DNA from: Amorphus orientalis
GTDB taxonomy: Bacteria > Pseudomonadota > Alphaproteobacteria > Rhizobiales > Amorphaceae
Assembly (NCBI RefSeq): GCF_030814015.1
Contig: NZ_JAUSUL010000002.1
Location: 806,001-870,000 of the forward strand
DNA: 64,000 nucleotides
Direction of reading: 5' to 3'
The position numbers and the translations under genes were made by a program. Numbering within the stretch: the first letter of the stretch is position 1; every line of letters starts with the position of its first letter. Below the pieces are notes generated by a model. That model had not been told where the DNA came from. It saw only the letters and a list, made by a program, of their open reading frames with translations, and did not search any database. This document shows, one piece after another, positions 1 to 64,000 of the stretch.

Positions 1-75
1 TCGCTCGACCAGTGGTGCCCGGGGCCGAGGTCCGATCAGGGGACCGTGGAATGCGGAAGTTGAGGGTTCGGGAAC

Positions 76-471
76 GTGATGGCGGCTGAGGACGACGGCG
101 GGCCGGCCCTGCGCATCCGGATCGATTTCCCCGATCGTCCCTCGCTGGGGCCGGGAAAGATCGCGCTCCTGGAGGCGATCGAAAGTGCCGGCTCGATCAC
201 GTCGGCCGCGCGGGCGATGAAAATGTCCTATCGCCGCGCCTGGCTGCTGGTCGAGGAGCTGAACTCGATGTTCGCCGAACCGCTGGTGACGACCCAGCTC
301 GGCGGTGCGCGCGGCGGAGGCGCCATGGTGACCCCGGCCGGCCGCGGCGTGATCGAGAGCTACCGCGCGGTGGAGGCGCGGGCCGCCGAAGCGACGGAAG
401 ACCTCCTGGGCGCGCTGTCCGATCCGGATCCGGCCGCAGACGATGGTCTGCAGGGGGAGGCCGGCCGGTAG
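76..471 (+). CDS. ModE-like winged-helix DNA-binding protein
   Basis: This 131-residue protein matches the N-terminal winged-helix domain of ModE-type molybdate regulators, a LysR-like HTH. The pattern GPGKIALLEAIESAGSITSA followed by ARAMKMSYRRAWLLVEELN (about residues 26-64) is the family helix-turn-helix. The C-terminal molybdate-binding (Mop/TOBE) domains of full ModE are absent, so it is a single-domain member, a form common in alphaproteobacteria. The frame opens with GTG at 76 directly followed by ATG at 79, and either could be used. No molybdate transport genes are visible nearby, and its target is unknown. Its stop lies 9 bp from the stop of the convergent prenyl synthase gene. Confidence 0.8.
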   Translation: MMAAEDDGGPALRIRIDFPDRPSLGPGKIALLEAIESAGSITSAARAMKMSYRRAWLLVEELNSMFAEPLVTTQLGGARGGGAMVTPAGRGVIESYRAVEARAAEATEDLLGALSDPDPAADDGLQGEAGR

Positions 472-480
472 CGTCCGGCC

Positions 481-1515
481 TCAGAACGCCCGGGCAATCG
501 CGAACTCGACCACGTCGCCCAGCGTGTCGCGAAGCGGCGAGGGCGGCACGTCGGACAGGGCGTCCGTGGCCTTTTTGCCGAATCCACGTGCCACGGCGAT
601 GGTGTCGTCGATCGCGCCCGTCGTGCGGACTTTCTCGATGGCCGCATCGAGATCCTCGTCCCGGATCTCGCCGTCCTCGATGCATCGTTTCCAGAAGGCT
701 TTGTCGGCATCGTCGCTGCGCTGATAGGCGTAGATGACCGGCAGCGTCGCCTTGCCCTCGCGGAAATCGTCGCCGGTCTCCTTGCCGAGCAGATCCCGGT
801 TGCCGCCATAGTCCAGCACGTCGTCGATGAGCTGGAAGGCCAGGCCGAGATAGAGACCGTAGCGGCGCATCGCGTCCTGCGCGGCACCACTGTTGCCGGT
901 GATCACCGGACCGACCTCGGTTGCGGCGGAGAACAGCGCCGCGGTCTTGGCCTCGATGACGGCCATGTAGTGGTCCTCGCCCTTGGCCAGGCTCTTGGCA
1001 CCGGACAGCTGCAGGACCTCGCCCTCGGCGATGACGGCCGACGCGGTCGACAGGATCCGCAGGCATTCCAGCGATCCGGCCTCGACCATGGTCTTGAAGG
1101 CCTGGCCGAGCAGGAAGTCACCGACCAGGACGCTTGCCTGATTGCCCCAGATGACACGGGCCGCCGGCTTGCCGCGGCGCACGGCGCTGTCGTCGACCAC
1201 GTCGTCGTGGAGAAGCGTCGCGGTGTGCATGAACTCGACCGCCGCGGCAAGCTTCACGTGGGCGTCGCCGGTGGCGTCGAACAGATGCGCGCTGGCCAGC
1301 GTCAGCATCGGCCGGAGCCGCTTGCCGCCGGACGAAACGAGATGGTTCGCGATCTCCGGAATGAGATCCACGTTCGATCCGGCCATGGCGTAGATGAGCG
1401 CGTTTACGCGCTCCATGTCCGGTCCGACCGTGCGGATGAGCCGCTCGACGCCGCTCTCCGTCGCCGGGTCAGCGTCCTTCGACCCGATGCTTTCGGCTGT
1501 GTTGCCTATAGCCAC
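481..1515 (-). CDS. ispB: Polyprenyl (octaprenyl-type) diphosphate synthase
   Basis: Trans-prenyl chain-elongation enzyme that condenses isopentenyl diphosphate with allylic diphosphates to build the ubiquinone side chain. At 344 residues it has the expected family length. Both aspartate-rich Mg-binding motifs are intact: DDVVDD at residues 104-109 and DDVLD at 231-235, with GGKRLRP at 63-69 for substrate binding. The chain length (octa-, nona- or decaprenyl) cannot be read from sequence alone, so the symbol is provisional. The ATG at 1515 gives a short 20-residue leader before the fold. It is transcribed away from the DUF2007 and methyltransferase genes, a neighbourhood common in Rhizobiales. 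Confidence 0.9.
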   Translation of the reverse strand: MAIGNTAESIGSKDADPATESGVERLIRTVGPDMERVNALIYAMAGSNVDLIPEIANHLVSSGGKRLRPMLTLASAHLFDATGDAHVKLAAAVEFMHTATLLHDDVVDDSAVRRGKPAARVIWGNQASVLVGDFLLGQAFKTMVEAGSLECLRILSTASAVIAEGEVLQLSGAKSLAKGEDHYMAVIEAKTAALFSAATEVGPVITGNSGAAQDAMRRYGLYLGLAFQLIDDVLDYGGNRDLLGKETGDDFREGKATLPVIYAYQRSDDADKAFWKRCIEDGEIRDEDLDAAIEKVRTTGAIDDTIAVARGFGKKATDALSDVPPSPLRDTLGDVVEFAIARAF

Positions 1516-1822
1516 GCGATACCATCCTCTTCATCGCTTCGCCGGGACATTAAGCAGGGCCTAGGCGCTCCTGCAAGGCCGGCCGTCTGGCAGCGCTGCT
1601 CCGAATGGAAGCCGATCACGCCCGCCGCCGGGCGGCGACGCGGTCGCACCCCGTGGAAACGCCGCGGGCCGGACCGGTCAGGACCTGCACAAGTTCCTGA
1701 AACTGGTGTCCTTTCCGTCGATCCGCGGTTTCCACCCGGTCGGAAAAGCCTCTAGGATCGGATATAGGCCGGGCGGCGGCAGAGTCCCGTCGTGCCCACA
1801 ATCGAACCTTCAAAGGTGACCC
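1516..1822. other. Divergent intergenic region
   Basis: 307 bp between the divergent prenyl synthase gene (minus strand) and the DUF2007 gene (plus strand). It should hold both promoters. I see no RNA gene, repeat or clear operator; reading frames through it are low-complexity shadows. Confidence 0.5.
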
Positions 1823-2053
1823 TTGGAAGAACTCCTGAAGACCAACGACATGACGCTGATCGCCTATGTCGAGGCCTTGCTGAAGGACGCGAACATTCCC
1901 TATCAGGTTCTGGACCAGAACATGAGCGTCATCGAGGGATCGATCGGAATTCTGCCGCGCCGGGTGCTGGTGCCGGAAGACCGTCTGACGGAGGCCCGGA
2001 CCCTGATCACGGACGCCGGAGAAGGCGCGTCCCTTCCGCCCGCCGCTCGCTGA
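1823..2053 (+). CDS. DUF2007 family small protein
   Basis: A 76-residue protein beginning at TTG (1823). The sequence MEELLKTNDMTLIAYVEALL, followed by a region ending in RRVLVPEDRLTEARTLI, is typical of DUF2007 (annotated as putative signal transducing protein), a small alpha/beta fold of unknown biochemical role. No catalytic motif is visible. It sits 25 bp upstream of the TrmN6-like methyltransferase in the same direction and is probably co-transcribed with it, an arrangement frequent in alphaproteobacteria. The TTG start is preceded by AAAGGTG about 6 nt away, which supports it as the initiation site. Confidence 0.8.
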   Translation: MEELLKTNDMTLIAYVEALLKDANIPYQVLDQNMSVIEGSIGILPRRVLVPEDRLTEARTLITDAGEGASLPPAAR

Positions 2054-2078
2054 TCTGATCGGCATCGGACGCGGCCCG

Positions 2079-2879
2079 ATGACACAGGCAGGCGTCGTGA
2101 CAGCCAACGCGGACGAAACCACGCAGGATCGGTTTCTCGACGGCGCATTCGTCCTGATGCAGCGCCGCCGCGGTGCCCATCGGTGCGGGTCCGACGCGAT
2201 TCTTCTTGCCGCGACCGTATCCGGGGATGCGGTGGGGCGCACGGTGGACCTGGGAAGTGGCCCCGGAGCGGCCGGATTCGCCGTCGCGGTCCGCACCCGA
2301 TCGGACGTGGTGCTCGTCGACATGGACGCCGAGAGTCTGGCGCTTGCCGCAGCGAGCCTCCGGCTGCCTGAAAACGCCGGGTTCGCCAACCGGATCGGCG
2401 TCGTTCAAGGGGATATCGAGGGGCCGGTCGCCGAGTTCACCGAACTCGGGCTCGCCGCCGGCTCCGCCGACCGCGTGATCGCGAATCCGCCGTTCTTCGA
2501 ACACGGCCGGCACCGCGCCGCGCCGTCGGACGGGCGTGCCCGCGCCCGGATGCTCGGGGAGGCGGGCCTGTCGCCCTGGCTGAAACGGGCAGCCCATCTC
2601 CTGCGCCCGAGCGGATCCCTGCACCTGATTCTTCCGGCCTCGCTGCTCGCGCAGGCTCTCTCCCTGATGGAGGGCCGGTTCGGCGCAGTCGACATTCTGC
2701 CGGTCCATGCCCGACCCAATACCCCCGCCGACCGGATCCTGGTTACGGCAATCAAGGGATCGCGTGCGGGCCTCAGGATCGTGCCCGGGCTCGTCATGCA
2801 CGAGCCGGACGGCCGGTACAGCGACGCGGCTTCGCGCATCCTGCGGGCCGGCGCAGCAATCGACCGTCCGCCTCGCTAA
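2079..2879 (+). CDS. tRNA1(Val) A37 N6-methyltransferase-like protein
   Basis: 266-residue class I SAM-dependent methyltransferase. The SAM-binding motif I reads DLGSGPG at residues 57-63, an acidic residue ends strand 2 (VDMD, 80-83), and the N6-adenine catalytic motif NPPFF is at 136-140. NPPF together with the N-terminal QRRRGAHRCGSDAILLA segment is characteristic of the TrmN6/YfiC family, which methylates A37 of tRNA1(Val). The substrate is inferred from the family only. The gene follows the DUF2007 gene and converges with ispE, whose stop codon lies 3 bp away. Confidence 0.82.
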   Translation: MTQAGVVTANADETTQDRFLDGAFVLMQRRRGAHRCGSDAILLAATVSGDAVGRTVDLGSGPGAAGFAVAVRTRSDVVLVDMDAESLALAAASLRLPENAGFANRIGVVQGDIEGPVAEFTELGLAAGSADRVIANPPFFEHGRHRAAPSDGRARARMLGEAGLSPWLKRAAHLLRPSGSLHLILPASLLAQALSLMEGRFGAVDILPVHARPNTPADRILVTAIKGSRAGLRIVPGLVMHEPDGRYSDAASRILRAGAAIDRPPR

Positions 2880-2882
2880 GGG

Positions 2883-3755
2883 TCAGAGCGACCCGGCCTC
2901 GATCCACCAGTAGGGAAACGCCGTTCGAAGGGCGTCCGCCGCGCCGTGCGCCTCCGCCTCGTTCGCGAACAGCCCGAAGCAGGTTGCACCGGAGCCGGAC
3001 ATGCGCGTGAAGCGGCAACCCGGTGCCGTCTCGAGAGCCGAAAGGACCCGGTCGATTTCCGGCGCCAGCGAACGCGCCGCCGGTTCGAGATCGTTCCGGG
3101 TGTCGCTCAGATAGCCGATCAGCGCGTCGAGGTCGCCGAATTGTGCGGGGAGCGCGGGCAGCGGGGCGTTGTCGCGCCGCTCCAGGCGTTGGAAGACGTC
3201 GGGCGTCGCGACCGGAACGCCCGGGTTGGCCAGCACGATCCCCGCGTCCGGCAAGGGGCCGACCGGCGTAATCTCGTCCCCGATCCCCCGCGCGATCAGC
3301 GACCTCTGCCAGACGCACATTGCGATGTCGGCGCCAAAGGAAGATCCAATTTTCGCAAGGACTTCGAGTGGGAGGTTCAAGTCCCAGACCAGCGACAGAG
3401 CCCTGAGCGCCGCCGCGGCGTCCGCGGATCCTCCGCCGATTCCGGAGGCGGCCGGGAGCGCCTTGTGGAGATCGATCCGCGCGCCGCGCGGTTGGCCGTC
3501 GCCGGCTGCAATGGCAAGCGCTTCGGCTGCGCGCAGAACCAGATTGTCGGGACCGTCGGGAACCGAGCCCGCGAACGGACCTTCGATGTGCAGATCCAGT
3601 GACCGGCCGGGTGCGACCGTCAGCGTGTCGCCTACGGTCGGGAACGCGACCAGGCTTTCCAGCAGATGGTACCCGTCGGTGCGCCGGCCGACCACGTGCA
3701 GAGCCAGGTTGATCTTGGCGCGGGCCGCTTCCTGCACCCAGGGGGCGTCGGACAT
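2883..3755 (-). CDS. ispE: 4-diphosphocytidyl-2-C-methyl-D-erythritol kinase
   Basis: GHMP-family kinase of the non-mevalonate (MEP) isoprenoid pathway; it phosphorylates the 2-hydroxyl of CDP-methylerythritol with ATP. At 290 residues it matches the usual length. AKINLALHVVGRRTDGYH at 13-30 is the substrate-binding signature, and PAASGIGGGSADAAAAL at 101-117 is the GHMP ATP-binding loop. It starts 3 bp after the stop of the upstream TPR-protein gene on the same strand, so the two are likely one operon. With the prenyl synthase at 481-1515 this puts two isoprenoid genes within 3 kb, as in many Rhizobiales. Confidence 0.95.
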   Translation of the reverse strand: MSDAPWVQEAARAKINLALHVVGRRTDGYHLLESLVAFPTVGDTLTVAPGRSLDLHIEGPFAGSVPDGPDNLVLRAAEALAIAAGDGQPRGARIDLHKALPAASGIGGGSADAAAALRALSLVWDLNLPLEVLAKIGSSFGADIAMCVWQRSLIARGIGDEITPVGPLPDAGIVLANPGVPVATPDVFQRLERRDNAPLPALPAQFGDLDALIGYLSDTRNDLEPAARSLAPEIDRVLSALETAPGCRFTRMSGSGATCFGLFANEAEAHGAADALRTAFPYWWIEAGSL

Positions 3756-3758
3756 CGT

Positions 3759-5531
3759 CTACTGGTCCGACGGCTCCGCCACCGAGGCCGCGTCGGTCTG
3801 CTCCTCCTGGAGGCCGTGTTCCAGCTTCTGGAGGATGTCGGCAAGATCGTCGGGCTCCGGATCCAGGTCACGGGCGTGGCTCCACTGGAAATTGGCCTCC
3901 AGCTTCCGGCCGACCTGCCAGTAGGCATCGCCCAGATGGTCGTTGATCACCGGATCGTTCGGCTGAAGCGAAACCGCGCGCTCGAGTTCCTCCACCGCGT
4001 CCTCGTAGCGGCCCAGCCGGTAGTACGCCCATCCGAGGCTGTCGACGATGAATCCGTCGTTCGGCCGCTGGTTGACCGCCTCCTGGATCATGTCCAGGCC
4101 CTCTTCCAGGTGCATTCCCTTGTCGATCCAGGAATAGCCGAGATAGTTCAGCACCAGCGGCTGGTCCGGATAGAGCTCCAGGGCGGTCTTGAAGTCGGCT
4201 TCGGCCTCGGGCCACCGGTCGAGACGCTCGTTGGCGATGCCGCGGAAGTAGAACAGGGTCCAGTGTTCGCGTCCGGGCTCATCGAGGGTCGCCAGCCCCT
4301 TGGAATAGACCTCTCGAGCGCCGGCGAAATCGTCGTGGCTGCGCATCACGTTACCCAGCGCGACGATGGCCGAAAGATCGCTCGGATCTTCGTCGACGAG
4401 CGGTTCGAGCTGGGCCTTTGCAGCATCGACCTTGTCGATCGCATTCAGGTTGAGGCCGATCTGGACCTTTGCCGAGCGCGACAAGGGAGACGTCTCGGGA
4501 ATGGTCCGGTAGACCGCGATCGCCTGCTCGTGCTGCTGCATGCTCTCGTGCAGCGAGGCCAGCGAAAAGGCCGGCATGCTGGTGTCGGGACCGAGATGAA
4601 TTGCGAGCTGCAGGTAGCCGGCGGCATATTCCTCGCCGCCGTCCTGGCCGACCGCGACGCCGAGGTCAAAAAGCGCTTCCGCCGCGCCGGCGTGGGCGGT
4701 CTCGATCTGCGGTGCGACCGGATCGGAAGAGGCGAGCTGCTCCTGAAGCTGGATCACGAGCGGATGCTCACCGCTGGTCTCCGCGAACTCCGCCACGATG
4801 TCCTGGGCCTTGTCGCGATTCCCCGCCCGCGCAGCGGCCCGGGCGACGGCGTCCAGCCCGCGCAGGGCGCGCGGATCGGCTTCGAAGGCTTCCTCGAGAC
4901 GTTCGACGGCTTCCTCGTGACGGCCGGCCATGTCGAGGATCAGGCCGGCATGTCGCACGGTGAACGCCTTATACCAGTCCGGTCCTTCGAGATCGTCGAG
5001 GGCGGCGAGTGCGCTGTCGATGTCGTCGTCGGCGACGTAGCTCCATGCGGTCAGGAGGGCCGCGGTCAGTTCCGGGAGAGGCGACCCGTTGGCGAGCGGC
5101 ACCAGGGCTTCGCGGGCTTTGTCGGTCTCGCCTTCCTGGAGGGCGGAAACGGCAAGGGTCAGAGCTGCCAGCTGGTTGCTGGGGTCGGCCTCCGCCAGAT
5201 CGTCGGCGAGATCGACCGCCTCCGGAATCGCCCCGCTCGCGACCAGCATCATGACCGTCCGGTCGAGCAGAACCTCGTTCCCGGGGTCGGCGGCCAGCGC
5301 GCGCTTGTAGAAGGCGGCGGCGCTGTCCAGATCCTTCAGGTTGCCCGCATGACGGGCGGCCAGGAAGCTGCCGGACAGCGACCGCAATCCGGTGCGGTCG
5401 ACCGTGTCGGACATGTCCGCCAGGGCCGGCAGGGTGCACACCGCAAGGCCGGCGGCCACGAAGAGGCCGAGGCGCGGCGCACGCGCCAGAACAGCGGGGA
5501 GGCCGGTGGTGGATCGGCGCGAGGTGGTCAT
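3759..5531 (-). CDS. Exported tetratricopeptide-repeat protein
   Basis: 590-residue protein with an N-terminal signal peptide (hydrophobic stretch around residues 18-36 ending in LPALA) followed by many TPR units across the rest of the chain. Clear repeats include AAAFYKRALAADPGNEVLL near the N-terminus and the consecutive C-terminal units ending in ALELYPDQPLVLNYLGYSW, AVNQRPNDGFIVDSLGWAYY and AVSLQPNDPVINDHLGDAYW. The C-terminal acidic tail is unstructured. TPR proteins of this type sit next to ispE in many alphaproteobacteria and are annotated only as tetratricopeptide proteins. A scaffold role in the envelope is inferred. It is probably the first gene of an operon with ispE. Confidence 0.88.
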   Translation of the reverse strand: MTTSRRSTTGLPAVLARAPRLGLFVAAGLAVCTLPALADMSDTVDRTGLRSLSGSFLAARHAGNLKDLDSAAAFYKRALAADPGNEVLLDRTVMMLVASGAIPEAVDLADDLAEADPSNQLAALTLAVSALQEGETDKAREALVPLANGSPLPELTAALLTAWSYVADDDIDSALAALDDLEGPDWYKAFTVRHAGLILDMAGRHEEAVERLEEAFEADPRALRGLDAVARAAARAGNRDKAQDIVAEFAETSGEHPLVIQLQEQLASSDPVAPQIETAHAGAAEALFDLGVAVGQDGGEEYAAGYLQLAIHLGPDTSMPAFSLASLHESMQQHEQAIAVYRTIPETSPLSRSAKVQIGLNLNAIDKVDAAKAQLEPLVDEDPSDLSAIVALGNVMRSHDDFAGAREVYSKGLATLDEPGREHWTLFYFRGIANERLDRWPEAEADFKTALELYPDQPLVLNYLGYSWIDKGMHLEEGLDMIQEAVNQRPNDGFIVDSLGWAYYRLGRYEDAVEELERAVSLQPNDPVINDHLGDAYWQVGRKLEANFQWSHARDLDPEPDDLADILQKLEHGLQEEQTDAASVAEPSDQ

Positions 5532-5778
5532 CTGACAAGGCCCGTCGGTTCACTGTGACTCGTGGGCGAGACGATGGGGCTTTTCCCGGGACCGCGCAAG
5601 GTGAGGCCATTTCGGCTTCGGATTCGTGATCGGAAGCGGGAACAGGCTGCAACAAGGCTTGCCTTTGCCTCGGCCTCCATGCTTTCGCTCTGTGGCCGCG
5701 CATGTACGCCGGGCAGGGCGCGGCCCCCGGACGACACAAGTCTCCGGGCGAATATCAGCCGGCGAAGAAGGACGAGTG

Positions 5779-8451
5779 ATGCACAAGTGGGTCTACACGT
5801 TCGGTGACGGAGCTGCCGAAGGCACCGCCGGAATGCGTGATCTCCTCGGTGGCAAGGGTGCGAACCTTGCCGAGATGTCGAACAGCGGCGTGCCGGTTCC
5901 GCCCGGCTTTACGATCACCACCGAGGTCTGCACTCACTTCACCAAGACCGACGGCACCTATCCGGACGAACTCAAGGCACAGGTCGAGGACGCGCTGGAC
6001 AAGGTCGGCAAGACCACCGGCCGCCGCTTCGGCGACATGAGCAAGCCGCTGCTCGTATCGGTCCGGTCCGGCGCCCGGGTCTCCATGCCTGGCATGATGG
6101 ACACCGTGCTCAATCTGGGGCTCAACGACGACACCGTCGGAGCGCTGGCCGAAGATGCCGGCGATGCCCGGTTCGCCTACGATTCCTATCGCCGCTTCAT
6201 CCAGATGTACGGCGACGTGGTGATGGGTCTGGAGCACCACGATTTCGAGGCAATCCTCGAAACCTACAAAGATGAGAAGAGCCTCAATCTCGACACCGAT
6301 CTGACGGCGGACGACTGGCAGACGATCATCGAGCGCTACAAGCAGCTCGTCGTCGACCAGCTCGGCAAGCCCTTTCCCCAGGATCCGCGGGACCAGCTCT
6401 GGGGCGCCATCGGCGCCGTGTTCGGGTCCTGGATGAACGCGCGCGCGATCACCTATCGCCGGCTTCACCAGATCCCCGAGAGCTGGGGGACCGCCGTGAA
6501 CGTCCAGGCCATGGTGTTCGGCAACATGGGCGACACCTCGGCCACCGGCGTCGCGTTCACCCGCAACCCGTCGACCGGCGAAAACAAGCTCTACGGCGAG
6601 TTCCTGGTCAACGCCCAGGGCGAGGACGTGGTCGCCGGCATCCGCACGCCCCAGGCGATCACCGAGGAAGCGCGGATGGAATCGAGCGCCCCGGAGAAGC
6701 CGTCGCTGGAGCAGGCGATGCCGGAGGCGTTCCAGGAATTCCGGGACATCTGCAACCGGCTCGAGCGCCACTACCGGGAAATGCAGGACGTTGAGTTCAC
6801 CATCGAACGCGGCAAGCTGTGGATGCTGCAGACGCGCAGCGGCAAGCGGACGGCCAAGGCGGCCCTGAAGATCGCGGTCGACATGGTCGACGAAGGCCTG
6901 ATCACGGAGGAAGAGGCCGTCACCCGCGTCGATCCGGCCTCCCTCGATCAGCTTCTGCATCCGACGATCGATCCCGCCGCCGAACGCAACGTGGTGGCCA
7001 CCGGACTGCCGGCGTCTCCGGGGGCGGCGTCCGGCGAGATCGTCTTCTCCTCCGATGAGGCGGAGCGGCTCGCCAACCAGGGCAAGGCGGTGATCCTGGT
7101 GCGCATCGAAACCAGCCCAGAAGACATCCACGGCATGCATGCGGCCGAAGGCATCCTGACCACCCGCGGCGGCATGACCAGCCATGCGGCCGTGGTGGCC
7201 CGCGGCATGGGCAAGCCGTGCGTCTCGGGTGCGGGCGGCATCCGGGTCGACTACCAGGCCGGGACGCTCACGTCGGCCGGAAAGACCCTGAAGGCCGGCG
7301 AGATCATCACCATCGACGGTGCCAACGGCCAGGTGCTGGCCGGCTCGGTTCCGATGCTGAAGCCGGAACTGTCCGGCGACTTCGCGCGGCTGATGGAGTG
7401 GGCCGACAAGGTGCGCCGGATGCGGGTGCGCACCAATGCCGAAACCCCGGCCGATGCCCGGGCTGCCCGCGACTTCGGGGCCGAGGGGATCGGGCTGTGC
7501 CGGACGGAGCACATGTTCTTCGATGCCGAGCGCATCGGCGACATGCGCGAGATGATCGTGGCTGACACCGAGGAGGGACGTCGCGCCGCGCTCGACAAGC
7601 TCCTGCCGATGCAGCGCTCCGACTTCGTCGAGCTGTTCGAGATCATGGCGGGGCTTCCGGTCACCATCCGGCTTCTCGATCCGCCGCTTCACGAGTTCCT
7701 TCCCAAGAGCCCGGAGGAGATCGAGGAGGTCGCCTCGGCCATCGGCGTCTCCAAGACCAAGCTGAAGCGGCGTCTGGAGCAGCTGGAGGAATTCAACCCG
7801 ATGCTGGGCCATCGCGGCTGCCGGCTGGCGGTTTCCTATCCGGAGATTGCCGAGATGCAGGCGCGGGCGATCTTCGAGGCGGCCGTCGAGGCCGGCAAGC
7901 GGACCGGCAATCCCGTCCGTCCGGAGATCATGATCCCGCTGGTGGGCCTGAAGGCCGAACTGGATATCGTGAAGGCCCGGATCGACGCGGTGGCCGAGAC
8001 CGTCGCCAAGGAGGCTGGGCAGGAGATCCAGTACGACGTGGGCACGATGGTGGAACTGCCGCGGGCCTGTCTGATCGCCGACAAGATCGCCGAAAGCGCC
8101 CACTTCTTCTCGTTCGGCACCAACGACCTGACCCAGACCACCTTCGGTATCTCGCGTGACGATGCGGCGTCGTTCCTGCCCACCTATCAGGCGCAGAACA
8201 TCTTCGAGACGGATCCGTTCGTGTCGATGGATATCGAGGGCGTCGGCGCGCTGGTGAAGATCGGCGTCGAGCGCGGCCGCCAGACGCGGCCGGACATCAA
8301 GCTCGGCATCTGCGGCGAGCATGGCGGCGATCCGGCGTCCATCGCCTTCTGCGAAACGGTGGGGCTCGATTACGTGTCGTGCTCGCCGTTCCGGGTGCCG
8401 ATCGCGCGGCTGGCTGCCGCCCAGGCCGCCCTGAAGGCGATGAAGGCGTAG
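5779..8451 (+). CDS. ppdK: Pyruvate, phosphate dikinase
   Basis: Interconverts pyruvate + ATP + Pi and phosphoenolpyruvate + AMP + PPi. The ATG at 5779 (MHKWVYTFGDGAAEGTAGM) gives 890 residues, the usual PPDK length, and is preceded by AAGGACGAG. The frame is open further upstream but without family sequence. The order is an N-terminal ATP-grasp nucleotide domain (LLGGKGANLAEM near residue 25), a swivelling phosphohistidine domain with GGMTSHAAV (catalytic His about residue 469) and a C-terminal PEP/pyruvate TIM barrel with the catalytic Cys in GICGEHGG (about residue 845). It is a single complete gene with no regulator (PDRP) beside it. Confidence 0.96.
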   Translation: MHKWVYTFGDGAAEGTAGMRDLLGGKGANLAEMSNSGVPVPPGFTITTEVCTHFTKTDGTYPDELKAQVEDALDKVGKTTGRRFGDMSKPLLVSVRSGARVSMPGMMDTVLNLGLNDDTVGALAEDAGDARFAYDSYRRFIQMYGDVVMGLEHHDFEAILETYKDEKSLNLDTDLTADDWQTIIERYKQLVVDQLGKPFPQDPRDQLWGAIGAVFGSWMNARAITYRRLHQIPESWGTAVNVQAMVFGNMGDTSATGVAFTRNPSTGENKLYGEFLVNAQGEDVVAGIRTPQAITEEARMESSAPEKPSLEQAMPEAFQEFRDICNRLERHYREMQDVEFTIERGKLWMLQTRSGKRTAKAALKIAVDMVDEGLITEEEAVTRVDPASLDQLLHPTIDPAAERNVVATGLPASPGAASGEIVFSSDEAERLANQGKAVILVRIETSPEDIHGMHAAEGILTTRGGMTSHAAVVARGMGKPCVSGAGGIRVDYQAGTLTSAGKTLKAGEIITIDGANGQVLAGSVPMLKPELSGDFARLMEWADKVRRMRVRTNAETPADARAARDFGAEGIGLCRTEHMFFDAERIGDMREMIVADTEEGRRAALDKLLPMQRSDFVELFEIMAGLPVTIRLLDPPLHEFLPKSPEEIEEVASAIGVSKTKLKRRLEQLEEFNPMLGHRGCRLAVSYPEIAEMQARAIFEAAVEAGKRTGNPVRPEIMIPLVGLKAELDIVKARIDAVAETVAKEAGQEIQYDVGTMVELPRACLIADKIAESAHFFSFGTNDLTQTTFGISRDDAASFLPTYQAQNIFETDPFVSMDIEGVGALVKIGVERGRQTRPDIKLGICGEHGGDPASIAFCETVGLDYVSCSPFRVPIARLAAAQAALKAMKA

Positions 8452-8491
8452 CCGGAGCGGACCGACCAGGCGCGCCGGGACCGGACAGCGG

Positions 8492-9433
8492 ATGGCAACG
8501 GACCTCACACTCGATGCGATCCGCGACGCCGGAAAAGCCGGCGTCGCCCGGGCGCTGGCGGCCGTCGAACGGCGCGACGGCGCGATCCGTCAGGCCGCCC
8601 TTCTGGACGCTGCCCTGCGCGATCCGAAAGGGCTGGTCCTTGGGCTCACCGGTCCGCCGGGCGTCGGCAAGTCGACCCTGACGAACGTGCTGATCGCCGA
8701 TGCGCGGGCGCGGGGCCGGTCCGTCGCGGTGATCGCCGTGGATCCGTCGTCCCGGCGGACGATGGGCGCGCTTCTCGGCGACCGGACCCGGCTGCGGACG
8801 AACCCGGACGACGATCAGGTGTTCGTCCGCTCCTTCGCCGCCCGCGACCGGCTGGGCGGCCTGTCCGATTCGGCGATCGCGGCAACGGTTCTGATGCGGG
8901 CCCTGTTCGATCTCGTCATTGTCGAGACGGTGGGGATCGGGCAGTCGGAAGCGGACATCGCGCTGGTGGCCGACACCGTCGTTCTGTGCGTTCAGCCCGG
9001 TTCGGGCGATTCGCTTCAGTTCATGAAGGCCGGGGTGATGGAGCTGCCCGACGTGGTCGCCGTCACCAAGGCGGATCTCGGCGCACCGGCGAAGCGGGCC
9101 CGCGCCGACGTGGAAGGCGCGCTCTCCCTCGCGGCTGAATTCAGCGACTGGCACCCGCGCGTGCTGACCCTGTCCGCCACCACTGCCAGCGGCCTCGAGG
9201 CGCTGCACGCCGCCGTGGACGAACACCAGGCATGGCTCGCTGAAGAGGGCCGGCTTGCGCATCGCAGGCGGGAGCAGGAGGAGGCGTGGGTGGTCGACGC
9301 GGTGCGTGATCGCTTCGGCACCGCCGGGCTGGCGCTCTGGTCGACCATCGACAGGGGCGCGGCGGCGGCATCACCCTTTCGACGCATTGCCGAGGCATCT
9401 GCCACCCTTGGTTCGAAACTCGACCCGGGGTGA
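8492..9433 (+). CDS. meaB: MeaB/ArgK-type G3E GTPase
   Basis: 313-residue P-loop GTPase of the MeaB/ArgK group, chaperones that protect and reload adenosylcobalamin-dependent acyl-CoA mutases such as methylmalonyl-CoA mutase. The Walker A motif GPPGVGKST lies at residues 54-62. AVDPSSRR (switch region), the Walker B-like VETVGIGQSE and the base-specificity motif TKAD (VAVTKADLG) are all present. Length is normal, with the C-terminal helical dimerisation arm. No mutase gene lies in the window, so the partner must be elsewhere. It starts 40 bp after ppdK in the same direction and may share its transcript. Confidence 0.88.
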   Translation: MATDLTLDAIRDAGKAGVARALAAVERRDGAIRQAALLDAALRDPKGLVLGLTGPPGVGKSTLTNVLIADARARGRSVAVIAVDPSSRRTMGALLGDRTRLRTNPDDDQVFVRSFAARDRLGGLSDSAIAATVLMRALFDLVIVETVGIGQSEADIALVADTVVLCVQPGSGDSLQFMKAGVMELPDVVAVTKADLGAPAKRARADVEGALSLAAEFSDWHPRVLTLSATTASGLEALHAAVDEHQAWLAEEGRLAHRRREQEEAWVVDAVRDRFGTAGLALWSTIDRGAAAASPFRRIAEASATLGSKLDPG

Positions 9434-9561
9434 TCGATCAAAAAAGACCGGATCGCTTAACGGGTTGGCAACCGTGATCGCAGACCATCGTGAATAACTC
9501 CTCGGTTGGCCTCAGAGGCTGCCGACCACTTCGCGTAGCGTCTGCTTGAGGGACCCTGGTC

Positions 9562-10740
9562 TTGCGTATCCCCGTGTCGTTGCCGCGTGCGACAGCCTCC
9601 ATGCGTCTTATCGCCCGCCGTCTGCCGCTCTCCGCGGCGGCCCTGATGCTCATCGGCGGGCAGGTCGGCCAACAGGACGTTGTCGCCTACATGCTCTCCC
9701 AGAAGGACGCGCCGCGCTACATGGCGCGGATCGTCGCCGCGCCCTACGGCGAATCGATGGAGCCCACCTTCGTCTATTCCCGAGAGGACGGTAGCGCGAA
9801 GGCCGGGCGAGGTGCCCAGGTCGCACTCGCCGGCTCCGGCGAGTTCGAGCATCTCGGACTGGCCGAGGCGAAGGTCGACCTTTCGGTCGAGACCCTCTCC
9901 GTGCGTACCGGGAAAGCCGGGAAGGGCGACCTTCTGGCCGACGTCAAACCCGCACTGGCCGAGCGCGATCTCGGCGCCGGTTCGGTGGCGACCGCCGTCA
10001 GTCTTCTGAGTGCGGGATCCTCGCGGGACTTTCCGCGTGTTTCGTTCGTTCAGCCGCGCGTGTTCGACGGGGCCGGCGGCGCGCAGAGCCTGCTGGCAGC
10101 CGCCAGTACAGGCGTCGAGAACGATGCGGATGCGGCGGCAGCCGGTGCCCGCTTCATGGCCGCGGCGAGCGCTGCGACGAGTGCGTCGCTGGTCTCCGCT
10201 TACGCGCCGGCTGGCGGCGTCGATCTGAATGCCCCGTTCGAGTCCCTTCTCGGCGCGCCGGGGACGGCCAAGGCTCCCGGTCCGCTCGACCACTGGTGGT
10301 CCGACCGTCCGCTTCCGAAGGAGGTGCGCGACGAGCGTCAGGTCAAATGCCTGGCGGAGGCCATCTATTTCGAGGCGCGCAGCGAAAGCCGTCTGGGCCA
10401 GATGGGTGTCGCCCAGGTGGTGATGAACCGGGTGAAGAACCCCGCCTATCCCGACACGATCTGCGGCGTGGTCTACCAGAACAAGAGCTGGTTCAATCGC
10501 TGCCAGTTCTCCTTCGCCTGCGACCGCGTCCGGGACGTCGTCCGCGACCAGCATTCCTGGAGCACGGCGATGGAGATCGCCGAAGGCTACACGAACGAGA
10601 CCATGTGGCTGCCGGAGATCGGCGCGTCGACGCACTACCATGCGACCTACGTGAAGCCGAAGTGGGCGCCGACGATGAAGCGCCTCGAGCGGATCGGCGA
10701 TCACGTCTTCTATCTGACGTTCGGCGGCGACTGGACCTGA
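9562..10740 (+). CDS. SleB-type cell wall hydrolase
   Basis: 392-residue protein with a C-terminal Hydrolase_2 (SleB) domain, about residues 265-390. The family signature CLAEAIYFEARSE with QVVMNRV, a catalytic Glu in YFEAR, and CQFSFACD are clear. SleB domains are lytic transglycosylase-like enzymes acting on peptidoglycan, known from Bacillus spore germination and widespread in Rhizobiales. The N-terminal 260 residues are Ala/Gly-rich and unrecognised apart from a signal-anchor-like stretch (RRLPLSAAALMLIGG). The frame opens with TTG at 9562; an ATG at 9601 (MRLIARR) is an equally plausible start just before the hydrophobic segment. It converges with the asparaginase gene. Confidence 0.85.
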   Translation: MRIPVSLPRATASMRLIARRLPLSAAALMLIGGQVGQQDVVAYMLSQKDAPRYMARIVAAPYGESMEPTFVYSREDGSAKAGRGAQVALAGSGEFEHLGLAEAKVDLSVETLSVRTGKAGKGDLLADVKPALAERDLGAGSVATAVSLLSAGSSRDFPRVSFVQPRVFDGAGGAQSLLAAASTGVENDADAAAAGARFMAAASAATSASLVSAYAPAGGVDLNAPFESLLGAPGTAKAPGPLDHWWSDRPLPKEVRDERQVKCLAEAIYFEARSESRLGQMGVAQVVMNRVKNPAYPDTICGVVYQNKSWFNRCQFSFACDRVRDVVRDQHSWSTAMEIAEGYTNETMWLPEIGASTHYHATYVKPKWAPTMKRLERIGDHVFYLTFGGDWT

Positions 10741-10773
10741 CGGGTATCCCGGTATCCGGCCGCCGAGCGGACA

Positions 10774-11814
10774 TCAGCACGCAGAAGTGTCTTCCAACTT
10801 CCTGATTGCGTGAGAGAAATCGTCACCGGGCCGGACCGTTCCGGCCTTGACGCCGCGGCGGGTTTCGACGGGCGTGCGTGCCCATCGATCGAGAAAGGCG
10901 CGGTCCTCCTCGGTCTCGGCCAGAAGCGCCTGAAGAACGGTGGCCATGGCCGCCTCGGACCCCCGGGTTCCGCCGTCGTCGATCTTGATGGCAACGCCGA
11001 GCTTGCGATCGGGCAGGGCGGCACAGAAGACGCCTTCGGCCCCGACCTTCACATAGACCTTCTCGCGGAAGCGGGTCATGACCTCGGTGCAGAACCCGCC
11101 TGTGGCGTCGACCTCGAACGGATGGGCTGCACAGGCTTTTCGAAGCCGCGTCAGCGCCGCCATGCGCTGCTCCGAGAGATCCCGGCCGCTGGCCGCCCGG
11201 GCGAAGGCGAGGGCCAGCCGCTCGGGCGGGATCGCCCAGGTCGGGATCGAGCAGCCGTCGATCGCACACACATCGTCCGAAAGCGTTGCCCCGGTCATCT
11301 CCTCGAGAATGTCGTGGATTTGGCGCTGGAGCGGGTGGTCGCGCGTCTCATAGCCTTCGACGGGCCATCCGTTGTGGACGCAGGCACACAGAAAGCCGGC
11401 GTGCTTGCCGGAACAGTTGTTGTGGGCCGCGCTCGGCTCTTTGCCGGCCCGGCGGATGCGATCCTGATCCTCGCCGCGCGCCGGCCACTGGGTGCCGCAG
11501 GCGAGGGCGCTTTCGTCCAGCCCAACCTTCGACAGGATCGAATGGGCGCAGGCGACATGGCCCTCTTCGCCGTCGTGGGACGCACACGCCAGCGCGAGCT
11601 CCGCATCGCTGAGGCCGAACGCATCGGCCGCGCCGCTCTCCACGAGGGGAAGCGCCTGGAAGATCTTCACGGCGGATCGGGGAAAGACCGGCAGGTCCGT
11701 CGCCCCGAGACCGAGGTGCAGCGCTCCGCCGCCGCCGACGATCGCCACCGTACCGCGGTGCTGGCTCTCCACCAGATCGCCGCGGGTCACTTCGATGAGA
11801 ACGGGATTGGTCAT
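10774..11814 (-). CDS. L-asparaginase II (rhizobial, thermolabile type)
   Basis: 346-residue member of the asparaginase II family (Pfam Asparaginase_II), unrelated to E. coli AnsA/AnsB and described from Rhizobium etli, hydrolysing asparagine to aspartate and ammonia. Diagnostic stretches are RGDLVESQHRG at the N-terminus, FPRSAVKIFQALPLVESG, CASHDGEEGHV, and NNCSGKHAGFLCAC in the middle. Length is normal and no signal peptide is present, so it is cytoplasmic. It is a stand-alone gene convergent with the SleB-type hydrolase. Confidence 0.92.
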   Translation of the reverse strand: MTNPVLIEVTRGDLVESQHRGTVAIVGGGGALHLGLGATDLPVFPRSAVKIFQALPLVESGAADAFGLSDAELALACASHDGEEGHVACAHSILSKVGLDESALACGTQWPARGEDQDRIRRAGKEPSAAHNNCSGKHAGFLCACVHNGWPVEGYETRDHPLQRQIHDILEEMTGATLSDDVCAIDGCSIPTWAIPPERLALAFARAASGRDLSEQRMAALTRLRKACAAHPFEVDATGGFCTEVMTRFREKVYVKVGAEGVFCAALPDRKLGVAIKIDDGGTRGSEAAMATVLQALLAETEEDRAFLDRWARTPVETRRGVKAGTVRPGDDFSHAIRKLEDTSAC

Positions 11815-11898
11815 GATCAGGGTTCCCGATGAGACGCGCCGGAGCTTCGCAGACGCCGCGCGTCCGGTCCATCCGTCTTTGGAGCGCCTGTTGCAGCG

Positions 11899-12726
11899 TC
11901 AGTCTGCCCTTTCCCGGGCCTTGGCCGCCTGCCAGTGGGCTTCCATTTCTTCCAGCGTCGCGTCCTCGGGCCGTCGGCCGTCGTCTGCGAGCGCGGTTTC
12001 GATATGGGTAAAGCGGCGGCGGAACTTCTCGTTGGTGCCGCGCAGCGCCGCTTCCGGATCCACGTCCAGATGGCGGGCGAGGTTGGCGACGGCAAACAGA
12101 AGATCGCCGATCTCTTCGCCGATCCGCTGCTGCGCCGGGGGACCCGCCTCGATCTCCGCCTCAAGTTCCTCGATCTCCTCGCGGATCTTGGCGATGACCG
12201 GGGCCGGAGCACCCCAGTCGAAGCCCACCTTGGCGGCCTTCTTCTGCAGCTTCTCCGCCCGGGTCAAAGCGGGCAGGGCAAGCGGCACGCCGTCGAGACT
12301 GCTGGACGAGACCTGCCCGGTCTGCGGGCTTCGCTCGGCCTTGAGGCGCTTTTCTTCGGCCTTGATCTCGTCCCAGAGCGCCTTGACGCGCTCGGGCGGA
12401 AGATCGCGTGCATCCCCGAAGACGTGCGGGTGACGGCGCACGAGCTTCTCAGTGATGGCTTCCACCACGCCGCCGAAATCGAAGGCGCCTTCCTCGTCGG
12501 CCATCTGGGCGTGGAAGACCACCTGAAGCAGGAGATCGCCAAGCTCGTCCCTGAGATCTTCCCGGTCGCCCTGCTGCACGGCGTCGGCCACCTCGTAGGC
12601 TTCCTCGATCGTATAGGGCACGATCGTTTCGAACGACTGCTTGACGTCCCAGGGGCAGCCGGTGTCCGGGTCCCTGAGACGGGCCATGATGGCGAGCAGG
12701 GTTGCGATATCGCGCGAAGGGGTCAT
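11899..12726 (-). CDS. mazG: Nucleoside triphosphate pyrophosphohydrolase MazG
   Basis: 275-residue all-alpha NTP pyrophosphatase that removes aberrant nucleotides. It contains two MazG repeats. The N-terminal one shows CPWDVKQSFETIVPYTIEEA with ELGDLLLQVVFHAQ, and the C-terminal one EIGDLLFAVANLARHL; the acidic Mg-binding EExxE/ExxD pattern is present in both. The ATG at 12726 (MTPSRDIATLL) fits the family N-terminus. The frame runs 89 codons further upstream but those codons overlap the SelW-like gene and do not resemble MazG. Its ATG overlaps the TGA of the upstream SelW-like gene (ATGA), so translation is probably coupled. Confidence 0.93.
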   Translation of the reverse strand: MTPSRDIATLLAIMARLRDPDTGCPWDVKQSFETIVPYTIEEAYEVADAVQQGDREDLRDELGDLLLQVVFHAQMADEEGAFDFGGVVEAITEKLVRRHPHVFGDARDLPPERVKALWDEIKAEEKRLKAERSPQTGQVSSSSLDGVPLALPALTRAEKLQKKAAKVGFDWGAPAPVIAKIREEIEELEAEIEAGPPAQQRIGEEIGDLLFAVANLARHLDVDPEAALRGTNEKFRRRFTHIETALADDGRRPEDATLEEMEAHWQAAKARERAD

Positions 12727-13034
12727 GCCGTCTCGTCGGGTCCGGTTGCGGGCTTGGTCCGATCCACATGGCCCAGATCGCGGTCCGGGTCCACCAGGTC
12801 GCGCACCCGCCCCTTGAGCGCCTTCACGTCCGGGAAGCCGCCATCTTGAACCCGTTCCCAGATCAGCGCTCCGTCGACCTCGATGCGGAATGCCCCGCCG
12901 GTGGCCGGCACCAGCGTGACGGCGCCGAGTTCCTCGGAAAAGGTGGAGAGCAGTTCCTGCGCCATCCAGGCCGAGCGGAGCAGCCAGTTGCACTGGCGGC
13001 AGTAGGTGATGGTCACATGCGGCTTTTCGGACAT
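12723..13034 (-). CDS. SelT/SelW/SelH family (Rdx) CXXC protein
   Basis: 103-residue thioredoxin-like-fold protein of the Rdx family (SelW homologues). The N-terminal VTITYCRQCNWLLRSAWMAQ carries the redox motif CRQC, where vertebrate SelW has CXXU. FRIEVDGALIWERVQDGGFP is the conserved beta hairpin, followed by the KALKGRVRDLVDP helix. The C-terminal 15 residues are disordered. The biochemical function is not established; a redox or glutathione-linked role is inferred from the family. Its stop overlaps the mazG start by 4 bp, indicating co-transcription. Confidence 0.85.
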   Translation of the reverse strand: MSEKPHVTITYCRQCNWLLRSAWMAQELLSTFSEELGAVTLVPATGGAFRIEVDGALIWERVQDGGFPDVKALKGRVRDLVDPDRDLGHVDRTKPATGPDETA

Positions 13035-13086
13035 CTCAGGACGTGTCTCCGTTGATGTGCTTCAGCGGACGGGGCAACGCAGCCGG

Positions 13087-13521
13087 TCAGCCGGATCGGG
13101 ATGTCGGCTCCATGGGAATCGGAAACACCAGGTCATACAGCCAGTTAAAGATGAAGGCGTAGACGATGTAAAAGGCGACGAAGAAGAGGTCCATCACCAG
13201 CGCCTGCCAGAGGCTGATCCCCAGATACCAGGCGATCAGGGGCAGCAGGATCAGGAGCAGGCCGGCTTCAAACAGCAGTGCGTGAACGACACGCAGCGGA
13301 ACTGTTTTCCGCGGGTCGCCGCGCAGACGCAGGAGCGCAGTGTCGAAGCCGAGATTGTAGATGTAGTTCCAGGCCGTCGCGACGACCGAGCTGCCCAACG
13401 CGACGGCGCCGATATCGACCAACGGCTTGTCGATCACGAGCGTACCCAGCGGCGTGACGAGCGCCAGGCCGATGATCTCGAAGGACAATGTGTGACGGAT
13501 CCGGTCGGCAACCGAACGCAT
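13087..13521 (-). CDS. PACE-family (AceI-like) efflux transporter
   Basis: A 144-residue, four-helix inner-membrane protein built from two copies of the bacterial transmembrane pair (BTP) unit, the layout of PACE multidrug exporters such as Acinetobacter AceI. The first repeat starts RIRHTLSFEIIGLALVTPLG and contains the conserved Glu of helix 1. The second contains RVVHALLFEAGLLLILLPL, again with a Glu, and ends ALVMDLFFVAFYIVYAFIFN. ATG at 13521 is chosen because GGAGAAATCC precedes it; the open frame extends 28 codons upstream without membrane character. The substrate (biocides or polyamines in known members) is unknown here. Confidence 0.85.
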   Translation of the reverse strand: MRSVADRIRHTLSFEIIGLALVTPLGTLVIDKPLVDIGAVALGSSVVATAWNYIYNLGFDTALLRLRGDPRKTVPLRVVHALLFEAGLLLILLPLIAWYLGISLWQALVMDLFFVAFYIVYAFIFNWLYDLVFPIPMEPTSRSG

Positions 13522-14001
13522 GGATTTCTCCGTTTTGGGTTCGGGCCGTCCCGACTGATGGACATGGGTGCTGCGCGAGGTCGTCCTCACACCGATGACC
13601 GGCATCTAGCTGGGCGGGAGGCTCGCCACAAGACCTATCGGATCCGGACATCCGAATGCGAACGAATGCGGCCCGGATAGGAGCAGGTGCAGCCGGTGCA
13701 GGGGGCAAGCCCGCGATGACACAGCGCGCTCGGAGCGCGCGGGCGGTGGTTGCGCTTTATTCGTGCGCGCCCGCACGCGCACCTGCGAGTCGCATAAGAT
13801 GCATTATGGAACCAAAACAGCACCTGTATCCGTGGTCCCGGGGATGGATCCAGTCTGTGGCGACGTGATCGTATCGGCCATGTTGGGACCTCGCGCATCG
13901 ATGCGAAAAGACTGCGCCCTCAACGGCATGGCGCCGGTGTCTGAAGTCGCCCCGCAAGCCGAGCGCCGGTCCGGAACGCCGCCATGACGACGGCGGACGG
14001 C
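13522..14001. other. 480-bp intergenic region with a GC palindrome
   Basis: Lies downstream of the MBL hydrolase and upstream of the PACE gene, both on the minus strand. It holds the PACE promoter region and the perfect 8-bp inverted repeat at 13724-13740. Several small frames cross it, but none shows a family motif or convincing ribosome binding site. No RNA gene is recognised. Confidence 0.5.
13724..13740. repeat. Perfect GC-rich inverted repeat
   Basis: GCGCGCTC, one spacer base, GAGCGCGC: an 8-bp perfect inverted repeat. It is too tightly looped and lacks a T-tract, so it does not look like a Rho-independent terminator. Function unknown. Confidence 0.45.
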
Positions 14002-14811
14002 TCAGCCGGAAAGCGCGACCTCGAAGGTCATCATGTCGTAGGCCGGTTCGACGCCTTCCGGCAGCTCGGCCGCCAGCGTGTCGAAGTCGAGGTCGAGATG
14101 GAGATTGGTGAGGATGCCGCGCTTCACCTTCAGACGTTCGATCCAGCCGAGCGCCTCGGCAACGGTGAAATGGCTGCGGTGCGGCGTATAGCGCAGCGCG
14201 TCGACCATCCAGACATCGAGGCCCTTGAGGTGGTCCAGGCTCGCGGCCGGCAGGTCGTGGAGATCGCTGGAGTACGCCACATTGCCGATCCGGAAGCCGA
14301 GTGAATCGATGTCACCGTGATGCTGCTGGAACGGCAGGACCGTCACGACGCCGCCAGGTCCGCGCACCGCAACGGGCGTTCCAGGGTGCAGCCGGTGTTC
14401 GTTCAGGATCGGCGGATAGCCGGAGCCTTCGGGCGTGACGAAGCAGTAGTCGAACGCCTTGTGGGCGCGCGCCGACGTGGAATGGTCGAGATAGACGTCC
14501 ACCCGCTTGCGCTCCTTGAGAGCCAGGCCGCGCAGGTCGTCGATGCCGTGAATATGATCCGCGTGCGCGTGCGTGTAGAAGACGGCGTCCAGGCTGCCGG
14601 CGCCAGCGTCGTTGATCTGTTCGCGCAGGTCCGGACCCGTGTCGATCAGCACGGTCGTCACGCCGGTTTCCGAGCGGCGTTCGACCAGCAGCGAGCAGCG
14701 CCTGCGCCGGTTCTTCGGGTTTGCCGGATCGCACGCGCCCCAGTCGTTGCCGATGCGCGGGACACCGCCGGACGAGCCGCAGCCCAGGATCGTGAATTTC
14801 AAGCTATTCAT
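14002..14811 (-). CDS. MBL-fold metallohydrolase (PhnP/YycJ-like)
   Basis: 269-residue metallo-beta-lactamase-fold hydrolase. The N-terminus FTILGCGSSGGVPRIGNDWG and the metal-binding motif THAHADHIHGID are typical of the group often annotated as phosphoribosyl 1,2-cyclic phosphate phosphodiesterase-like. The insert CDPANPKNRRRRCSLLV carries the two-cysteine feature of this subgroup. The true substrate is unknown; this copy is not near C-P lyase genes. It is translated from an ATG overlapping the tatD stop (ATGA), completing the conserved metG-tatD-MBL operon order. Confidence 0.85.
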   Translation of the reverse strand: MNSLKFTILGCGSSGGVPRIGNDWGACDPANPKNRRRRCSLLVERRSETGVTTVLIDTGPDLREQINDAGAGSLDAVFYTHAHADHIHGIDDLRGLALKERKRVDVYLDHSTSARAHKAFDYCFVTPEGSGYPPILNEHRLHPGTPVAVRGPGGVVTVLPFQQHHGDIDSLGFRIGNVAYSSDLHDLPAASLDHLKGLDVWMVDALRYTPHRSHFTVAEALGWIERLKVKRGILTNLHLDLDFDTLAAELPEGVEPAYDMMTFEVALSG

Positions 14812-15599
14812 TGGACCGCCGGCCGCGGAACCTTCGAGAACAACCGGAAAAAATTATCAGTCGTGATGGCCGCTATCTCCTCTGACGAGACACCCCGGAC
14901 ATCGGCGAGCACATCGGCGGTCTTCGCGACGAAGGCCGGCTCGTTCCGCTTACCCCGAAACGGTACGGGTGCGAGATAGGGCGCGTCCGTTTCCACCAGC
15001 AGTCTGTCTGCCGGTACGTCGCGGGCGACTTCCCGGATCTCTTCGGCGGTCTTGAACGTGAGGATGCCGGAGAACGAGACATACAGACCGAGCTCGACCC
15101 CGGTCATCGCGAGGCTCCGGCCCGACGAGAAACAATGGAGGATCGCCGGAAACGGACCGTCCTCGTCATGGGCGGTTTTCAGGATCCGGGCCACGTCCTC
15201 GTCGGCTTCCCGCGCATGGATGACCAGTGGCAGTCCGGTCTCCCGCGCGGCCGCGATATGACGCCGGAAGCCTTCCGCCTGGGCCTCGCGTGGCGAATAG
15301 TCGTAGTGATAGTCGAGACCCGCCTCCCCGATGGCGACCACCTTCGGGTGCCGCGCCAGATCGACCAGCATCTCGGTCGTGACATCGGTCTCTTCGCCGG
15401 CGTTGTGCGGATGCGTGCCGACGGAGCAGAACACGTCGGGATAGGCCTCCGCGACCTCCCTCACCTGATCGAATTTCGCGACGCGCGTGGAGATGGTGAC
15501 CATCGTGCCGACGCCAGCGGCACGGGCGCGTTCAATGATCGCATCGCGCTCGTCCGCGAAGTCCGGGAAATCGAGATGGCAGTGACTGTCGACAATCAT
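14808..15599 (-). CDS. tatD: TatD-family metal-dependent DNase/hydrolase
   Basis: 263-residue TIM-barrel amidohydrolase of the TatD/YcfH family, 3'-5' DNases or putative deoxyribonucleases. Metal ligands are all present: DSHCHLDF at the N-terminus, GEAGLDYHYD, IHAREADED, LHCFSSG and ETDAPYLAP. The ATG at 15599 begins MIVDSHCHLD as in the family. The open frame extends 34 codons further into metG sequence and is not used. It lies just downstream of metG and its stop overlaps the start of the MBL hydrolase by 4 bp, so the three genes form one operon. Confidence 0.92.
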   Translation of the reverse strand: MIVDSHCHLDFPDFADERDAIIERARAAGVGTMVTISTRVAKFDQVREVAEAYPDVFCSVGTHPHNAGEETDVTTEMLVDLARHPKVVAIGEAGLDYHYDYSPREAQAEGFRRHIAAARETGLPLVIHAREADEDVARILKTAHDEDGPFPAILHCFSSGRSLAMTGVELGLYVSFSGILTFKTAEEIREVARDVPADRLLVETDAPYLAPVPFRGKRNEPAFVAKTADVLADVRGVSSEEIAAITTDNFFRLFSKVPRPAVQ

Positions 15600-15618
15600 A
15601 AGAAGGTCGCTGAACGCT

Positions 15619-17172
15619 CTATTCGGTTTCCGGTTCCACGAACCGGGGAAAGACGGGTTCGGGTTTGGGCAGAGCCCCGCCGGGCGAAAGACGGCCCGCA
15701 CCGGCGAGCTCCGAGAAGCTGCGGCGATCGTCGGCGAGGCCGAGAATGGAAAGCAGCCGGCCGGCCGCTGCCGGCGTGATCGGCTGCATCAGGATGCCAA
15801 CCTGCCGCAGCACCTCCGCGGTCACGTAGAGGACGGTCTTCATCCGCTCCGGATCGCTCTTGCGCAGCGCCCAGGGTTCACTCGCCGCGAAGTACCGGTT
15901 GGCATCGGCAACCACCTGGAAGATCGCGGCCAGGGCGGTATGGAGCGCCTGGACCTCGATCGCCTTCCGGCAGGTCTCCAGAAGCGCGTCGGCGGCGGCC
16001 AGGATTTCCTCGTCGGCCGACGAGAAGGCACCGTATTCCGGCACCCTGCCCTCGCAGTGTTTCGCGATCATGGACAGTGAACGCTGAGCCAGATTGCCGA
16101 GATCGTTGGCGAGATCGGCGTTGATGCGGCCGACGATCGCATCGTGGGAATAGTTGCCGTCCTGTCCGAACGGGACCTCGCGCAGGAAGAAATAGCGCAG
16201 CTGGTCGACGCCGTAAGTCTCCGACAGGGCGAACGGATCGATCACGTTGCCCACCGACTTGGACATCTTCTCCCCGCGATTGAACAGGAAGCCGTGTCCG
16301 TAGACGCGTTTGGGCAGCGGAAGTCCGGCCGACATCAGGAAGGCGGGCCAGTAGACGGTGTGGAAGCGGATGATGTCCTTGCCGATCACGTGCAGGTCGG
16401 CCGGCCAGAACCGCTTGTAGGACGCCGAATCGGTATCGGGATAGCCGATACCGGTCAGGTAGTTGGTCAGCGCGTCGACCCACACATACATCACGTGGCG
16501 GTCGTCGCCGGGCACGGGAACGCCCCAGTCGAAGGTCGTGCGGGAGATCGAGAGGTCTCTCAGGCCGCCCTCCACGAACCGGACCACCTCGTTGCGCCGC
16601 TCGTCGGGACCGATGAAGGCCGGGTTGTCCCGGTAGTGCGCAAGCAGCGGTTCCTGATAGGCGGAGAGCCGGAAGAAGTAGCTTTCCTCCTCGACCCATT
16701 CCACAGGCGTGCCCTGGGGGCCGCGGCGCACGCCATCGTCGCCAAGGACCGTCTCGTTTTCCTGGTAGTAGGCCTCGTCGCGAACCGAGTACCAGCCGGA
16801 GTAGCTGTCCTTGTAGATGTCGCCGGCCTCTGCCATCCGCTCCCAGATCGCCTGGCTGGCCGCGGCATGGCGCGGCTCCGTGGTGCGGATGAAATCATCG
16901 TTGGAGCAGTTGAGCTCGGCCGCCATCGCCGCGAAACGCGGCGCCTGCCGATCGGCGAACTCGCGTGCGCTGATACCTTCGCGGGCCGCGGTCTGCTGCA
17001 TCTTCTGGCCGTGCTCGTCGGTGCCGGTCAGGAAGAAGACGTCATAGCCGTCGAGGCGCTTGAACCGGGCCAGCGCGTCGGTGGCGATCACCTCATACGC
17101 ATGGCCGATATGGGGCGCACCGTTCGGATAGGAAATGGCGGTCGTGATGTAATACGCAGGGCGATCGGTCAT
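15619..17172 (-). CDS. metG: Methionine--tRNA ligase
   Basis: Charges tRNA-Met with methionine. The 517-residue chain shows the class I signatures: [17 protein letters not shown] (HIGH motif as HIGH within PHIGHAY) near residue 20 and [14 protein letters not shown] (KMSKS) near residue 305. It is the short MetG type without the C-terminal EMAP tRNA-binding domain, as usual in alphaproteobacteria. It follows holB and precedes tatD on the same strand with short gaps, the conserved tmk-holB-metG-tatD order. Confidence 0.96.
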
Positions 17173-17205
17173 GGCATCCGGGAACCGCGGGATAAATCCG
17201 TCCGA

Positions 17206-18303
17206 TCAGGACGCGCGCGCCCGTGCCGTCCGGTCGACCTCCGCGATATCATGAAAGAGGTTGAGGACAACCTGCTTGCGGTCGAGGTTGAACGCCTCGG
17301 CGACGCCGACGGCGTGAGCGGTCTTTTCCCATACCTCGGCCCACCCGGCAAGCGCCGCCGGGGGCTGCGTTGTCGCGTCCGCGCGCACCTTCTTGGACAG
17401 CCAGTCGGACACGAGGTCCACCAGCAGATCGAAGGTCGCATCCGAGCCCGGTCCCGATGTCCGGTCGGCCAGCCGGTGGAGCGCCGCCTCGTCCAGCCTG
17501 GGCAGGTTGGAGAGGATGTCGGTTACTGCGTGCTGCAGCCCCACGCCTCCGGCCTCAAGCAGGGTCAAAGCCCGCCGCAGGCTGCCATCCGCGAGATCCG
17601 CCGCAACGTCGACAGCCTCCGAATCGTGAGCCTTGTCGGCCCCCATGCCGACGAGCGCCGATTTCATCTGGTCGCCGGAGAGCGGTCTGAGATCGATCCG
17701 CCGGCAGCGCGACCGGATGGTCGGCAGCAGCCGGCCTGGAACGTGGCAAACCAGGAGGAAGAGGGCCTGACGCGGCGGCTCCTCGAGCGACTTCAGGAGC
17801 GCGTTGGCCGCATTGACGTTCAAATCGTCGGCCACGTCGACGATAACGATGCGATAGCCGCCATGGGCGGAGGTCGAGCCGAAATAGGGCACGATCCGCC
17901 TCACCTCGTCGACCGTGATCTCGCCCCTGAACTTCTTTGTCTTGTCATCGTAGGGGCGGCGCAGATGCAGGAGGCCCGGGTGGGCGCCGGTCGCCACCTG
18001 GCGGAAGACCGGATGGGTCTCGGGAATCGAAAGGTCGGTGGCCGAGTCCAGCGCCGGGTCCGCCGGATCGGGATGAGCCAGAACGAAGCGGGCAAAGCGG
18101 AAGGCGAGCGTCGCCTTTCCGATTCCCTCAGGCCCCGTCAGAAGCAGAGCGTGGTGCAGCCGCCCGCCCCGGTAGGCGGCGATCAGGTCTTCCTCGACCT
18201 GGTGGTGTCCGTGAAGGACGGTCTGGTGTCGCGGAACGGGCCAGTCCCCGACCTGATCGGGCTCGGGCGGCGGATCGTCGGCTTTTGTGGTCGCGCGCGC
18301 CAT
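17206..18303 (-). CDS. holB: DNA polymerase III subunit delta prime
   Basis: 365-residue clamp-loader subunit. The degenerate Walker A is GPEGIGKAT at residues 57-65, followed by ITVDEVRRIVPYFG, VIVDVADDLNVNAANALLKS, LEEPP, and the sensor-1-type RSRCRRIDLRPL. This is the HolB/DnaX fold. ATG at 18303 (MARATTKADDPPPEP) starts 8 bp after the tmk stop, and the family match begins soon after. The open frame reaches 101 codons upstream but only through tmk in another frame. Co-transcribed with tmk and metG. Confidence 0.92.
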   Translation of the reverse strand: MARATTKADDPPPEPDQVGDWPVPRHQTVLHGHHQVEEDLIAAYRGGRLHHALLLTGPEGIGKATLAFRFARFVLAHPDPADPALDSATDLSIPETHPVFRQVATGAHPGLLHLRRPYDDKTKKFRGEITVDEVRRIVPYFGSTSAHGGYRIVIVDVADDLNVNAANALLKSLEEPPRQALFLLVCHVPGRLLPTIRSRCRRIDLRPLSGDQMKSALVGMGADKAHDSEAVDVAADLADGSLRRALTLLEAGGVGLQHAVTDILSNLPRLDEAALHRLADRTSGPGSDATFDLLVDLVSDWLSKKVRADATTQPPAALAGWAEVWEKTAHAVGVAEAFNLDRKQVVLNLFHDIAEVDRTARARAS

Positions 18304-18310
18304 GGGCCGC

Positions 18311-19090
18311 TCAGACGTAGCGGGCCGGGTGGAGCCGGTCGACGACGGTCCGCCAGACCAGATCGGATACTTCGGGCGATGGCAGGCTGGCGTCGATGAC
18401 GACGCAGCGTTTCGGATCCGACTTGGCCAGACGCTTGAACGCCCGCCTCCGCGCCTCGTCGATCTCGGCCGCTTCGCTCTCGAAACGGTCGGCTGCATCG
18501 TCGCCGCGCCGGGAGGCGGCACGCGCCCGGCCGATCTCCGGGTCGAGATCCAGGACGATGGTGAGGTCCGGGCGCACGCCGTCCAGGGAGATGCGCTCCA
18601 TGGCATTCAGGATCGGCGCTTCCACGCCGGAAAGCCCCTGATAGACGCGCGTGGAATCGGTAAAGCGGTCGCACAGGACCCATGAGCCCGTGGCCAGCGC
18701 CGGCCTGATCCTGCGGTCGACGTGGTCGATCCTGGCAGCGGAGAACAGGACGGCTTCGGCCTCGGCGCCGAACGGTTTCGCGGCACCCGAAAGGACGAGC
18801 TCGCGGACAAGTTCCGCTCCCGACGTGCCGCCGGGTTCACGTGTCATGACCGTCTTGAGACCGAGATCGCCGAGACGATGGGCAAGCGCCCGGAGCTGGG
18901 TGGTCTTGCCGGTCCCCTCCCCGCCTTCGAATGTGATGAAGCGTCCGCGGACAGGCCGCAGGTCTGCGTCTTCCCGTGACGGGGCGGAGGTTCGGTCAGG
19001 GCCGGAGTGAGCGGAGGCGGCCGCCCCGAGGTCGGCCGGGGCACGATAGGCGCCCCGAACGTCATTGCCTGCCTCCGCAACGCCGGTCAT
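18311..19090 (-). CDS. tmk: Thymidylate kinase
   Basis: Phosphorylates dTMP to dTDP. Walker A FEGGEGTGKTT at residues 54-64, the REPGGTSGAELVRELVL dTMP loop, CDRFTDSTRVYQG (DR motif) and the LID segment RAASRRGDDAADRFE are present. The predicted chain is 259 residues because the ATG at 19090 adds about 48 residues in front of RGRFITFEGG, whereas typical Tmk begins near there. No ATG, GTG or TTG closer to the domain is obvious, and the 19090 ATG overlaps the rlpA TGA (ATGA), supporting it as a coupled start. The leader is Ala/Pro-rich and probably disordered. Confidence 0.93.
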   Translation of the reverse strand: MTGVAEAGNDVRGAYRAPADLGAAASAHSGPDRTSAPSREDADLRPVRGRFITFEGGEGTGKTTQLRALAHRLGDLGLKTVMTREPGGTSGAELVRELVLSGAAKPFGAEAEAVLFSAARIDHVDRRIRPALATGSWVLCDRFTDSTRVYQGLSGVEAPILNAMERISLDGVRPDLTIVLDLDPEIGRARAASRRGDDAADRFESEAAEIDEARRRAFKRLAKSDPKRCVVIDASLPSPEVSDLVWRTVVDRLHPARYV

Positions 19091-20403
19091 TGGACGGCGG
19101 AGGCGGAGCTGCTCTTGGCCGCTGCGGACGCGATCGCGTTGGTGTCCAGGCCACCGCCAGACGCGCCCATGGTGGCGTAGGCCGCCGTAATCCGGGACGC
19201 GATCGGGTCGCTGTCGTCGGCGACAGTCGGTTCGGCGAGGCTGGCCACTTGGGTGGGCTCGGCGAACGCCGCGGGTTTGGAATCCTGGTCAGCGACCGTG
19301 TCTTCCGCCGACGCGAGTTCAACCAGCTGCGCCATCGGATCACCCTGCTGCTCGGCAGGCGCGGTCTGCGAGGGCGCCGGCGCCGCTGCGGGCTGAGATG
19401 CGGCCGGCAGCGTCTCCGGTTCGGAAGCGGCAACGCCCGGCAAGGACTCGGAGGTGTCGCTGGCAACGGCCCGCGGGGCTTCCTGTCGGACGGGAGCCGG
19501 GTTCGCCGGCTTCGAGGACGACGCAATCGGCGGCGGGCCGCCCGGGCTCGGGATCGGACGGTTCGGGCGCGGGTTGTCGCGGTAGTAGGCGATCAGAGCG
19601 CCGGTTGCGGAACTCGGCGGTTCCGCGTGCTTGCGCTGTTCGAGCCGTGCACCGGTGCGTTTCGGCTTGGTCTGCTTGGAGGCCAGCAGCACGCCCCGTT
19701 CCGGAGCGCTCTTCACCGGCGCGGTGCGGGCGGGTGCCTTGTTGCCGGACGCGGGATCCTGGTAGCTGGCAAGCAGGAAGTCCTCGTCCTTGCCGTCGAG
19801 GCGGGCCGGCCCGACATACTGGACCTTCACCTTGGCGACGCCATCGTTGCGGAAGGCAAGAACGTCGGCCGCCCGGTGCGACAAATCGATGATGCGGCTG
19901 GAGTGGAACGGGCCGCGATCGTTCACGCGAACGATGATGGACCGGCCGTTCTTGAGATTGGTCACCCGTGCATAGGACGGCAGCGGCATGGTCGTATGCG
20001 CCGCCGTCAGGCTGTTCGCGTCGAACACTTCGCCGTTGGCCGTCAGGCGTCCGTGAAAGGCAGCCCCGTACCAGGAGGCCATTCCGACGGCCTCGTAGTC
20101 CGGATCTTCCTTCGGCTTATACCAGCGGCCGCCGACCTTGTAGGGCTTGCCGACCATCTCGCGGCCGCCACCCTTCGGGATCGGCTTGCCGGATCCGATA
20201 ACGCGCGGGCTGGGCGGCACGCCGTACTTCGGGTCGATCTCGGCCTTCTGGCTGGAGGTCGAGTTGCAGGCGGCGAGGACGGCGCAGCCGGCGACGACCA
20301 CGCAGATCTTGAATAGAGGTGAGGACACCGACACCTTCCGTTTGGCAGTTGCGGCCTTTGAGCCAGAATGAGCGCAGGTTGTCCACGATTGATTTGCCGT
20401 CAT
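19087..20403 (-). CDS. rlpA: Septal ring lytic transglycosylase RlpA-like lipoprotein
   Basis: Cell-wall protein with a lipoprotein signal (VVVAGCAVLAACNS; lipobox LAAC) and a double-psi beta-barrel domain with the RlpA signature GMASWYGAAFHGRLTANGE and RVNDRGPFHSSRIIDLSHRA. The C-terminal 200 residues are Pro/Ala/Ser-rich and no SPOR domain is recognisable, so septal targeting through denuded glycan is not supported. From the ATG at 20403 the lipobox Cys would be residue 46. A GTG at 20328, preceded by GGAAG, gives a normal-length signal peptide and is the more likely start. The TGA overlaps the tmk ATG. Confidence 0.88.
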   Translation of the reverse strand: MTANQSWTTCAHSGSKAATAKRKVSVSSPLFKICVVVAGCAVLAACNSTSSQKAEIDPKYGVPPSPRVIGSGKPIPKGGGREMVGKPYKVGGRWYKPKEDPDYEAVGMASWYGAAFHGRLTANGEVFDANSLTAAHTTMPLPSYARVTNLKNGRSIIVRVNDRGPFHSSRIIDLSHRAADVLAFRNDGVAKVKVQYVGPARLDGKDEDFLLASYQDPASGNKAPARTAPVKSAPERGVLLASKQTKPKRTGARLEQRKHAEPPSSATGALIAYYRDNPRPNRPIPSPGGPPPIASSSKPANPAPVRQEAPRAVASDTSESLPGVAASEPETLPAASQPAAAPAPSQTAPAEQQGDPMAQLVELASAEDTVADQDSKPAAFAEPTQVASLAEPTVADDSDPIASRITAAYATMGASGGGLDTNAIASAAAKSSSASAVQ

Positions 20404-20601
20404 GAGCGACCGCCCGTGCGTTTGGATCGTTATTCGTGGTCCTGCGCACGCCGATTGGGCCGCACGCGGTGTGCATTAACCTCTCTCGTCTCAGGTCAGA
20501 ATAGGGCGGCAATGTGACGTGTGCCACAGACCGCGCTCGGGAGAGCTAAGAAGCTCTAAACGCGGTCGCGGAAATCCATCGGATCCGCCGTTGCCGGCGG
20601 G

Positions 20602-20991
20602 CTAGTTTCCGATGCGCGCGCGCCCCGTCAGGCCGTCATCGCGGGTCCAGTAGAGGCGGTCCCCCTCCCCGTCCTTGAGCGTGAAGCAGAACTGTTTGCC
20701 ATCGTACCAGCTGGTCCATTGCTGGCAGAGCTGGTTGCCGGTGATCCACCACTTGCCGGAATCCTCCGGACGCATGTAGCGGCCGAGCCCGAGCGCTTCG
20801 CCTGATCCGTCGACAGTCCCGTTGGCCTGATAGTAGAGCGGGAACTCGCCGCCGAACGGGGTGGCAAGATAGACTCTTTTCCCCGAGATCTGGCTGCGGA
20901 TCTCCGAGCCGGACAGGGTCGCACCCTGGCCAAGCACGATGGTCGGCGCCAGAACGGCGGCCACGATGATCGGAAGGTGTCGGAGCGGCAT
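20602..20991 (-). CDS. Small secreted protein of unknown function
   Basis: 129 residues from the ATG at 20991. An N-terminal signal peptide (LPIIVAAVLAPTIVLGQG) is followed by a compact domain with GKRVYLATPFGGEFPLYYQA and a WWITGNQLCQQWTSWYDG segment; the two cysteines (LCQQW and QFCF) may form a disulfide. It resembles small Rhizobiales periplasmic proteins (DUF995-like pattern), but I cannot assign a family with confidence. The open frame extends 16 codons upstream. It sits alone between the rlpA operon promoter region and tRNA-Ser. Confidence 0.65.
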   Translation of the reverse strand: MPLRHLPIIVAAVLAPTIVLGQGATLSGSEIRSQISGKRVYLATPFGGEFPLYYQANGTVDGSGEALGLGRYMRPEDSGKWWITGNQLCQQWTSWYDGKQFCFTLKDGEGDRLYWTRDDGLTGRARIGN

Positions 20992-21150
20992 TGCGGTTGG
21001 TCCTCCGGTTGCAGGGTCGAACACCGGGTCTACGCGCACGCCCCTCCTCCGGATCCACCGTTCACGGCAAGCTGAACGACCCCCATCCGCTCATCGGCAC
21101 CGGGATTGTCTTGCTGAATCGGGGCGGAGCCCGCTACAGGTGCTCGATAC

Positions 21151-21240
21151 GGAGGAGTGGCCGAGTGGTTGAAGGCACCGGTCTTGAAAACCGGCAGGCG
21201 GGCAACCGTCTCGTGGGTTCGAATCCCACCTCCTCCGCCA
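21151..21240 (+). tRNA. tRNA-Ser (anticodon UGA)
   Basis: 90-nt tRNA with a 7-bp acceptor stem (GGAGGAG at 21151-21157 with CTCCTCC at 21230-21236), a long variable arm typical of class II serine tRNAs, T-loop GGTTCGAATCC and encoded CCA (21238-21240). The anticodon stem is CCGGT/ACCGG around loop CTTGAAA, placing TGA at 21185-21187. Its 3' end is duplicated at 62788-62810 and 62919-62926, so it is the likely insertion point of the accessory block that follows. Confidence 0.97.
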
Positions 21241-21242
21241 TC
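21220..21242 (+). repeat. Left att-like direct repeat (tRNA-Ser 3' end)
   Basis: 23 bp inside and just past the tRNA-Ser 3' end, identical to 62788-62810 and ending in CCTCCGCCATC. Bases on both sides differ between copies. Interpreted as an attL core. Confidence 0.6.
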
Positions 21243-21319
21243 CTTGTTTGCGCGCAGCCGCCACACCAACCCTGCGGGCGAGGCTCCGAGTTCGAACTTC
21301 GTTCGATCCTCTCCGCCAC
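21234..21319 (+). repeat. 86-bp direct repeat, left copy
   Basis: Starts in the tRNA acceptor end and runs into the flank; matches 62919-63004 at 84 of 86 positions (offset 41685). It includes a T-loop-like GAGTTCGAACTT and ends in CCGCCAC, so it looks like a second, decayed tRNA end. Confidence 0.75.
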
Positions 21320-21348
21320 CCCGCTTCCTGGCGGCGTCGGTCTGATAT

Positions 21349-22644
21349 CTATCCCTGATAGCCCAGCAGCCTCGGCAGCCAGAGGACGAAGCCCGGCACG
21401 AAGGTGATGATCACAAGCGCACCGATCAGCGCCAGCAGGAAAGGCAGAATGTCCCGGGAAATCTCCAGTAGCGGCCGCTTGGTGATCGACGAGACGATGA
21501 ACAGAAGCAATCCGTAAGGCGGGGTTATCAGCCCGAGCATCGAATTGACCACCACGATCACGCCGAAATGGACGAGGTCGATGCCGAGTGCCTGCGCTGC
21601 CGGGATGAAGATCGGAACGATGATCAGAAGGATCGCGCCGGCCTCCAATATGCAGCCGAGCAGCAGGAACATGATATTGATCGCGATCAGGAAGCCGGTC
21701 GGCGACAGATCGTATTGACCCAGGAACGCGGCGAGCGCGTCCGGGACGTTCTCCCGGGTCACGACATACTGGAAGGTCAGGGCGCCGGCGATCAGGATGC
21801 CGACCGTTGCCGTCGAACGGGCCGAGCCCAGCAGCGTCGAATAGAACTGGCGCAGGCTCACCGAACGGTAGAGTACCACGGAGATGATGAGCGCGTAGAA
21901 GGCGGCGACGGCGGCCGCCTCGGTCGGCGTGGTGACGCCGCCATAGATTCCGCCCAGCAGGATCACCGGGAGCATGAGCGCGGGGATAGCCTGCAGCGTC
22001 GTGCGCGGCATCTCCCTGAGCGGCGTACCATCGTCCACCGGAAAGCCGCGGCGATGGGCGACGATCGAATTCATCACCATCAGCATGACGCCCATCAGCA
22101 GGCCAGGCGCCAGACCGGCGGCAAACAGGAAGCCGACCGACTGGTCCGACACGAGGGCGTAGAGGACCATCGGGATCGAGGGCGGGATGATGGGGCCGAT
22201 CGTGGCGGAGGCGGCCGTGATCGCGGCGGCATAGGAGGGCGTGTATTTCCCGTCCTTGGTCATCATGTTGATGATGATCTTGCCCATGCCGACGGCATCG
22301 GCCACCGCCGATCCGGACATGCCGGAGAAGATCAGCGACGAGAAGACGTTGACGTGGCCGAGCCCGCCCTTGAAGCGCCCGACCAGCGCCTGGCTGAACC
22401 GCAGCAGGCGGTCGGCGAGCGAGCCCACATTCATGATGTCGGCGGCAAGGATGAACAGCGGGATCGCCAGCAACGTGTAGCTGTGGAAGAGCCCCTGGAG
22501 CAGCGTCTCCGACGCGATCGACGGATCGTATCCCGCGAGGATCAGATAGACCGACGCGCCGCAGATCATGGCGAGCCCGATCGACAGCCCGCCGAAGGCC
22601 AGGAACGCGATGAGAATGATGGAGGCGGTGAACGGATCAATCAT
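21349..22644 (-). CDS. TRAP transporter large permease (DctM type)
   Basis: 431-residue, about 12-helix inner-membrane subunit of a tripartite ATP-independent periplasmic (TRAP) transporter that uses the ion gradient to import an organic acid. Typical family stretches are FSGMSGSAVADAVGMG, AAITAASATIGPIIPPSI and the C-terminal LITPPYGLLLFIVSSI. Its ATG overlaps the end of the small permease gene by 8 bp. It is the last gene of the operon that also encodes shikimate/quinate catabolic enzymes, suggesting quinate, shikimate or dehydroshikimate as substrate (inference). Confidence 0.93.
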   Translation of the reverse strand: MIDPFTASIILIAFLAFGGLSIGLAMICGASVYLILAGYDPSIASETLLQGLFHSYTLLAIPLFILAADIMNVGSLADRLLRFSQALVGRFKGGLGHVNVFSSLIFSGMSGSAVADAVGMGKIIINMMTKDGKYTPSYAAAITAASATIGPIIPPSIPMVLYALVSDQSVGFLFAAGLAPGLLMGVMLMVMNSIVAHRRGFPVDDGTPLREMPRTTLQAIPALMLPVILLGGIYGGVTTPTEAAAVAAFYALIISVVLYRSVSLRQFYSTLLGSARSTATVGILIAGALTFQYVVTRENVPDALAAFLGQYDLSPTGFLIAINIMFLLLGCILEAGAILLIIVPIFIPAAQALGIDLVHFGVIVVVNSMLGLITPPYGLLLFIVSSITKRPLLEISRDILPFLLALIGALVIITFVPGFVLWLPRLLGYQG

Positions 22645-23158
22645 AATCGTGGGTATCCGCGCTCGTCGGCGTGTTGAAGGCCGGTCCGATACCCGAAAGC
22701 CCGCGCCAGACGGTCATCAGGCAGCGAACGATCACCGCGACTGCAAACGGGACATAGATCGCGAAGACGTAGTCGAACGGGATATCCAGGTAGGCCGTCT
22801 TCTCGATCGACATGAAGGTCACGTATTCGTAGACGTGCGGCAGCGTCCACGCGAAGATGCCGGCGCAGATCAGGCCGGTGGCGACGTCGAGAGCGCGTCG
22901 GGCCCATCGCGGCAGCAGTTCGTAGACGATATCCAGGCGGATGACGTCGGACTCTCGGACGACGAACGCGTAGCCGAACAGGATCCCCCACAACCAGGCG
23001 ATCGCAACCCATTCGACGGTCCAGCCGAGCGGCAGGTTCAAGAGATAGCGGAACGCGATCTGAATCAGGAAGCTGACGAACAGGGATCCGAGCAGCAGGG
23101 CCAGGAAGTTTTCCGCTCGACGGCCCAGCCAGTCCACGACGGCGCGGATGGTCCTCAT
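22637..23158 (-). CDS. TRAP transporter small permease (DctQ type)
   Basis: 173 residues with four predicted transmembrane helices and the DctQ pattern NFLALLLGSLFVSFLIQIAF, NLPLGWTVEWVAIAWLWGIL and RESDVIRLDIVYELLP. It pairs with the large permease, with which it overlaps by 8 bp. ATG at 23158 (MRTIRAVVDWLG) is preceded by GGGAGGCGAT; the longer open frame upstream has no membrane character and overlaps the dehydrogenase gene end. Confidence 0.9.
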   Translation of the reverse strand: MRTIRAVVDWLGRRAENFLALLLGSLFVSFLIQIAFRYLLNLPLGWTVEWVAIAWLWGILFGYAFVVRESDVIRLDIVYELLPRWARRALDVATGLICAGIFAWTLPHVYEYVTFMSIEKTAYLDIPFDYVFAIYVPFAVAVIVRCLMTVWRGLSGIGPAFNTPTSADTHDYD

Positions 23159-23198
23159 ATCGCCTCCCAATTCCTTCCCAAGGCCTGTCCCTCCGCCC

Positions 23199-24089
23199 TC
23201 ACGAAAACGAGTCGAATGACGCCCGCATTCGCTCGATGTCCGGCTTGCGGCCGGTAAACAGCTCGAAGGCCCTGACCGCCTGGAAAAGTGCCATACCGGA
23301 TCCCGGCAAGACCGCGCAGCCGAGCCGGCGCGCGGTGGCGAGCAGCTCGGTTTCCAGCGGGAAATAGATGATGTCCGCAACCCAGTGGTCGGGACGGAGG
23401 GCATCCACCGGCACCGGTATGCCAGGATGCGCGTCCATGCCCACCGGAGACGCGTTGACGACCCCGTCCACGGTTGTCATGACATCGGCCGGATCGGACG
23501 CGACTTCGGCCCGGCCCGGCCCGGCATGGTTTTCCAGCGCCGCGACAAGCGCCTGCGCGGTGTCGACCTGAAGGTCGTAGACAAGCAGGCGGCCCACACC
23601 CGCGTCGATCAGCGCATGGGAAACCGCGGCCCCTGCACCGCCGGCGCCGACAAGGAGCACCGTGTCGCGTTTTGCCTCCGGCAAGCCGCGGCGCAGGCTT
23701 TCGCCGAAACCCCAGTAGTCCGTATTGTGCCCGAACCGGCGGCCCTCCCGGAAGACCACCGTGTTCACCGCACCGACGGCCTGGACCGCCGGTGACAGTT
23801 CGTCCATCAGCGAGACCACGGCCCGCTTGTAGGGATAGGTGACGTTGATCCCGTTGAAGCCCTCGGCCTCGAGCAGGTCCAGGATCTCCGCCGCCGTCTC
23901 CGGCAGGCCCTCCTGGTGCGCGTCGAGGATGCGGTATTCGTAGGGCAGACCCAACCCTTCGGCGGCGGCAAGATGCATCCGCGGGGTGCGCGAACGGCCG
24001 ATGTTCCGCCCCAACAGACCGATCAGGATCGGTCGGGTTTGAGCGCCTGAACCGGCGTCTTGTTCTGCCTTCTGGCCCGTCGCTGTCAC
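23199..24089 (-). CDS. Quinate/shikimate dehydrogenase (QsuD-like)
   Basis: 296-residue member of the shikimate dehydrogenase family. The substrate-binding motif reads GRSRTPRMH (32-39), the catalytic Lys is K88 in NVTYPYKR, NTD is at 122-124 and the nucleotide loop VGAGGAGAA at 147-155. The SRTP variant in place of SxSP, and a glycine-loop strand ending in YDLQ (Asp172) rather than an NADP-type NRT motif, match the NAD-dependent catabolic quinate/shikimate dehydrogenase of Corynebacterium more than biosynthetic AroE. It lies among quinate-pathway genes, so a catabolic role is inferred. Confidence 0.85.
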   Translation of the reverse strand: MTATGQKAEQDAGSGAQTRPILIGLLGRNIGRSRTPRMHLAAAEGLGLPYEYRILDAHQEGLPETAAEILDLLEAEGFNGINVTYPYKRAVVSLMDELSPAVQAVGAVNTVVFREGRRFGHNTDYWGFGESLRRGLPEAKRDTVLLVGAGGAGAAVSHALIDAGVGRLLVYDLQVDTAQALVAALENHAGPGRAEVASDPADVMTTVDGVVNASPVGMDAHPGIPVPVDALRPDHWVADIIYFPLETELLATARRLGCAVLPGSGMALFQAVRAFELFTGRKPDIERMRASFDSFS

Positions 24090-24140
24090 GATCCTCTCCC
24101 CGCGGCGATCGATGCCGCCGTCTCGCAGTCCGGTTTCGCC

Positions 24141-25133
24141 TCAGAGCGCGTTGATCCGCTCCAGCATGCCGTCCGGCCAGGAGTCCGACAGGCTGGACTC
24201 CCTGTATTTCTGGTTCGAGTACTTCCGGAACGCTTCGACGTCCGGCGTATAGACCTCGAGCCCCTCCTGCTTGAAGAACTCAACCAGGTCTTCTTCCTGA
24301 TCCAGATATTGCTGGTCGCTCCACTCGAATGCCTTCTGGGCAGCGGCACGCATCCGTTCCTGCTGCTCTTCGGACAGCGACGCGAACAGATCGGCATTGA
24401 TCAGCAGGAGCCCGAAGCCGACATTGTGGCTGGTGAGGACGATCTGGTCGGTGACCTCGTAGAACTTCATCTGCTTGTCGTTGGGAAGCGGATTGTCCTG
24501 CCCGTCGATCACACCGGTCTGAAGGCCGGTATAGACTTCCGTGTACGGCATCGGCACCGGGTTCGCGCCGATGGATTCTCCGAGGAACTGCCAGGATTCG
24601 CCGCCCGGCATCCGCAACTTGATGCCGTTCATGTCTTCCGGCGTCTGGATCTTCTTGTCGCCGCGCAGGTTCACCTGCCGGGTGCCATAATAGGCAGGCG
24701 CCAGAATTTCGACGCCGAGTTCCTCCCGCGCGAGCTGACGGAACTCCTCGCCGATGTCGCTTTCGAAGATTTTGTTGAGATGATCGGCGTCGCGAACCAG
24801 GTAGGCCGCGCTGAGAATGCTGAATTCCGGAACCTGGTTCGCCAGGTCCGAGGGCGGCAGCAGCGCCATATCGAGATTGCCGCGCCGGATGGCGGTGAGT
24901 TCCGACCCCTGCTTCAGGAGCGTTCCGCCGAAATAGGGCTCGAACTCGAACTCGTCGCCGATTTCCTTGGCGAAGATGTCGGTCAGTGCCACCGATCGCG
25001 GCGCATTCGCCTGCGTGACGTCGGCGAAGGTCAGCTTGACCGGGTCCTGCGCCACGGCCCCTCCGGCGAACATCGTCGCCGCCACGAGGGCGGCACCGGC
25101 CGCGGACAGGCCGCGCATCATTTTGAGTTTCAT
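24141..25133 (-). CDS. TRAP transporter solute-binding protein (DctP type), copy 1
   Basis: 330-residue periplasmic receptor with a signal peptide (about residues 1-29, ending GGAVAQ). The conserved DctP core NGIKLRMPGGESWQFLG contains the Arg that binds the substrate carboxylate (Arg174), followed by VYTGLQTGVIDGQDNPLPN. It is closely similar in length and motifs to the second receptor at 28596-29591 and both end in DGML-INA, so the two are likely an internal duplication serving one permease pair. Confidence 0.93.
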   Translation of the reverse strand: MKLKMMRGLSAAGAALVAATMFAGGAVAQDPVKLTFADVTQANAPRSVALTDIFAKEIGDEFEFEPYFGGTLLKQGSELTAIRRGNLDMALLPPSDLANQVPEFSILSAAYLVRDADHLNKIFESDIGEEFRQLAREELGVEILAPAYYGTRQVNLRGDKKIQTPEDMNGIKLRMPGGESWQFLGESIGANPVPMPYTEVYTGLQTGVIDGQDNPLPNDKQMKFYEVTDQIVLTSHNVGFGLLLINADLFASLSEEQQERMRAAAQKAFEWSDQQYLDQEEDLVEFFKQEGLEVYTPDVEAFRKYSNQKYRESSLSDSWPDGMLERINAL

Positions 25134-25152
25134 CGGTTTCCTCCTTGTATTG

Positions 25153-26034
25153 TCAGCCGAAGCGATGCTCGGCCAGTCCCTGTCCCACCCCGTGGATCGC
25201 GAGGACCGAACCGGCGAGAGGTTCGCTCGCCCGCTGCTCCGGCGTCAGGAACTTGGTGGCGCTGGTCACGTACAGGACGTCGAGATCCGGACCGCCGAAG
25301 ACCGGGCAGGTCGGATTGGTGACCGGCAGCGGAATCGTACGATCCACTCCGCCGTCGGGCCGGTAGCGGACGAGCCGGCCACCGGCGAAGAACGCCTGCC
25401 AGAGGCAACCGTCGACATCGACGCAGGCGCCGTCCGGACGCTCCCCGGTGCGCGAATAGTCCGCGAAGACGCGCTGGTTGAAGATTGCCCCGTCGTCGAG
25501 ATCCAGATCGAACGCAAAGCTGAGATGCCGACGCGTATCGGTGACGTAGAGGGTCCGGCCGTCGGGCGAAAACGCGATGCCGTTGGAAACGATGATGCCG
25601 TCCATCTTGATGGCCACCGTCCCGTCCGGGTCCACGCGATAGAGCCGCCCGTGCGGCCGATGGAGTTGGTTGTCCATCGACCCGACCCAGAGCCGGCCGC
25701 GGGCATCGACGCGGCCATCGTTCAGCCGGTTGTCGACACCGGTCTCGACCGTGAGGAATGGCGTGACGTCGCCGGTCTCAGGCGACAGGCGGACAAGCGA
25801 CAGATCCGTTGCCACCAGGCGGTCTCCGCCGACGGTCGCGGCCTGACTGCCCGCATAGGTGCAGTCCAGCGGGAACACCACATGCGCCCCGGTTTCCGGG
25901 TCGAAGGACTGGAGCTTCGGCTTCTCGATATCGAGCCACCACAGCCGACTGGTCCGCTCGCACCACAGCGGTGTCTCGCCGAGCTGGTCCGCCCCGCGCA
26001 CCACGACTTCGACAGCTTGCTCACGCCGGTTCAT
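25153..26034 (-). CDS. SMP-30/gluconolactonase family protein
   Basis: 293-residue six-bladed beta-propeller lactonase-type protein. Divalent metal ligands of the family are present: E20 in LGETPLW, N105 in RLNDG, N151 in VSNGIAFSPDG and D201 in ERPDGACVD. SMP-30 enzymes hydrolyse sugar lactones; quinate pathways do not normally need one, so the substrate here is open. Its ATG overlaps the stop of the upstream dehydratase gene (ATGA), making coupling and a shared pathway likely. Confidence 0.9.
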   Translation of the reverse strand: MNRREQAVEVVVRGADQLGETPLWCERTSRLWWLDIEKPKLQSFDPETGAHVVFPLDCTYAGSQAATVGGDRLVATDLSLVRLSPETGDVTPFLTVETGVDNRLNDGRVDARGRLWVGSMDNQLHRPHGRLYRVDPDGTVAIKMDGIIVSNGIAFSPDGRTLYVTDTRRHLSFAFDLDLDDGAIFNQRVFADYSRTGERPDGACVDVDGCLWQAFFAGGRLVRYRPDGGVDRTIPLPVTNPTCPVFGGPDLDVLYVTSATKFLTPEQRASEPLAGSVLAIHGVGQGLAEHRFG

Positions 26035-27956
26035 CGGTCGTCTCCGGCGGCGGTCGGCGACGCCATCAGCGCGGCTTCGTTGCGCGGCGCGATCGACCGC
26101 TTCTGGGCGGCGATGCGAAACGGTGCATTGGGCGCGCCGTAGCCCGTGTAGCCGCCGCGCCGCTCGACGATCTCGAAGAAGAACCCTTCGCCGAAGTTGC
26201 GGCTGTAGAGCTGGAAGTATTCGCCGCCCTGCTCGTCGCGGTCGTACAGGATGTTGCGGGCGCGCATCCGGTCGACGATCTCCGGCTCAAGCGCCAGCCG
26301 GGCTTCCAGGTCGTCGTAGTAGTTCGGCGATATTCCCAGCGCTTCGAAGCCCCGAGCAGCCAGCGCGTCGGCCGTCCGGAAAATGTCGGTCGAGGCGAAG
26401 GCGAGATGCTGGACGCTGGACCCGAAGCTCTCGGCGATGAAATGGCCCGCCAGCGTCTTCCGGTTCTCCGCGCCGTTGAGGGTCAGGCGCAAGGCGCCGT
26501 CGTCGCTCTCGATCACCTGGCTGCGCACCAGGCCGCCGGGATCGACCACATCGACCATCGGCAGCTTCCTCGTGCGGAAGATGGAGACGTAGAACAGGAT
26601 CCACGTCAGCATCTCCTCGTAGTTCATCGTCTGGGCGACATGATCGATGGCGACGAGCCCGGCTTCGCCGTCTGCGGTCGCATCCGCGACCCCGAACTCG
26701 ATCTCCCAGACGCGGGAGAGATTGCTGGCATCGTCGACGAAATAGATCAGGCCGCCGCCCACGCCCCGGATCGCCGGGATGGCGAGATCGGACGGACGGC
26801 CTGGCTGTTCGAACGGCGTCGCCCCGAGCGCCCGAGCACGGTCGACCGTTGCGGCGGCGTCGCCGACCTTCAGCCCGATGGCGTAGGCATTGGCGCCGTG
26901 GACCACATAGGAGGCGTGGGCGAGACCTTCCTTCTCCGTATTGACGACGATGTTGATGCCGCCCTGGCGGAACAGCGCCACGTCCTTGTGGCGATGCCGG
27001 GCCGCCTCGTGAAATCCCATCGCCGCGAGCAGGCCGGCCAGTTCCTCCGCCTCCTGGTCGGATGCTGCGAACTCCACGAACTCCACGCCCTTCACCGCCA
27101 CCCGGTCGGGAAGGTCTGGAACCTCGATGGACATTGCCGGCTCGGACCGCTTGACCTGATCCATCAGCGCGACCAGCGAGCGGTGACCATCAATGGCGAT
27201 CGACTTCGGTGATCCGCCGCGGAACTGGTCGTTGAAGATCTCCAGCGACAGCGGACCCGCATATCCGGTCGCAGCAACCGCGCACATGAAATCGGTGACG
27301 GGCAGGTCGCCTTCGCCCGGCATGTTGCGGAAATGCCGGCTCCAGTAGAGCAGGTCCATGTCCATGCGCGGCGCGTCGGCCAGCTGCACGATGGAAATTC
27401 GGTCGCCGGGGATGGCCCGGATGGTCTCGACGTCGATATTTCGTGCCAGGGTGTGGAACGAATCCAGCACGAGCCCGACCGCCGGATGGTCAGCCCGGCG
27501 CACGACTTCCCAGGCATCCCTGTGGTCGTTCACGTGGCGGCCCCAGGCCAGCGCTTCGTACCCGACGCGCAGACCCCGCTTTGCGGCGCGCTCGCCGAGC
27601 TCGGCAAAATCGGCAGCCATCCGGTCGATCCCGCCCAGCGACTGCGTCGATACGTTTGAGCAGATGAGCATCAGGTCCGTCCCGAGCTCCTGCATCACGT
27701 CGAACTTCCGTTCCACCCGATCGAAGGTACGGGCGCGGAGCGGCTCCGGCATACCTTCGAAGTCCCGGAACGGCTGGAACACGGTAATTTCCAGGCCATG
27801 GTCGCGCACCATCGCCCCGACCTCACGCGGCGAGCCGTCGAACGCGAGAAAATCGTTCTCGAAAATCTCGACGCCATCGAAGCCGGCGGCAGAGATTGCG
27901 GCAAGTTTCTCGCGCAGATCGCCGCTGATGGAGACGGTGGCAATGGAGGTCTTCAT
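26031..27956 (-). CDS. 3-dehydroshikimate dehydratase fused to HPPD-like domain
   Basis: 641-residue two-domain protein. The N-terminal TIM barrel (about 1-270, sugar-phosphate isomerase/epimerase-like) carries the metal-site residues in GYEALAWG, VLDSFHT, VQLADAP and LSLEIFNDQFRG, as in QsuB-type dehydroshikimate dehydratases that make protocatechuate. The C-terminal half is a 4-hydroxyphenylpyruvate dioxygenase-like vicinal-oxygen-chelate domain with intact iron ligands (AIDHVAQTMN, VQHLAFAS, FFFEIVERRGG). This fusion is the known bacterial DSD architecture. ATG at 27956 (MKTSIATVSISG) fits the family start. Confidence 0.92.
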   Translation of the reverse strand: MKTSIATVSISGDLREKLAAISAAGFDGVEIFENDFLAFDGSPREVGAMVRDHGLEITVFQPFRDFEGMPEPLRARTFDRVERKFDVMQELGTDLMLICSNVSTQSLGGIDRMAADFAELGERAAKRGLRVGYEALAWGRHVNDHRDAWEVVRRADHPAVGLVLDSFHTLARNIDVETIRAIPGDRISIVQLADAPRMDMDLLYWSRHFRNMPGEGDLPVTDFMCAVAATGYAGPLSLEIFNDQFRGGSPKSIAIDGHRSLVALMDQVKRSEPAMSIEVPDLPDRVAVKGVEFVEFAASDQEAEELAGLLAAMGFHEAARHRHKDVALFRQGGINIVVNTEKEGLAHASYVVHGANAYAIGLKVGDAAATVDRARALGATPFEQPGRPSDLAIPAIRGVGGGLIYFVDDASNLSRVWEIEFGVADATADGEAGLVAIDHVAQTMNYEEMLTWILFYVSIFRTRKLPMVDVVDPGGLVRSQVIESDDGALRLTLNGAENRKTLAGHFIAESFGSSVQHLAFASTDIFRTADALAARGFEALGISPNYYDDLEARLALEPEIVDRMRARNILYDRDEQGGEYFQLYSRNFGEGFFFEIVERRGGYTGYGAPNAPFRIAAQKRSIAPRNEAALMASPTAAGDDR

Positions 27957-27987
27957 GGCCGGCTCTCGATGTTCAAATGCGGGAGTG

Positions 27988-28419
27988 TCACCCGGCCGCA
28001 CGCTCGACGGCCGCCTTGACCGCAACGGCGTAACCGTCGGCGCCGAGGCCGGCGATCACCGCGCTGGCAACCGGGGAGACGAGCGATTTGTGATAGATCG
28101 CTTCGCGGGCGTGGATGTTGGAGATGTGCAGTTCGATGATCGGACCCGGAAACATCTTCAGGGCATCGAGAATGGCGATCGACGTGAACGTGAAGGCCGC
28201 CGGATTGATCACGATGGCGGAGCCGGACTCGATCGCCTCGTGGATCCAGTCGATGATCTCGTATTCCCGGTTCGACTGCCGAAAGACGACCTCGACCTCA
28301 CCCGCCGCTGTCCGGCACATCTGTTCGACCTGCGCCAGCGTGGTGCTGCCGTAGATATCCGGCTCGCGGGTGCCGAGACGGTTCAGGTTCGGGCCGTTGA
28401 GGATAAAAAGCGGCTTCAT
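27988..28419 (-). CDS. aroQ: Type II 3-dehydroquinate dehydratase
   Basis: 143-residue dodecameric-type dehydroquinase converting 3-dehydroquinate to 3-dehydroshikimate. [17 protein letters not shown] near the N-terminus has the catalytic Tyr and Arg, [16 protein letters not shown] the substrate Asn, and [17 protein letters not shown] the general acid His. The usual FRHHS ending of that last motif is IYHKS here. ATG at 28419 is preceded by GGAG; a GTG two codons upstream is too close to it. In this operon the role is probably catabolic (quinate to dehydroshikimate), just upstream of the dehydratase gene. Confidence 0.93.
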
Positions 28420-28595
28420 GAGCACTCCGAAGGATTATGGGGACCGGCCGCGACCAGAGCAGACCTGGCGGGAAGGTCGCCGGCGGGCGGGCCTGTCGGG
28501 CCGATCCGGCCAAAGGAGGTCGAGGAGAAGCCTCGCGGCACTCGGCAGCGGCGGCACCGACCCGGAGCAGTCCAGATCGGCGCCGATGCGGGACG

Positions 28596-29591
28596 CTACA
28601 TCGCGTTGATCTTGTCCAGCATGCCGTCGGGCCAGTCCGCGGCAAGGTCGGATTCCAGATACATCTGCTGGGCGTGCTCGCGGAACGCGTCGACGTTCGG
28701 CTTGTAGAGCTCCAGCCCCTGCTCCTCCATGAAGGCGGCGAGTTCCTCCTCGCGCTTCAGATGCTGGTCCTGGCTCCACTGGATCGCCTTGTCGGCAGCA
28801 GCCTGGAAGGCCTCCTGCTCTTCGGGCGACATCGCGTCCCAAACGTCGTCGGACACCACCAGCAGGTCGTAGCCCACCAGATGCGAGGTCAGCACGATCT
28901 GGGACATGACCTCGTAGAACTTCATGTTCTGGACGTTCGGGAGCGGGTTGTCCTGTCCGTCGATCGCGCCGGTCTGAAGCCCGGTGTAGACCTCCGAATA
29001 CGCCATCGGGGTCGGATTGGCGCCGAGCGCACGGCCCAGGAACTGCCAGGCCTCTCCGCCGGGCATGCGCAGCTTGATGCCGTTCATGTCCTCCGGCGTG
29101 TCGATCTTGTCGTCAACGCGCAGGCCCACCTGACGGGTCCCGAAATAGGTCGGACCGAGAATGTGGATGCCGAGCTGATCCTCGGCGATCGACTTCATTT
29201 CCTGCCCGGCATCGCTCTTGAAGAAGTCGTTCAGGTGCTGGGCGTCGCGGAAGAGATAGGCGGACGTCAGCAGCGACCACTCCGGCACCTGCTTGGCGAT
29301 GTCCTGAGGCGCGATGTTGCCCATTTCCAGGTTGCCGCGCTGGAGCGCGACCAGCTCCGTCCCCTGCTTGAGCAGTGTGCCGCCGAAATAGGTCTGGAGA
29401 TCGTAGCTGTCGGCGATCTCCTCGGCGAAAATGTCCATCATCTCGGCGCGGATGTCCTGCTGCGAGAACACCGCAGCGAAGCGGAGTTCCGGCTTGTCCT
29501 GGGCCGCTGCCGGCACAGCGGAAAGCGCGGAAGCCAGAACCACGGCGGCTCCCGCCGCGCTCAGGGTTCGCAGTTTGAGAATGTCCAGCAT
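28596..29591 (-). CDS. TRAP transporter solute-binding protein (DctP type), copy 2
   Basis: 331-residue periplasmic receptor, first gene of the operon. The signal peptide ends around AVPAAAQ (residue 31). The receptor core NGIKLRMPGGEAWQFLG and VYTGLQTGAIDGQDNPLPN is nearly identical to that of copy 1. ATG at 29591 follows GAGGAGGGATTG, a strong ribosome binding site; the frame is open for 30 more codons without family sequence. The presence of two receptors implies two related ligands or a dosage effect. Confidence 0.93.
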   Translation of the reverse strand: MLDILKLRTLSAAGAAVVLASALSAVPAAAQDKPELRFAAVFSQQDIRAEMMDIFAEEIADSYDLQTYFGGTLLKQGTELVALQRGNLEMGNIAPQDIAKQVPEWSLLTSAYLFRDAQHLNDFFKSDAGQEMKSIAEDQLGIHILGPTYFGTRQVGLRVDDKIDTPEDMNGIKLRMPGGEAWQFLGRALGANPTPMAYSEVYTGLQTGAIDGQDNPLPNVQNMKFYEVMSQIVLTSHLVGYDLLVVSDDVWDAMSPEEQEAFQAAADKAIQWSQDQHLKREEELAAFMEEQGLELYKPNVDAFREHAQQMYLESDLAADWPDGMLDKINAM

Positions 29592-29886
29592 CAATCCCTC
29601 CTCGGTATGCGCATTCTTTTTGTCGAAGGCAGCCTCCACTGCCATCGCGCGGACCATCGCACCGGTTAAGACACCTTTCAATAGTCAGTTTTAATTTCAT
29701 CGGAGATTTTTTGTTTTCTCCTATTTTTAGAAATCCCCCGATCCGATGATGCCGGGGCGTCCCAGGGAATCAGATGCAGCGCGCCCCCGTGAAGCAGCGC
29801 TTGCCGCGGGCTTCGACGACGCTTGAGAAAGCGCCGTCGCTTGGGCAAGGTGGCCCTCAGATCAAAAACAGATACTCATAGGGTCC
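29592..29886. promoter_or_regulatory. Divergent promoter region of the quinate/TRAP operon and GntR gene
   Basis: 295 bp between the divergent receptor and GntR genes. The section 29676-29750 is clearly AT-rich against the GC-rich background and contains an inverted repeat GGAGA (29702-29706) / TCTCC (29717-29721). This is the expected place for a GntR operator; the exact site is inferred. Confidence 0.5.
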
Positions 29887-30564
29887 GTGAAAGTGCTCGA
29901 ACCGGCTGAAGCCACCGCATCCATCGGAGAATCCGCATATCATCGGATACGATCCGACATCCTGTTCGGCCGGCTGGAACCCGAACAGAAGCTGAGGCTG
30001 GATCGGCTGAAGGCGACATACGGGGCCAGCATCAGCACCCTGAGGGAGATCCTGAACCGGCTCAGCTCGGAGGGGCTCGTCGTCGCCGAGGGGCAGCGCG
30101 GCTTCGAGGTCGCACCGGTGTCCGCCGAGAACCTCAAGGAAATTGCCGCTCTTCGCCTTCTCCTGGAATCCCATGCGCTTCGCCAGTCATTCGAGGACGG
30201 GGACATGGAATGGGAGGGTCGGATCGTTTCCGCGCACCACAAGCTTGCGAGCATGGAGGCGCGTATGAAGGCCGGCGACAGAAGCGAGACGGAAGTCTGG
30301 AAACGGTACGACTGGGAGTTTCACCAGGCGCTCATTTCCGCCTGCGGGTCAGCGGTCCTGATCGACACCCATGCGGGGATCTTCGACAAATATCTGCGCT
30401 ATCAGATGATTGCGCTGAGCTACCGCGGCGACATCGCCGCGGAAGAACACCGGACGCTGCTCAAGTGTGCGCTGGCCCGGGATGCGGCCACGGCCTGCGA
30501 AGTGCTCGAACGCCACGTCAACGGCGGCGTCGAGCACGCGCTGGCGAAAGGCACAATCGTGTAA
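29887..30564 (+). CDS. GntR-family (FCD) transcriptional regulator
   Basis: 225-residue regulator starting at GTG (29887). The N-terminal winged helix reads ESAYHRIRSDILFGRLEPEQ with LKATYGASISTLREILNRLSSEGLV. The C-terminal FCD ligand domain has the metal-site pattern YDWEFHQALI (Asp and His) and EEHRTLLKCALARDA. Divergent to the TRAP/quinate operon, it is the probable ligand-responsive repressor of that operon, with a pathway carboxylate as effector (inference). Confidence 0.9.
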   Translation: MKVLEPAEATASIGESAYHRIRSDILFGRLEPEQKLRLDRLKATYGASISTLREILNRLSSEGLVVAEGQRGFEVAPVSAENLKEIAALRLLLESHALRQSFEDGDMEWEGRIVSAHHKLASMEARMKAGDRSETEVWKRYDWEFHQALISACGSAVLIDTHAGIFDKYLRYQMIALSYRGDIAAEEHRTLLKCALARDAATACEVLERHVNGGVEHALAKGTIV

Positions 30565-30769
30565 ACATTTTGGCCCAATCGAAAGCACCGGGAAATGGAA
30601 GCGACGGGAACGAAACCCCGGTTTCGGCATGCCCGAGAGGTCATCCAACTAGATACGATCACGTAGCTCCCGCAACGCCCTCGGTTTGAATCGAACCCAT
30701 CAGAGTCGTCGATGACGGCATCAAGTTCGCAATGGTCAGACCAATCGGACCGCACAGTGAGGACGTCGC

Positions 30770-30968
30770 CGCGGAAGACGCCGATCTTAATCTAATCGTG
30801 GATCTGCTCAACTAAGCTACGGCGGAGACAGGCCGGGGTGTTCCGCAGATCGCTATCGAGTGGCTGGCTGATCGGTCGCCGGTCTCCTCCGTCATTATTG
30901 GCGCCCGCGACGAGCACCAGCTTCGCCAGAATCTAGTTGCGCTCGAAGAGTACCGAGTTCCGACCATC
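30770..30968 (+). pseudogene. Aldo/keto reductase C-terminal relic
   Basis: After an in-frame TAA at 30813, the frame from 30816 reads ATAETGRGVPQIAIEWLADR followed by SPVSSVIIGARDEHQLRQNL (30876-30935), the unmistakable C-terminal part of aldo/keto reductases. The N-terminal 240 or so residues are missing, so this is a remnant. The same frame runs without a stop into the MerR gene start at 30999. The rest of 30565-30998 holds no recognisable feature. Confidence 0.75.
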
Positions 30969-30998
30969 TCGTGCGCCTCGAACGGGCCAAGGCAAAAA

Positions 30999-31358
30999 AT
31001 GAAGATTGGCGAATTATCGCAGAGGACGGGCGTCAGCGTCAGAATGCTCCGCTACTACGAGGCGCAAGGACTTCTGGCTCCCGCAAGAAGCGAGACGGGA
31101 TATCGCGATTTCACACCCGACGATGCGGATACGGTCGAACGCATTCGTTTGTTGGGTGCCGCAGGCATGACGCTGGCGATAATAAGGAGGATTCTACCAT
31201 GCTCCCTGAACCAACGGCACGCGTTCGAGCCATGCGACGAGCTTAAGGCCGAACTTCGGCGGCAAATCGGATCAATCGACGATCAAAACCGCAAGCTCGC
31301 TGAAAGCCGTGAGCTGCTGACTGATCTTCTTAGCGAGTTCGAAGCCTCCACACTCTAG
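30999..31358 (+). CDS. MerR-family transcriptional regulator
   Basis: 119 residues with the MerR N-terminal domain MKIGELSQRTGVSVRMLRYY followed by EAQGLLAPARSETGYRDF, then a short linker and a coiled-coil dimerisation helix (ELKAELRRQIGSIDDQNRKL). No C-terminal effector domain and no metal-binding cysteine pair are evident (a single Cys in PCSLN and one in EPCDELK). It follows the aldo/keto reductase relic, its probable former partner. Confidence 0.88.
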   Translation: MKIGELSQRTGVSVRMLRYYEAQGLLAPARSETGYRDFTPDDADTVERIRLLGAAGMTLAIIRRILPCSLNQRHAFEPCDELKAELRRQIGSIDDQNRKLAESRELLTDLLSEFEASTL

Positions 31359-31575
31359 GGAGCGGCTCATCCGCCATACGGAAAAACCCAGAAGTGTCAG
31401 CGGGCAGAGTCCAACGCCAAGTATGTCAACCGGAAAGCGAGCGAAGAGGGTCATCGGCTACGGACATGATCTCGGCTCGCTCGCGAAGCGGACGGTAAAG
31501 ACCTCTGCACAAAATGGTCATCCGCCCGCAAATGCCGTTTCTCGTCGGGCTGCTAACATCCGGGAAGTCTGCAGT

Positions 31576-31944
31576 TCAGGAATGAGCACCCACGGCCTCG
31601 AACAAGATCAACTCGACACGCTCGTTGCCGGAGACATAGGCGTCGTGCCCCGGCGGTATCTCGAAGAAGTCGCCTTTCCTGATCGACGTCTCCTCACCGC
31701 TTTCGACCATCCGGACCACCAGGCTGCCTGACAGGCAGTAGCCGGTATGATGCATCGGACATGTATGAGGGGAGCCAAGAAGCGGCTTTTCATCCGCCTC
31801 CCAGGTCCAGCCGGGCTCGAATACGGCGTGCATGCCGGTGGAGCCCTGCGTCGTCTTGACGATGTCGATGCCACCGCGCTCTTTCATGTCGAGCCGGTCG
31901 TCCGGGGTCTCAAAGCGACGGGTTTCGATGGTTGTGGCTGTCAT
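31576..31944 (-). CDS. Cupin-domain protein
   Basis: 122-residue single cupin barrel. Motif 1 with its metal-type histidines is seen in PHTCPMHHTGYCLSGSLVV and motif 2 in GDFFEIPPGHDAYVSG. Function is not predictable. It is the last of three small genes on the minus strand (tautomerase, truncated globin, cupin) facing an HxlR regulator, with gaps of 33 and 45 bp, so they are probably co-transcribed. Confidence 0.85.
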   Translation of the reverse strand: MTATTIETRRFETPDDRLDMKERGGIDIVKTTQGSTGMHAVFEPGWTWEADEKPLLGSPHTCPMHHTGYCLSGSLVVRMVESGEETSIRKGDFFEIPPGHDAYVSGNERVELILFEAVGAHS

Positions 31945-31989
31945 GATCTGCCTGTCTTTCTGCAGCCGGGTCCAAAAGACCTGCTGCGC

Positions 31990-32391
31990 TCATGCATGGA
32001 TGATTTCGGTTTTCAGAGACTCGAGGATTCGTCCGACCTCGGCGCGGATCTCCGCGTCGTGGTTCAGGGTCTTCATCGTTCCCAGGATATCGTCCGCAGC
32101 GGCATCGTATTCCGCCGCCTCGATCGCCATGCCGCGATGGGCCTCAGCCATGCTTCGGCCCGTGTAGGTGTCGGGCCCGCCACTGCCGGCAGCGAAGAAG
32201 TCGCAGGTGTGCTGCTTGATCTCCTCGACCCGTTCAGGTCGGTCTGCATACGGCTGGAAGCGGTGGGCGATCAGGGGGTTGTCCATATGGGCCGCTACGG
32301 CGCCGTCGACGATCCGACGAATGCCGGCTGCACCACCGAGGCGGTCGTACAGCGTCGCGGTGTCCGATTCTTCTGCTTGTACCCGGGCCAT
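31990..32391 (-). CDS. Group I truncated hemoglobin
   Basis: 133-residue 2-on-2 globin. TLYDRLGGAAGIRRIVDGAV is the family N-terminus; the proximal heme His is in MAEAHRGMAI, and the E-helix region is EEIKQHTCDFFAAGSGGP. Such proteins bind oxygen and nitric oxide and are linked to NO detoxification or redox sensing. It sits between tautomerase and cupin genes on the same strand. Confidence 0.9.
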   Translation of the reverse strand: MARVQAEESDTATLYDRLGGAAGIRRIVDGAVAAHMDNPLIAHRFQPYADRPERVEEIKQHTCDFFAAGSGGPDTYTGRSMAEAHRGMAIEAAEYDAAADDILGTMKTLNHDAEIRAEVGRILESLKTEIIHA

Positions 32392-32424
32392 GATTGCTCC
32401 CCTCCACTCATTGGGTGAGTTTGG

Positions 32425-32646
32425 TCAGGTGAGTTCGGACTGATGGGCCTTAACATCGGCTGCCGTCAGAGGCTTGCCGCCGATGGCCCACTCTCCACTG
32501 GCGATTTCCTGCACACGGACCCAGGTGACACCGCGCATGGCCTCGCCCTCGATGCCCACCATCGCTTCAGTCACGTCCCGGATCATTTTCTGCTTCTGAG
32601 CGTCGTCGAAAACGCCTTCAATCAGCTCGATGTCGACGAGTGGCAT
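32425..32646 (-). CDS. 4-oxalocrotonate tautomerase-like protein
   Basis: 73-residue small tautomerase. The catalytic Pro follows the initiator Met (MPLVDIELIEG), so after Met removal Pro1 is the general base. KQKMIRDVTEAMVGIEG is the family helix. The substrate is unknown. First gene of the small minus-strand cluster with globin and cupin, divergent from the HxlR regulator. Confidence 0.88.
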   Translation of the reverse strand: MPLVDIELIEGVFDDAQKQKMIRDVTEAMVGIEGEAMRGVTWVRVQEIASGEWAIGGKPLTAADVKAHQSELT

Positions 32647-32793
32647 TGGCTCCTCCTGTCAGTTTCGGTCGGCCTTGCTCCACCGAAGGTTGTTCGGCAT
32701 TTTTGAAGGCTGACAGCTGCGGTGGGCGGTTGCCAGTTCACGAACTGAATCGGGGCCGGTACAGCTTCTGAACTGGCAGGGCATTCGAAGGCC
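32647..32793. promoter_or_regulatory. Divergent promoter region, tautomerase cluster / HxlR gene
   Basis: 147 bp separating the divergent tautomerase and HxlR genes, so both promoters and probably the HxlR operator lie here. No clear palindrome was identified. Confidence 0.4.
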
Positions 32794-33531
32794 ATGTCAG
32801 AAAGCCGTCCCATGATGGAAGGGAGGCAGCCCATGACCAACGCGAGCTACAAGCAGTTTTGCCCCGTCGCGATGGCGTCCGAGATCCTCTGCACCCGCTG
32901 GACCATGGTCCTGTTACGAGAACTGGTTGCCGGATCGACCCGGTTCAACGAGTTGCGCCGGGGTGTGCCGCGGATGTCGCCAGCCCTGCTGTCCAAGCGC
33001 CTGAGCGAGTTGGAAGCGGCCGGAATAGTGCAGCGCGAGCGGCTCGCAGGATCGCCGGAAGTCAATGCCTACCGGCTAACCCAAGCCGGGCTGGATCTGC
33101 AGCCGGTGGTGGAGGCTGTCGGCCTATGGGGTCAGAAGTGGGTTGAAAGCGAGCCTTCGCTGGAGAATCTCGATGCCGAGCTTCTCATGTGGGACATGCG
33201 CCGAAACCTCGACACGCGGCCGGTCCCGGCACGCCGGGTCGTGATCGCGTTCGTCTATCCCGAACTGCCCCGTGCGCAACGCAATTGGTGGCTGATCGTG
33301 GAGCCGGATCGTAGCGTGGATCTCTGCCACATCGATCCGGGCTTCGACATCGATCTCTATGCCACGGTGGATCTGCGGACGATGACGGAGGTCTGGATGG
33401 GGCTTCGCACGGTCAGGGAGGCTATCGACCGCGGCGCCCTTTTGCTTGTCGGGGACCGGAAGATTGCCGACGCGATGCAATCCTGGCTGGGTCTCAGTCC
33501 GTTCGCTCAGCAGGAGAAGCTGGCAAGCTGA
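32794..33531 (+). CDS. HxlR-family winged-helix regulator with C-terminal SCP2-like domain
   Basis: 245 residues. The N-terminal HxlR/MarR-like winged helix is clear (CTRWTMVLLRELVAGSTRFN with RMSPALLSKRLSELEAAGIV). The conserved Cys preceding TRW is present (ILCTRW), a redox-sensing position in some HxlR/QorR proteins. The C-terminal half (about 130-240) resembles a sterol-carrier-protein-2-like fold found in a subset of HxlR regulators. The ATG at 32794 gives a 14-residue leader; ATG at 32833 (MTNASYKQFCPVAMA) is the alternative. Probably controls the divergent tautomerase, globin and cupin genes. Confidence 0.85.
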   Translation: MSESRPMMEGRQPMTNASYKQFCPVAMASEILCTRWTMVLLRELVAGSTRFNELRRGVPRMSPALLSKRLSELEAAGIVQRERLAGSPEVNAYRLTQAGLDLQPVVEAVGLWGQKWVESEPSLENLDAELLMWDMRRNLDTRPVPARRVVIAFVYPELPRAQRNWWLIVEPDRSVDLCHIDPGFDIDLYATVDLRTMTEVWMGLRTVREAIDRGALLLVGDRKIADAMQSWLGLSPFAQQEKLAS

Positions 33532-33589
33532 GCGGCCGAACTCGTTCGGAGTTGCCCCCGTTGAAGAAGCAGTCCATGTGCTGCCCCGG

Positions 33590-33692
33590 CCCGTTCAAAC
33601 AGATTCAGATTGAACGGGACATGCTCAAATTATTGAATCTGATGCCATTTCCGATTGCTCAGATGGTCCCGTCTCCGCGGAAAAGGCTCTAG
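33590..33692 (+). repeat. RIME-like intergenic repeat, copy 1
   Basis: Contains a perfect 9-bp inverted repeat (CCCGTTCAA 33590-33598, TTGAACGGG 33610-33618) followed by a 72-bp section (33621-33692) that matches 50473-50544 at 53 of 72 positions. The layout resembles the palindromic intergenic mosaic elements of Rhizobiales; the family name is an inference. Confidence 0.55.
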
Positions 33693-34036
33693 TCGTCGGG
33701 TGCGGCGGCGATCGGCACGATCCTGTAATTGCCGAGATCAGCCCGGATACCAAGCTCGGCGAACGTCTTCTGCGGATTGAAGCCACTTGCCTCTCGGCGT
33801 GCGCGCATCGTTTCTCTGGCGGCTTCATAGGCAGCTTCGTCGCGCCACTTTACCACGGTGACGATGTTAAAGACCCCATCCCCAGCAACCTGTTCGAGGA
33901 CAAGGTTCTCCAAGCAGCCGTCGAGTGTATCGAGTATCGCATGGGTTTCGCCGACCCTGGCGATGAACGAGTCCCGCGCTGTGGCCGGCACATCGAACTT
34001 GTCGACTCGAACAATAGCATTGGTTGATCGCGGCAT
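33689..34036 (-). CDS. Antibiotic biosynthesis monooxygenase (ABM) domain protein
   Basis: 115-residue dimeric alpha+beta-barrel protein: AIVRVDKFDVPATARDSFIA, a central GCLENLVLEQ strand and VVKWRDEAAYEAARETM are the ABM pattern. Members include heme-degrading and quinol monooxygenases, but many have no known role. ATG at 34036 follows GGAGAAGGCTC; the frame is open 63 codons upstream without homology. It stands alone, next to the RIME-like repeat, which its 3' end slightly overlaps. Confidence 0.82.
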   Translation of the reverse strand: MPRSTNAIVRVDKFDVPATARDSFIARVGETHAILDTLDGCLENLVLEQVAGDGVFNIVTVVKWRDEAAYEAARETMRARREASGFNPQKTFAELGIRADLGNYRIVPIAAAPDD

Positions 34037-34428
34037 GAGCCTTCTCCGGCATGAGAGATGTGTAGAATGCGGTGTCGAGGTGTTCACCACGTGCCCGTCT
34101 GTTTTGGACGTCATGTAGTGAATTCTATTCAACATCAGCCAACGTCGCCGCGATACAGGACATGGATCTTGTTTGCTTTCGGGTCCGTAGACATGCACCG
34201 GAACATTCTCAGCCAGAATGCTCAAGGCTCGGGCGCGCCTTCATCACTGCCGTCATTCGCGCGCCCGACCCTTGTTTGCGAAACGCACATCTCCGTTCTC
34301 AACGAACATCGGCTCCTCCCAGGACGAAGGCGATGACGGCCACAAGCCTGCTCGCCGATTGCCCGGAATGCGCCACGGATCCTCCCGTTCGACCAGCCTG
34401 TATCTACGCGATTGGAAGCCCAACCATG
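34037..34428. other. 392-bp intergenic region
   Basis: Upstream of the ABM gene and downstream of the SRPBCC gene, both minus strand. It has lower GC around 34110-34180 where the ABM promoter would lie. No gene, repeat or RNA recognised. Confidence 0.4.
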
Positions 34429-35358
34429 TCAGCGAGGCGTCACGAAGGCTTCCAGCTTGCCCAGCGTCTGCAACCCCAGTTCCACGGCGCCGAAGCCCTT
34501 CGCCTCCCGGCACTCCGCAGACGTGCTGAACACCATTCCGAGCGTGACCTTCGTCGCCCCATCCTCATCCTCGAATGACGCCCAGGCGTCCGCGTGCTTC
34601 GGACCGTTCTCGCCCCAGTGCAGCGCGTAGCCGATCCTCCCCTCTGGCCGGATTTCGTGATAGCGATGGTGGTTCGGAAAGACCGTGCCGTCGGGCCCGA
34701 TCATGTCGAACACCCATTCGCCGCCGGCCCGCAGATCGATCCTTTTCGTCTGACAGGAGAAGCCTTCCGGCCCCCACCACTGCGGCAGGGTCTCCGCGTT
34801 CATCCATGCGCCCCAAACGATCGATCGCGGCGCCTGGATCACCCGCTGCAGCAGCAAGGTTCGTTCGGCCGTGTCCGCGAGGTTGTCGAGGCCCACACCG
34901 AAGCCTTCCCGGTAGCCCGGCGCCATGTCCTCAGCCAGGGAGGACAGTTGCACGGTGAGCACCAGCCTGCTGCCCTCCTGGGTGCCCGAAACGTTCGCCG
35001 TCACCAGCGCGACCGACTGTTTCACGTCTCCGCTCGAGAGCACTTCGTAGTTCACGCTGCACGCCTCTGGTCGCAGCTCCAGCCAACCGATCTCGCACCG
35101 GATCTCTGGCGCGCCCTCCACCTTGCAGAGCGAAACCTCCCGCCCGCCGATCCTGGTGTCGGCCTCCAGGAACTCCACGGTGACCGAGGGCGACGGTGCA
35201 GCCCAGACCGCCCGCGCGGCCGGCGCCGTCCATGCCTGCCACAGCACCGACGGTGATGCGGCCACGTCCCGTTCGAAGGTCAGCGTCGCGAAACGGCCTT
35301 CCTTGCCGACGGCACCCGCGAGAGGCGCACCGTCGGCCGCACTGCTCTGTCTCATCAT
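34429..35358 (-). CDS. Tandem SRPBCC (AHSA1-type) protein
   Basis: 309 residues comprising two SRPBCC/AHSA1 domains in tandem. The first (about 22-160) begins ATLTFERDVAASPSVLWQAW; the second (about 168-308) begins LLLQRVIQAPRSIVWGAWMN with LPQWWGPEGFSCQ, DLRAGGEWVFDMIGPDG and the family C-terminus GMVFSTSAECREAKGFG. AHSA1-type proteins next to ArsR regulators are common, usually as single-domain proteins; the fusion is less usual. Its ATG overlaps the ArsR stop (ATGA), so it is translationally coupled. Function unknown, likely ligand binding. Confidence 0.88.
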   Translation of the reverse strand: MMRQSSAADGAPLAGAVGKEGRFATLTFERDVAASPSVLWQAWTAPAARAVWAAPSPSVTVEFLEADTRIGGREVSLCKVEGAPEIRCEIGWLELRPEACSVNYEVLSSGDVKQSVALVTANVSGTQEGSRLVLTVQLSSLAEDMAPGYREGFGVGLDNLADTAERTLLLQRVIQAPRSIVWGAWMNAETLPQWWGPEGFSCQTKRIDLRAGGEWVFDMIGPDGTVFPNHHRYHEIRPEGRIGYALHWGENGPKHADAWASFEDEDGATKVTLGMVFSTSAECREAKGFGAVELGLQTLGKLEAFVTPR

Positions 35359-35693
35359 TCACGGTCCTTCATCTCGTTCATCACGAAGGCGTCCAACCGG
35401 TCGAGCCGGGCCTCCCAGATCGCCCGCTGTTCATCGAGCCACTTCCGTGCCGGGTTCAGCGCCTCCGGAACGATGGCGCAGGTGCGTATCCGTCCGTCCT
35501 TGGAGGTGGTGATCAGCCCCACCTCTTCGAGGACCGAGAGATGCCGCATGACCGTGGGCAGCCGCAGTCCGGTCGGCCCGGCCAAATCCGTCACCCGTGC
35601 CGGCCCTTCCGCAAGCCGGGTCAGTATCGACCGACGGGTCGGATCAGCGAGCGCGTGGAAGAGCGACGAGAGAGCGGGATCTTGCTTAGCCAT
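35355..35693 (-). CDS. ArsR/SmtB-family regulator
   Basis: 112-residue winged-helix repressor: LSSLFHALADPTRRSILTRL and the recognition helix region TGLRLPTVMRHLSVLEEVGL. No ELCVC-type metal site is present, so it is not a classical arsenite sensor; it belongs to the AHSA1-linked ArsR subgroup. It is coupled to the SRPBCC gene by a 4-bp overlap. A perfect palindrome covers its start codon, suggesting autoregulation. Confidence 0.92.
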   Translation of the reverse strand: MAKQDPALSSLFHALADPTRRSILTRLAEGPARVTDLAGPTGLRLPTVMRHLSVLEEVGLITTSKDGRIRTCAIVPEALNPARKWLDEQRAIWEARLDRLDAFVMNEMKDRE

Positions 35694-35701
35694 ATGGCTA
35701 A
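35686..35701. promoter_or_regulatory. Operator-like palindrome over the ArsR start codon
   Basis: A perfect 16-bp palindrome, TTAGCCATATGGCTAA, with geometry TTAGC-N6-GCTAA. The ArsR ATG (35693-35691) lies at its centre, so binding would block both transcription elongation and translation start. The same half-sites and spacing recur at 35737-35752. Confidence 0.65.
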
Positions 35702-35736
35702 CTATTACTCAGCACCCGGACGCTGCAAGCGAAAAC

Positions 35737-35752
35737 TTAGCAAAGTAGCTAA
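35737..35752. promoter_or_regulatory. Second operator-like palindrome upstream of the ArsR gene
   Basis: TTAGC, six bases (AAAGTA), GCTAA: the same half-sites and spacing as the palindrome at 35686-35701, with centres 51 bp apart, about five helical turns. It lies in the AT-rich promoter region next to a T7 run. Likely ArsR operator (inference). Confidence 0.65.
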
Positions 35753-36112
35753 TTTTTTTGCGAGTAGAGGGCGGCCGAGCTGTGGGACCGGGCGATGTCG
35801 ACCCGCTCCCCAGGGCGAGAGCTTGTTTTGGCGCCCGAGCCCGCTATCCCGGAGATCGTCGCAGAGCCCGCGCGGCGACAACCGCACCGTCTCAGGCGGC
35901 GAAACCGACGGCCTTCTGTTCCCTGCGCCGCCATCCTCCGTGACGTGCCGGTGGTCAGGAGGCCCACGCCGCAGATCGCGGCCTAGCCTCAATCGCGTCA
36001 TAGTTGTCACTCCCGGTGGCCGGGTCCCCGCTCCTAGTCTCTCCCCATCGACCAGACAGTCGCCGCTCTGCGAATGCCGGGAGCGGTGGCGCCGGAGCAT
36101 GGGAGAAGACTG
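35753..36112. other. Divergent intergenic region, ArsR / DUF899 genes
   Basis: 360 bp between the ArsR operator region and the DUF899 gene. Open frames here are low-complexity shadows; nothing is recognised beyond the expected DUF899 promoter. Confidence 0.4.
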
Positions 36113-36901
36113 ATGACGAAATACCTCACTGGAACCCGCCACGACTGGCTGGAGGCCCGGCTCGACCTGATCGAGGCGGAGAAGGAGCTGACGCGGCGGG
36201 CTGACGACCTGGCTCGGCGACGTCAGGAGCTCCCATGGGTTCGCCTTGACAAGTCCTACCGGTTCGCAACCGAGGACGGCGAGGCGTCCCTCGCGGATCT
36301 GTTCCGCGGCCGGTCCCAGTTGCTCGTCTACCACTTCATGTTCGGACCAGACTACGAGGCGGGATGCCCGTCCTGCTCTGCGATCGCCGACGGGTTCAAC
36401 GGCTTCGCCGTGCATCTCGCCAACCACGACGTCATGCTGACGGCGGTGTCGCGGGCGCCGCTGGAGAAGCTCGCCGCCTACAAGCAGCGCATGGGATGGA
36501 CTTTCCCGTGGGCCTCGTCCTTCGGCAGCGACTTCAACGCGGACTTCAATGTGTGGTTCACACCCGAACAGCAGATGGAAGGCTCGATCGAGTACAACTA
36601 TCGCCGCGAGCCTCCGCTTCAGCCGAACGATACGCGCCCCGCCGTCCCAACGCGCACGACCCCCGACGTGCCGGCCTCGGCGGCGGCCATGTCGGGAACG
36701 GACAGCGCAACCTACGCCCGGGAAAGGCCCGGCCTGAGCGCGTTCGCGCTCGAGGAGGGCGTCGTCTACCACACCTACTCGACCTATGCCCGTGGGCTCG
36801 ACGGCCTCTGGGGCGCCTACCAGTGGCTCGATCGGACACCCAAAGGCCGCAACGAGCACGGCTACTGGTGGCGCCGGCACGACGAGTATCGGGCCGCCTG
36901 A
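36113..36901 (+). CDS. DUF899 family thioredoxin-like protein
   Basis: 262-residue DUF899 protein with a thioredoxin-like fold: EAEKELTRRADDLARRRQEL at the N-terminus, LVYHFMFGPDYEAGCPSCSA with the CxxC pair C85/C88, and RMGWTFPWASSFGSDFNAD. The C-terminal GYWWRRHDEY is the family ending. The catalytic role is uncharacterised. ATG at 36113 follows GGGAGAAGACTG and starts at the family N-terminus; the extra 13 upstream codons are unlikely. It is transcribed away from the ArsR gene and ends at a strong terminator. Confidence 0.9.
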   Translation: MTKYLTGTRHDWLEARLDLIEAEKELTRRADDLARRRQELPWVRLDKSYRFATEDGEASLADLFRGRSQLLVYHFMFGPDYEAGCPSCSAIADGFNGFAVHLANHDVMLTAVSRAPLEKLAAYKQRMGWTFPWASSFGSDFNADFNVWFTPEQQMEGSIEYNYRREPPLQPNDTRPAVPTRTTPDVPASAAAMSGTDSATYARERPGLSAFALEEGVVYHTYSTYARGLDGLWGAYQWLDRTPKGRNEHGYWWRRHDEYRAA

Positions 36902-36926
36902 GGCCAACGAAGGTCGCGGCGAAGAG

Positions 36927-36971
36927 GATACGTGCGGCCCTTCCAGGGGCCGCGCGTATCCGCAACTTTTT
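36927..36971 (+). terminator. Rho-independent terminator after the DUF899 gene
   Basis: A 14-bp stem with one G-T wobble (36927-36940 with 36947-36960) closes a 6-nt loop TTCCAG and is followed by TTTTT at 36967-36971. It starts 26 bp after the DUF899 stop. Confidence 0.85.
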
Positions 36972-37119
36972 CAGGGTCTGGGCCAAAGCGGACCTCGAGC
37001 GGCGCCGTGTCACGCCGTCCATCAAGCAGCCGGAGGTCCCGCGGCGGACAAATCGAATGGTCAGCCCCATACGACAGCAGCGGGCAAGGCTCTTCTACGC
37101 CATCGTCTTTCCTATCAGC

Positions 37120-37386
37120 TCAGACGGGCCGCCGCAGGTGGCGCGACGCAAGCTTGAGCCACGGCGGGAGGTGGAACACGCTCATCAGCAGGTACATTGT
37201 CACCATTCCGCCGAGCGGCAGTGGCCCCGCTCCAGCGGTGCAGATCGCGCCCGGGACAGTCTCGGCCGCCGAGATCCACGCCATCACAGCGAAGGTCGGC
37301 GTTGCGGCGAGGCTGAGCCAGTCCACCGCGGCGGCTCGTTGCTTCGTCTTCGCTCTCGCGCTTTGATCGTTTGACAGATTGACCAC
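37120..37386 (-). CDS. Small membrane protein of unknown function
   Basis: 88 residues from GTG (37384-37386), which is preceded by GGAG at a good distance. The core AVDWLSLAATPTFAVMAWIS, then GPLPLGGMVTMYLLMSVFHL followed by PPWLKLASR, predicts two transmembrane helices with a proline-rich turn and a basic tail. Similar small proteins occur in Rhizobiales without assigned function. The surrounding frame is open much further upstream but through shadows of the adjacent HTH gene. The start is the least certain part. Confidence 0.6.
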   Translation of the reverse strand: MVNLSNDQSARAKTKQRAAAVDWLSLAATPTFAVMAWISAAETVPGAICTAGAGPLPLGGMVTMYLLMSVFHLPPWLKLASRHLRRPV

Positions 37387-37492
37387 AGCTCGGGCTCCAT
37401 TTCGACGGTTGCCAGACCCCGCAGCCGCCCGACCACAGAGACTTACGGCTGGAGCAAACGCTGGAGGGAGTGACAATTTTGGCGGGATCCGC

Positions 37493-38728
37493 ATGGATTC
37501 GCTGATCGACGCTGCCGCCCGCGCCCTGGTGTCCGGCGACCCGCTCGGCGCACTCAATCGGGTCGCCCTTCGAACCGATGCCCCGGCAACGGCCCTGCAG
37601 GGCATCGCCTTCGCCCAGCTCGGCGATTTGGACCGCGCGCGCCAGCTCTTGCGGCGCGCTGCGCGCGCGTTCGGCCCCGCCGAAGCGAGGCCGCGAGCCA
37701 GATGCATGCTCGCCGAGGCCGAGATAGCTCTCGTGCACCGCGACCTGTCGGGCGCAACGCGGTTGCTCGGCACGGCGCGCCGAATTCTGGAAGCGCATCG
37801 CGACCATGCGAACGCCGCCCATGCGACGTATCTCGAGGCCCGCCGCCTGCTCCTGATCGGGAACCTGGCAGCGGCCGAGACGTTGCTGGGCAGTATTGAC
37901 GAGGCGGATCTGCCACGGACCTCCCGGACCGGCTATTGGCTCGTCGCCGCCGGAATCGCTCTGCGCCGCATTCGTTCTGATGCGGCGCGTCAGGCTCTGG
38001 ATCGCGCCGCATCCGCCGCGCGCGACGCTGGGGCGCCTGCGCTGTCCGTCGAAGTCGAAGCCGCCCGCAGCCTGCTCGCCGCCCCTGCAGCCAGGCTCCT
38101 CTCGCACAAGGAAGACCAGGTTCTTACGCTGGCCGACGTCGAGGCACTGCTCGCCAGAGACGTCCTCATCATCGACGCTTGCCGCAGCGCCGTGCGCGCG
38201 GACGGCGAGTACCTGTCCCTTACGAGCCGGCCCGTGCTCTTCAGAATTGCGCGCGCGCTCGCCGAAGCGTGGCCGGAGGATGTCACCCGGGAGACGCTGC
38301 TTGCCCGTGCGGTCCGGTCCCGCGTGGCGGACGAGTCCCATCGAGCTCGCCTGCGTGTCGAGGTCGGCAGGCTGCGCAAGGAGCTCGCGCCGTTCGCCGG
38401 TATCTGCGCGACGCGACGGGGCTTCGTGCTGAGGCCCCACCACGCGAGCTCCGTCGCCGTCCTCGTGCCGCCGATCGAAAGCATGCATGCCGACGTGCTT
38501 GCCCTGCTCGCGGATGGCGAGGCCTGGTCGAGTTCCGCTCTCGCCATGGCGCTCGGCGTCAGTCCCCGCACGGTTCAGCGTGCCCTAGATGCTCTGGCCA
38601 GGACCGGCAAGGTCGAGTCCTTCGGCCACGGCCGCGCATGCCGCTGGATGGTACCCAGCGTCCCCGGATTCCCGACAAGTTTGTTACTCCCGGTCCGGCC
38701 GACATCTGGCTACACTCATTCTCCATGA
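37493..38728 (+). CDS. TPR-like/winged-helix regulator
   Basis: 411 residues from ATG at 37493. The N-terminal half is alpha-helical and repeat-like (DPLGALNRVALRT, AQLGDLDRARQLLRRAARAF), suggesting TPR-type hairpins. Residues about 230-315 resemble an OmpR/SARP-like winged helix (RVADESHRARLRVEVGRLRK), and the C-terminus has an HTH (SSSALAMALGVSPRTVQRAL). I do not recognise a named family. Its stop overlaps the ATG of the beta-propeller gene (ATGA), so the two are translated as a pair and it may regulate that partner or sense the same signal. Confidence 0.75.
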   Translation: MDSLIDAAARALVSGDPLGALNRVALRTDAPATALQGIAFAQLGDLDRARQLLRRAARAFGPAEARPRARCMLAEAEIALVHRDLSGATRLLGTARRILEAHRDHANAAHATYLEARRLLLIGNLAAAETLLGSIDEADLPRTSRTGYWLVAAGIALRRIRSDAARQALDRAASAARDAGAPALSVEVEAARSLLAAPAARLLSHKEDQVLTLADVEALLARDVLIIDACRSAVRADGEYLSLTSRPVLFRIARALAEAWPEDVTRETLLARAVRSRVADESHRARLRVEVGRLRKELAPFAGICATRRGFVLRPHHASSVAVLVPPIESMHADVLALLADGEAWSSSALAMALGVSPRTVQRALDALARTGKVESFGHGRACRWMVPSVPGFPTSLLLPVRPTSGYTHSP

Positions 38729-39354
38729 AACGAGCGTCAGCAGAGATACTTCGCGAGTACGGCCCATTTCCCGAGGCCACAAGCGTCAGCGGAGTCAGCT
38801 TCGATGGCACGAATGTCTGGTTCGCATCCGGCGACAGGCTGAATGCGCTAGACCCCGACAGCGGCGAGATTGTCCATTCTCTGCATGTCGCCGCAAATGC
38901 GGGTACGGCCTTCGACGGAACGCACCTCTTTCAGATCGCCGAGAGCGTCATCCAGAAGATCGACCCGCACAGCGGCAAGATCATCGCGACCATTCCGGCA
39001 CCGGGCAATGGCGGCGATTCCGGTCTCGCCTGGGCCGACGGTTCGCTCTGGGTCGGTCAGCACCGAAGCCGCGAGATCCATCAGGTGGATCCGGAAACGG
39101 GCGCAATCCTGCGCACGATCTCCTCGAACCGCTTCGTGACCGGAGTGACCTGGGTCGACGACGAGCTCTGGCACGGCACCTGGGAAAACGACGCGAGCGA
39201 GCTGCGCCGGATCGATTCCCAGACGGGGGAGGTTCTGGAATGCCTCGAGATGCCGGCAGGCGCCGCCGTCTCCGGCCTCGAGGCCGGCAACGACGGCCGG
39301 TTTTTCTGCGGCGGCGGAAACGTTGGAATGCTGCGGGTCGTCCGCAGGCCCTAG
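38725..39354 (+). CDS. Beta-propeller (PQQ/Vgb-like) protein
   Basis: 209 residues from ATG at 38725, overlapping the upstream stop. It consists of about five blade-like repeats: GVSFDGTNVWFASGDRLNAL, TAFDGTHLFQIAESVIQKID, GLAWADGSLWVGQHRSREIH and GVTWVDDELWHGTWEND. The D-P-x-(S/T)-G turns resemble glutaminyl cyclotransferase or Vgb/SMP-type propellers. There is no signal peptide, so it is cytoplasmic. The C-terminal GRFFCGGGNVGMLRVVRRP closes the propeller. Function unknown; the coupling with an HTH protein suggests a sensor or ligand-binding role. Confidence 0.8.
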   Translation: MKRASAEILREYGPFPEATSVSGVSFDGTNVWFASGDRLNALDPDSGEIVHSLHVAANAGTAFDGTHLFQIAESVIQKIDPHSGKIIATIPAPGNGGDSGLAWADGSLWVGQHRSREIHQVDPETGAILRTISSNRFVTGVTWVDDELWHGTWENDASELRRIDSQTGEVLECLEMPAGAAVSGLEAGNDGRFFCGGGNVGMLRVVRRP

Positions 39355-39528
39355 CCCGATGCTATTTCTTGTCGATCAGGTGTTTCCGCCTGCTCGGATA
39401 AGGCTTCAGAACTCGATCCGCATCACCACGCGCCGGGGCGTCCGGCGGCTCATTTCAGCAAAGCTGGTTTCCACAAAGATGCTGCGGCTACTGATGACGC
39501 CCTCTCCGCCGGGCGGTTATTCTACGGT

Positions 39529-40383
39529 ATGCCCGATGTCCTCGGCTCCGATCGCAAGCGCTTTTCGGGACGGCACGTTGGAGTGCTCGGCACCGGCCAC
39601 CCCGCGATGGGAACCCTATTGGATCTGGCGATGCTGACTGAAGAGGCTCCGGACACCCGCCTCACCTGGCTGCTCCGACAGCCCGACCCGGAACGGGTCT
39701 ATGGCGGCGAGAATGCGGACGCGTTGTCGGAACGCGGCGCCCTCGGCTCCCGCCTGCGCTGGGCGGTGGAGTTCGGCAAGTCGACGGTCCGCTCCGGTTT
39801 CCGGCTTGAGCGGTTGGAGACAATGGAGACCGGCTTGACACTGTACGGATTCTTGGGTGAAGCGCCGGTCACGGTCGACGTCGACCAGCTCGTTGTCGCG
39901 ACGGGCTACCGGCCGGACTTGAGCTTCCTGTCGGAGCTCCGGCTCGACCTCGACCCGGCGCTGGAATGCGCCCGCGCGCTGGCGCCGCTCATCGACCCGA
40001 ACATCCATTCCTGCGGAACCGTGCGGCCGCACGGCGCGGCGGAGCTGGCACAGCCGGAAGACGGCTTCTTCATCGTCGGCATGAATGGCTACGGGTGCGC
40101 ACCGACCTTCCTGCCTGCGACCGGACACGAGCAGGTCCGATCGATCGCCGCCCACCTGGCCGGCGACGAAGAAGCCGCCCGCCGGGTCGAGCTGGAACTC
40201 CCGGACACCGGAGTCTGCGTTTCCGACTTCGATGCGGAAGGCGGCACGGCCGGCTGCTGCGGCGGTGCGGTGCCGACGGCGGACGCATGCTGTCACGACG
40301 ACGCCGTTGCCAAGCGCGAGGGCCGTTCCAGATGCGGCTGCAGCGATGAGGCCCACGACCGGACGGCAGCCCTCGACGCATGA
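39529..40383 (+). pseudogene. N-terminally truncated arsenic-associated flavoprotein (ArsO-like)
   Basis: The 284-residue frame matches the C-terminal two thirds of flavin-dependent oxidoreductases found in ars operons: GRHVGVLGTGHPAMGTLLDL is the NADPH-binding loop (with GTGHPA in place of GAGHSA), then QLVVATGYRPDLSFLSELRL, PNIHSCGTVRPHG and FIVGMNGYGCAPTFLPATGH. The cysteine-rich tail GCCGGAV-ACCHDD-CGCS is the family hallmark. The N-terminal FAD-binding Rossmann domain is missing: homology begins near 39500 and 39355-39500 holds no match. It is probably non-functional, although its TGA still overlaps the MFS gene start. Confidence 0.75.
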
Positions 40384-41555
40384 CGCGCGCGCCCTCGCAA
40401 ACCGGAACCGTCATCTCGCTCGGCACGGCACAGACGCTCGCCTGGGGATCGACCTACTATCTCCCGGCGATATTGGCCGGCCCGATGGCAGCGGACCTCG
40501 GACTGTCGACGGGATGGGTGTTCGCCGCGTTCTCCGCGACGCTCATCCTGTCGGCGTTGGTTGGCCCGGCCGCCGGACGGCGCATCGACACGCATGGTGG
40601 CCGAGATGTGCTCGCGCTCTCCAATCTGGTCTTCGCGGCCGGACTGTGTCTGCTGGCGGCGGCGAATGAACCCGTTCTCCTGTTCGCCGGATGGATCGTC
40701 ATCGGAATAGGCATGGCCGGCGGGCTATACGAGGCCGCTTTTTCCACGCTCACCGGCATCTACGGCCGGAGCGCGCGCGGGGCGATCACCGGGATAACCC
40801 TGATCGCCGGTCTGGCGAGCACGATCTGCTGGCCGATCAGCGCCTATCTCGATGCGGAACTAGGCTGGCGCACAACCTGCCTGATCTGGGCGGCCGCCCA
40901 TATCCTGATCGGGCTGCCGTTGAACAGGTTTCTGGTTCCGGCCGGAGGGACCAGGGCCCGCCCCCATACACCCGACGAACGCACGCCCGCAGCGGCGGTG
41001 CCGACCATCGCGCTGGCGCTGCTGGCCTTCGTTTTCGCGGCCACCTGGTTTTCCAGCACTGCAATGGCGGCACACCTGCCAACCCTTTTGCGCGACGCCG
41101 GGGCTTCACCGGCAGCTGCAATTGCCGCCGCTTCTCTGATCGGCCCGGCGCAAGTGGCCGGCCGCCTTCTGGAGTTCGCCTGCCTGCGGCGCTTCCATCC
41201 CCTGTCCTCCGCGAAGATCGCAGCCACCGCCCATCCGATCGGCGTCGCCTGCCTGCTGACCTTCGGCGCCCCGGTCGCCATGCTGTTCACCGCGCTCCAC
41301 GGCGCGGGTAACGGCATCCTGACGATCGCCAAAGGCACCCTGCCGCTCGCCGTTTTCGGTCCGAACGGCTACGGCTTCCGGCAAGGCTTGTTGATGGTCC
41401 CGGCGCGGTTCGCCCAGGCGGCGGCCCCGTTCGCGTTCGCGCTTCTGGTCGAACGGTACGGAGTTGAGGCGCTCCTGCTGACCGCTTTTCTCGGGATCGC
41501 GACGTTGCTTGCTCTGTCCGCGATGACCGCCATTGTACGGTCGCAGACGGCGTGA
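40380..41555 (+). CDS. MFS transporter, probably arsenic-associated
   Basis: 391-residue, 12-helix major facilitator. SLGTAQTLAWGSTYYLPAIL at the N-terminus, GPAAGRRIDTHGGR (the MFS A-motif region) and AGGLYEAAFSTLTGIYG are typical of the group encoded next to ars flavoproteins. Its ATG overlaps the flavoprotein stop (ATGA), so the two were one operon. An arsenical efflux role is inferred from this linkage only; no arsenite-sensing ArsR or reductase is in the window. Confidence 0.82.
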   Translation: MTRAPSQTGTVISLGTAQTLAWGSTYYLPAILAGPMAADLGLSTGWVFAAFSATLILSALVGPAAGRRIDTHGGRDVLALSNLVFAAGLCLLAAANEPVLLFAGWIVIGIGMAGGLYEAAFSTLTGIYGRSARGAITGITLIAGLASTICWPISAYLDAELGWRTTCLIWAAAHILIGLPLNRFLVPAGGTRARPHTPDERTPAAAVPTIALALLAFVFAATWFSSTAMAAHLPTLLRDAGASPAAAIAAASLIGPAQVAGRLLEFACLRRFHPLSSAKIAATAHPIGVACLLTFGAPVAMLFTALHGAGNGILTIAKGTLPLAVFGPNGYGFRQGLLMVPARFAQAAAPFAFALLVERYGVEALLLTAFLGIATLLALSAMTAIVRSQTA

Positions 41556-41676
41556 GCGCAGGGCGATCGATCCTCCCCGCTCGCTCCGGCACACTGAGAG
41601 GAGCCAGCCTGGCTAGTCTCTCGGAGCGGATCGTTCTCTCGCTTTCGAGCGAAGAAAGGCGCTTATCCAGTCGACC

Positions 41677-43164
41677 TCAATCCTGCTCCCGTGCCCAATC
41701 CAGCGAGCGGTTCACCGCGCGCAGCCAGCCGGAATAGCGCTTATCGGCCTTCTCTCGGTCCATACCGGGTGTGAACCGCTTCTCCAATCCAAACGTGTCC
41801 GCCAGCTCTTCGCGGCTTTCCCACAAACCGGCAGCGAGCCCGGCCAGATAGGCCGCCCCACGCGCCGCGCTTTCCGTCACATGTGGTCGGAGCACCGGCA
41901 GACTTGAGATGTCCGCCTGAAACTGCATCACGAAGTCGTTCTTGCAGGATCCGCCGTCCACGCGCAGTTCGTCCAGCGGCAGGCCCGTCACGCTTTCGAT
42001 CGCGCGGATGAAATCGTGGACCTGAAAGGCCATCGATTCCAGCGTCGCGCGAATGAGATGCTCGCGTCCGGCACCCCGCGTCAGACCGACGATCGTGCCC
42101 CGGGCGTAAGGATCGTAAACCGGAGCGAACACGCCATTGAATGCCGGCACGAAGTAGACGCCGTTGGTGTCCTCGGTAGATACCCGCGCCTCGTCGTGGC
42201 TGGAAATCAGCTTAAGTTCGTTTCGGAGCCAATGCACCGCCGACCCGCAATTGAACACCACGCCTTCGACGGCGTAGGTTACCTTATCGTCAACAATTGC
42301 GGTGACCGTACCCAGCAACCCTTCGCCCGGCCGGAACAACTTGTCGCCGGTGTTCATTACAATGGCCGCCGACGTGCCATAGGAGCACTTCGTCATCCGC
42401 TGCTCGTAGCAGCCCTGGCCGAAGAGCGCGCCCTGCTGGTCGCCGACGGCAGCGCGAATCGGAACCGGGCGGCCCAGGAGCTCCGGGCTTGTCTCGCCGA
42501 ACGCGTCCGCGCTCTTCAGCACCTCCGGTAGAAGTGCGCGGGGAACGTCGAACGTTGCCAGCAGCTTGTCGTCCCACTCCATGGTGCGGATGTTGTAGAC
42601 CAGCGTTCGCGACGCGTTGCTGATGTCGGTGACGTGGCGAGCGCCCTTGGTCAGATTCCAGATCAGCCAGCTGTCAATGGTGCCGAAGGCAAGTTCGCCG
42701 CGGGCGGCGCGCTCGCGAGCGCGGGGAACCTGATCTAGCATCCACTTGATCTTGGAGGCGGAGAAATAGGAGTCGACCACGAGACCTGTGTTCTCGGCCA
42801 CATAGTCTTCAATCCCAGGACGCAAGTCATCGCAGATCGGGGACGTACGACGGTCCTGCCAGACGATCGCCCTGTGGATCGGTTCCCCCGTCGCCCGATC
42901 CCAGATGACGGAGGTCTCGCGCTGGTTAGTGATGCCGATGGCGGCGATCTCGTCGAGCGGGATGCCTGACGATTTCAACACCGCGGTCATCACGGCGACC
43001 TGCTTGTTCCAGATTTCGACCGGGTCATGCTCCACCCAACCGGGCTCCGGGTAGTATTGCGTGATCTCTTCCGCCTCGCGGGCGACGTCCTTGCCGCTTC
43101 GGTCGAAGATGATTGCGCACACGCTGGTGGTGCTGGCGTCGAGCGCCATGACGTAGTTCGCCAT
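41677..43164 (-). CDS. glpK: Glycerol kinase-like FGGY carbohydrate kinase
   Basis: 495-residue kinase with the overall glycerol kinase pattern: YPEPGWVEHDPVEIW, GITNQRETSVIWDRATGEPI, IVWQDRRT, DSYFSASKIKWMLD and AAVGDQQGALFGQ. These contain the glycerol contacts Arg-Glu, Trp, Tyr and Asp. The phosphate-binding loop differs: ALDASTTSVCAIIFD instead of the usual LDQGTTSSRA, with the ADP-contacting Arg replaced by Cys. It may act on glycerol or a related polyol. ATG at 43164 is chosen; a TTG at 43170 is nearer to the GGAGG box. Last gene of the transport operon. Confidence 0.88.
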   Translation of the reverse strand: MANYVMALDASTTSVCAIIFDRSGKDVAREAEEITQYYPEPGWVEHDPVEIWNKQVAVMTAVLKSSGIPLDEIAAIGITNQRETSVIWDRATGEPIHRAIVWQDRRTSPICDDLRPGIEDYVAENTGLVVDSYFSASKIKWMLDQVPRARERAARGELAFGTIDSWLIWNLTKGARHVTDISNASRTLVYNIRTMEWDDKLLATFDVPRALLPEVLKSADAFGETSPELLGRPVPIRAAVGDQQGALFGQGCYEQRMTKCSYGTSAAIVMNTGDKLFRPGEGLLGTVTAIVDDKVTYAVEGVVFNCGSAVHWLRNELKLISSHDEARVSTEDTNGVYFVPAFNGVFAPVYDPYARGTIVGLTRGAGREHLIRATLESMAFQVHDFIRAIESVTGLPLDELRVDGGSCKNDFVMQFQADISSLPVLRPHVTESAARGAAYLAGLAAGLWESREELADTFGLEKRFTPGMDREKADKRYSGWLRAVNRSLDWAREQD

Positions 43165-43200
43165 AACCAACGATTCCTCCCATCGTTAACTCTTGTTCGG

Positions 43201-44478
43201 TCAACGCTTCCTGTGAGCCGACCAGCCGCGCCCGAAGCGCCAAAGCGCGAAAACCGCGACCGGCGCGAAAGCGAGGATCAGGCCGAGCATCTCGTTGCGG
43301 GGATGCACGGCGACAATGTCGCGGCGAAAATCGGGCTGCTCGGGCCGCGACAGAGTTCCCCTCTGAAGGGAGGGCTCATCCGGCACCTCCACGGCAAAGG
43401 CGCGCAGATCGGGGCTTTCACCCTCGGCGGCGGTACGAACGACGTAACCGAAGCCGGTGCCACGGGTCTGGTCGACCTTGAACCCCTTACGTTCGAGCGC
43501 GCTCGTGTCCCCATCGGCCCATACAAGCGACAGCGCGTCCTCGTCGGCCTGCGAGCGGCGGACCCACATTTCCCGCCCGGGAACCACCTTGGCCTGCGGC
43601 GAGACCACGGGTTTGTATTCGTCTTCCTCGAACCGCTCGGCATTGGCGAGCGTCAGATAGAAGGTCGTGCCCGGCCGCGCAAAAATACGCATTTCTTCGG
43701 TGTTGGCGGCGAGCGGACGCGTCCAGCGCTCCTCCGGCACGACGTCGGCTACGAGCCCGGCACGTCCTTCGGCCTGCACGACCCGCAGGGTTTTCGACGT
43801 ACCTGGCACCGTCCGGCCGTCTGCCCGAAGCTCCATGCGATAGGTTCCGGCGCGCAGATCGACCCGATAACCGACACGCGGCTCGGTGACCAACCGCATC
43901 GACGGTTCCGGGATCGGGGGCGGCGGAGGGATTGCTTCAGCCGTTTCACCGGGCTTGCGGTCGGCCCCCGATTTGACGAGCCGGCGTTCATAGTCACGAT
44001 GGGCTCGCTGGGCTTCGACGAAGCGGCGGCGGAAATCGCGCTGGGCTTCGAGATGCTCCGTCCGGGCCGCCTCCGCCTCCGCGCCCCATATCAGCGACGC
44101 ATCGCCGTTCCGTGCTCCCTCTGGATAGAGGATCGAATAGGACTGCGGGCGGATTTCGGCGACCTTCTCGCCGTCGCGCGTAATCAGCAACGTGCCTTCA
44201 ATCGTCTCGCGCTGCTTCTCGAAATCGACATAGGAGCGGCGCGAGAGCGGCCAGTAATACTCCAGCGTTCGAACGAAAGCCAAAGCACTGGCGGCTCCCG
44301 ATAAAAGCTGGATGTCCACCTTGTCGGAGGGAACGTAGACTTCCTCGTAGCCTTGGCCATTCCAGACACGCGCGTGCACCACCACCACTTCGCGCCGCTC
44401 GGGCTCCAGCGCCGTGACGGGGTGCGAACTGAGCATCGCGGACAGGAACAGGAAGAAGATGAAGGTACGCATGATCAT
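43201..44478 (-). CDS. Membrane-anchored periplasmic protein of unknown function (ABC exporter-linked)
   Basis: 425 residues. It has a signal peptide (FIFFLFLSAMLSSHPVTA), a large periplasmic region and one C-terminal transmembrane helix (LGLILAFAPVAVFALWRFG) followed by a basic tail. A charged helical stretch (about 125-165, rich in Glu and Arg) and a proline segment AIPPPPPIPEP divide it into two parts; the second contains beta-rich segments such as VGYRVDLRAGTYRMELRADG. I do not recognise a family. ATG at 44478 follows GGAGGGGAGC and overlaps the stop of the ABC-2 permease gene, so it is part of that exporter unit. Confidence 0.75.
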   Translation of the reverse strand: MIMRTFIFFLFLSAMLSSHPVTALEPERREVVVVHARVWNGQGYEEVYVPSDKVDIQLLSGAASALAFVRTLEYYWPLSRRSYVDFEKQRETIEGTLLITRDGEKVAEIRPQSYSILYPEGARNGDASLIWGAEAEAARTEHLEAQRDFRRRFVEAQRAHRDYERRLVKSGADRKPGETAEAIPPPPPIPEPSMRLVTEPRVGYRVDLRAGTYRMELRADGRTVPGTSKTLRVVQAEGRAGLVADVVPEERWTRPLAANTEEMRIFARPGTTFYLTLANAERFEEDEYKPVVSPQAKVVPGREMWVRRSQADEDALSLVWADGDTSALERKGFKVDQTRGTGFGYVVRTAAEGESPDLRAFAVEVPDEPSLQRGTLSRPEQPDFRRDIVAVHPRNEMLGLILAFAPVAVFALWRFGRGWSAHRKR

Positions 44479-45296
44479 GCTCCCCTCCTCCATGCGACGA
44501 GAAGGGATGCCGCGAGCGTGACGGCCGTCAGGGCAATTGCGGCCAGTATCATCCCCGGCCTAAGCGGTCCCTGGCGCAGCAGCGCTTCGGCGGGTGTTGC
44601 CAGATGGCTCATCGCCGAAATCGGGCGCACCACGGGCTCCGCCGTCTCCAGGATGTCACGCACGTATAGCGCGGTCAGGCTCATGTCGTCCGCCGGCTGC
44701 AGCAGCAAATAGCCATGGAAAATCTCAAAGGCCGCCAGCAGGCCCGTCAGCACGACAAATGCGATGACCGCGGCTCGCACCGTCCTCGCCCAGGCGGAGA
44801 TCAAAAGGCCCAGCCCCATCAGGGGCAGCGGGAACACGGGCATCAACGCGATCGATCCGGTATCGGCCGCCCGGATGACGCCCGCTCCCAACGGCTGACC
44901 CAGAAGCAGGTAGAGCCAGTAGATCGCAAGGGTCACCACCAGCACGCAAAGCTCCACGAGGAACTTCGCCGCGATTATCACTCTCCACCGTACCGGGCCC
45001 ACCAGCAGGACTTCCATCGTCCCGTGCTCGCGCTCCCATGCGATCGACGCCGCAAGCCGGAGCCCCAGGACAAGGCCGAGGAACCCGACTACGAGAATGT
45101 CCAGCCCCCTCAGCGGATCCGCCGTCACGACGATGGATTCGGTGTCGAAAGAGGATTGGAAGCCGGCGCCATAGATCCACGCGATCAGGCACACCGCACT
45201 CGCCACGATGAAGAACCAGATTGAGGTCAGCCGCGCCGAGATCTCTCTGCGAAAGATCAGCCCTGCCATCCAGACATCGGTTGCGAGCGACTGCAT
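44475..45296 (-). CDS. ABC-2 type transporter permease
   Basis: 273 residues with six predicted transmembrane helices. The N-terminal amphipathic segment MAGLIFRREISARLTSIWFF and SIAWEREHGTMEVLLVGPVR are the ABC-2 permease signature, with EREHGTMEVLL as the conserved loop. It partners with the ATPase at 46061-47104; the SDR gene lies between the two. Export of an unknown substrate, or a mechanotransmission role with the anchored periplasmic protein, is inferred. Confidence 0.88.
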   Translation of the reverse strand: MQSLATDVWMAGLIFRREISARLTSIWFFIVASAVCLIAWIYGAGFQSSFDTESIVVTADPLRGLDILVVGFLGLVLGLRLAASIAWEREHGTMEVLLVGPVRWRVIIAAKFLVELCVLVVTLAIYWLYLLLGQPLGAGVIRAADTGSIALMPVFPLPLMGLGLLISAWARTVRAAVIAFVVLTGLLAAFEIFHGYLLLQPADDMSLTALYVRDILETAEPVVRPISAMSHLATPAEALLRQGPLRPGMILAAIALTAVTLAASLLVAWRRGA

Positions 45297-45308
45297 GGGA
45301 CCCGCCGT

Positions 45309-46097
45309 CTAGACCACCGTTCGGATCAGGCCGCCATCGATGCGCAGCGCCGCACCGTTGACGATGCCCGTGCGGTCGCTGGCGAGGAACGTGACGAAGT
45401 CAGCCACCTCCTCGGGCCTGGCGAGACGCTGGATGAGCGATGTGGGCCGGTTCTCGGCAATGAATCGTCGCTCCGCTTCCGCCCGTTCGAGATCCGGGTA
45501 GAGCCCTGCGATCAGGTTGGCGACGCCCTCGGTCGCGCTTGGGCCCGGCAGGACGGAATTGACCGTCACGTTGGTGTTCTTGGTGGTCTCGGCGAGGTTG
45601 CGCGCAAGCGAAAGCTGCATCGTCTTCGTGGTGCTGTAGGCGGGAAGCTCCGGCGCAGGATTGATCGCGGACTCGCTGTTGATGAAGACCACACGCCCCC
45701 GATTGCGCCTCAGCATTCTCGGCAGATAGTGGCGAGCAAGCCGCACGCTGCTCATCACGTTGATTTCGATGAGTTCGTGCCAGCGCTCATCGCCGGACTC
45801 GTAGATGTCCATGGCCTCGTAGATTCCGAGGTTGAGAATCAGCACGTCGACGTCCGGACAAGCGGCCGAGACGGCTGCACACCCGTCGGCGCTGCCCGTG
45901 TTGCCGACAGCGATCTCGAGATCGGCGTCGGGCACAGCCGTCTTCAACCGATCGATCGCCGATCTGACACTGGTCTCGGTGCGACCGTTCAGCACCACCG
46001 TCGCGCCCTCGGCCGCCATGGCGGACGCGATGGCGAACCCGAGTCCGCCGGTCGACGCTGTTACGAGGCAGCGTTTGCCCCGATATCCGAACTCCAT
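45309..46097 (-). CDS. Short-chain dehydrogenase/reductase
   Basis: 262-residue SDR. The cofactor motif is TASTGGLGFAIA (residues 13-24, where ASTGGLG replaces the common GGxxGIG), a LNLGIYE variant replaces the NNAG motif, the catalytic Ser is in FINSESAI and the Tyr-Lys pair in PAYSTTKTMQ. ATG at 46097 (MEFGYRGKRCLVT) follows GGGGAGGAACC. The gene overlaps the ATPase 3' end by 37 bp. It resembles the second SDR at 60720-61505 in its start, motifs and length, so the two may use related substrates in this locus. Confidence 0.88.
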   Translation of the reverse strand: MEFGYRGKRCLVTASTGGLGFAIASAMAAEGATVVLNGRTETSVRSAIDRLKTAVPDADLEIAVGNTGSADGCAAVSAACPDVDVLILNLGIYEAMDIYESGDERWHELIEINVMSSVRLARHYLPRMLRRNRGRVVFINSESAINPAPELPAYSTTKTMQLSLARNLAETTKNTNVTVNSVLPGPSATEGVANLIAGLYPDLERAEAERRFIAENRPTSLIQRLARPEEVADFVTFLASDRTGIVNGAALRIDGGLIRTVV

Positions 46098-47104
46098 TGG
46101 TTCCTCCCCATTTTCGGCTCGCCGTCGAGGCGATCGTCGCATGCCCGTTCGGGCTTCTTGGTTTGGGTCAAGCTCAAGAAGAGATCTTCGAGGCTGAGAA
46201 CCGCATTGCCGACCGACAGCACTGTGAAGCCGTTCTCCGTCAGCAACCGCGATAGGCGTACGCGAGAGTCGGAGATCGCAGGTGCAGATCCCGCAGGGTT
46301 CACGACGACGCGCAGTCTGCCCACCCCGACCTTCGTGACGTCTGCAACCTCGGCGTGGTCCCCTAGCGCGCGAACCGCCGCCTCCGCCGACTCGGCAATC
46401 TCGGCCATGAGCGCACCGTCGTGGGTTGACGAAGGCAGGAGCGATTCTTTGGCGCCTTCCGCAATCACCCTGCCGTCCGAGACGAATACCAGCCGATCTG
46501 AAATCTGTTCCATCTCAGCCAGTTGGTGCGACGAGAACAGAAGCGTCGCTCCCGCCTCCTGCATCTGGCGGAAGATACCGCGCATCTCCGCAATGCCGAC
46601 CGGATCGAGGCCAAGCATCGGCTCGTCGAGGATCAGGAATTCGGGTGCGTGCAGGATTACGCGCGCCAGACAAGTGCGCTGCTGCATCCCCCGCGAAAAC
46701 CCGGCGAGAACCCGGTCAGCGGCATGGTTAAGGCCGACGCGGTCCAGAACTTCGCCCACGCGACGCGCCGGATCGGGCACCTTGTAGACCTGCGCAAAGA
46801 AGGTGAGATAGGCGCGCGCCGTCATCTCGGGATAGATCGGAGGCTTCTCCTGAAGGTAGCCGATGCGCATACGGATATCCCGGCGCGAGCTGCCACCCTC
46901 CTTCCCGAAAAGCCACACCTTGCCTGCATCGGGGCGCAGGAGTCCCAGGGCAATCTTCATCACCGTGGTTTTGCCTGCTCCATTCGGGCCCAGAAATCCG
47001 ACGATCTCGCCTCGCGCGACGTCGAAGCCGACACCATCGAGCGCGCGCTTGCGACCGAAGCTTTTCTCCAGCTCTCGAACGGAAAGGGCGAGGTCCCAGG
47101 TCAT
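46061..47104 (-). CDS. ABC transporter ATP-binding protein (ABC-2 exporter)
   Basis: 347 residues. Walker A GPNGAGKTT at 39-47, signature FSRGMQQRTCLAR, Walker B FLILDEPMLGLDP and the switch His in LFSSHQLAEME. The C-terminal 110 residues form the extension seen in multidrug and lipid ABC-2 exporters. It pairs with the permease at 44475-45296. It begins 3 bp after the small membrane protein gene, so importer and exporter genes are in one transcript. Confidence 0.92.
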   Translation of the reverse strand: MTWDLALSVRELEKSFGRKRALDGVGFDVARGEIVGFLGPNGAGKTTVMKIALGLLRPDAGKVWLFGKEGGSSRRDIRMRIGYLQEKPPIYPEMTARAYLTFFAQVYKVPDPARRVGEVLDRVGLNHAADRVLAGFSRGMQQRTCLARVILHAPEFLILDEPMLGLDPVGIAEMRGIFRQMQEAGATLLFSSHQLAEMEQISDRLVFVSDGRVIAEGAKESLLPSSTHDGALMAEIAESAEAAVRALGDHAEVADVTKVGVGRLRVVVNPAGSAPAISDSRVRLSRLLTENGFTVLSVGNAVLSLEDLFLSLTQTKKPERACDDRLDGEPKMGRNQWSSDIGANAAS

Positions 47105-47107
47105 TGT

Positions 47108-47350
47108 TCAGTAGGGCATCGGAATTATGTAGAGACGCCCAAGATTGATGACGATCATCACCACCCCCGAAGCAAGTAGGAATTCCAGCGGCCAGTTGAG
47201 GACTTTGTATCGGTCGTTTGCGATCTTCATGAGCACGATTACGGCAACCGCAATGAGAGAAGCCGGCCAATGCTGTATTCCGCCGGCCATCGCCGTACAC
47301 GATCCCAGAAGAAAGGCGAGAATGACCAGAAGCCCGATGGTGTTTCTCAT
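47108..47350 (-). CDS. Small membrane protein in the sugar transport operon
   Basis: 80 residues with three hydrophobic segments: the N-terminal IGLLVILAFLLGSCTAMAGG, a middle PASLIAVAVIVLMKIA and the C-terminal PLEFLLASGVVMIVINLG. The ATG overlaps the stop of the CUT1 ATPase gene (ATGA), strongly supporting translation. No family recognised. It lies exactly at the junction of the importer and exporter halves of the operon. Confidence 0.75.
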   Translation of the reverse strand: MRNTIGLLVILAFLLGSCTAMAGGIQHWPASLIAVAVIVLMKIANDRYKVLNWPLEFLLASGVVMIVINLGRLYIIPMPY

Positions 47351-48498
47351 GCCGGCCTCCCCTTCCCGCCAAAGCGGCTTCCCGCGGCCTGTGCGATCGT
47401 GCGGCCGTCGCCGGGGTCGAACAGATAGATCCAGTCGGGATCGAAATGCATGCCCAGCATCGTCCCCTCGACCTTGCCGAGATGCCGCGTATCGTTGGTT
47501 GAGTTTCGGGTGGTGAGTTCGGTGCCGCCGACCCGCAGCACGTAGAGATTTTCCGCGCCCGTCGGTTCGAACGAGTAGAGCTCGGCGTTGATCCCGTGTC
47601 CCTCATCCCCCTGACGGGCAAGCGAGATGTGTTCGGGCCGGATGCCGAGCCGAACGATCTCGCCGACACGCCGGTGCAAACCGTTCGCCTCGGCCCAAGC
47701 CGCGTTCAGAGGCACCACGAACCCGTCGGCTTCGGCAACGACACCGCCCTGATCCGCACGAAGCGTGACGTCGAAGACGTTCATCTGAGGCTCGCCGACG
47801 AACGTCGCAACGAACTCGTTCGCTGGGTTCTCGAACACCTCCAGCGGGGTCGCGTACTGCTGGATCCGCCCCGCGCGCATGACGATGATGCGGTCGGCCA
47901 TCGTCATCGCTTCGAGCTGGTCGTGCGTGACAAAGATGGTCGTTGTGCCGATGCTCTTCTGCAGATGACGCAGTTCCGCCCGCATCTGACCGCGCAGCTG
48001 CGCATCCAGATGCGACATCGGTTCGTCCATCAGAAAGACGTCGGCCTCGCGCACCAGCATCCGCGCGATCGCGACACGTTGGAGCTGTCCCGCCGAAAGG
48101 CTGTCCGGCTTGCGCGACAAGACGTCGGTGATCTGCAGCGTCTCGGCCACCCGGCCGACCTTCTCCGCGATTTCCCGCCGCTGCATCCGGCGCACCTTCA
48201 GCGGATAGGCGATGTTGTTGTGAACGGTCATGTGGCGATAGAGCCCGTAGTCTTGGAAGACCATTCCGACGCTGCGGTAGCGCGCCCGCATGTAGGTTAC
48301 GTCGCGCCCGCCGATGAAAACGCGTCCTCCGCTGGGCATCTCGAGCCCGGAGATCATGCGCAGCGTGGTTGTCTTGCCGCATCCCGACGGACCGAGAAGG
48401 AAGATGAACTCCCCATCGTCCACATGGATGTCGACGTCCGTCACGGCGGTGAAATTGCCGAACCGCTTCTCGAGATTCTCGACGACGAGCTCAACCAT
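47347..48498 (-). CDS. CUT1-type sugar ABC transporter ATP-binding protein A
   Basis: 383 residues of the MalK/UgpC group. Walker A GPSGCGKT at 36-43, Q-loop VGMVFQDYGLYRHM, signature LSAGQLQRVAIAR (Ala in place of the first Gly of LSGGQ), Walker B VFLMDEPMSHLD, and a C-terminal TOBE-type regulatory domain. It is the second ATPase of a heteromeric pair with 52110-53264. The order is ATPase B, receptor, two permeases, ATPase A. Confidence 0.93.
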   Translation of the reverse strand: MVELVVENLEKRFGNFTAVTDVDIHVDDGEFIFLLGPSGCGKTTTLRMISGLEMPSGGRVFIGGRDVTYMRARYRSVGMVFQDYGLYRHMTVHNNIAYPLKVRRMQRREIAEKVGRVAETLQITDVLSRKPDSLSAGQLQRVAIARMLVREADVFLMDEPMSHLDAQLRGQMRAELRHLQKSIGTTTIFVTHDQLEAMTMADRIIVMRAGRIQQYATPLEVFENPANEFVATFVGEPQMNVFDVTLRADQGGVVAEADGFVVPLNAAWAEANGLHRRVGEIVRLGIRPEHISLARQGDEGHGINAELYSFEPTGAENLYVLRVGGTELTTRNSTNDTRHLGKVEGTMLGMHFDPDWIYLFDPGDGRTIAQAAGSRFGGKGRPA

Positions 48499-48528
48499 TG
48501 TCGCCTCCTGCGCCCGCTCGGAGTCCCG

Positions 48529-49386
48529 TCATCGCCCTGCCACGCCTTGCGAAAGGCCGCTGATAAGTTGGCGCTGGGTGATGAGAACGAAGAGGATCAG
48601 CGGCGCGGTCACCAGCACGACTGCGGCACCGAGGACATTCCATTCCACGTCCGCACTGACCGAGTAGGCGAGGATCGCCGGCGGCAGTGTCTTGGCCTGG
48701 GTGGAGGTCAGGAAAGTCGCGAAGACGAACTCATTCCACGACAGGATCATCACGAAGATCGCCGTAGCCGAGATCGATGGAAGCATCAGCGGCAGCGTCA
48801 CCTTTCGAAACGCCTGAAACCACGTGTCCCCGTCGACCATCGCCGACTCTTCGTAGCGTCGCGGTATGTCGCGGAAGTATCCGGTCAGCATCCAGACCAC
48901 GAACGGAAGCTGCATCGCCGTATAGAGCAGGATCATGCCGACCAGCGTGTCGAGCAGCCCGAGCGTCTGGAAGGTGATAAACACCGGGATCAGGATGGCC
49001 ACCGGTGGCATCATCCGGTTGGTCAGCACCCAGAACGAAATATCGTCGCGCCCTGGGAAATCGTAGCGCGCAATTGCATAGGCGCAGAACATTCCGATCG
49101 TGACCGAGAAGAAGGTGGCCGAGAGCGAGATCACCACGCTGTTGAAGAAGTTGTGCATGATGTGCTTCTCGAAGATCAGATACCGGAACGCTTCGAGCGT
49201 CGGCGAGAAGACCCACACCGGACGCCCCGTGTTGAGCGCCGTCTGATCCATGAAGCCGGTGAGTACGACCCAGAGATACGGGATGAAGTTGATCACGCAG
49301 ACGAGTAAAACCACCAGGTAGACCCACCAGTTGCGCTGCACCGGGGGACCGGACGGGGAGACCTCGGATCGCTTATGTCCGACCAT
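48529..49386 (-). CDS. Carbohydrate ABC transporter permease (MalG type)
   Basis: 285 residues, six transmembrane helices, with the EAA loop EESAMVDGDTWFQAFRKVTL contacting the ATPase. ATG at 49386 (MVGHKRSEV) follows GAGGAG; a GTG at 49395 lies inside that ribosome binding site. Works with the adjacent MalF-type permease. Confidence 0.93.
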   Translation of the reverse strand: MVGHKRSEVSPSGPPVQRNWWVYLVVLLVCVINFIPYLWVVLTGFMDQTALNTGRPVWVFSPTLEAFRYLIFEKHIMHNFFNSVVISLSATFFSVTIGMFCAYAIARYDFPGRDDISFWVLTNRMMPPVAILIPVFITFQTLGLLDTLVGMILLYTAMQLPFVVWMLTGYFRDIPRRYEESAMVDGDTWFQAFRKVTLPLMLPSISATAIFVMILSWNEFVFATFLTSTQAKTLPPAILAYSVSADVEWNVLGAAVVLVTAPLILFVLITQRQLISGLSQGVAGR

Positions 49387-49398
49387 CGCTCGCACTCC

Positions 49399-50376
49399 TC
49401 AGTTGGCCACGTCGGTGCGCGAACGCAGCAGGCGGATGAAAATGAAACTCATGACCACGATCAGCATCATCATGATCAGCGAGATGGCTGCCGCCTTCGA
49501 CGCATCGAAAAACTCCAGTCCCGTCTTGGTGAGATAGACGTTGAGAGTGGTGGTCGCGTTGCCCGGCCCTCCGCGCGTCATGACAGTGATCAGCTCATAG
49601 ATGCGGAACGCATCCATCGTCCGGATCACCACCGCGATCAGGATTGCGGGTCGCAGGAGTGGCAACGTGATCGTCCAGAACACCCGCCAGGCGGACGCGC
49701 CATCAATTTCGGCCGCCTCGTATGGCTGGCGTGGAAGCTGGGCCAGGCCCGCCGACATCATCAGGAACATGAACGGCGTCCATTCCCAGATGTCGACAAA
49801 GATCAGGACCTGGAGCGCGATGTCGGGATCGGAGAGAAACGGGATCGCGCTTTGGCCGAACAAATCCGTGACCAGCCCGGAATAGTAGGTCACCAGCCCC
49901 GTTCCGGGATAGAACATGTACCGCCAGATGAGCGCGGCCACGAGCGGTGGCAGTACCATTGGGATCATGATGAAGATCCGCAGCACCGACCCAAACCGCA
50001 AGGCACGCTGGAACAGGAGCGCGAGCCCGAGCCCGAGCCAGAATTCGACGAATACGGCTTCGAGAGTGAAAATCGTCGTCAGCCGAAGCGCGTGCCAGAA
50101 TTCCGGGTCCTGAATCACCAGCTGATACTGGTAGAGTCCCATGAAGATCTGCGGGAGATAGGGCTTCGATAGGACCACGTTCTGGCTGGCGATGAACAGC
50201 GCATAGAGGAAGGGATAGACGCCCATCGCGAACAGGATGAGCAGCGTGGGCGCCATCAACACCCACGGAAACACCTTGCGGTTGGAGGGACCGAACCGGG
50301 CAAGCAGGCTCCGTCTGTTTGCCGGGGTCTTCTCCGCCTTCGCGGTTCCGACGCCGATGCTTTCGGCTCGCGTCAT
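49399..50376 (-). CDS. Carbohydrate ABC transporter permease (MalF type)
   Basis: 325 residues with six to seven transmembrane helices. FPWVLMAPTLLILFAMGVYP is the typical first helix and the EAA loop is EAAEIDGASAWRVFWTITLP. It forms the membrane channel with the MalG-type subunit 12 bp downstream and faces the two ATPases. Confidence 0.93.
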   Translation of the reverse strand: MTRAESIGVGTAKAEKTPANRRSLLARFGPSNRKVFPWVLMAPTLLILFAMGVYPFLYALFIASQNVVLSKPYLPQIFMGLYQYQLVIQDPEFWHALRLTTIFTLEAVFVEFWLGLGLALLFQRALRFGSVLRIFIMIPMVLPPLVAALIWRYMFYPGTGLVTYYSGLVTDLFGQSAIPFLSDPDIALQVLIFVDIWEWTPFMFLMMSAGLAQLPRQPYEAAEIDGASAWRVFWTITLPLLRPAILIAVVIRTMDAFRIYELITVMTRGGPGNATTTLNVYLTKTGLEFFDASKAAAISLIMMMLIVVMSFIFIRLLRSRTDVAN

Positions 50377-50472
50377 CCCTTCCCTGCCTTTCGTGTGCCG
50401 GAAGAACCGTGAATCTTGTCAACCGCTCGGAGCAGGTCCCGATCAATCGGCATTGTTCTGACCAACCGAGAC

Positions 50473-50544
50473 TTGCTCAAACTATTGATTCTAAATTCAT
50501 TTCACGTCGCTCAGATGGAGCCATCTGAACGGAAAAGGCTTCAG
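50473..50544 (+). repeat. RIME-like intergenic repeat, copy 2
   Basis: 72 bp matching 33621-33692 at 53 of 72 positions in the same orientation. It contains an intact 8-bp palindrome TCAGATGG-AG-CCATCTGA (50510-50527) that is degraded in copy 1. It lies between the permease and receptor genes, a place where an mRNA hairpin could affect relative expression. Confidence 0.55.
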
Positions 50545-50600
50545 ACGAACCGATCGGGTGGACCCGCTGGACGTGCCAACGGGTCCGGCCGAAAGGCGCT

Positions 50601-52025
50601 TCAGTTCCATTCCGAGGGAAGGCGGTCGTAGTAGGTGAGATCGCGCCAGTGCTGCGGCGGATTCTCGCGGCCCGGAATGTAGTAGCCGCCCCGGCGCATC
50701 ACCTGCGTCATGCGACGCTGCATGTTGGCGGCTGCCGTTTCCGCATCGATCTCGCCGATCCAGACCCGGTTGCCTTCCTCGCCCATGATGTCGGAGATCT
50801 CGGCCCACTCCGGCACGCGGATGCGCTCATCCGGATTGGTGGTATTGAGCATGTATTCGTAGACGTCCGTCCACCACGGCTGATGCTCGGCCAGAGTCTC
50901 GGATTTGTAGGTGGAATGGCGGACCGGCGGTGCGCCGAATTCCGTCGCCCGTTCCTGGATCTCCGGTGAGGTAATCCACTGGATGAACGTCCAGGCGGCC
51001 TCCTTGTTCTTGGAATCCCGAGAGATTCCGAGTGTCCACGCGCCGAACCAGGGATCGATCACGCCGTGCGGCCCAGCCGGCGTGTGCAGGTGCACATTCT
51101 TGCCGGCGATCTCGGGCTGTGTCTCCGGATCCTCGAAGAAGCCGTTGATGAACTCGGTGTAGCTCCAGGTGCCGAAGGCGTTCCCGGCCTGATAGACGGC
51201 CGTCGCCTCGCCGATGCCCCAGTTGGCACTGTCGGCGGGCATGAACTCCTTGAAGCTGGTGAAGTAATTGATCGAGTCGATCGTCCGCTCGTTGTCGATG
51301 GTGATCTTCCATTCTTCATCGACATATTCGTCGCCCTTGGTCTCGGGCGTCTGGAAGGCATAAAGATAGGGCAGATAGGTTACGCCCCAGAACCAGCGGC
51401 CGGGCATATTGGCAAAGCCAATCATGCCGGTCTCCGGATTGTTCACCTTCGCCGCGGCATCGTACATGAAGTCCGTGGTGAACTTCGGATCGAAGCGCTC
51501 GGGCAAGTCGATACCCGCCTCTTCCGCCACATCCTTGCGGAAAGTCGTTCCGGTCGGCGCGGCACCGATCGGAATCGTGTAGAGTGTCTCGTCATAGACG
51601 CCGCTGCCGGAAATAATCCGGGGCAGGAAGTCGTCGATATCGTAACCTTCGGCCGTCAGGTCCGGGTTTTTGACATAGTCCATGATCGGTTGAAGGAACC
51701 CGGCGGCTGCGTACTCGGCGAGCCACATGACGTCGACGGCATAGATGTCGTAGGCACCCGTGCCCTGCTGCATCTCGACTAGCGACTTCTGTCGATACTG
51801 GTCGAACGGCACCTGATCGACGATCACGGTGATGCCGAACTCCTCTTCGAACTCGTCGATGAACCGACCAAGCGCCGCGAACTGCGGCATGGACGGCTGC
51901 AGAAACCGGATCTCCGTTCCCTCGAGCTCTTTCTGGACGTCAGTCTGGGCGTGTCCCAGCGTTGCGAATGGCATGGTCAGCGCGACGGCCATCCCTCCCA
52001 GTCCGGCAATCTTCAATATTCGCAT
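50601..52025 (-). CDS. Carbohydrate ABC transporter solute-binding protein
   Basis: 474-residue family 1 periplasmic receptor. The signal peptide (MRILKIAGLGGMAVALTMPF, cleavage near GHAQ) is followed by EIRFLQPSMPQFAALGRFID, EEFGITVIVDQVPFDQYRQK and the closing WTFIQWITSPEIQERATEFG. The ligand is unknown; the rest of the locus suggests a polyol, rare ketose or deoxy sugar. ATG at 52025 is preceded by GGAGGGAAC. Confidence 0.92.
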   Translation of the reverse strand: MRILKIAGLGGMAVALTMPFATLGHAQTDVQKELEGTEIRFLQPSMPQFAALGRFIDEFEEEFGITVIVDQVPFDQYRQKSLVEMQQGTGAYDIYAVDVMWLAEYAAAGFLQPIMDYVKNPDLTAEGYDIDDFLPRIISGSGVYDETLYTIPIGAAPTGTTFRKDVAEEAGIDLPERFDPKFTTDFMYDAAAKVNNPETGMIGFANMPGRWFWGVTYLPYLYAFQTPETKGDEYVDEEWKITIDNERTIDSINYFTSFKEFMPADSANWGIGEATAVYQAGNAFGTWSYTEFINGFFEDPETQPEIAGKNVHLHTPAGPHGVIDPWFGAWTLGISRDSKNKEAAWTFIQWITSPEIQERATEFGAPPVRHSTYKSETLAEHQPWWTDVYEYMLNTTNPDERIRVPEWAEISDIMGEEGNRVWIGEIDAETAAANMQRRMTQVMRRGGYYIPGRENPPQHWRDLTYYDRLPSEWN

Positions 52026-52109
52026 CGTTCCCTCCTCTTTTTTGACTGTATGCGACAACGGCCTCGTTGTTGTTCTTGGGCCGTGCCCCTATTTTTGGGG
52101 CTGCCAGAG

Positions 52110-53264
52110 TCAGATTGTCTGCATCGTCGTAAACCGCGCCTGGCGGATCGTTCGCCCATCGGCAGCGTCGAAAAGATAGACAAAGTCCGGGTCGATCCGG
52201 ACGGCGATGGGCGCATTGAGTTCCTGCGGAAACGCGCGTGCCTGGTCTACGCTGGTCAGCACGCGGACGACGTTCTGCTTGCTGCCGCCTGAGATTTCGA
52301 CGTCGAACACGACGCGCGAGCCCAGCGTTTCCACAGCGAAGACGACGCCCCGGATGATCCCGGCGCCCCTCTCGTCCGGCCGCGCCAACGTGACCTGCTG
52401 CGGCCGGATCCCGGCAATGAGATCCTGAACGGCAGAGAGGTCAGGTCCGCGTCCCAGCCAATCGTCGTCGATCGGGACATCGCCGCCCGCAATCAGAAGG
52501 CGCGCGTTCCCTGCTTCCTGATGAAGTTGCGCGGGGAACGTATTCATATGGGGCTCGCCCACGAAGGTTGCCGCGAACAGGGTTTCCGGCTCGTCGAACA
52601 GTGTCTGAGGCGCCGCAACCTGCTCAATCCGACCTTCGTTGATCAGGATTATGCGGTCCGCCATCGTCATCGCCTCAAGCTGGTCGTGGGAGACGTAGAG
52701 CATTGTCGCCTCGAACTCGCGCTGAAGCCGTTTGAACTCGACCCGCATTCGCGCCCTCAGTTGCGCGTCGAGATGCGAAATCGGTTCATCCAGAAGAAAA
52801 ACGTCGGCATCGCGCACCAAGGCCCGACCGATCGCGACCCGCTGCATCTGACCGCCGGAGAGCTCTGACGGACGACGGTCGAGCAGTTCCGATATCTGCA
52901 GGGTGTCGGCGACCGCATCAATCCGCGACCTGATGTCGTTCTTCGCCAGCCGGCGCGCGCGCAGCGGGTAAGCGAGGTTTTCGAAGACGGCCATGTGCGG
53001 GAACAGCGAGTGCTTGTCATAGACCATCGCGACATTGCGGTCGCGAGGACTCCAGGTCGTGACATTCCGCCCGCGGATCCACACGGCACCCTGCGTCACC
53101 TCCTCCAAGCCCGCTATGATGCGCAAGGTCGTCGTTTTCCCGGCGCCCGAGGGTCCAAGCAGGAAGACGGCCTCACGATCCTCCACATGCAGCGAGACGC
53201 CCTTCAGCGCCTGGGTTCCATCCTTGAATGTCTTGGAGAGAGTCTCGACGCGAAGCTCGCCCAT
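52110..53264 (-). CDS. CUT1-type sugar ABC transporter ATP-binding protein B
   Basis: 384 residues. Walker A GPSGAGKTTT, signature LSGGQMQRVAIGR, Walker B VFLLDEPISHLD and switch His in LYVSHDQLEAMT are canonical. The Q-loop is not: VAMVYDKHSLFPHM has Asp where the Gln of VFQ normally sits. A C-terminal TOBE-like domain is present. First gene of the minus-strand operon; ATG at 53264 (MGELRVETLSKTF) is the family start. It pairs with ATPase A at 47347-48498. Confidence 0.92.
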   Translation of the reverse strand: MGELRVETLSKTFKDGTQALKGVSLHVEDREAVFLLGPSGAGKTTTLRIIAGLEEVTQGAVWIRGRNVTTWSPRDRNVAMVYDKHSLFPHMAVFENLAYPLRARRLAKNDIRSRIDAVADTLQISELLDRRPSELSGGQMQRVAIGRALVRDADVFLLDEPISHLDAQLRARMRVEFKRLQREFEATMLYVSHDQLEAMTMADRIILINEGRIEQVAAPQTLFDEPETLFAATFVGEPHMNTFPAQLHQEAGNARLLIAGGDVPIDDDWLGRGPDLSAVQDLIAGIRPQQVTLARPDERGAGIIRGVVFAVETLGSRVVFDVEISGGSKQNVVRVLTSVDQARAFPQELNAPIAVRIDPDFVYLFDAADGRTIRQARFTTMQTI

Positions 53265-53554
53265 CGGACGCCTACCGCAGATCGCCGCAGAACGCCGGAA
53301 AGCTCTCGATTGCCGGCACCGGCCCCCGTGGAAGAGCGGACATTCGCAAAACCAATCCTCCCTCAACGTCGCCCGTCACCACCCGGCCGCTCAGACGGCT
53401 CTCACTTCAGGCGACGCAACTACCGAGGACGGTAGCAGGCATGAAATTATGTGTCTAGAAACTAAAATTCCTTGAAGGATCTTTTCATGAATGAGTATTG
53501 TAGCCTCGAAGCGCCCCACCCAAACAGGGCCCAAGGCGCTGGAGGCGAAAAAGA
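53265..53554. promoter_or_regulatory. Divergent control region of the carbohydrate locus
   Basis: 290 bp between the ATPase B gene (minus strand) and the RpiR gene (plus strand). The stretch 53440-53505 is AT-rich compared with its surroundings and includes half-site-like TGAA and TTCA words. Both promoters and the RpiR operator should be here; no exact operator is claimed. Confidence 0.5.
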
Positions 53555-54472
53555 GTGACAGGCGTGGAAATTGGGATCCTCGATCACATCCAGGGCATTC
53601 GCGGCAGCTTGAAACCGTCGCTGCAGGCGGTTGCCGATCAGGTATTGGACCGCCCCGAGCTGGCCCGCAGGATGAGCGTCAAAGAGCTCGCGCTCGCCTA
53701 TTCCGTCTCGGAAGCTTCGGTCAGCCGTTTCGTTCGCAGCATCGGCATCAAGAGCTTCCGCGATTTCCAGCTGCGGCTGGCAGAAGAGCGTGTCGGCGAA
53801 GCGAAGGGGCGCGAGACCCAGTCCGACGAAGGTTCCCTGTACGAAAGCATCGGGCGCGAGGATTCTACGGCCTCGATCCTGCACAAGGTTGCGCATCGCA
53901 CGTCCGACGTCGCACGCGCCTGCCTGTCGACCCTCGATCCGGTCGCGCTGGACCGGGCTGCTGCCCTGATCCACAACGCCAGCGCTCTCTATGTGTTTGC
54001 GGCCGGCCTGTCCGACCTCGCCTGCGACAACGCGGTGATCCGATTTTCACGAATCGGCATCCCCGTCGTCTCGACCTCTGACCACAACACACAACAGTTG
54101 ATGGCAAGCGCGTTGACCAAACGGGCGGTCGCCCTAGGAATCAGCGATTCCGGCCGCACTACCCACACCGTTTCAGCGCTTGCGGAAGCCCAGGCGGCTG
54201 GCGCGGGGACGATTGCGGTCACCTCCTTCGGCGAGTCGCCCCTGGCGCGGATCGCCGACGTCACCCTGGTCACGCCGACCGGATACGCCTCGCCCGGAAA
54301 CGAGCCGCTGCACGAAAGCATGCTGAGCAAGTTCGGCCAGCTCATCGCGATCGACGCACTCTACAGCGTCGTTGCCGTGTCTGACTACGACCGCTCCGTC
54401 AGCTCCGTTCGACGTGGTGACCGCTTCATCCAAAGAAGCCGCAGCAACCGCCAGATGAACGGAAAGGGCTGA
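53555..54472 (+). CDS. RpiR-family transcriptional regulator
   Basis: 305 residues from GTG (53555). The N-terminal RpiR HTH is LARRMSVKELALAYSVSEAS followed by VSRFVRSIGIKSFRDFQLRL; the C-terminal SIS domain (about 120-265) binds phosphosugars, with IHNASALYVFAAGLSD, ALGISDSGRTTHTV and GAGTIAVTSFGESPLARIAD. It is divergent from the importer operon and heads the catabolic operon, so it very likely controls both in response to a sugar phosphate. Confidence 0.92.
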   Translation: MTGVEIGILDHIQGIRGSLKPSLQAVADQVLDRPELARRMSVKELALAYSVSEASVSRFVRSIGIKSFRDFQLRLAEERVGEAKGRETQSDEGSLYESIGREDSTASILHKVAHRTSDVARACLSTLDPVALDRAAALIHNASALYVFAAGLSDLACDNAVIRFSRIGIPVVSTSDHNTQQLMASALTKRAVALGISDSGRTTHTVSALAEAQAAGAGTIAVTSFGESPLARIADVTLVTPTGYASPGNEPLHESMLSKFGQLIAIDALYSVVAVSDYDRSVSSVRRGDRFIQRSRSNRQMNGKG

Positions 54473-54475
54473 GCG

Positions 54476-56062
54476 TTGGCGTGGGGCGAAGCGCAATATC
54501 TGCAATGGCCCTACCGTGGTGGACCGCTTGAGGAGCTGCTTCGGCAATCGCCCCAACATGTTCCCCTTCGGGAGCCTGCCCCGGACGAAGTGATCGCGCG
54601 GGTCGAGGCGGTTTCGATCTGTTCGTCGGATCTGAAAATCATCCGCCTGGGGACCCACCATCCGCTTTTCAGTTCGGCAAACGGTCCCGTGGACACGGTG
54701 CTCGGTCACGAGGTGTGCCTCCGTGTCCACCAGGTGGGCACGGCCTTGCGGGATCGCTTTCGGCCAGGGCAGCGCCTCGCCCTGCAACCTGCCATGCGCC
54801 TGAACGGCAAGCGCGTGATCGTCGGGATGGATCGCCCGGGCGGTTTTGCCCAATTCCTGCGGCTCGGTCCCGATGAGTTGAACGGCTACGTGTTCGAGGC
54901 ACCCGAAACGCTGCCGGCTGCAGCGATCGCAATGTTGGAGCCCTATGGCTGCGTCGAGCGGGCCTACCGTCCGACCGGCCGAAGCACGCTCTGTCCGCAA
55001 AGGCCGACGCTGATCGTGCTCGGCAAAGACGCAGACAGCTTCGGCACCGCCGAGCCGCCGATCTGGCCCGACCTCACCGTACTGGAGGCCGGTGCGGTCA
55101 CCCCGCCGGCCTTTCTCGACGGGCTACAGTTTAAGACGATATCCGAGAGCGACCTGGCCCGGGCGCGTTTCGACGACATCATCGCGCTCGGCGAGCTCGA
55201 CGCCGACACGCTTGCGCTTTTACCGCCGTGTCTCGCGGACGGCGGCCTGCTGCTCCAGGCTCGGCGCACGCTCACCCCTCCGGTCGCGATCGATCCCGTG
55301 CGCATACACTATGACGCCCTCAGCTTCGTCGGAACAACCGAGGCGGACTTTCTCGATGCACTGCGGCCGGAGCACCAGCGGTTTGAGGTCAAACCGGGAG
55401 GCGTCGCCCTTGTGCACGGCGCCGGCGGAGCAATGGGCCGGATCCACGTCCACCGGCTGCTCCAACTGGAAGACGGGCCCAGCATGGTCATTGCGACCTC
55501 GCGCAAGGGTGCCCGGCTGGAAGCACTGAAGGCCGACTTCGAGCCGGTTGCGGACCGCCAGAAGCGGACGCTCATCGTATGTGAAGGAAGCGCGCTTTCC
55601 GAGGCTGTCGCGGCATACGCCCCACACGGCATCGACGACGCGGTCGTGGTCGCACCGGACGTGAGCGCTGTCTCTGCAGCCGCGGCGGCACTGGCACCGG
55701 ACGGCCTGCTCGCGGTCTTTGCCGGGTTTCCCTATGGCGACAAAGTGCCCTTCGACCTGTCCGGCGTCGCGGTCTCGGGCAAGCGGCTGACGGGATCCAC
55801 CGGCTGCTCCGTGGCCGACATGCAGGGCGTCCTGTCGCGGGCCATGTCCGGCAAGCTGAACCTGACGGAAAACATCAAGGGCGTCGCCGGCATCCGGTCG
55901 CTTCCCGAGGCATTGGCCGCTGTCAGCGACGGCAGCGTCGCAGGCAAGGTCGTGCTCTACCCGCAGACGCCGGAGCTGCCTTTCCGCGGTCTGACGGACG
56001 GATGGATCGAAGAAGAAGAGGCGGACCTGACAGGAGCCGATCACCAGTCGCAGCGGATCTAG
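54476..56062 (+). CDS. L-sorbose-1-phosphate reductase-like zinc-binding dehydrogenase
   Basis: 528-residue medium-chain dehydrogenase, much longer than usual MDRs. SICSSDLKIIRLGTHHP and LGHEVCLRVHQVG contain the catalytic-zinc Cys and His-Glu; the cofactor region GVALVHGAGGAMGRIHVHRL is followed by a C-terminal part ending GIRSLPEALAAVSDGSVAGK. This layout, with an insert between substrate and cofactor domains, resembles SorE (sorbose-1-phosphate to sorbitol-6-phosphate). The start is TTG at 54476, 3 bp after the regulator stop, preceded by GGAAAGGG. Substrate identity is an inference. Confidence 0.72.
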   Translation: MAWGEAQYLQWPYRGGPLEELLRQSPQHVPLREPAPDEVIARVEAVSICSSDLKIIRLGTHHPLFSSANGPVDTVLGHEVCLRVHQVGTALRDRFRPGQRLALQPAMRLNGKRVIVGMDRPGGFAQFLRLGPDELNGYVFEAPETLPAAAIAMLEPYGCVERAYRPTGRSTLCPQRPTLIVLGKDADSFGTAEPPIWPDLTVLEAGAVTPPAFLDGLQFKTISESDLARARFDDIIALGELDADTLALLPPCLADGGLLLQARRTLTPPVAIDPVRIHYDALSFVGTTEADFLDALRPEHQRFEVKPGGVALVHGAGGAMGRIHVHRLLQLEDGPSMVIATSRKGARLEALKADFEPVADRQKRTLIVCEGSALSEAVAAYAPHGIDDAVVVAPDVSAVSAAAAALAPDGLLAVFAGFPYGDKVPFDLSGVAVSGKRLTGSTGCSVADMQGVLSRAMSGKLNLTENIKGVAGIRSLPEALAAVSDGSVAGKVVLYPQTPELPFRGLTDGWIEEEEADLTGADHQSQRI

Positions 56063-56110
56063 TCGAGACGCCCAATAAAACCGGACAAGGACGCAAAGGG
56101 AGGAACTTTC

Positions 56111-57130
56111 ATGCGCGCCATCGTGCTTCACGCCCCCGGCGACATACGGCTGGAGGAGCAGGAGGTCCCGAGGGCCGGACCTGGGCAGGTTCTCGTCCGC
56201 GTCGCCTCGGTCGGTGTCTGTGGATCGGATCTTCCGCGCATGCTGACCAAGGGTGCCTGGAAGATGCCGCTTATCACCGGGCACGAGTTCGCCGGCCACA
56301 TCACCGAGCTCGGCGACGGTGTCGAAGGCTGGGAACAAGGCGAGCTTGTCGGCGTCGCCCCGCTCCTGCCCTGCAACAAGTGCTCGCAATGCCTGACCGG
56401 CAATTTTTCGCGGTGCCGTGACTACGACTATTTCGGCAGCCGACGGGATGGCGCCTACGCCGAATATGTCGCGGTTCCGGTACAGAACCTGATCAAGACC
56501 GCGCAGCATGCCGACCCACGGGCGATCGCAATGACCGATCCCGCGTCCATCGCGCTGCATGCGATCTGGAAGGGCGGCGGGATCACGGCCGGACAGACTG
56601 GCGGCGTCGTCGGCTGCGGCCCCATCGGCCTGTTCGTCATTCAGTGGATGCGCATGATGGGGGCATCCGAAGTGATCGCCGTCGATGTATCGGAGGACAA
56701 ACTGGAGCTGGCCCGCGAGGCCGGCGCCTCGATTTGTGTGCTCGCGACCGACTTCGATCAGTTGCAGGACAAGGCCGACCTCGTCGTCGAAGCCGTTGGG
56801 TTCGAGGCTTCGATCAACAACGCCGTGACCTTGGCCGCGCCCGGTGGTCATGTCGTCTTCATCGGGATTCCGGTGCCGGACGTGACGCTCGCCAACAAGA
56901 CTTTCCAGTATCTGCTCCGTCAGGAAATCTCGCTACACGGGTCGTGGAACAGTTTCGGCTCTCCCTTCCCCGGCCCGCAATGGACCACCACGATCGAGAA
57001 GTTCGGGACAGGCGAGCTCCGGTGGGAGTTCCTGATCTCGCACGATCTCGATCTAAGCGAACTGCCGGAGATCTTCCGGCGCTTCGCAGCAAAGGATCTG
57101 CATTTCTCGAAGGTTCTGTTCAGACCGTAG
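56111..57130 (+). CDS. Galactitol-1-phosphate 5-dehydrogenase-like zinc alcohol dehydrogenase
   Basis: 339-residue zinc MDR. Catalytic zinc ligands C37, H58 and E59; structural zinc cysteines C88, C91, C94 and C102 (CNKCSQCLTGNFSRC); cofactor loop VVGCGPIGLFVIQW. The HGSWNSFGSPFPGPQW segment is characteristic of the galactitol-1-phosphate/sorbitol-type dehydrogenases (GatD group). ATG at 56111 follows GGGAGGAAC. It probably oxidises a polyol or polyol phosphate to a ketose. Confidence 0.85.
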   Translation: MRAIVLHAPGDIRLEEQEVPRAGPGQVLVRVASVGVCGSDLPRMLTKGAWKMPLITGHEFAGHITELGDGVEGWEQGELVGVAPLLPCNKCSQCLTGNFSRCRDYDYFGSRRDGAYAEYVAVPVQNLIKTAQHADPRAIAMTDPASIALHAIWKGGGITAGQTGGVVGCGPIGLFVIQWMRMMGASEVIAVDVSEDKLELAREAGASICVLATDFDQLQDKADLVVEAVGFEASINNAVTLAAPGGHVVFIGIPVPDVTLANKTFQYLLRQEISLHGSWNSFGSPFPGPQWTTTIEKFGTGELRWEFLISHDLDLSELPEIFRRFAAKDLHFSKVLFRP

Positions 57131-57238
57131 CGGCCGCCGCCGGTAGGAGCCCGCCACGCCCGGACACACGGGGCTCACGAACCGTGCGGAGCCTCGGCGC
57201 CCACCGGTCGGCCTTCGCATCCCTCGTGGAGGATTATC

Positions 57239-58255
57239 ATGACAGCTGAAACATCCGCCGCCTTCGCATCCCAGACCGGCGCGCAGGCGGTCGTGCTGAC
57301 ACCCGCTGACCACCGCAATCCCGGCACCCGGCTAAGCCCGGACATGTTCGAGGGGCATCAGACCAACCGGAGCGCCGCCGAACGGCGAACGGACTCGCTG
57401 ACCAAGCGACGCTCCATCAAGAAGGAGTGGCAGGCCGCCTGGTTGGTCAATGCGATACGGTGCATGGATCTGACCACGCTCGCCGGCGACGACACTCCCG
57501 AGCGGGTGAGACGGCTCTGCGCCAAGGCCCGCCGGCCGCTTGCACCTCACATCCTTGAGGGCCTCGCGCTTGCAGCCGACCAGGTGACGACCGGCGCGGT
57601 CTGCGTCTACCCCACGATGGTCGCTCCGGCGGTTCACGCGCTCGATGGCTCCGGCATCCCGGTCGCCTCAGTCGCCACCGGATTTCCCGCTGGCCTTATG
57701 CCGCTCTCTCTTCGGCTGGAAGAGATCCGCTACGCCGTTGGCGAAGGCGCCGATGAGATCGACATCGTCATCACCCGCGAGCATGTGCTGAACGGAAACT
57801 GGTCCGCACTCTACGACGAGATCGCCCGCATGCGCGAGGTTTGCGGCCGGGCGCATCTGAAGACCATTCTCGCGACCGGCGAGCTGCGCACATACCGGAA
57901 CGTCTATGCCGCCTCGATGGTGGCGATGCAGGCGGGGGCGGACTTCATCAAGACCTCGACCGGCAAAGAAGGCGTGAACGCCACCCTGCCCGTCAGCCTC
58001 GTGATGGCGCACGCGATCCGCGACTATCTCGACGCAACCGGGCACCGGGTCGGCTTCAAACCGGCGGGCGGCATCAAGACCGCCAAGGATGCGATGAACT
58101 GGCAGGTGCTCATGAAGGAAGAGCTCGGCCGCGAGTGGCTGTCGCCGACGCTGCTGCGGCTCGGCGCGTCGTCCCTGCTGGGCGATCTGGAGCGCCAACT
58201 CGAACACTACGTGACCGGCCGCTACGCGGACACCACGCGCCACGCACTCGCCTGA
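57239..58255 (+). CDS. deoC: Deoxyribose-phosphate aldolase
   Basis: 338-residue class I aldolase cleaving 2-deoxyribose-5-phosphate to glyceraldehyde-3-phosphate and acetaldehyde. The Schiff-base Lys is K238 in FIKTSTGKEG, the assisting Lys is K274 in GFKPAGGIK, and D175 in DEIDIV completes the catalytic triad. The N-terminal 70 residues are an extension relative to E. coli DeoC, as in eukaryotic-type DERA. GGAGG precedes the ATG. The ALDH gene starts 14 bp after its stop and probably removes the acetaldehyde. Confidence 0.93.
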   Translation: MTAETSAAFASQTGAQAVVLTPADHRNPGTRLSPDMFEGHQTNRSAAERRTDSLTKRRSIKKEWQAAWLVNAIRCMDLTTLAGDDTPERVRRLCAKARRPLAPHILEGLALAADQVTTGAVCVYPTMVAPAVHALDGSGIPVASVATGFPAGLMPLSLRLEEIRYAVGEGADEIDIVITREHVLNGNWSALYDEIARMREVCGRAHLKTILATGELRTYRNVYAASMVAMQAGADFIKTSTGKEGVNATLPVSLVMAHAIRDYLDATGHRVGFKPAGGIKTAKDAMNWQVLMKEELGREWLSPTLLRLGASSLLGDLERQLEHYVTGRYADTTRHALA

Positions 58256-58269
58256 TCCGGAGGATCGCC

Positions 58270-60630
58270 ATGACCATCATTCAGGACATCCTCAAGACCA
58301 TGGACTATGGACCTGCTCCCGAAAGCCCGGCGATCGTCGATGATTGGCTCGCCGAGCATGCCGACGGTTTCGGTCACTTCATCGGCGGCGCATTCACAGG
58401 GCCGTCAGCTCTCTTCGAGGTGACCAACCCGGCCACCGGCAAAGTCATCGCCAAGGTCAGCCAGGGCCGCGCGGAGGACGTCGATGCCGCGGTGAAGGCC
58501 GCCCGCTCGGCGCAGCCCGGCTGGGCCGCGCTCTCCGGCCACGAACGCGCGCGTTACCTTTACGCAATCGCCAGGCACGTGCAGCAGCACAGCCGCTTCC
58601 TCGCGGTCCTGGAGACCATCGACAACGGCAAGCCCATCCGCGAGAGTCGCGACATCGACATCCCCTTGGTCGTCCGGCACTTCTACCACCACGCCGGCTG
58701 GGCGGAGATCCTCGAGGACGAGTTTCCCGACGCCAGGCCGCACGGGGTCTGCGGTCAGGTCATTCCGTGGAACTTCCCGCTCCTGATGCTGGCTTGGAAG
58801 GTCGCGCCGGCCCTGGCCGCGGGCAATACCGTCGTGCTGAAACCGGCCGAGTACACTCCGCTCACGGCACTGGCCTTCGCCGGGATCGCGCACGAGATCG
58901 GACTGCCAAAAGGCGTCCTGAACATCGTCACCGGCGACGGCGAGACCGGCGCGGCGGTCACCGGCCACAAGGACGTGAACAAAGTCGCCTTCACCGGCTC
59001 GACCCAGGTCGGCAAAATCATCCGGCGCCAGACGGCAGGCTCCGGGAAGGGGCTGACGCTGGAACTCGGCGGCAAGTCCCCGTTCATCGTCTTCGCCGAC
59101 GCCGACCTCGACGCCGCAGTCGAGGGCGTGGTCGATTCCATCTGGTTCAACCAGGGCGAGGTCTGTTGCGCGGGCTCGCGCATCCTCGTGGCCGAAGCCG
59201 TTGCGGAGCGCTTCGAGCAGCTTCTGCGTCGACGCCTGGCAACCCTGATTGCCGGTGATCCATTGGAGAAGTCCACGGATGTGGGTGCGGTGGTGCATCC
59301 GGTTCAGCTCGAGCGCATCCGCTCGCTCGTTGAGCAGGGCGTGGCCGAGGGTGCCGTGCTTCATCAGGGCGAGGCGCCAGGCGGCTGCTTCTATCCGCCG
59401 ACGCTAGTCACCAACGTTCAGCCGGCCTCAATCCTGGCGACGGAGGAAATCTTCGGTCCGGTAGTCACGCTGACCACCTTCCGCACCCCTGAGGACGCGG
59501 TGTCGCTCGCCAACAACACGCGCTACGGGCTGGCGGCGTCGATCTGGTCGGAGAACATCAACCTCGCGATCGATATCGCCGCACAGGTCAGGGCGGGCGT
59601 CACCTGGGTGAACTGCGCCAACCTCTTCGATGCCGGCGCGGGCTTCGGCGGCTATCGGGAAAGCGGCTTCGGCCGCGAGGGGGGACGCGAGGGCATGCGG
59701 GCCTATCTGGCAGAGCCCCGGCCGAAGTCGCGCTCGAGCGAATCCGATCTTCCCGCGCTGAAGCCCTACCCTTCGGATCCGGTCGCCGGCGGCACCATCG
59801 ACCGCACGGCCAAGCTCTATATCGGCGGAAAACAGGCCCGGCCGGACAGCGGCTACGTCTATCCGATCGCCGGTGCGAAGGGCAATTCCGGCCTTGCGAG
59901 TCTCGGCAACCGCAAGGATATCCGCAACGCGGTGGAAGCGGCCTGCAAGGCCGCCGGCTGGGGCGCACAGACCGGCCACAACCGGGCGCAGGTGCTCTAC
60001 TACGTGGCCGAGAACCTCGCGGCCCGGTCCGCCGAATTCGTCGACAGGCTGATCAGTTTCGGCCAGACCAAGAAAGCGGCGGAGAGCGAGGTGGAAACCT
60101 CGATCCGGCGGATCTTCTGGTACGCCGCACAGGCCGATAAGTTCGACGGCGCCGTGCATCAGACCAAGTCGTCCCATGTCACCCTGGCAATGTACGAACC
60201 CCTGGGCGTCATCGGCATCGCCTGTCCCATCCGAATGCCGCTCCTCGGCTTCGTGTCTCTGATTCTGCCAGCGCTGGCGATGGGTAACCGGGTCGTCGCC
60301 GTGCCGTCTCAAACGCACCCGCTGGCGGCGACAGACCTCTATCAGGTGCTCGACACCTCGGACATTCCGGGCGGCGTGGTGAATATCGTCACTGGCGAGC
60401 GCGAGACGCTGACCAAGACGCTGGCGAACCACGATGCGGTCGACGCCATGTGGTACTTCGGAACCAAGGACGGAGGCCGCAAAGTCGAAGAGGCATCCGC
60501 CGGCAACCTCAAACAGACCTGGGTGGAAGACGGCGCGGCGCGGGACTGGCTGGGCGCGGACGGTCAGGGCCGGACCTTCCTTCACCACGCCACCCAGGTG
60601 AAGAACATCTGGATCCCTTACGGCGAATAG
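58270..60630 (+). CDS. ALDH16-type two-domain aldehyde dehydrogenase
   Basis: 786 residues. The N-terminal domain (1 to about 500) is a complete ALDH with PWNFP (166-170), catalytic Glu in LELGGK (E265) and catalytic Cys299 in FNQGEVCCAGS. The C-terminal domain (about 525-786) is a second ALDH fold (IGGKQARPDSGYVYPIAGAK, EPLGVIGIACPIRMPLLGF) lacking the catalytic Cys and Glu. This catalytic-plus-pseudoenzyme layout is that of ALDH16. ATG at 58270 follows GGAGGATCGCC. Placed after deoC, it likely oxidises acetaldehyde or a related aldehyde. Confidence 0.9.
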   Translation: MTIIQDILKTMDYGPAPESPAIVDDWLAEHADGFGHFIGGAFTGPSALFEVTNPATGKVIAKVSQGRAEDVDAAVKAARSAQPGWAALSGHERARYLYAIARHVQQHSRFLAVLETIDNGKPIRESRDIDIPLVVRHFYHHAGWAEILEDEFPDARPHGVCGQVIPWNFPLLMLAWKVAPALAAGNTVVLKPAEYTPLTALAFAGIAHEIGLPKGVLNIVTGDGETGAAVTGHKDVNKVAFTGSTQVGKIIRRQTAGSGKGLTLELGGKSPFIVFADADLDAAVEGVVDSIWFNQGEVCCAGSRILVAEAVAERFEQLLRRRLATLIAGDPLEKSTDVGAVVHPVQLERIRSLVEQGVAEGAVLHQGEAPGGCFYPPTLVTNVQPASILATEEIFGPVVTLTTFRTPEDAVSLANNTRYGLAASIWSENINLAIDIAAQVRAGVTWVNCANLFDAGAGFGGYRESGFGREGGREGMRAYLAEPRPKSRSSESDLPALKPYPSDPVAGGTIDRTAKLYIGGKQARPDSGYVYPIAGAKGNSGLASLGNRKDIRNAVEAACKAAGWGAQTGHNRAQVLYYVAENLAARSAEFVDRLISFGQTKKAAESEVETSIRRIFWYAAQADKFDGAVHQTKSSHVTLAMYEPLGVIGIACPIRMPLLGFVSLILPALAMGNRVVAVPSQTHPLAATDLYQVLDTSDIPGGVVNIVTGERETLTKTLANHDAVDAMWYFGTKDGGRKVEEASAGNLKQTWVEDGAARDWLGADGQGRTFLHHATQVKNIWIPYGE

Positions 60631-60719
60631 GAACCGGCGGACGGCAGTCCAAATGCGGCTGCCGGCCCGGCCGCGCCGCCGCGGACCAATCCAGCAGACC
60701 GACATAAGGGAGCGGGACA

Positions 60720-61505
60720 ATGGACTTCGGAATTTCCAACAAGGTCGCGGTCGTCACCGGCGGCGCCACGGGCATCGGCCGGGCCATCGCGGACCAACTC
60801 CACGCCGAAGGCGCGATCGTCATTATCAACGGCCGCAGCCAGGAGAAGCTCGATGCAGCCTGCGCCGAGATCGGGCCGAACGCACACGGCGTGGTCGCCG
60901 ACCTCATGACCTCGGAGGGACCTCAGCGCCTGGCGGATTTTGCCAACGGCTTCGGGCCGGTGGATTTTCTGATCAACAATGTCGGCATTTTCGACGTCAA
61001 CAACTTCTTCGAAGTCAGCGACGAGCGGTGGTTCGACTATTTCGACCACAACGTCATGACGGCGGTCCGCATCACCCGCATCGTGATGAAGGATATGCTG
61101 GAGCGGAATGCAGGGTCGATCGTTTTCATTTCCTCCGAGGCCGCGGTCCGCTCGATCGGTTACATGGTCCCCTACTCGGTGACGAAGTCGGCGACCCTCG
61201 GGCTCAGCCGCTCGCTCGCCGAGCTGACGCGCGGCACGAAGGTTCGGGTCAACAGCTACATGCCGGGGACCACGGCGACGGAGTCCGTCCAGAGCTATTT
61301 CGCCTCGCTCGCCGAGGAGCAGAGCAAGTCGATGGATCAGTTCCTCGCCGACTTCTATGACACTGTACAGCCGTCCAACCTGACGCGGACGCTGATCGAC
61401 CCGGCGATGCACGGGCGTGGCGTCCTCCAGCTGATGACCAACACCGCCATGAACGGGGTCTGTCACCGGGCAGACGGCGGCACGGTCCGGTCGATCTTCG
61501 GCTGA
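60720..61505 (+). CDS. Short-chain dehydrogenase/reductase
   Basis: 261-residue classical SDR. Cofactor motif TGGATGIGRAIA near residue 13, NNVG at the NNAG position, catalytic Ser in FISSEAAV and YxxxK in PYSVTKSATL. ATG at 60720 follows AAGGGAGCGGGAC. It closely parallels the SDR at 45309-46097 in length and motifs. Part of the operon from the RpiR gene to the isomerase; the substrate (polyol, ketose or aldehyde) is not deducible. Confidence 0.9.
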   Translation: MDFGISNKVAVVTGGATGIGRAIADQLHAEGAIVIINGRSQEKLDAACAEIGPNAHGVVADLMTSEGPQRLADFANGFGPVDFLINNVGIFDVNNFFEVSDERWFDYFDHNVMTAVRITRIVMKDMLERNAGSIVFISSEAAVRSIGYMVPYSVTKSATLGLSRSLAELTRGTKVRVNSYMPGTTATESVQSYFASLAEEQSKSMDQFLADFYDTVQPSNLTRTLIDPAMHGRGVLQLMTNTAMNGVCHRADGGTVRSIFG

Positions 61506-61517
61506 GGAGGACGCGCG

Positions 61518-62396
61518 ATGGAAGGCAAGCTCGGAGTCCACGCCCTGATATTCGGGGACGACTGGTCCGCAAAGGGAGCCGAGTTCACCTGCCGCTCGGC
61601 GGTTGAGATCGGCTACGAACTGATCGAGCTACTGATGTTTGATCCCTTCGCCTTCGACCTGGAGCTCACACGGCGGGTGGTGCCGGCGCACGGGCTGGGG
61701 TTGCGCCTGGGCATGGCACTGGGCCCCGAGGCCGACATTTCCTCCACCGATTCCGAAACCGCCGAGCGCGGCGAGCACACCGTCGCCCGGGCGCTGGAAA
61801 TCGCCGCCGAGCTCGGCGCTCCGGGGGTCAGCGGCATCACTTATGCCGCCTTCGCCAGCTACGGAGCCGGCCAGACCGAGACCGACCGGCGGCGCGTGGC
61901 GGAGCGGCTCTCCCGGCTCGACCGGCGCGCCGGCGACCTCGGCGTGAAGCTGGGCCTCGAACCCGTAAATCGCTACGAAAGCTACATGGTCAACACCCTC
62001 GACCAGGCCGCCGCTCTCATCCGCGAAGTGGACGGACGGAACATGTTCGTTCACATGGACACGTTCCACATGAACATCGAGGAAGCTGACATTGCCGGGA
62101 GCATTGCGCGCAACGCGCCGCTGCTCGGTCACGCCCACGTCGCGGAGAACCATCGCGGTGTCGTGGGCTCCGGCACTTTCGACCTTGCCGGCTATTTTCG
62201 AGCGCTGGCGCGCGCCGACTACCAAGGCGATTTCGTTGCCGAAGGCTTTTCGGGCGGCCTGGTCGGGCCCGACCTCGTCGCCGGCGTCCGGCTCTGGCGA
62301 TCGGCCTATGCCGACCCCGTCACGGCAGCGCGTATCGCGTTTCAGACCATGCAGGCTGCAAAACACGCAGCTGTGGCTGCCGTTAGGCCGTGGTGA
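61518..62396 (+). CDS. D-tagatose 3-epimerase-like sugar isomerase/epimerase
   Basis: 292-residue TIM-barrel enzyme. The four metal ligands of ketose 3-epimerases are all present with the expected spacing: E148 (GLEPVNRYE), D181 (HMDTFHMN), H207 (GHAHVAENHRG) and E242 (VAEGFSGG). It therefore probably interconverts C3 epimers of a free ketose, or isomerises a related short sugar. It starts 12 bp after the SDR stop, preceded by GAGGAGGACGCGCG, and is the last gene of the plus-strand operon. Confidence 0.88.
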   Translation: MEGKLGVHALIFGDDWSAKGAEFTCRSAVEIGYELIELLMFDPFAFDLELTRRVVPAHGLGLRLGMALGPEADISSTDSETAERGEHTVARALEIAAELGAPGVSGITYAAFASYGAGQTETDRRRVAERLSRLDRRAGDLGVKLGLEPVNRYESYMVNTLDQAAALIREVDGRNMFVHMDTFHMNIEEADIAGSIARNAPLLGHAHVAENHRGVVGSGTFDLAGYFRALARADYQGDFVAEGFSGGLVGPDLVAGVRLWRSAYADPVTAARIAFQTMQAAKHAAVAAVRPW

Positions 62397-62403
62397 GGGG
62401 ATC

Positions 62404-62435
62404 CGTGGGAACAGAAATTGTGGTTCTGTCCCACG
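62404..62435 (+). repeat. Hairpin downstream of the catabolic operon
   Basis: CGTGGGA-ACAGAA (62404-62416) can pair with TTCTGT-CCCACG (62424-62435) with a single bulged base and a 7-nt loop. It begins 8 bp after the operon stop, so it could end the transcript, but there is no T-tract. It could also be the terminal repeat of a lost element. Confidence 0.45.
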
Positions 62436-62787
62436 ACTAAGGCATCATGGTTCTCGGACGCATAGAAGACATACCTTCTGAAGGAGTGAGCGCACGGGAG
62501 CCAATATTGAAGATCTGGCGGGGGGCCGGGAAGCAGCCAATCGACATGCTTCAATTTAACCATGAACCCAACACTTGAGATTCTTTGGATTCAAGGAAAG
62601 AGCAATTGTAACCAGATTGCGCCTAGAAGAGCGGTCTAACGTAGGGTCCAAAGACCGAGCGAGGCATGACTACTTGCTGAAGAGTAGGCCATCTAACTTC
62701 GTCCAACAGATTGGACAACACCCCATCCCCCTAAACAGAAAATAATCTATGTTATTCAACATATTAAAACCGACATTCAGTTAAACA
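62436..62787. other. AT-rich non-coding junction
   Basis: About 350 bp between the catabolic operon and the first tRNA-end repeat. The part from 62560 to 62787 is markedly AT-richer than the rest of the window. No gene, integrase fragment or RNA is recognised; it looks like the eroded end of an inserted element. Confidence 0.5.
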
Positions 62788-62810
62788 CGAATCCCACCTC
62801 CTCCGCCATC
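62788..62810 (+). repeat. Right att-like direct repeat (tRNA-Ser 3' end)
   Basis: 23 bp identical to 21220-21242, i.e. the T-loop to CCA end of tRNA-Ser plus two flanking bases, without the rest of the tRNA. Interpreted as an attR core. Confidence 0.6.
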
Positions 62811-62888
62811 ATTTCGCTCACGGCAGTTTCGCTTCGCTCAACGCCTCCGCGGCGGCGGCCTGACCGGCCGACGGGCGGTCGCCCGCTG

Positions 62889-62925
62889 GGCTCTGAGTTC
62901 GAACTTAAGGCGGATGGGTCCGCCA
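62889..62925 (+). repeat. Degenerate tRNA-end-like remnant
   Basis: GGCTCTGAGTTCGAACTT at 62889-62906 matches 17 of 18 bases of 21282-21299 and of 62967-62984 and, like them, is followed after 12 nt by TCCGCCA. It sits between the two right-hand repeats and appears to be a further decayed att copy. Confidence 0.5.
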
Positions 62926-63004
62926 TCCTTGTTTGCGCGCAGCCGCCACACCAACCCTGCGCGCGAGGCTCCGAGTTCGAACTTCGTTCGATCCTCTGCG
63001 CCAC
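62919..63004 (+). repeat. 86-bp direct repeat, right copy
   Basis: Matches 21234-21319 at 84 of 86 positions; the match ends within one base of the CCAC on both sides. It lies 108 bp beyond the 23-bp repeat, so the right boundary of the island is a stack of tRNA-derived ends. Confidence 0.75.
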
Positions 63005-63096
63005 TATCCCGTTAACATTAAAACGGTTTTTCCTCCGTTCCGGATCCGGTGCAAGGTCTGAGACGCCTCCGTGACAGGGCGCGTCGGGCAATGTGC

Positions 63097-63990
63097 TCAG
63101 GACCGCTCGGGCCCGAGTTCGAACCGGTCCATCAGCTCCGGCAGGATCGGATGCTGGTAGGTCCGGCGGATCATGACCGCGAAGAACACTTCGCTGATCT
63201 CGGGCAGCTGCTCGATCTCGACCAGCGCGCCGCTTGCGAGCTCGTCCCTCACCACGATCGGCGGGATCACCGCCAGTCCGATGCCCTCGCGCGCAAGAAG
63301 ACGGGCCATGGCCATGTCGTCCACCTCGGCGGCGACCTTCGGTTCTGCGCCCAGGCGATTGACGAGTGCGTCGAAGCCGGTGCGCAGGCCGCTGGAGCGG
63401 GACGGGAGGATGAGCGGTGACGTCTGCAGGCGGTCCAGAAGCGATGCATCGGGACGGTCGAGGGACGGGACGCCGATGAGGCCGACCGATTGCTCCGCCA
63501 GTCGATGGACGATGAACGGTGTCGGACCGTCCGTCTCGGGCGGACGGTTGGTCAGCACCAGATCCAGATGCAGCATCTCCAGCGCCTCCAGCAGTTCGCT
63601 GCGGCTGCCGGAGCGCAGGATGACTTCGGTATCAGGCTGGGCGAGCGCGGGCTTCAGGAAATTGAGCTGGAAGTTGCGCGAGAGCGTCGCGATCGCGCCC
63701 ACCCTCAGCGGGCGCCGGGCCACCGATGCCTGGCTCAGGACCGACAGCAGGTCGCTGCCCGCCTCGAAGATGCGATCCGCGTGATCCAGCGCGATCCGGC
63801 CGGCCTCGGTCAGATGGAGGGCCCGCCCGCGGCGCTCGAAGAGCGGCTGACCGAGGCGCGCTTCGAGCTGCCGGATCTGGGACGACAGAGCGGACTGCGA
63901 CACATTCAGCCGGGCCGCGGCCCGCGTAAGGTGGCCCTCATGCGCGACGATCTGGAAATAACGGAGATGGTGATAGTTGAGGTCGGCCAT
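63097..63990 (-). CDS. LysR-family transcriptional regulator (NhaR-like)
   Basis: 297 residues. The N-terminus LNYHHLRYFQIVAHEGHLTR followed by AAARLNVSQSALSSQIRQLE is a LysR HTH of the NhaR-like group (LNYHHLxYF). The C-terminal substrate-binding domain is complete (LRVGAIATLSRNFQLNFLKP). Start ATG at 63990, 10 bp from the window edge. It lies outside the repeat-bounded block and probably belongs to the core genome; its targets are beyond the window. Confidence 0.9.
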   Translation of the reverse strand: MADLNYHHLRYFQIVAHEGHLTRAAARLNVSQSALSSQIRQLEARLGQPLFERRGRALHLTEAGRIALDHADRIFEAGSDLLSVLSQASVARRPLRVGAIATLSRNFQLNFLKPALAQPDTEVILRSGSRSELLEALEMLHLDLVLTNRPPETDGPTPFIVHRLAEQSVGLIGVPSLDRPDASLLDRLQTSPLILPSRSSGLRTGFDALVNRLGAEPKVAAEVDDMAMARLLAREGIGLAVIPPIVVRDELASGALVEIEQLPEISEVFFAVMIRRTYQHPILPELMDRFELGPERS

Positions 63991-64000
63991 ATCGTTCTGT

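Follow-up and report, generated by a model that had tools for sequence, protein, structure and literature searches.

The right boundary examined here holds one displaced tRNA end, which marks a large probable insert, and the other tRNA-like pieces beside it belong to two families of cassettes that resemble tRNA-linked repeats (TLRs), the TLR-like cassettes A and B. The window, i.e., the whole 64,000-nucleotide stretch of DNA that was analysed, corresponds to C2:806001-870000 of the 4.71-Mb genome G000, referred to below as the own genome. The leading reading, to which we give a probability of roughly 0.5, is that the right junction of a 41.6-kb insert at tRNA-Ser(TGA) is followed by a two-unit trailer array of mobile TLR-like cassettes, with integrases acting in trans. 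On this reading, the trailer array A-B would once have stood directly after tRNA-Ser(TGA), and the 41.6-kb insertion would have parted the tRNA from its trailers, leaving the displaced 3' end at 62788-62808. A, B, and the left-end copy of B are gene-free TLR-like cassettes with a fixed offset after the CCA, a hairpin-rich body, and an imitation of a tRNA 3' end, the tail running from the T loop through about 5 extra bases and then from T60 to A76. The features concerned are the following:

21151-21240, + strand: live tRNA-Ser(TGA), ending in CCA (ARAGORN; Rfam tRNA, 63.9 bits)
21220-21242, + strand: left copy of the 23-mer, attL-like, from the T loop to CCA plus TC (exact repeat, family D7)
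21241-21318, + strand: left copy of cassette B, 78 bp, directly 3' of the live tRNA, with its tail from 21291 (sequence; 98% to the right copy)
21241-62808, no strand: probable insert, the 41,568 bp that separate one tRNA end from the other (D7 spacing, PF00589 search, congener comparison)
62788-62810, + strand: right copy of the 23-mer, attR-like, displaced 3' end of tRNA-Ser(TGA) (exact repeat, ends search)
62809-62925, + strand: cassette A (117 bp), which starts behind the displaced CCA and closes with the following CCA; its tail occupies 62898-62925 (sequence; relatives elsewhere)
62812-62889, + strand: core of A, a sequence that is dispersed between genes elsewhere in the own genome as well (own-genome search)
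62926-63003, + strand: right copy of cassette B, 78 bp, tail 62976-63003 (D3 repeat; RNA fold z -3.81)
62919-63004, + strand: 86-bp copy, made up of TCCGCCA (7 shared bases), cassette B (78 bp), and 1 base (D3)

The three tRNA-Ser-related pieces that the sequence-only reading had pointed out at this boundary are real, being an exact 23-mer, one member of an 86-bp pair with 98% identity, and the tail of A, of which 7 nt are exact. The 23-mer consists of the last 21 bases of tRNA-Ser(TGA) plus two more and is identical at 21220-21242 and 62788-62810, with the 3' end of the tRNA itself duplicated exactly at 62788-62808, 41,568 bp from the original. A search of C2:806001-1070000 for this tRNA end, allowing up to 6 mismatches, found no copy beyond that one extra. 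The 86-bp pair (family D3) lies at 21234-21319 and 62919-63004, and a chance origin of the 23-mer and the 86-mer was rejected because both are too long. The middle piece, 62889-62925, is the tail of A; taken alone, it agrees exactly with the end of tRNA-Ser(TGA) over the last 7 nt only (TCCGCCA), and it acquires its meaning through the family described below.

A tRNA-anchored insertion of the 41.6-kb segment is likely, judging from sequence, because the tRNA end is displaced by 41.6 kb and similarity to the sole congener (G001) continues through the tRNA and ends at the tRNA 3' end. The pattern in the congener fits such an insertion: the right flank is found there in inverted orientation, with about 6.5 kb between it and the far end of the block that matches the left flank, and the right 19.7 kb of the segment has a single counterpart, a 67% piece of 0.65 kb. 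The same 19.7 kb has a 3.3-kb piece at 77% in G005, a genome of the same family. No clean empty site for the segment was found in the congener, which is rearranged there. Seven of the eight proteins scanned inside the segment contain Pfam domains, namely DctM, DctP, GntR/FCD, FGGY kinase, SBP_bac_1, short-chain dehydrogenase, and xylose-isomerase-like barrel. Two stretches inside it, 24147-24446 and 28602-28901, are 65% alike and are probably paralogues, since they overlap the two DctP-like genes. G+C content is about 0.58-0.62 at 29000-35000 and 47000-54000 inside the segment and 0.65-0.70 to its left. Of the 13 matches to the tyrosine integrase domain (PF00589) in the own genome, none lies inside the 41.6-kb segment, which counts against the integrase-borne arrival that we infer for it.

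The same arrangement is seen at a second tRNA-Ser of the own genome, tRNA-Ser(GCT), and this supports the leading reading. Here the live gene, which has an integrase match roughly 1 kb downstream of it, lies 68 kb upstream of a 23-nt copy of its own 3' end, and unit A (96%) comes after that copy at C1:1534669. The whole region, C1:1466709-1534806, thus reads as a 68-kb segment at the tRNA, a displaced end, and then unit A (loci L126-L129 and L011). A further possible island might run from tRNA-Ser(CGA) to a composite of units at C1:1167394: a match to the integrase domain is placed 9 kb from this tRNA, but a search of C1:1150001-1196000 at up to 6 mismatches turned up no displaced copy of its end.

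For the 41.6-kb segment only, an alternative would place the boundaries at the two copies of B, with a circle composed of B, 41 kb, the tRNA end, and A having entered by recombination at a B already present after the tRNA. Three features of the 86-bp pair speak for this account, namely its length, which exceeds that of the 23-mer, its 98% identity, and its ends, which coincide with unit boundaries. However, the 23-mer copies this particular tRNA exactly and is then followed by A at its usual 6-nt offset, for which a displaced original end is the simplest explanation, and tRNA-Ser(GCT) shows the same order without B at the left end. We regard boundaries at B as improbable.

Both cassettes recur at fixed distances behind tRNA genes in other genomes. 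The sequence 62788-63004 was matched at E<=1e-8 in 13 of 61 genomes, the own genome included. In other genera and families, the match often starts directly 3' of a tRNA gene, including those for Ser(TGA), Ser(CGA), Ser(GGA), Ser(GCT), Leu(CAA), Leu(TAG), Leu(GAG), and Thr(CGT); other matches, e.g., in G001, G016, G021, and G037, have no tRNA adjoining. When the species-genome collection was searched with a pattern for A (tRNA 3' end, CCA, 2-9 nt, CGCTCACGGC), 54 loci were retrieved, 33 of them with a gap of 6. Carriers of the gap-6 loci are almost all Alphaproteobacteria, among them Stappia, Nitratireductor pacificus, Hoeflea, Methylosinus, Methyloligella halotolerans, Methylobrevis pamukkalensis, and Marinicaulis flavus, and the gap-6 matches L167 and L189, which come from other groups, look like chance. 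A shorter A motif was present in 32 of 397 genomes of the order, with the reversed pattern present in none, and the B motif gave 6 matches in 5 of 394 genomes, one of them the window's own, with none read backwards. Going by these counts, most genomes of the order are without A or B in strict form. After pooling and deduplication, 87 A loci were obtained, 76 with a called tRNA, and the motif stands exactly 6 nt after the CCA in 55 of those 76; for B, the gap after the tRNA CCA is exactly 11 nt in 6 of 6. In a Caulobacteraceae MAG (L157), a 19/20 copy of the 3' end of tRNA-Thr(CGT) lies about 200-220 nt after the tRNA, beyond an A-type unit.

These offsets bear directly on the explanation that had been offered for the boundary, i.e., that each of the three pieces is the decayed att site of a large element, several such elements having inserted at tRNA-Ser(TGA) and been lost again. 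It is true that tRNA-Ser genes are integration targets in the own genome and that one real displaced end stands at the right boundary, but independent deletions would not produce matching bodies and offsets behind many tRNA genes across other families. Given the fixed offsets and the conserved bodies, several decayed large islands were rejected as the source, and we consider such a history very improbable. Rather than remnants of several elements, the two extra pieces are the tails of discrete fixed-offset units, and such units stand behind numerous tRNA genes of other genera and families. What survives of the proposed history at this tRNA is one likely tRNA-anchored insertion with tRNA-end-like tails behind it, not the decay of several large elements.

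The T-loop-to-CCA look that had been ascribed to these pieces holds at the level of the family and is weak for A. Tails are laid out from the T loop as TTCGAA, extra bases, and then a copy of T60-A76, and the extra bases number 5 in 17 of the 24 tail rows that score at least 10/17. The best tail, that of L185, is exact at 17/17 from T60, the left copy of B scores 12/17, and the tail of A in the window falls below 10/17, with TCCGCCA alone kept. Scores of at least 11/17 were reached in 17 of 84 tail rows, as compared to a mean of 7.9 (sd 2.0, maximum 13, 200 sets) when ends were swapped between isotypes; the 84 rows include the right copy of B, an unfair row in that A, and not a tRNA, stands before it. 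Tails resemble the tRNA behind which they stand: over 62 loci (tRNA present, gap 4-9, loose core test; 64 before deduplication), the matches between host-tRNA end and tail sum to 411, against a mean of 352 (sd 10) for permuted partners, and 0 of 20,000 permutations reached the observed sum. These permutations overstate independence because the Ser units are related, and they kept probable chance matches outside Alphaproteobacteria (such as L145, L152, L165, L168, and L189). The best tail match ends 113-120 nt out at 22 of the 62 loci, and at many single loci the match is no better than controls. The poor match of many tails to their own tRNA, 7 nt for A in the window, counts against the mobile-cassette reading.

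Copies of these sequences are also found elsewhere in the own genome. A comparison of 62780-63140 to it yielded at least 53 matches at E<=10, scoring having extended to 40 of the 93 initial candidates; they mostly cover the core of A at 62812-62889, with about 75-87% identity where longer, in intergenic mosaics. Among 25 copies away from tRNAs that were taken from these matches and examined (L013-L038 without L036), 20 sit 3' of the end of a same-strand gene, gene ends having been called by a simple composition rule. Because most matches cover the core in intergenic mosaics and 20 of 25 follow gene ends, the core of A is a dispersed repeat. The sequence-only reading had named dispersal of the repeats away from tRNA-Ser as the result that would speak against it, and this is what is seen for the core of A in the 25 copies examined, whereas the AGTTCGAACTT tail occurs at 5 places only. 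The latter pattern, AGTTCGAACTT-N(0-28)-GCCA, has 5 occurrences in the 4.71 Mb of the own genome, against 0 for its reversed form: twice at the right boundary, once after the live tRNA, at C1:1167472, and at C1:1534777. In the own genome, the AGTTCGAACTT tail is thus confined to tRNA-Ser ends or to the composite at C1:1167394-1167617, in which the order is tail-A-tail-B-tail. Behind tRNA-Ala(GGC) at C1:262974 (L195) stand two tandem A units with a tail that differs from the AGTTCGAACTT type; their first 79 bases are identical, and the first unit ends in GCGCCACCA. With A at or beside the ends of tRNA-Ser(TGA), Ser(GCT), and Ala(GGC), one core occupies several tRNA loci of the own genome.

Two further intergenic repeats of this genome are interleaved with A cores, the one palindromic (GCAAATCCCAGGAAAAGTGGGAACCGGTTTTCCGTCCGGGATTTGC and variants; L016, L017, L018, L019, and others) and the other represented by CTCCGCTCATTCCCGCGAAAGCGGGAATCCAGGGC. 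A similar stretch, CCTAACACCTTGAA...GTTTTCGG.GTTCGAA, follows the genome's own tRNA-Ser(CGA) and the tRNA-Ser genes of two genomes of another genus (L005, L244, and L253) and is possibly the end of a shared island family.

Units behind different tRNAs of one genome resemble each other. A-type units at different tRNAs within a genome have a mean identity of 0.703 (17 pairs), compared to 0.598 for units at the same anticodon in other genomes (106 pairs) and 0.541 for units at different tRNAs (1362 pairs), and the within-genome mean was reached in 0 of 5000 label shuffles. In this comparison, L188 was assigned to G005 because the sequences are identical. Four of the 17 within-genome pairs lie below 0.54, under the between-genome average, which counts against the mobile-cassette reading. 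Conversely, the same tRNA can be followed by different units in congeners. Among the 14 genomes of the genus to which G151 belongs, the DNA behind tRNA-Ser(GCT) is A in 3, B in 1, an A-like unit in 1, and other DNA in 9, the change starting past the CCA, and a third unit type (C) stands after Ser(CGA) in two and after Ser(GGA) in one; the labels A, B, A-like, and C were assigned here by reading. No cassette insertion polymorphism with both flanks conserved was found among these 14 genomes, and this counts against mobility. Comparisons of downstream flanks rose above threshold only for G151-G177 and G406-G402, plus the A unit itself (G404 against G151/G177). Because the downstream flanks are unalignable except in two species pairs, we take the differences in this genus as variability at the tRNA end and not as proven insertion.

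The main rival to mobility is that the units are putative transcribed tRNA trailers with an RNA role, e.g., in 3' processing, in termination, or as small RNAs, roles of the kind reported for E. coli rrA, rrB, and rrF. Such trailers would have multiplied through tandem duplication and gene conversion, with the CCA-like tail retained as a cutting site of tRNA-processing enzymes. This account is favored by hairpins that persist although their stems have changed: in the 53 units (of 55) used for the count, a central hairpin is present in 44, as opposed to a mean of 20.8 and a maximum of 31 in 100 shuffled sets, and stems are exchanged between units (CGGCC/GGCCG, CGGGC/GCCCG, and GCGCG/CGCGC). A second hairpin is present in 39 units versus 26.4 in shuffled sets (maximum 34), where the count excludes overlaps and the shuffled control includes them. 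The copies of B fold better than shuffles (z -3.81 and -1.90), the 20 of 25 core copies after same-strand gene ends would suit a transcribed role, and the tandem units at tRNA-Ala would suit duplication. On the other side, window A (z 0.28) and the five other A-type units among the eight folded (-0.41 to -1.91) are no more stable than shuffles beyond z -1.91, and Rfam gave no match at 62500-63100 up to E 5. At 21100-21400, Rfam returned the tRNA, a sub-threshold sX4 hit across the tRNA and B (28.2 bits against a gathering threshold of 70), and a sub-threshold plastid family. RNAalifold on 25 units gave 10 pairs, 3 of them changed on both sides, a weak covariation, and was uninformative on 55 units; the pairing could serve RNA or folded DNA. 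Moreover, tandem duplication alone gives neither alike units at different tRNAs of a genome nor different units at one tRNA in congeners. We hold an RNA role with duplication and conversion to be somewhat unlikely.

Mobility by borrowed integrases is the leading, unproven reading. In it, the cassettes would be mobile but non-autonomous, recombining at the tRNA 3' end with tyrosine integrases that probably come in trans from islands targeting tRNA genes. Units could stack, given that a CCA end would remain after every insertion, and displaced ends would decay. This reading draws on observations given above, namely the exact displaced tRNA end, the fixed offsets, the resemblance of tails to the host tRNA, the likeness of units within a genome, and the differing units behind one tRNA in congeners. 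The movement of the units, the enzyme, and the order of events are all what we infer, and several results count against them: 78-117 bp is very small for a circular intermediate, and searches of plasmid and phage collections gave no match to the cassettes. More tentatively still, Alphaproteobacteria may carry families of 80-120-bp gene-free integrative elements specific for tRNA 3' ends, whose tail is the displaced end, which hop with borrowed integrases, and of which the E. coli TLRs are the same kind. If true, these would perhaps be the smallest integrative elements known. A warning also follows: when short fragments of a tRNA end lie close to a tRNA, lost islands are not necessarily their source.

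Similar to genomic islands at tRNA genes, the locus has an intact tRNA and a displaced 3' fragment 41.6 kb on in the same orientation. In Islander, an island is recognized by a tRNA together with a displaced fragment, must have an integrase, and is rejected as a candidate if shorter than 2 kb (PMC4383910). In contrast to Islander islands, no integrase (PF00589) was found inside the 41.6-kb segment, and cassettes of 78-117 bp would be absent from Islander lists because of that size limit. REPs sit mainly downstream of coding regions (PMC3733652), and the core of A is like REPs and other mosaic intergenic palindromic repeats in being palindromic, dispersed, and mostly 3' of genes. Unlike REPs, which are palindromes of 20-40 bp with a GTAG or CGTC tag, it is about 77 bp long, keeps a fixed distance to tRNA ends, and carries a tRNA-like tail.

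The closest comparison is to the TLRs of E. coli, which have been described since 1978 and, as a family, had no known function (PMC8144298). Ten loci with 22 such sequences are reported there, each sequence closing with 18-19 bp identical to the end of the tRNA or rRNA upstream of it. In the K-12 tyrTV array, we found the 19-nt end of tyrV repeated at +178, +356, and +534, the copy beginning in the T loop. A blastn search (word 11, E<=0.01) of window positions 62809-63003 against 20,395 E. coli records gave no match, a weak test for short repeats, and no title on tRNA-anchored repeats in Alphaproteobacteria was found in the open-licence literature, although we do not claim absence from print. 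The units here are 117 and 78 bp, unlike the 178 of the tyrTV TLRs, and their tails, unlike those in E. coli, are mostly imperfect, with about 5 extra bases. The last 18-19 bp are not identical to the upstream end (the best is 17/17 in L185, with 12/17 for the left B and 7 nt for A), for which reason we call the units TLR-like and not TLRs. In other respects the agreement is close: units stand immediately 3' of tRNA genes (the left B, and the fixed offsets in 55 of 76 and 6 of 6 loci), one core is found at several tRNA loci of a genome, and, as in E. coli, cassettes begin right after the tRNA CCA, end in a tail that imitates the upstream tRNA 3' end from the T loop, and can be in tandem. The result is a second TLR-like set, alike in anatomy without detectable sequence similarity and spread over alphaproteobacterial families and many tRNA types, which provides comparative material on the possible movement of these repeats, on the way in which the host tRNA end gets copied, and on a possible activity as RNA.
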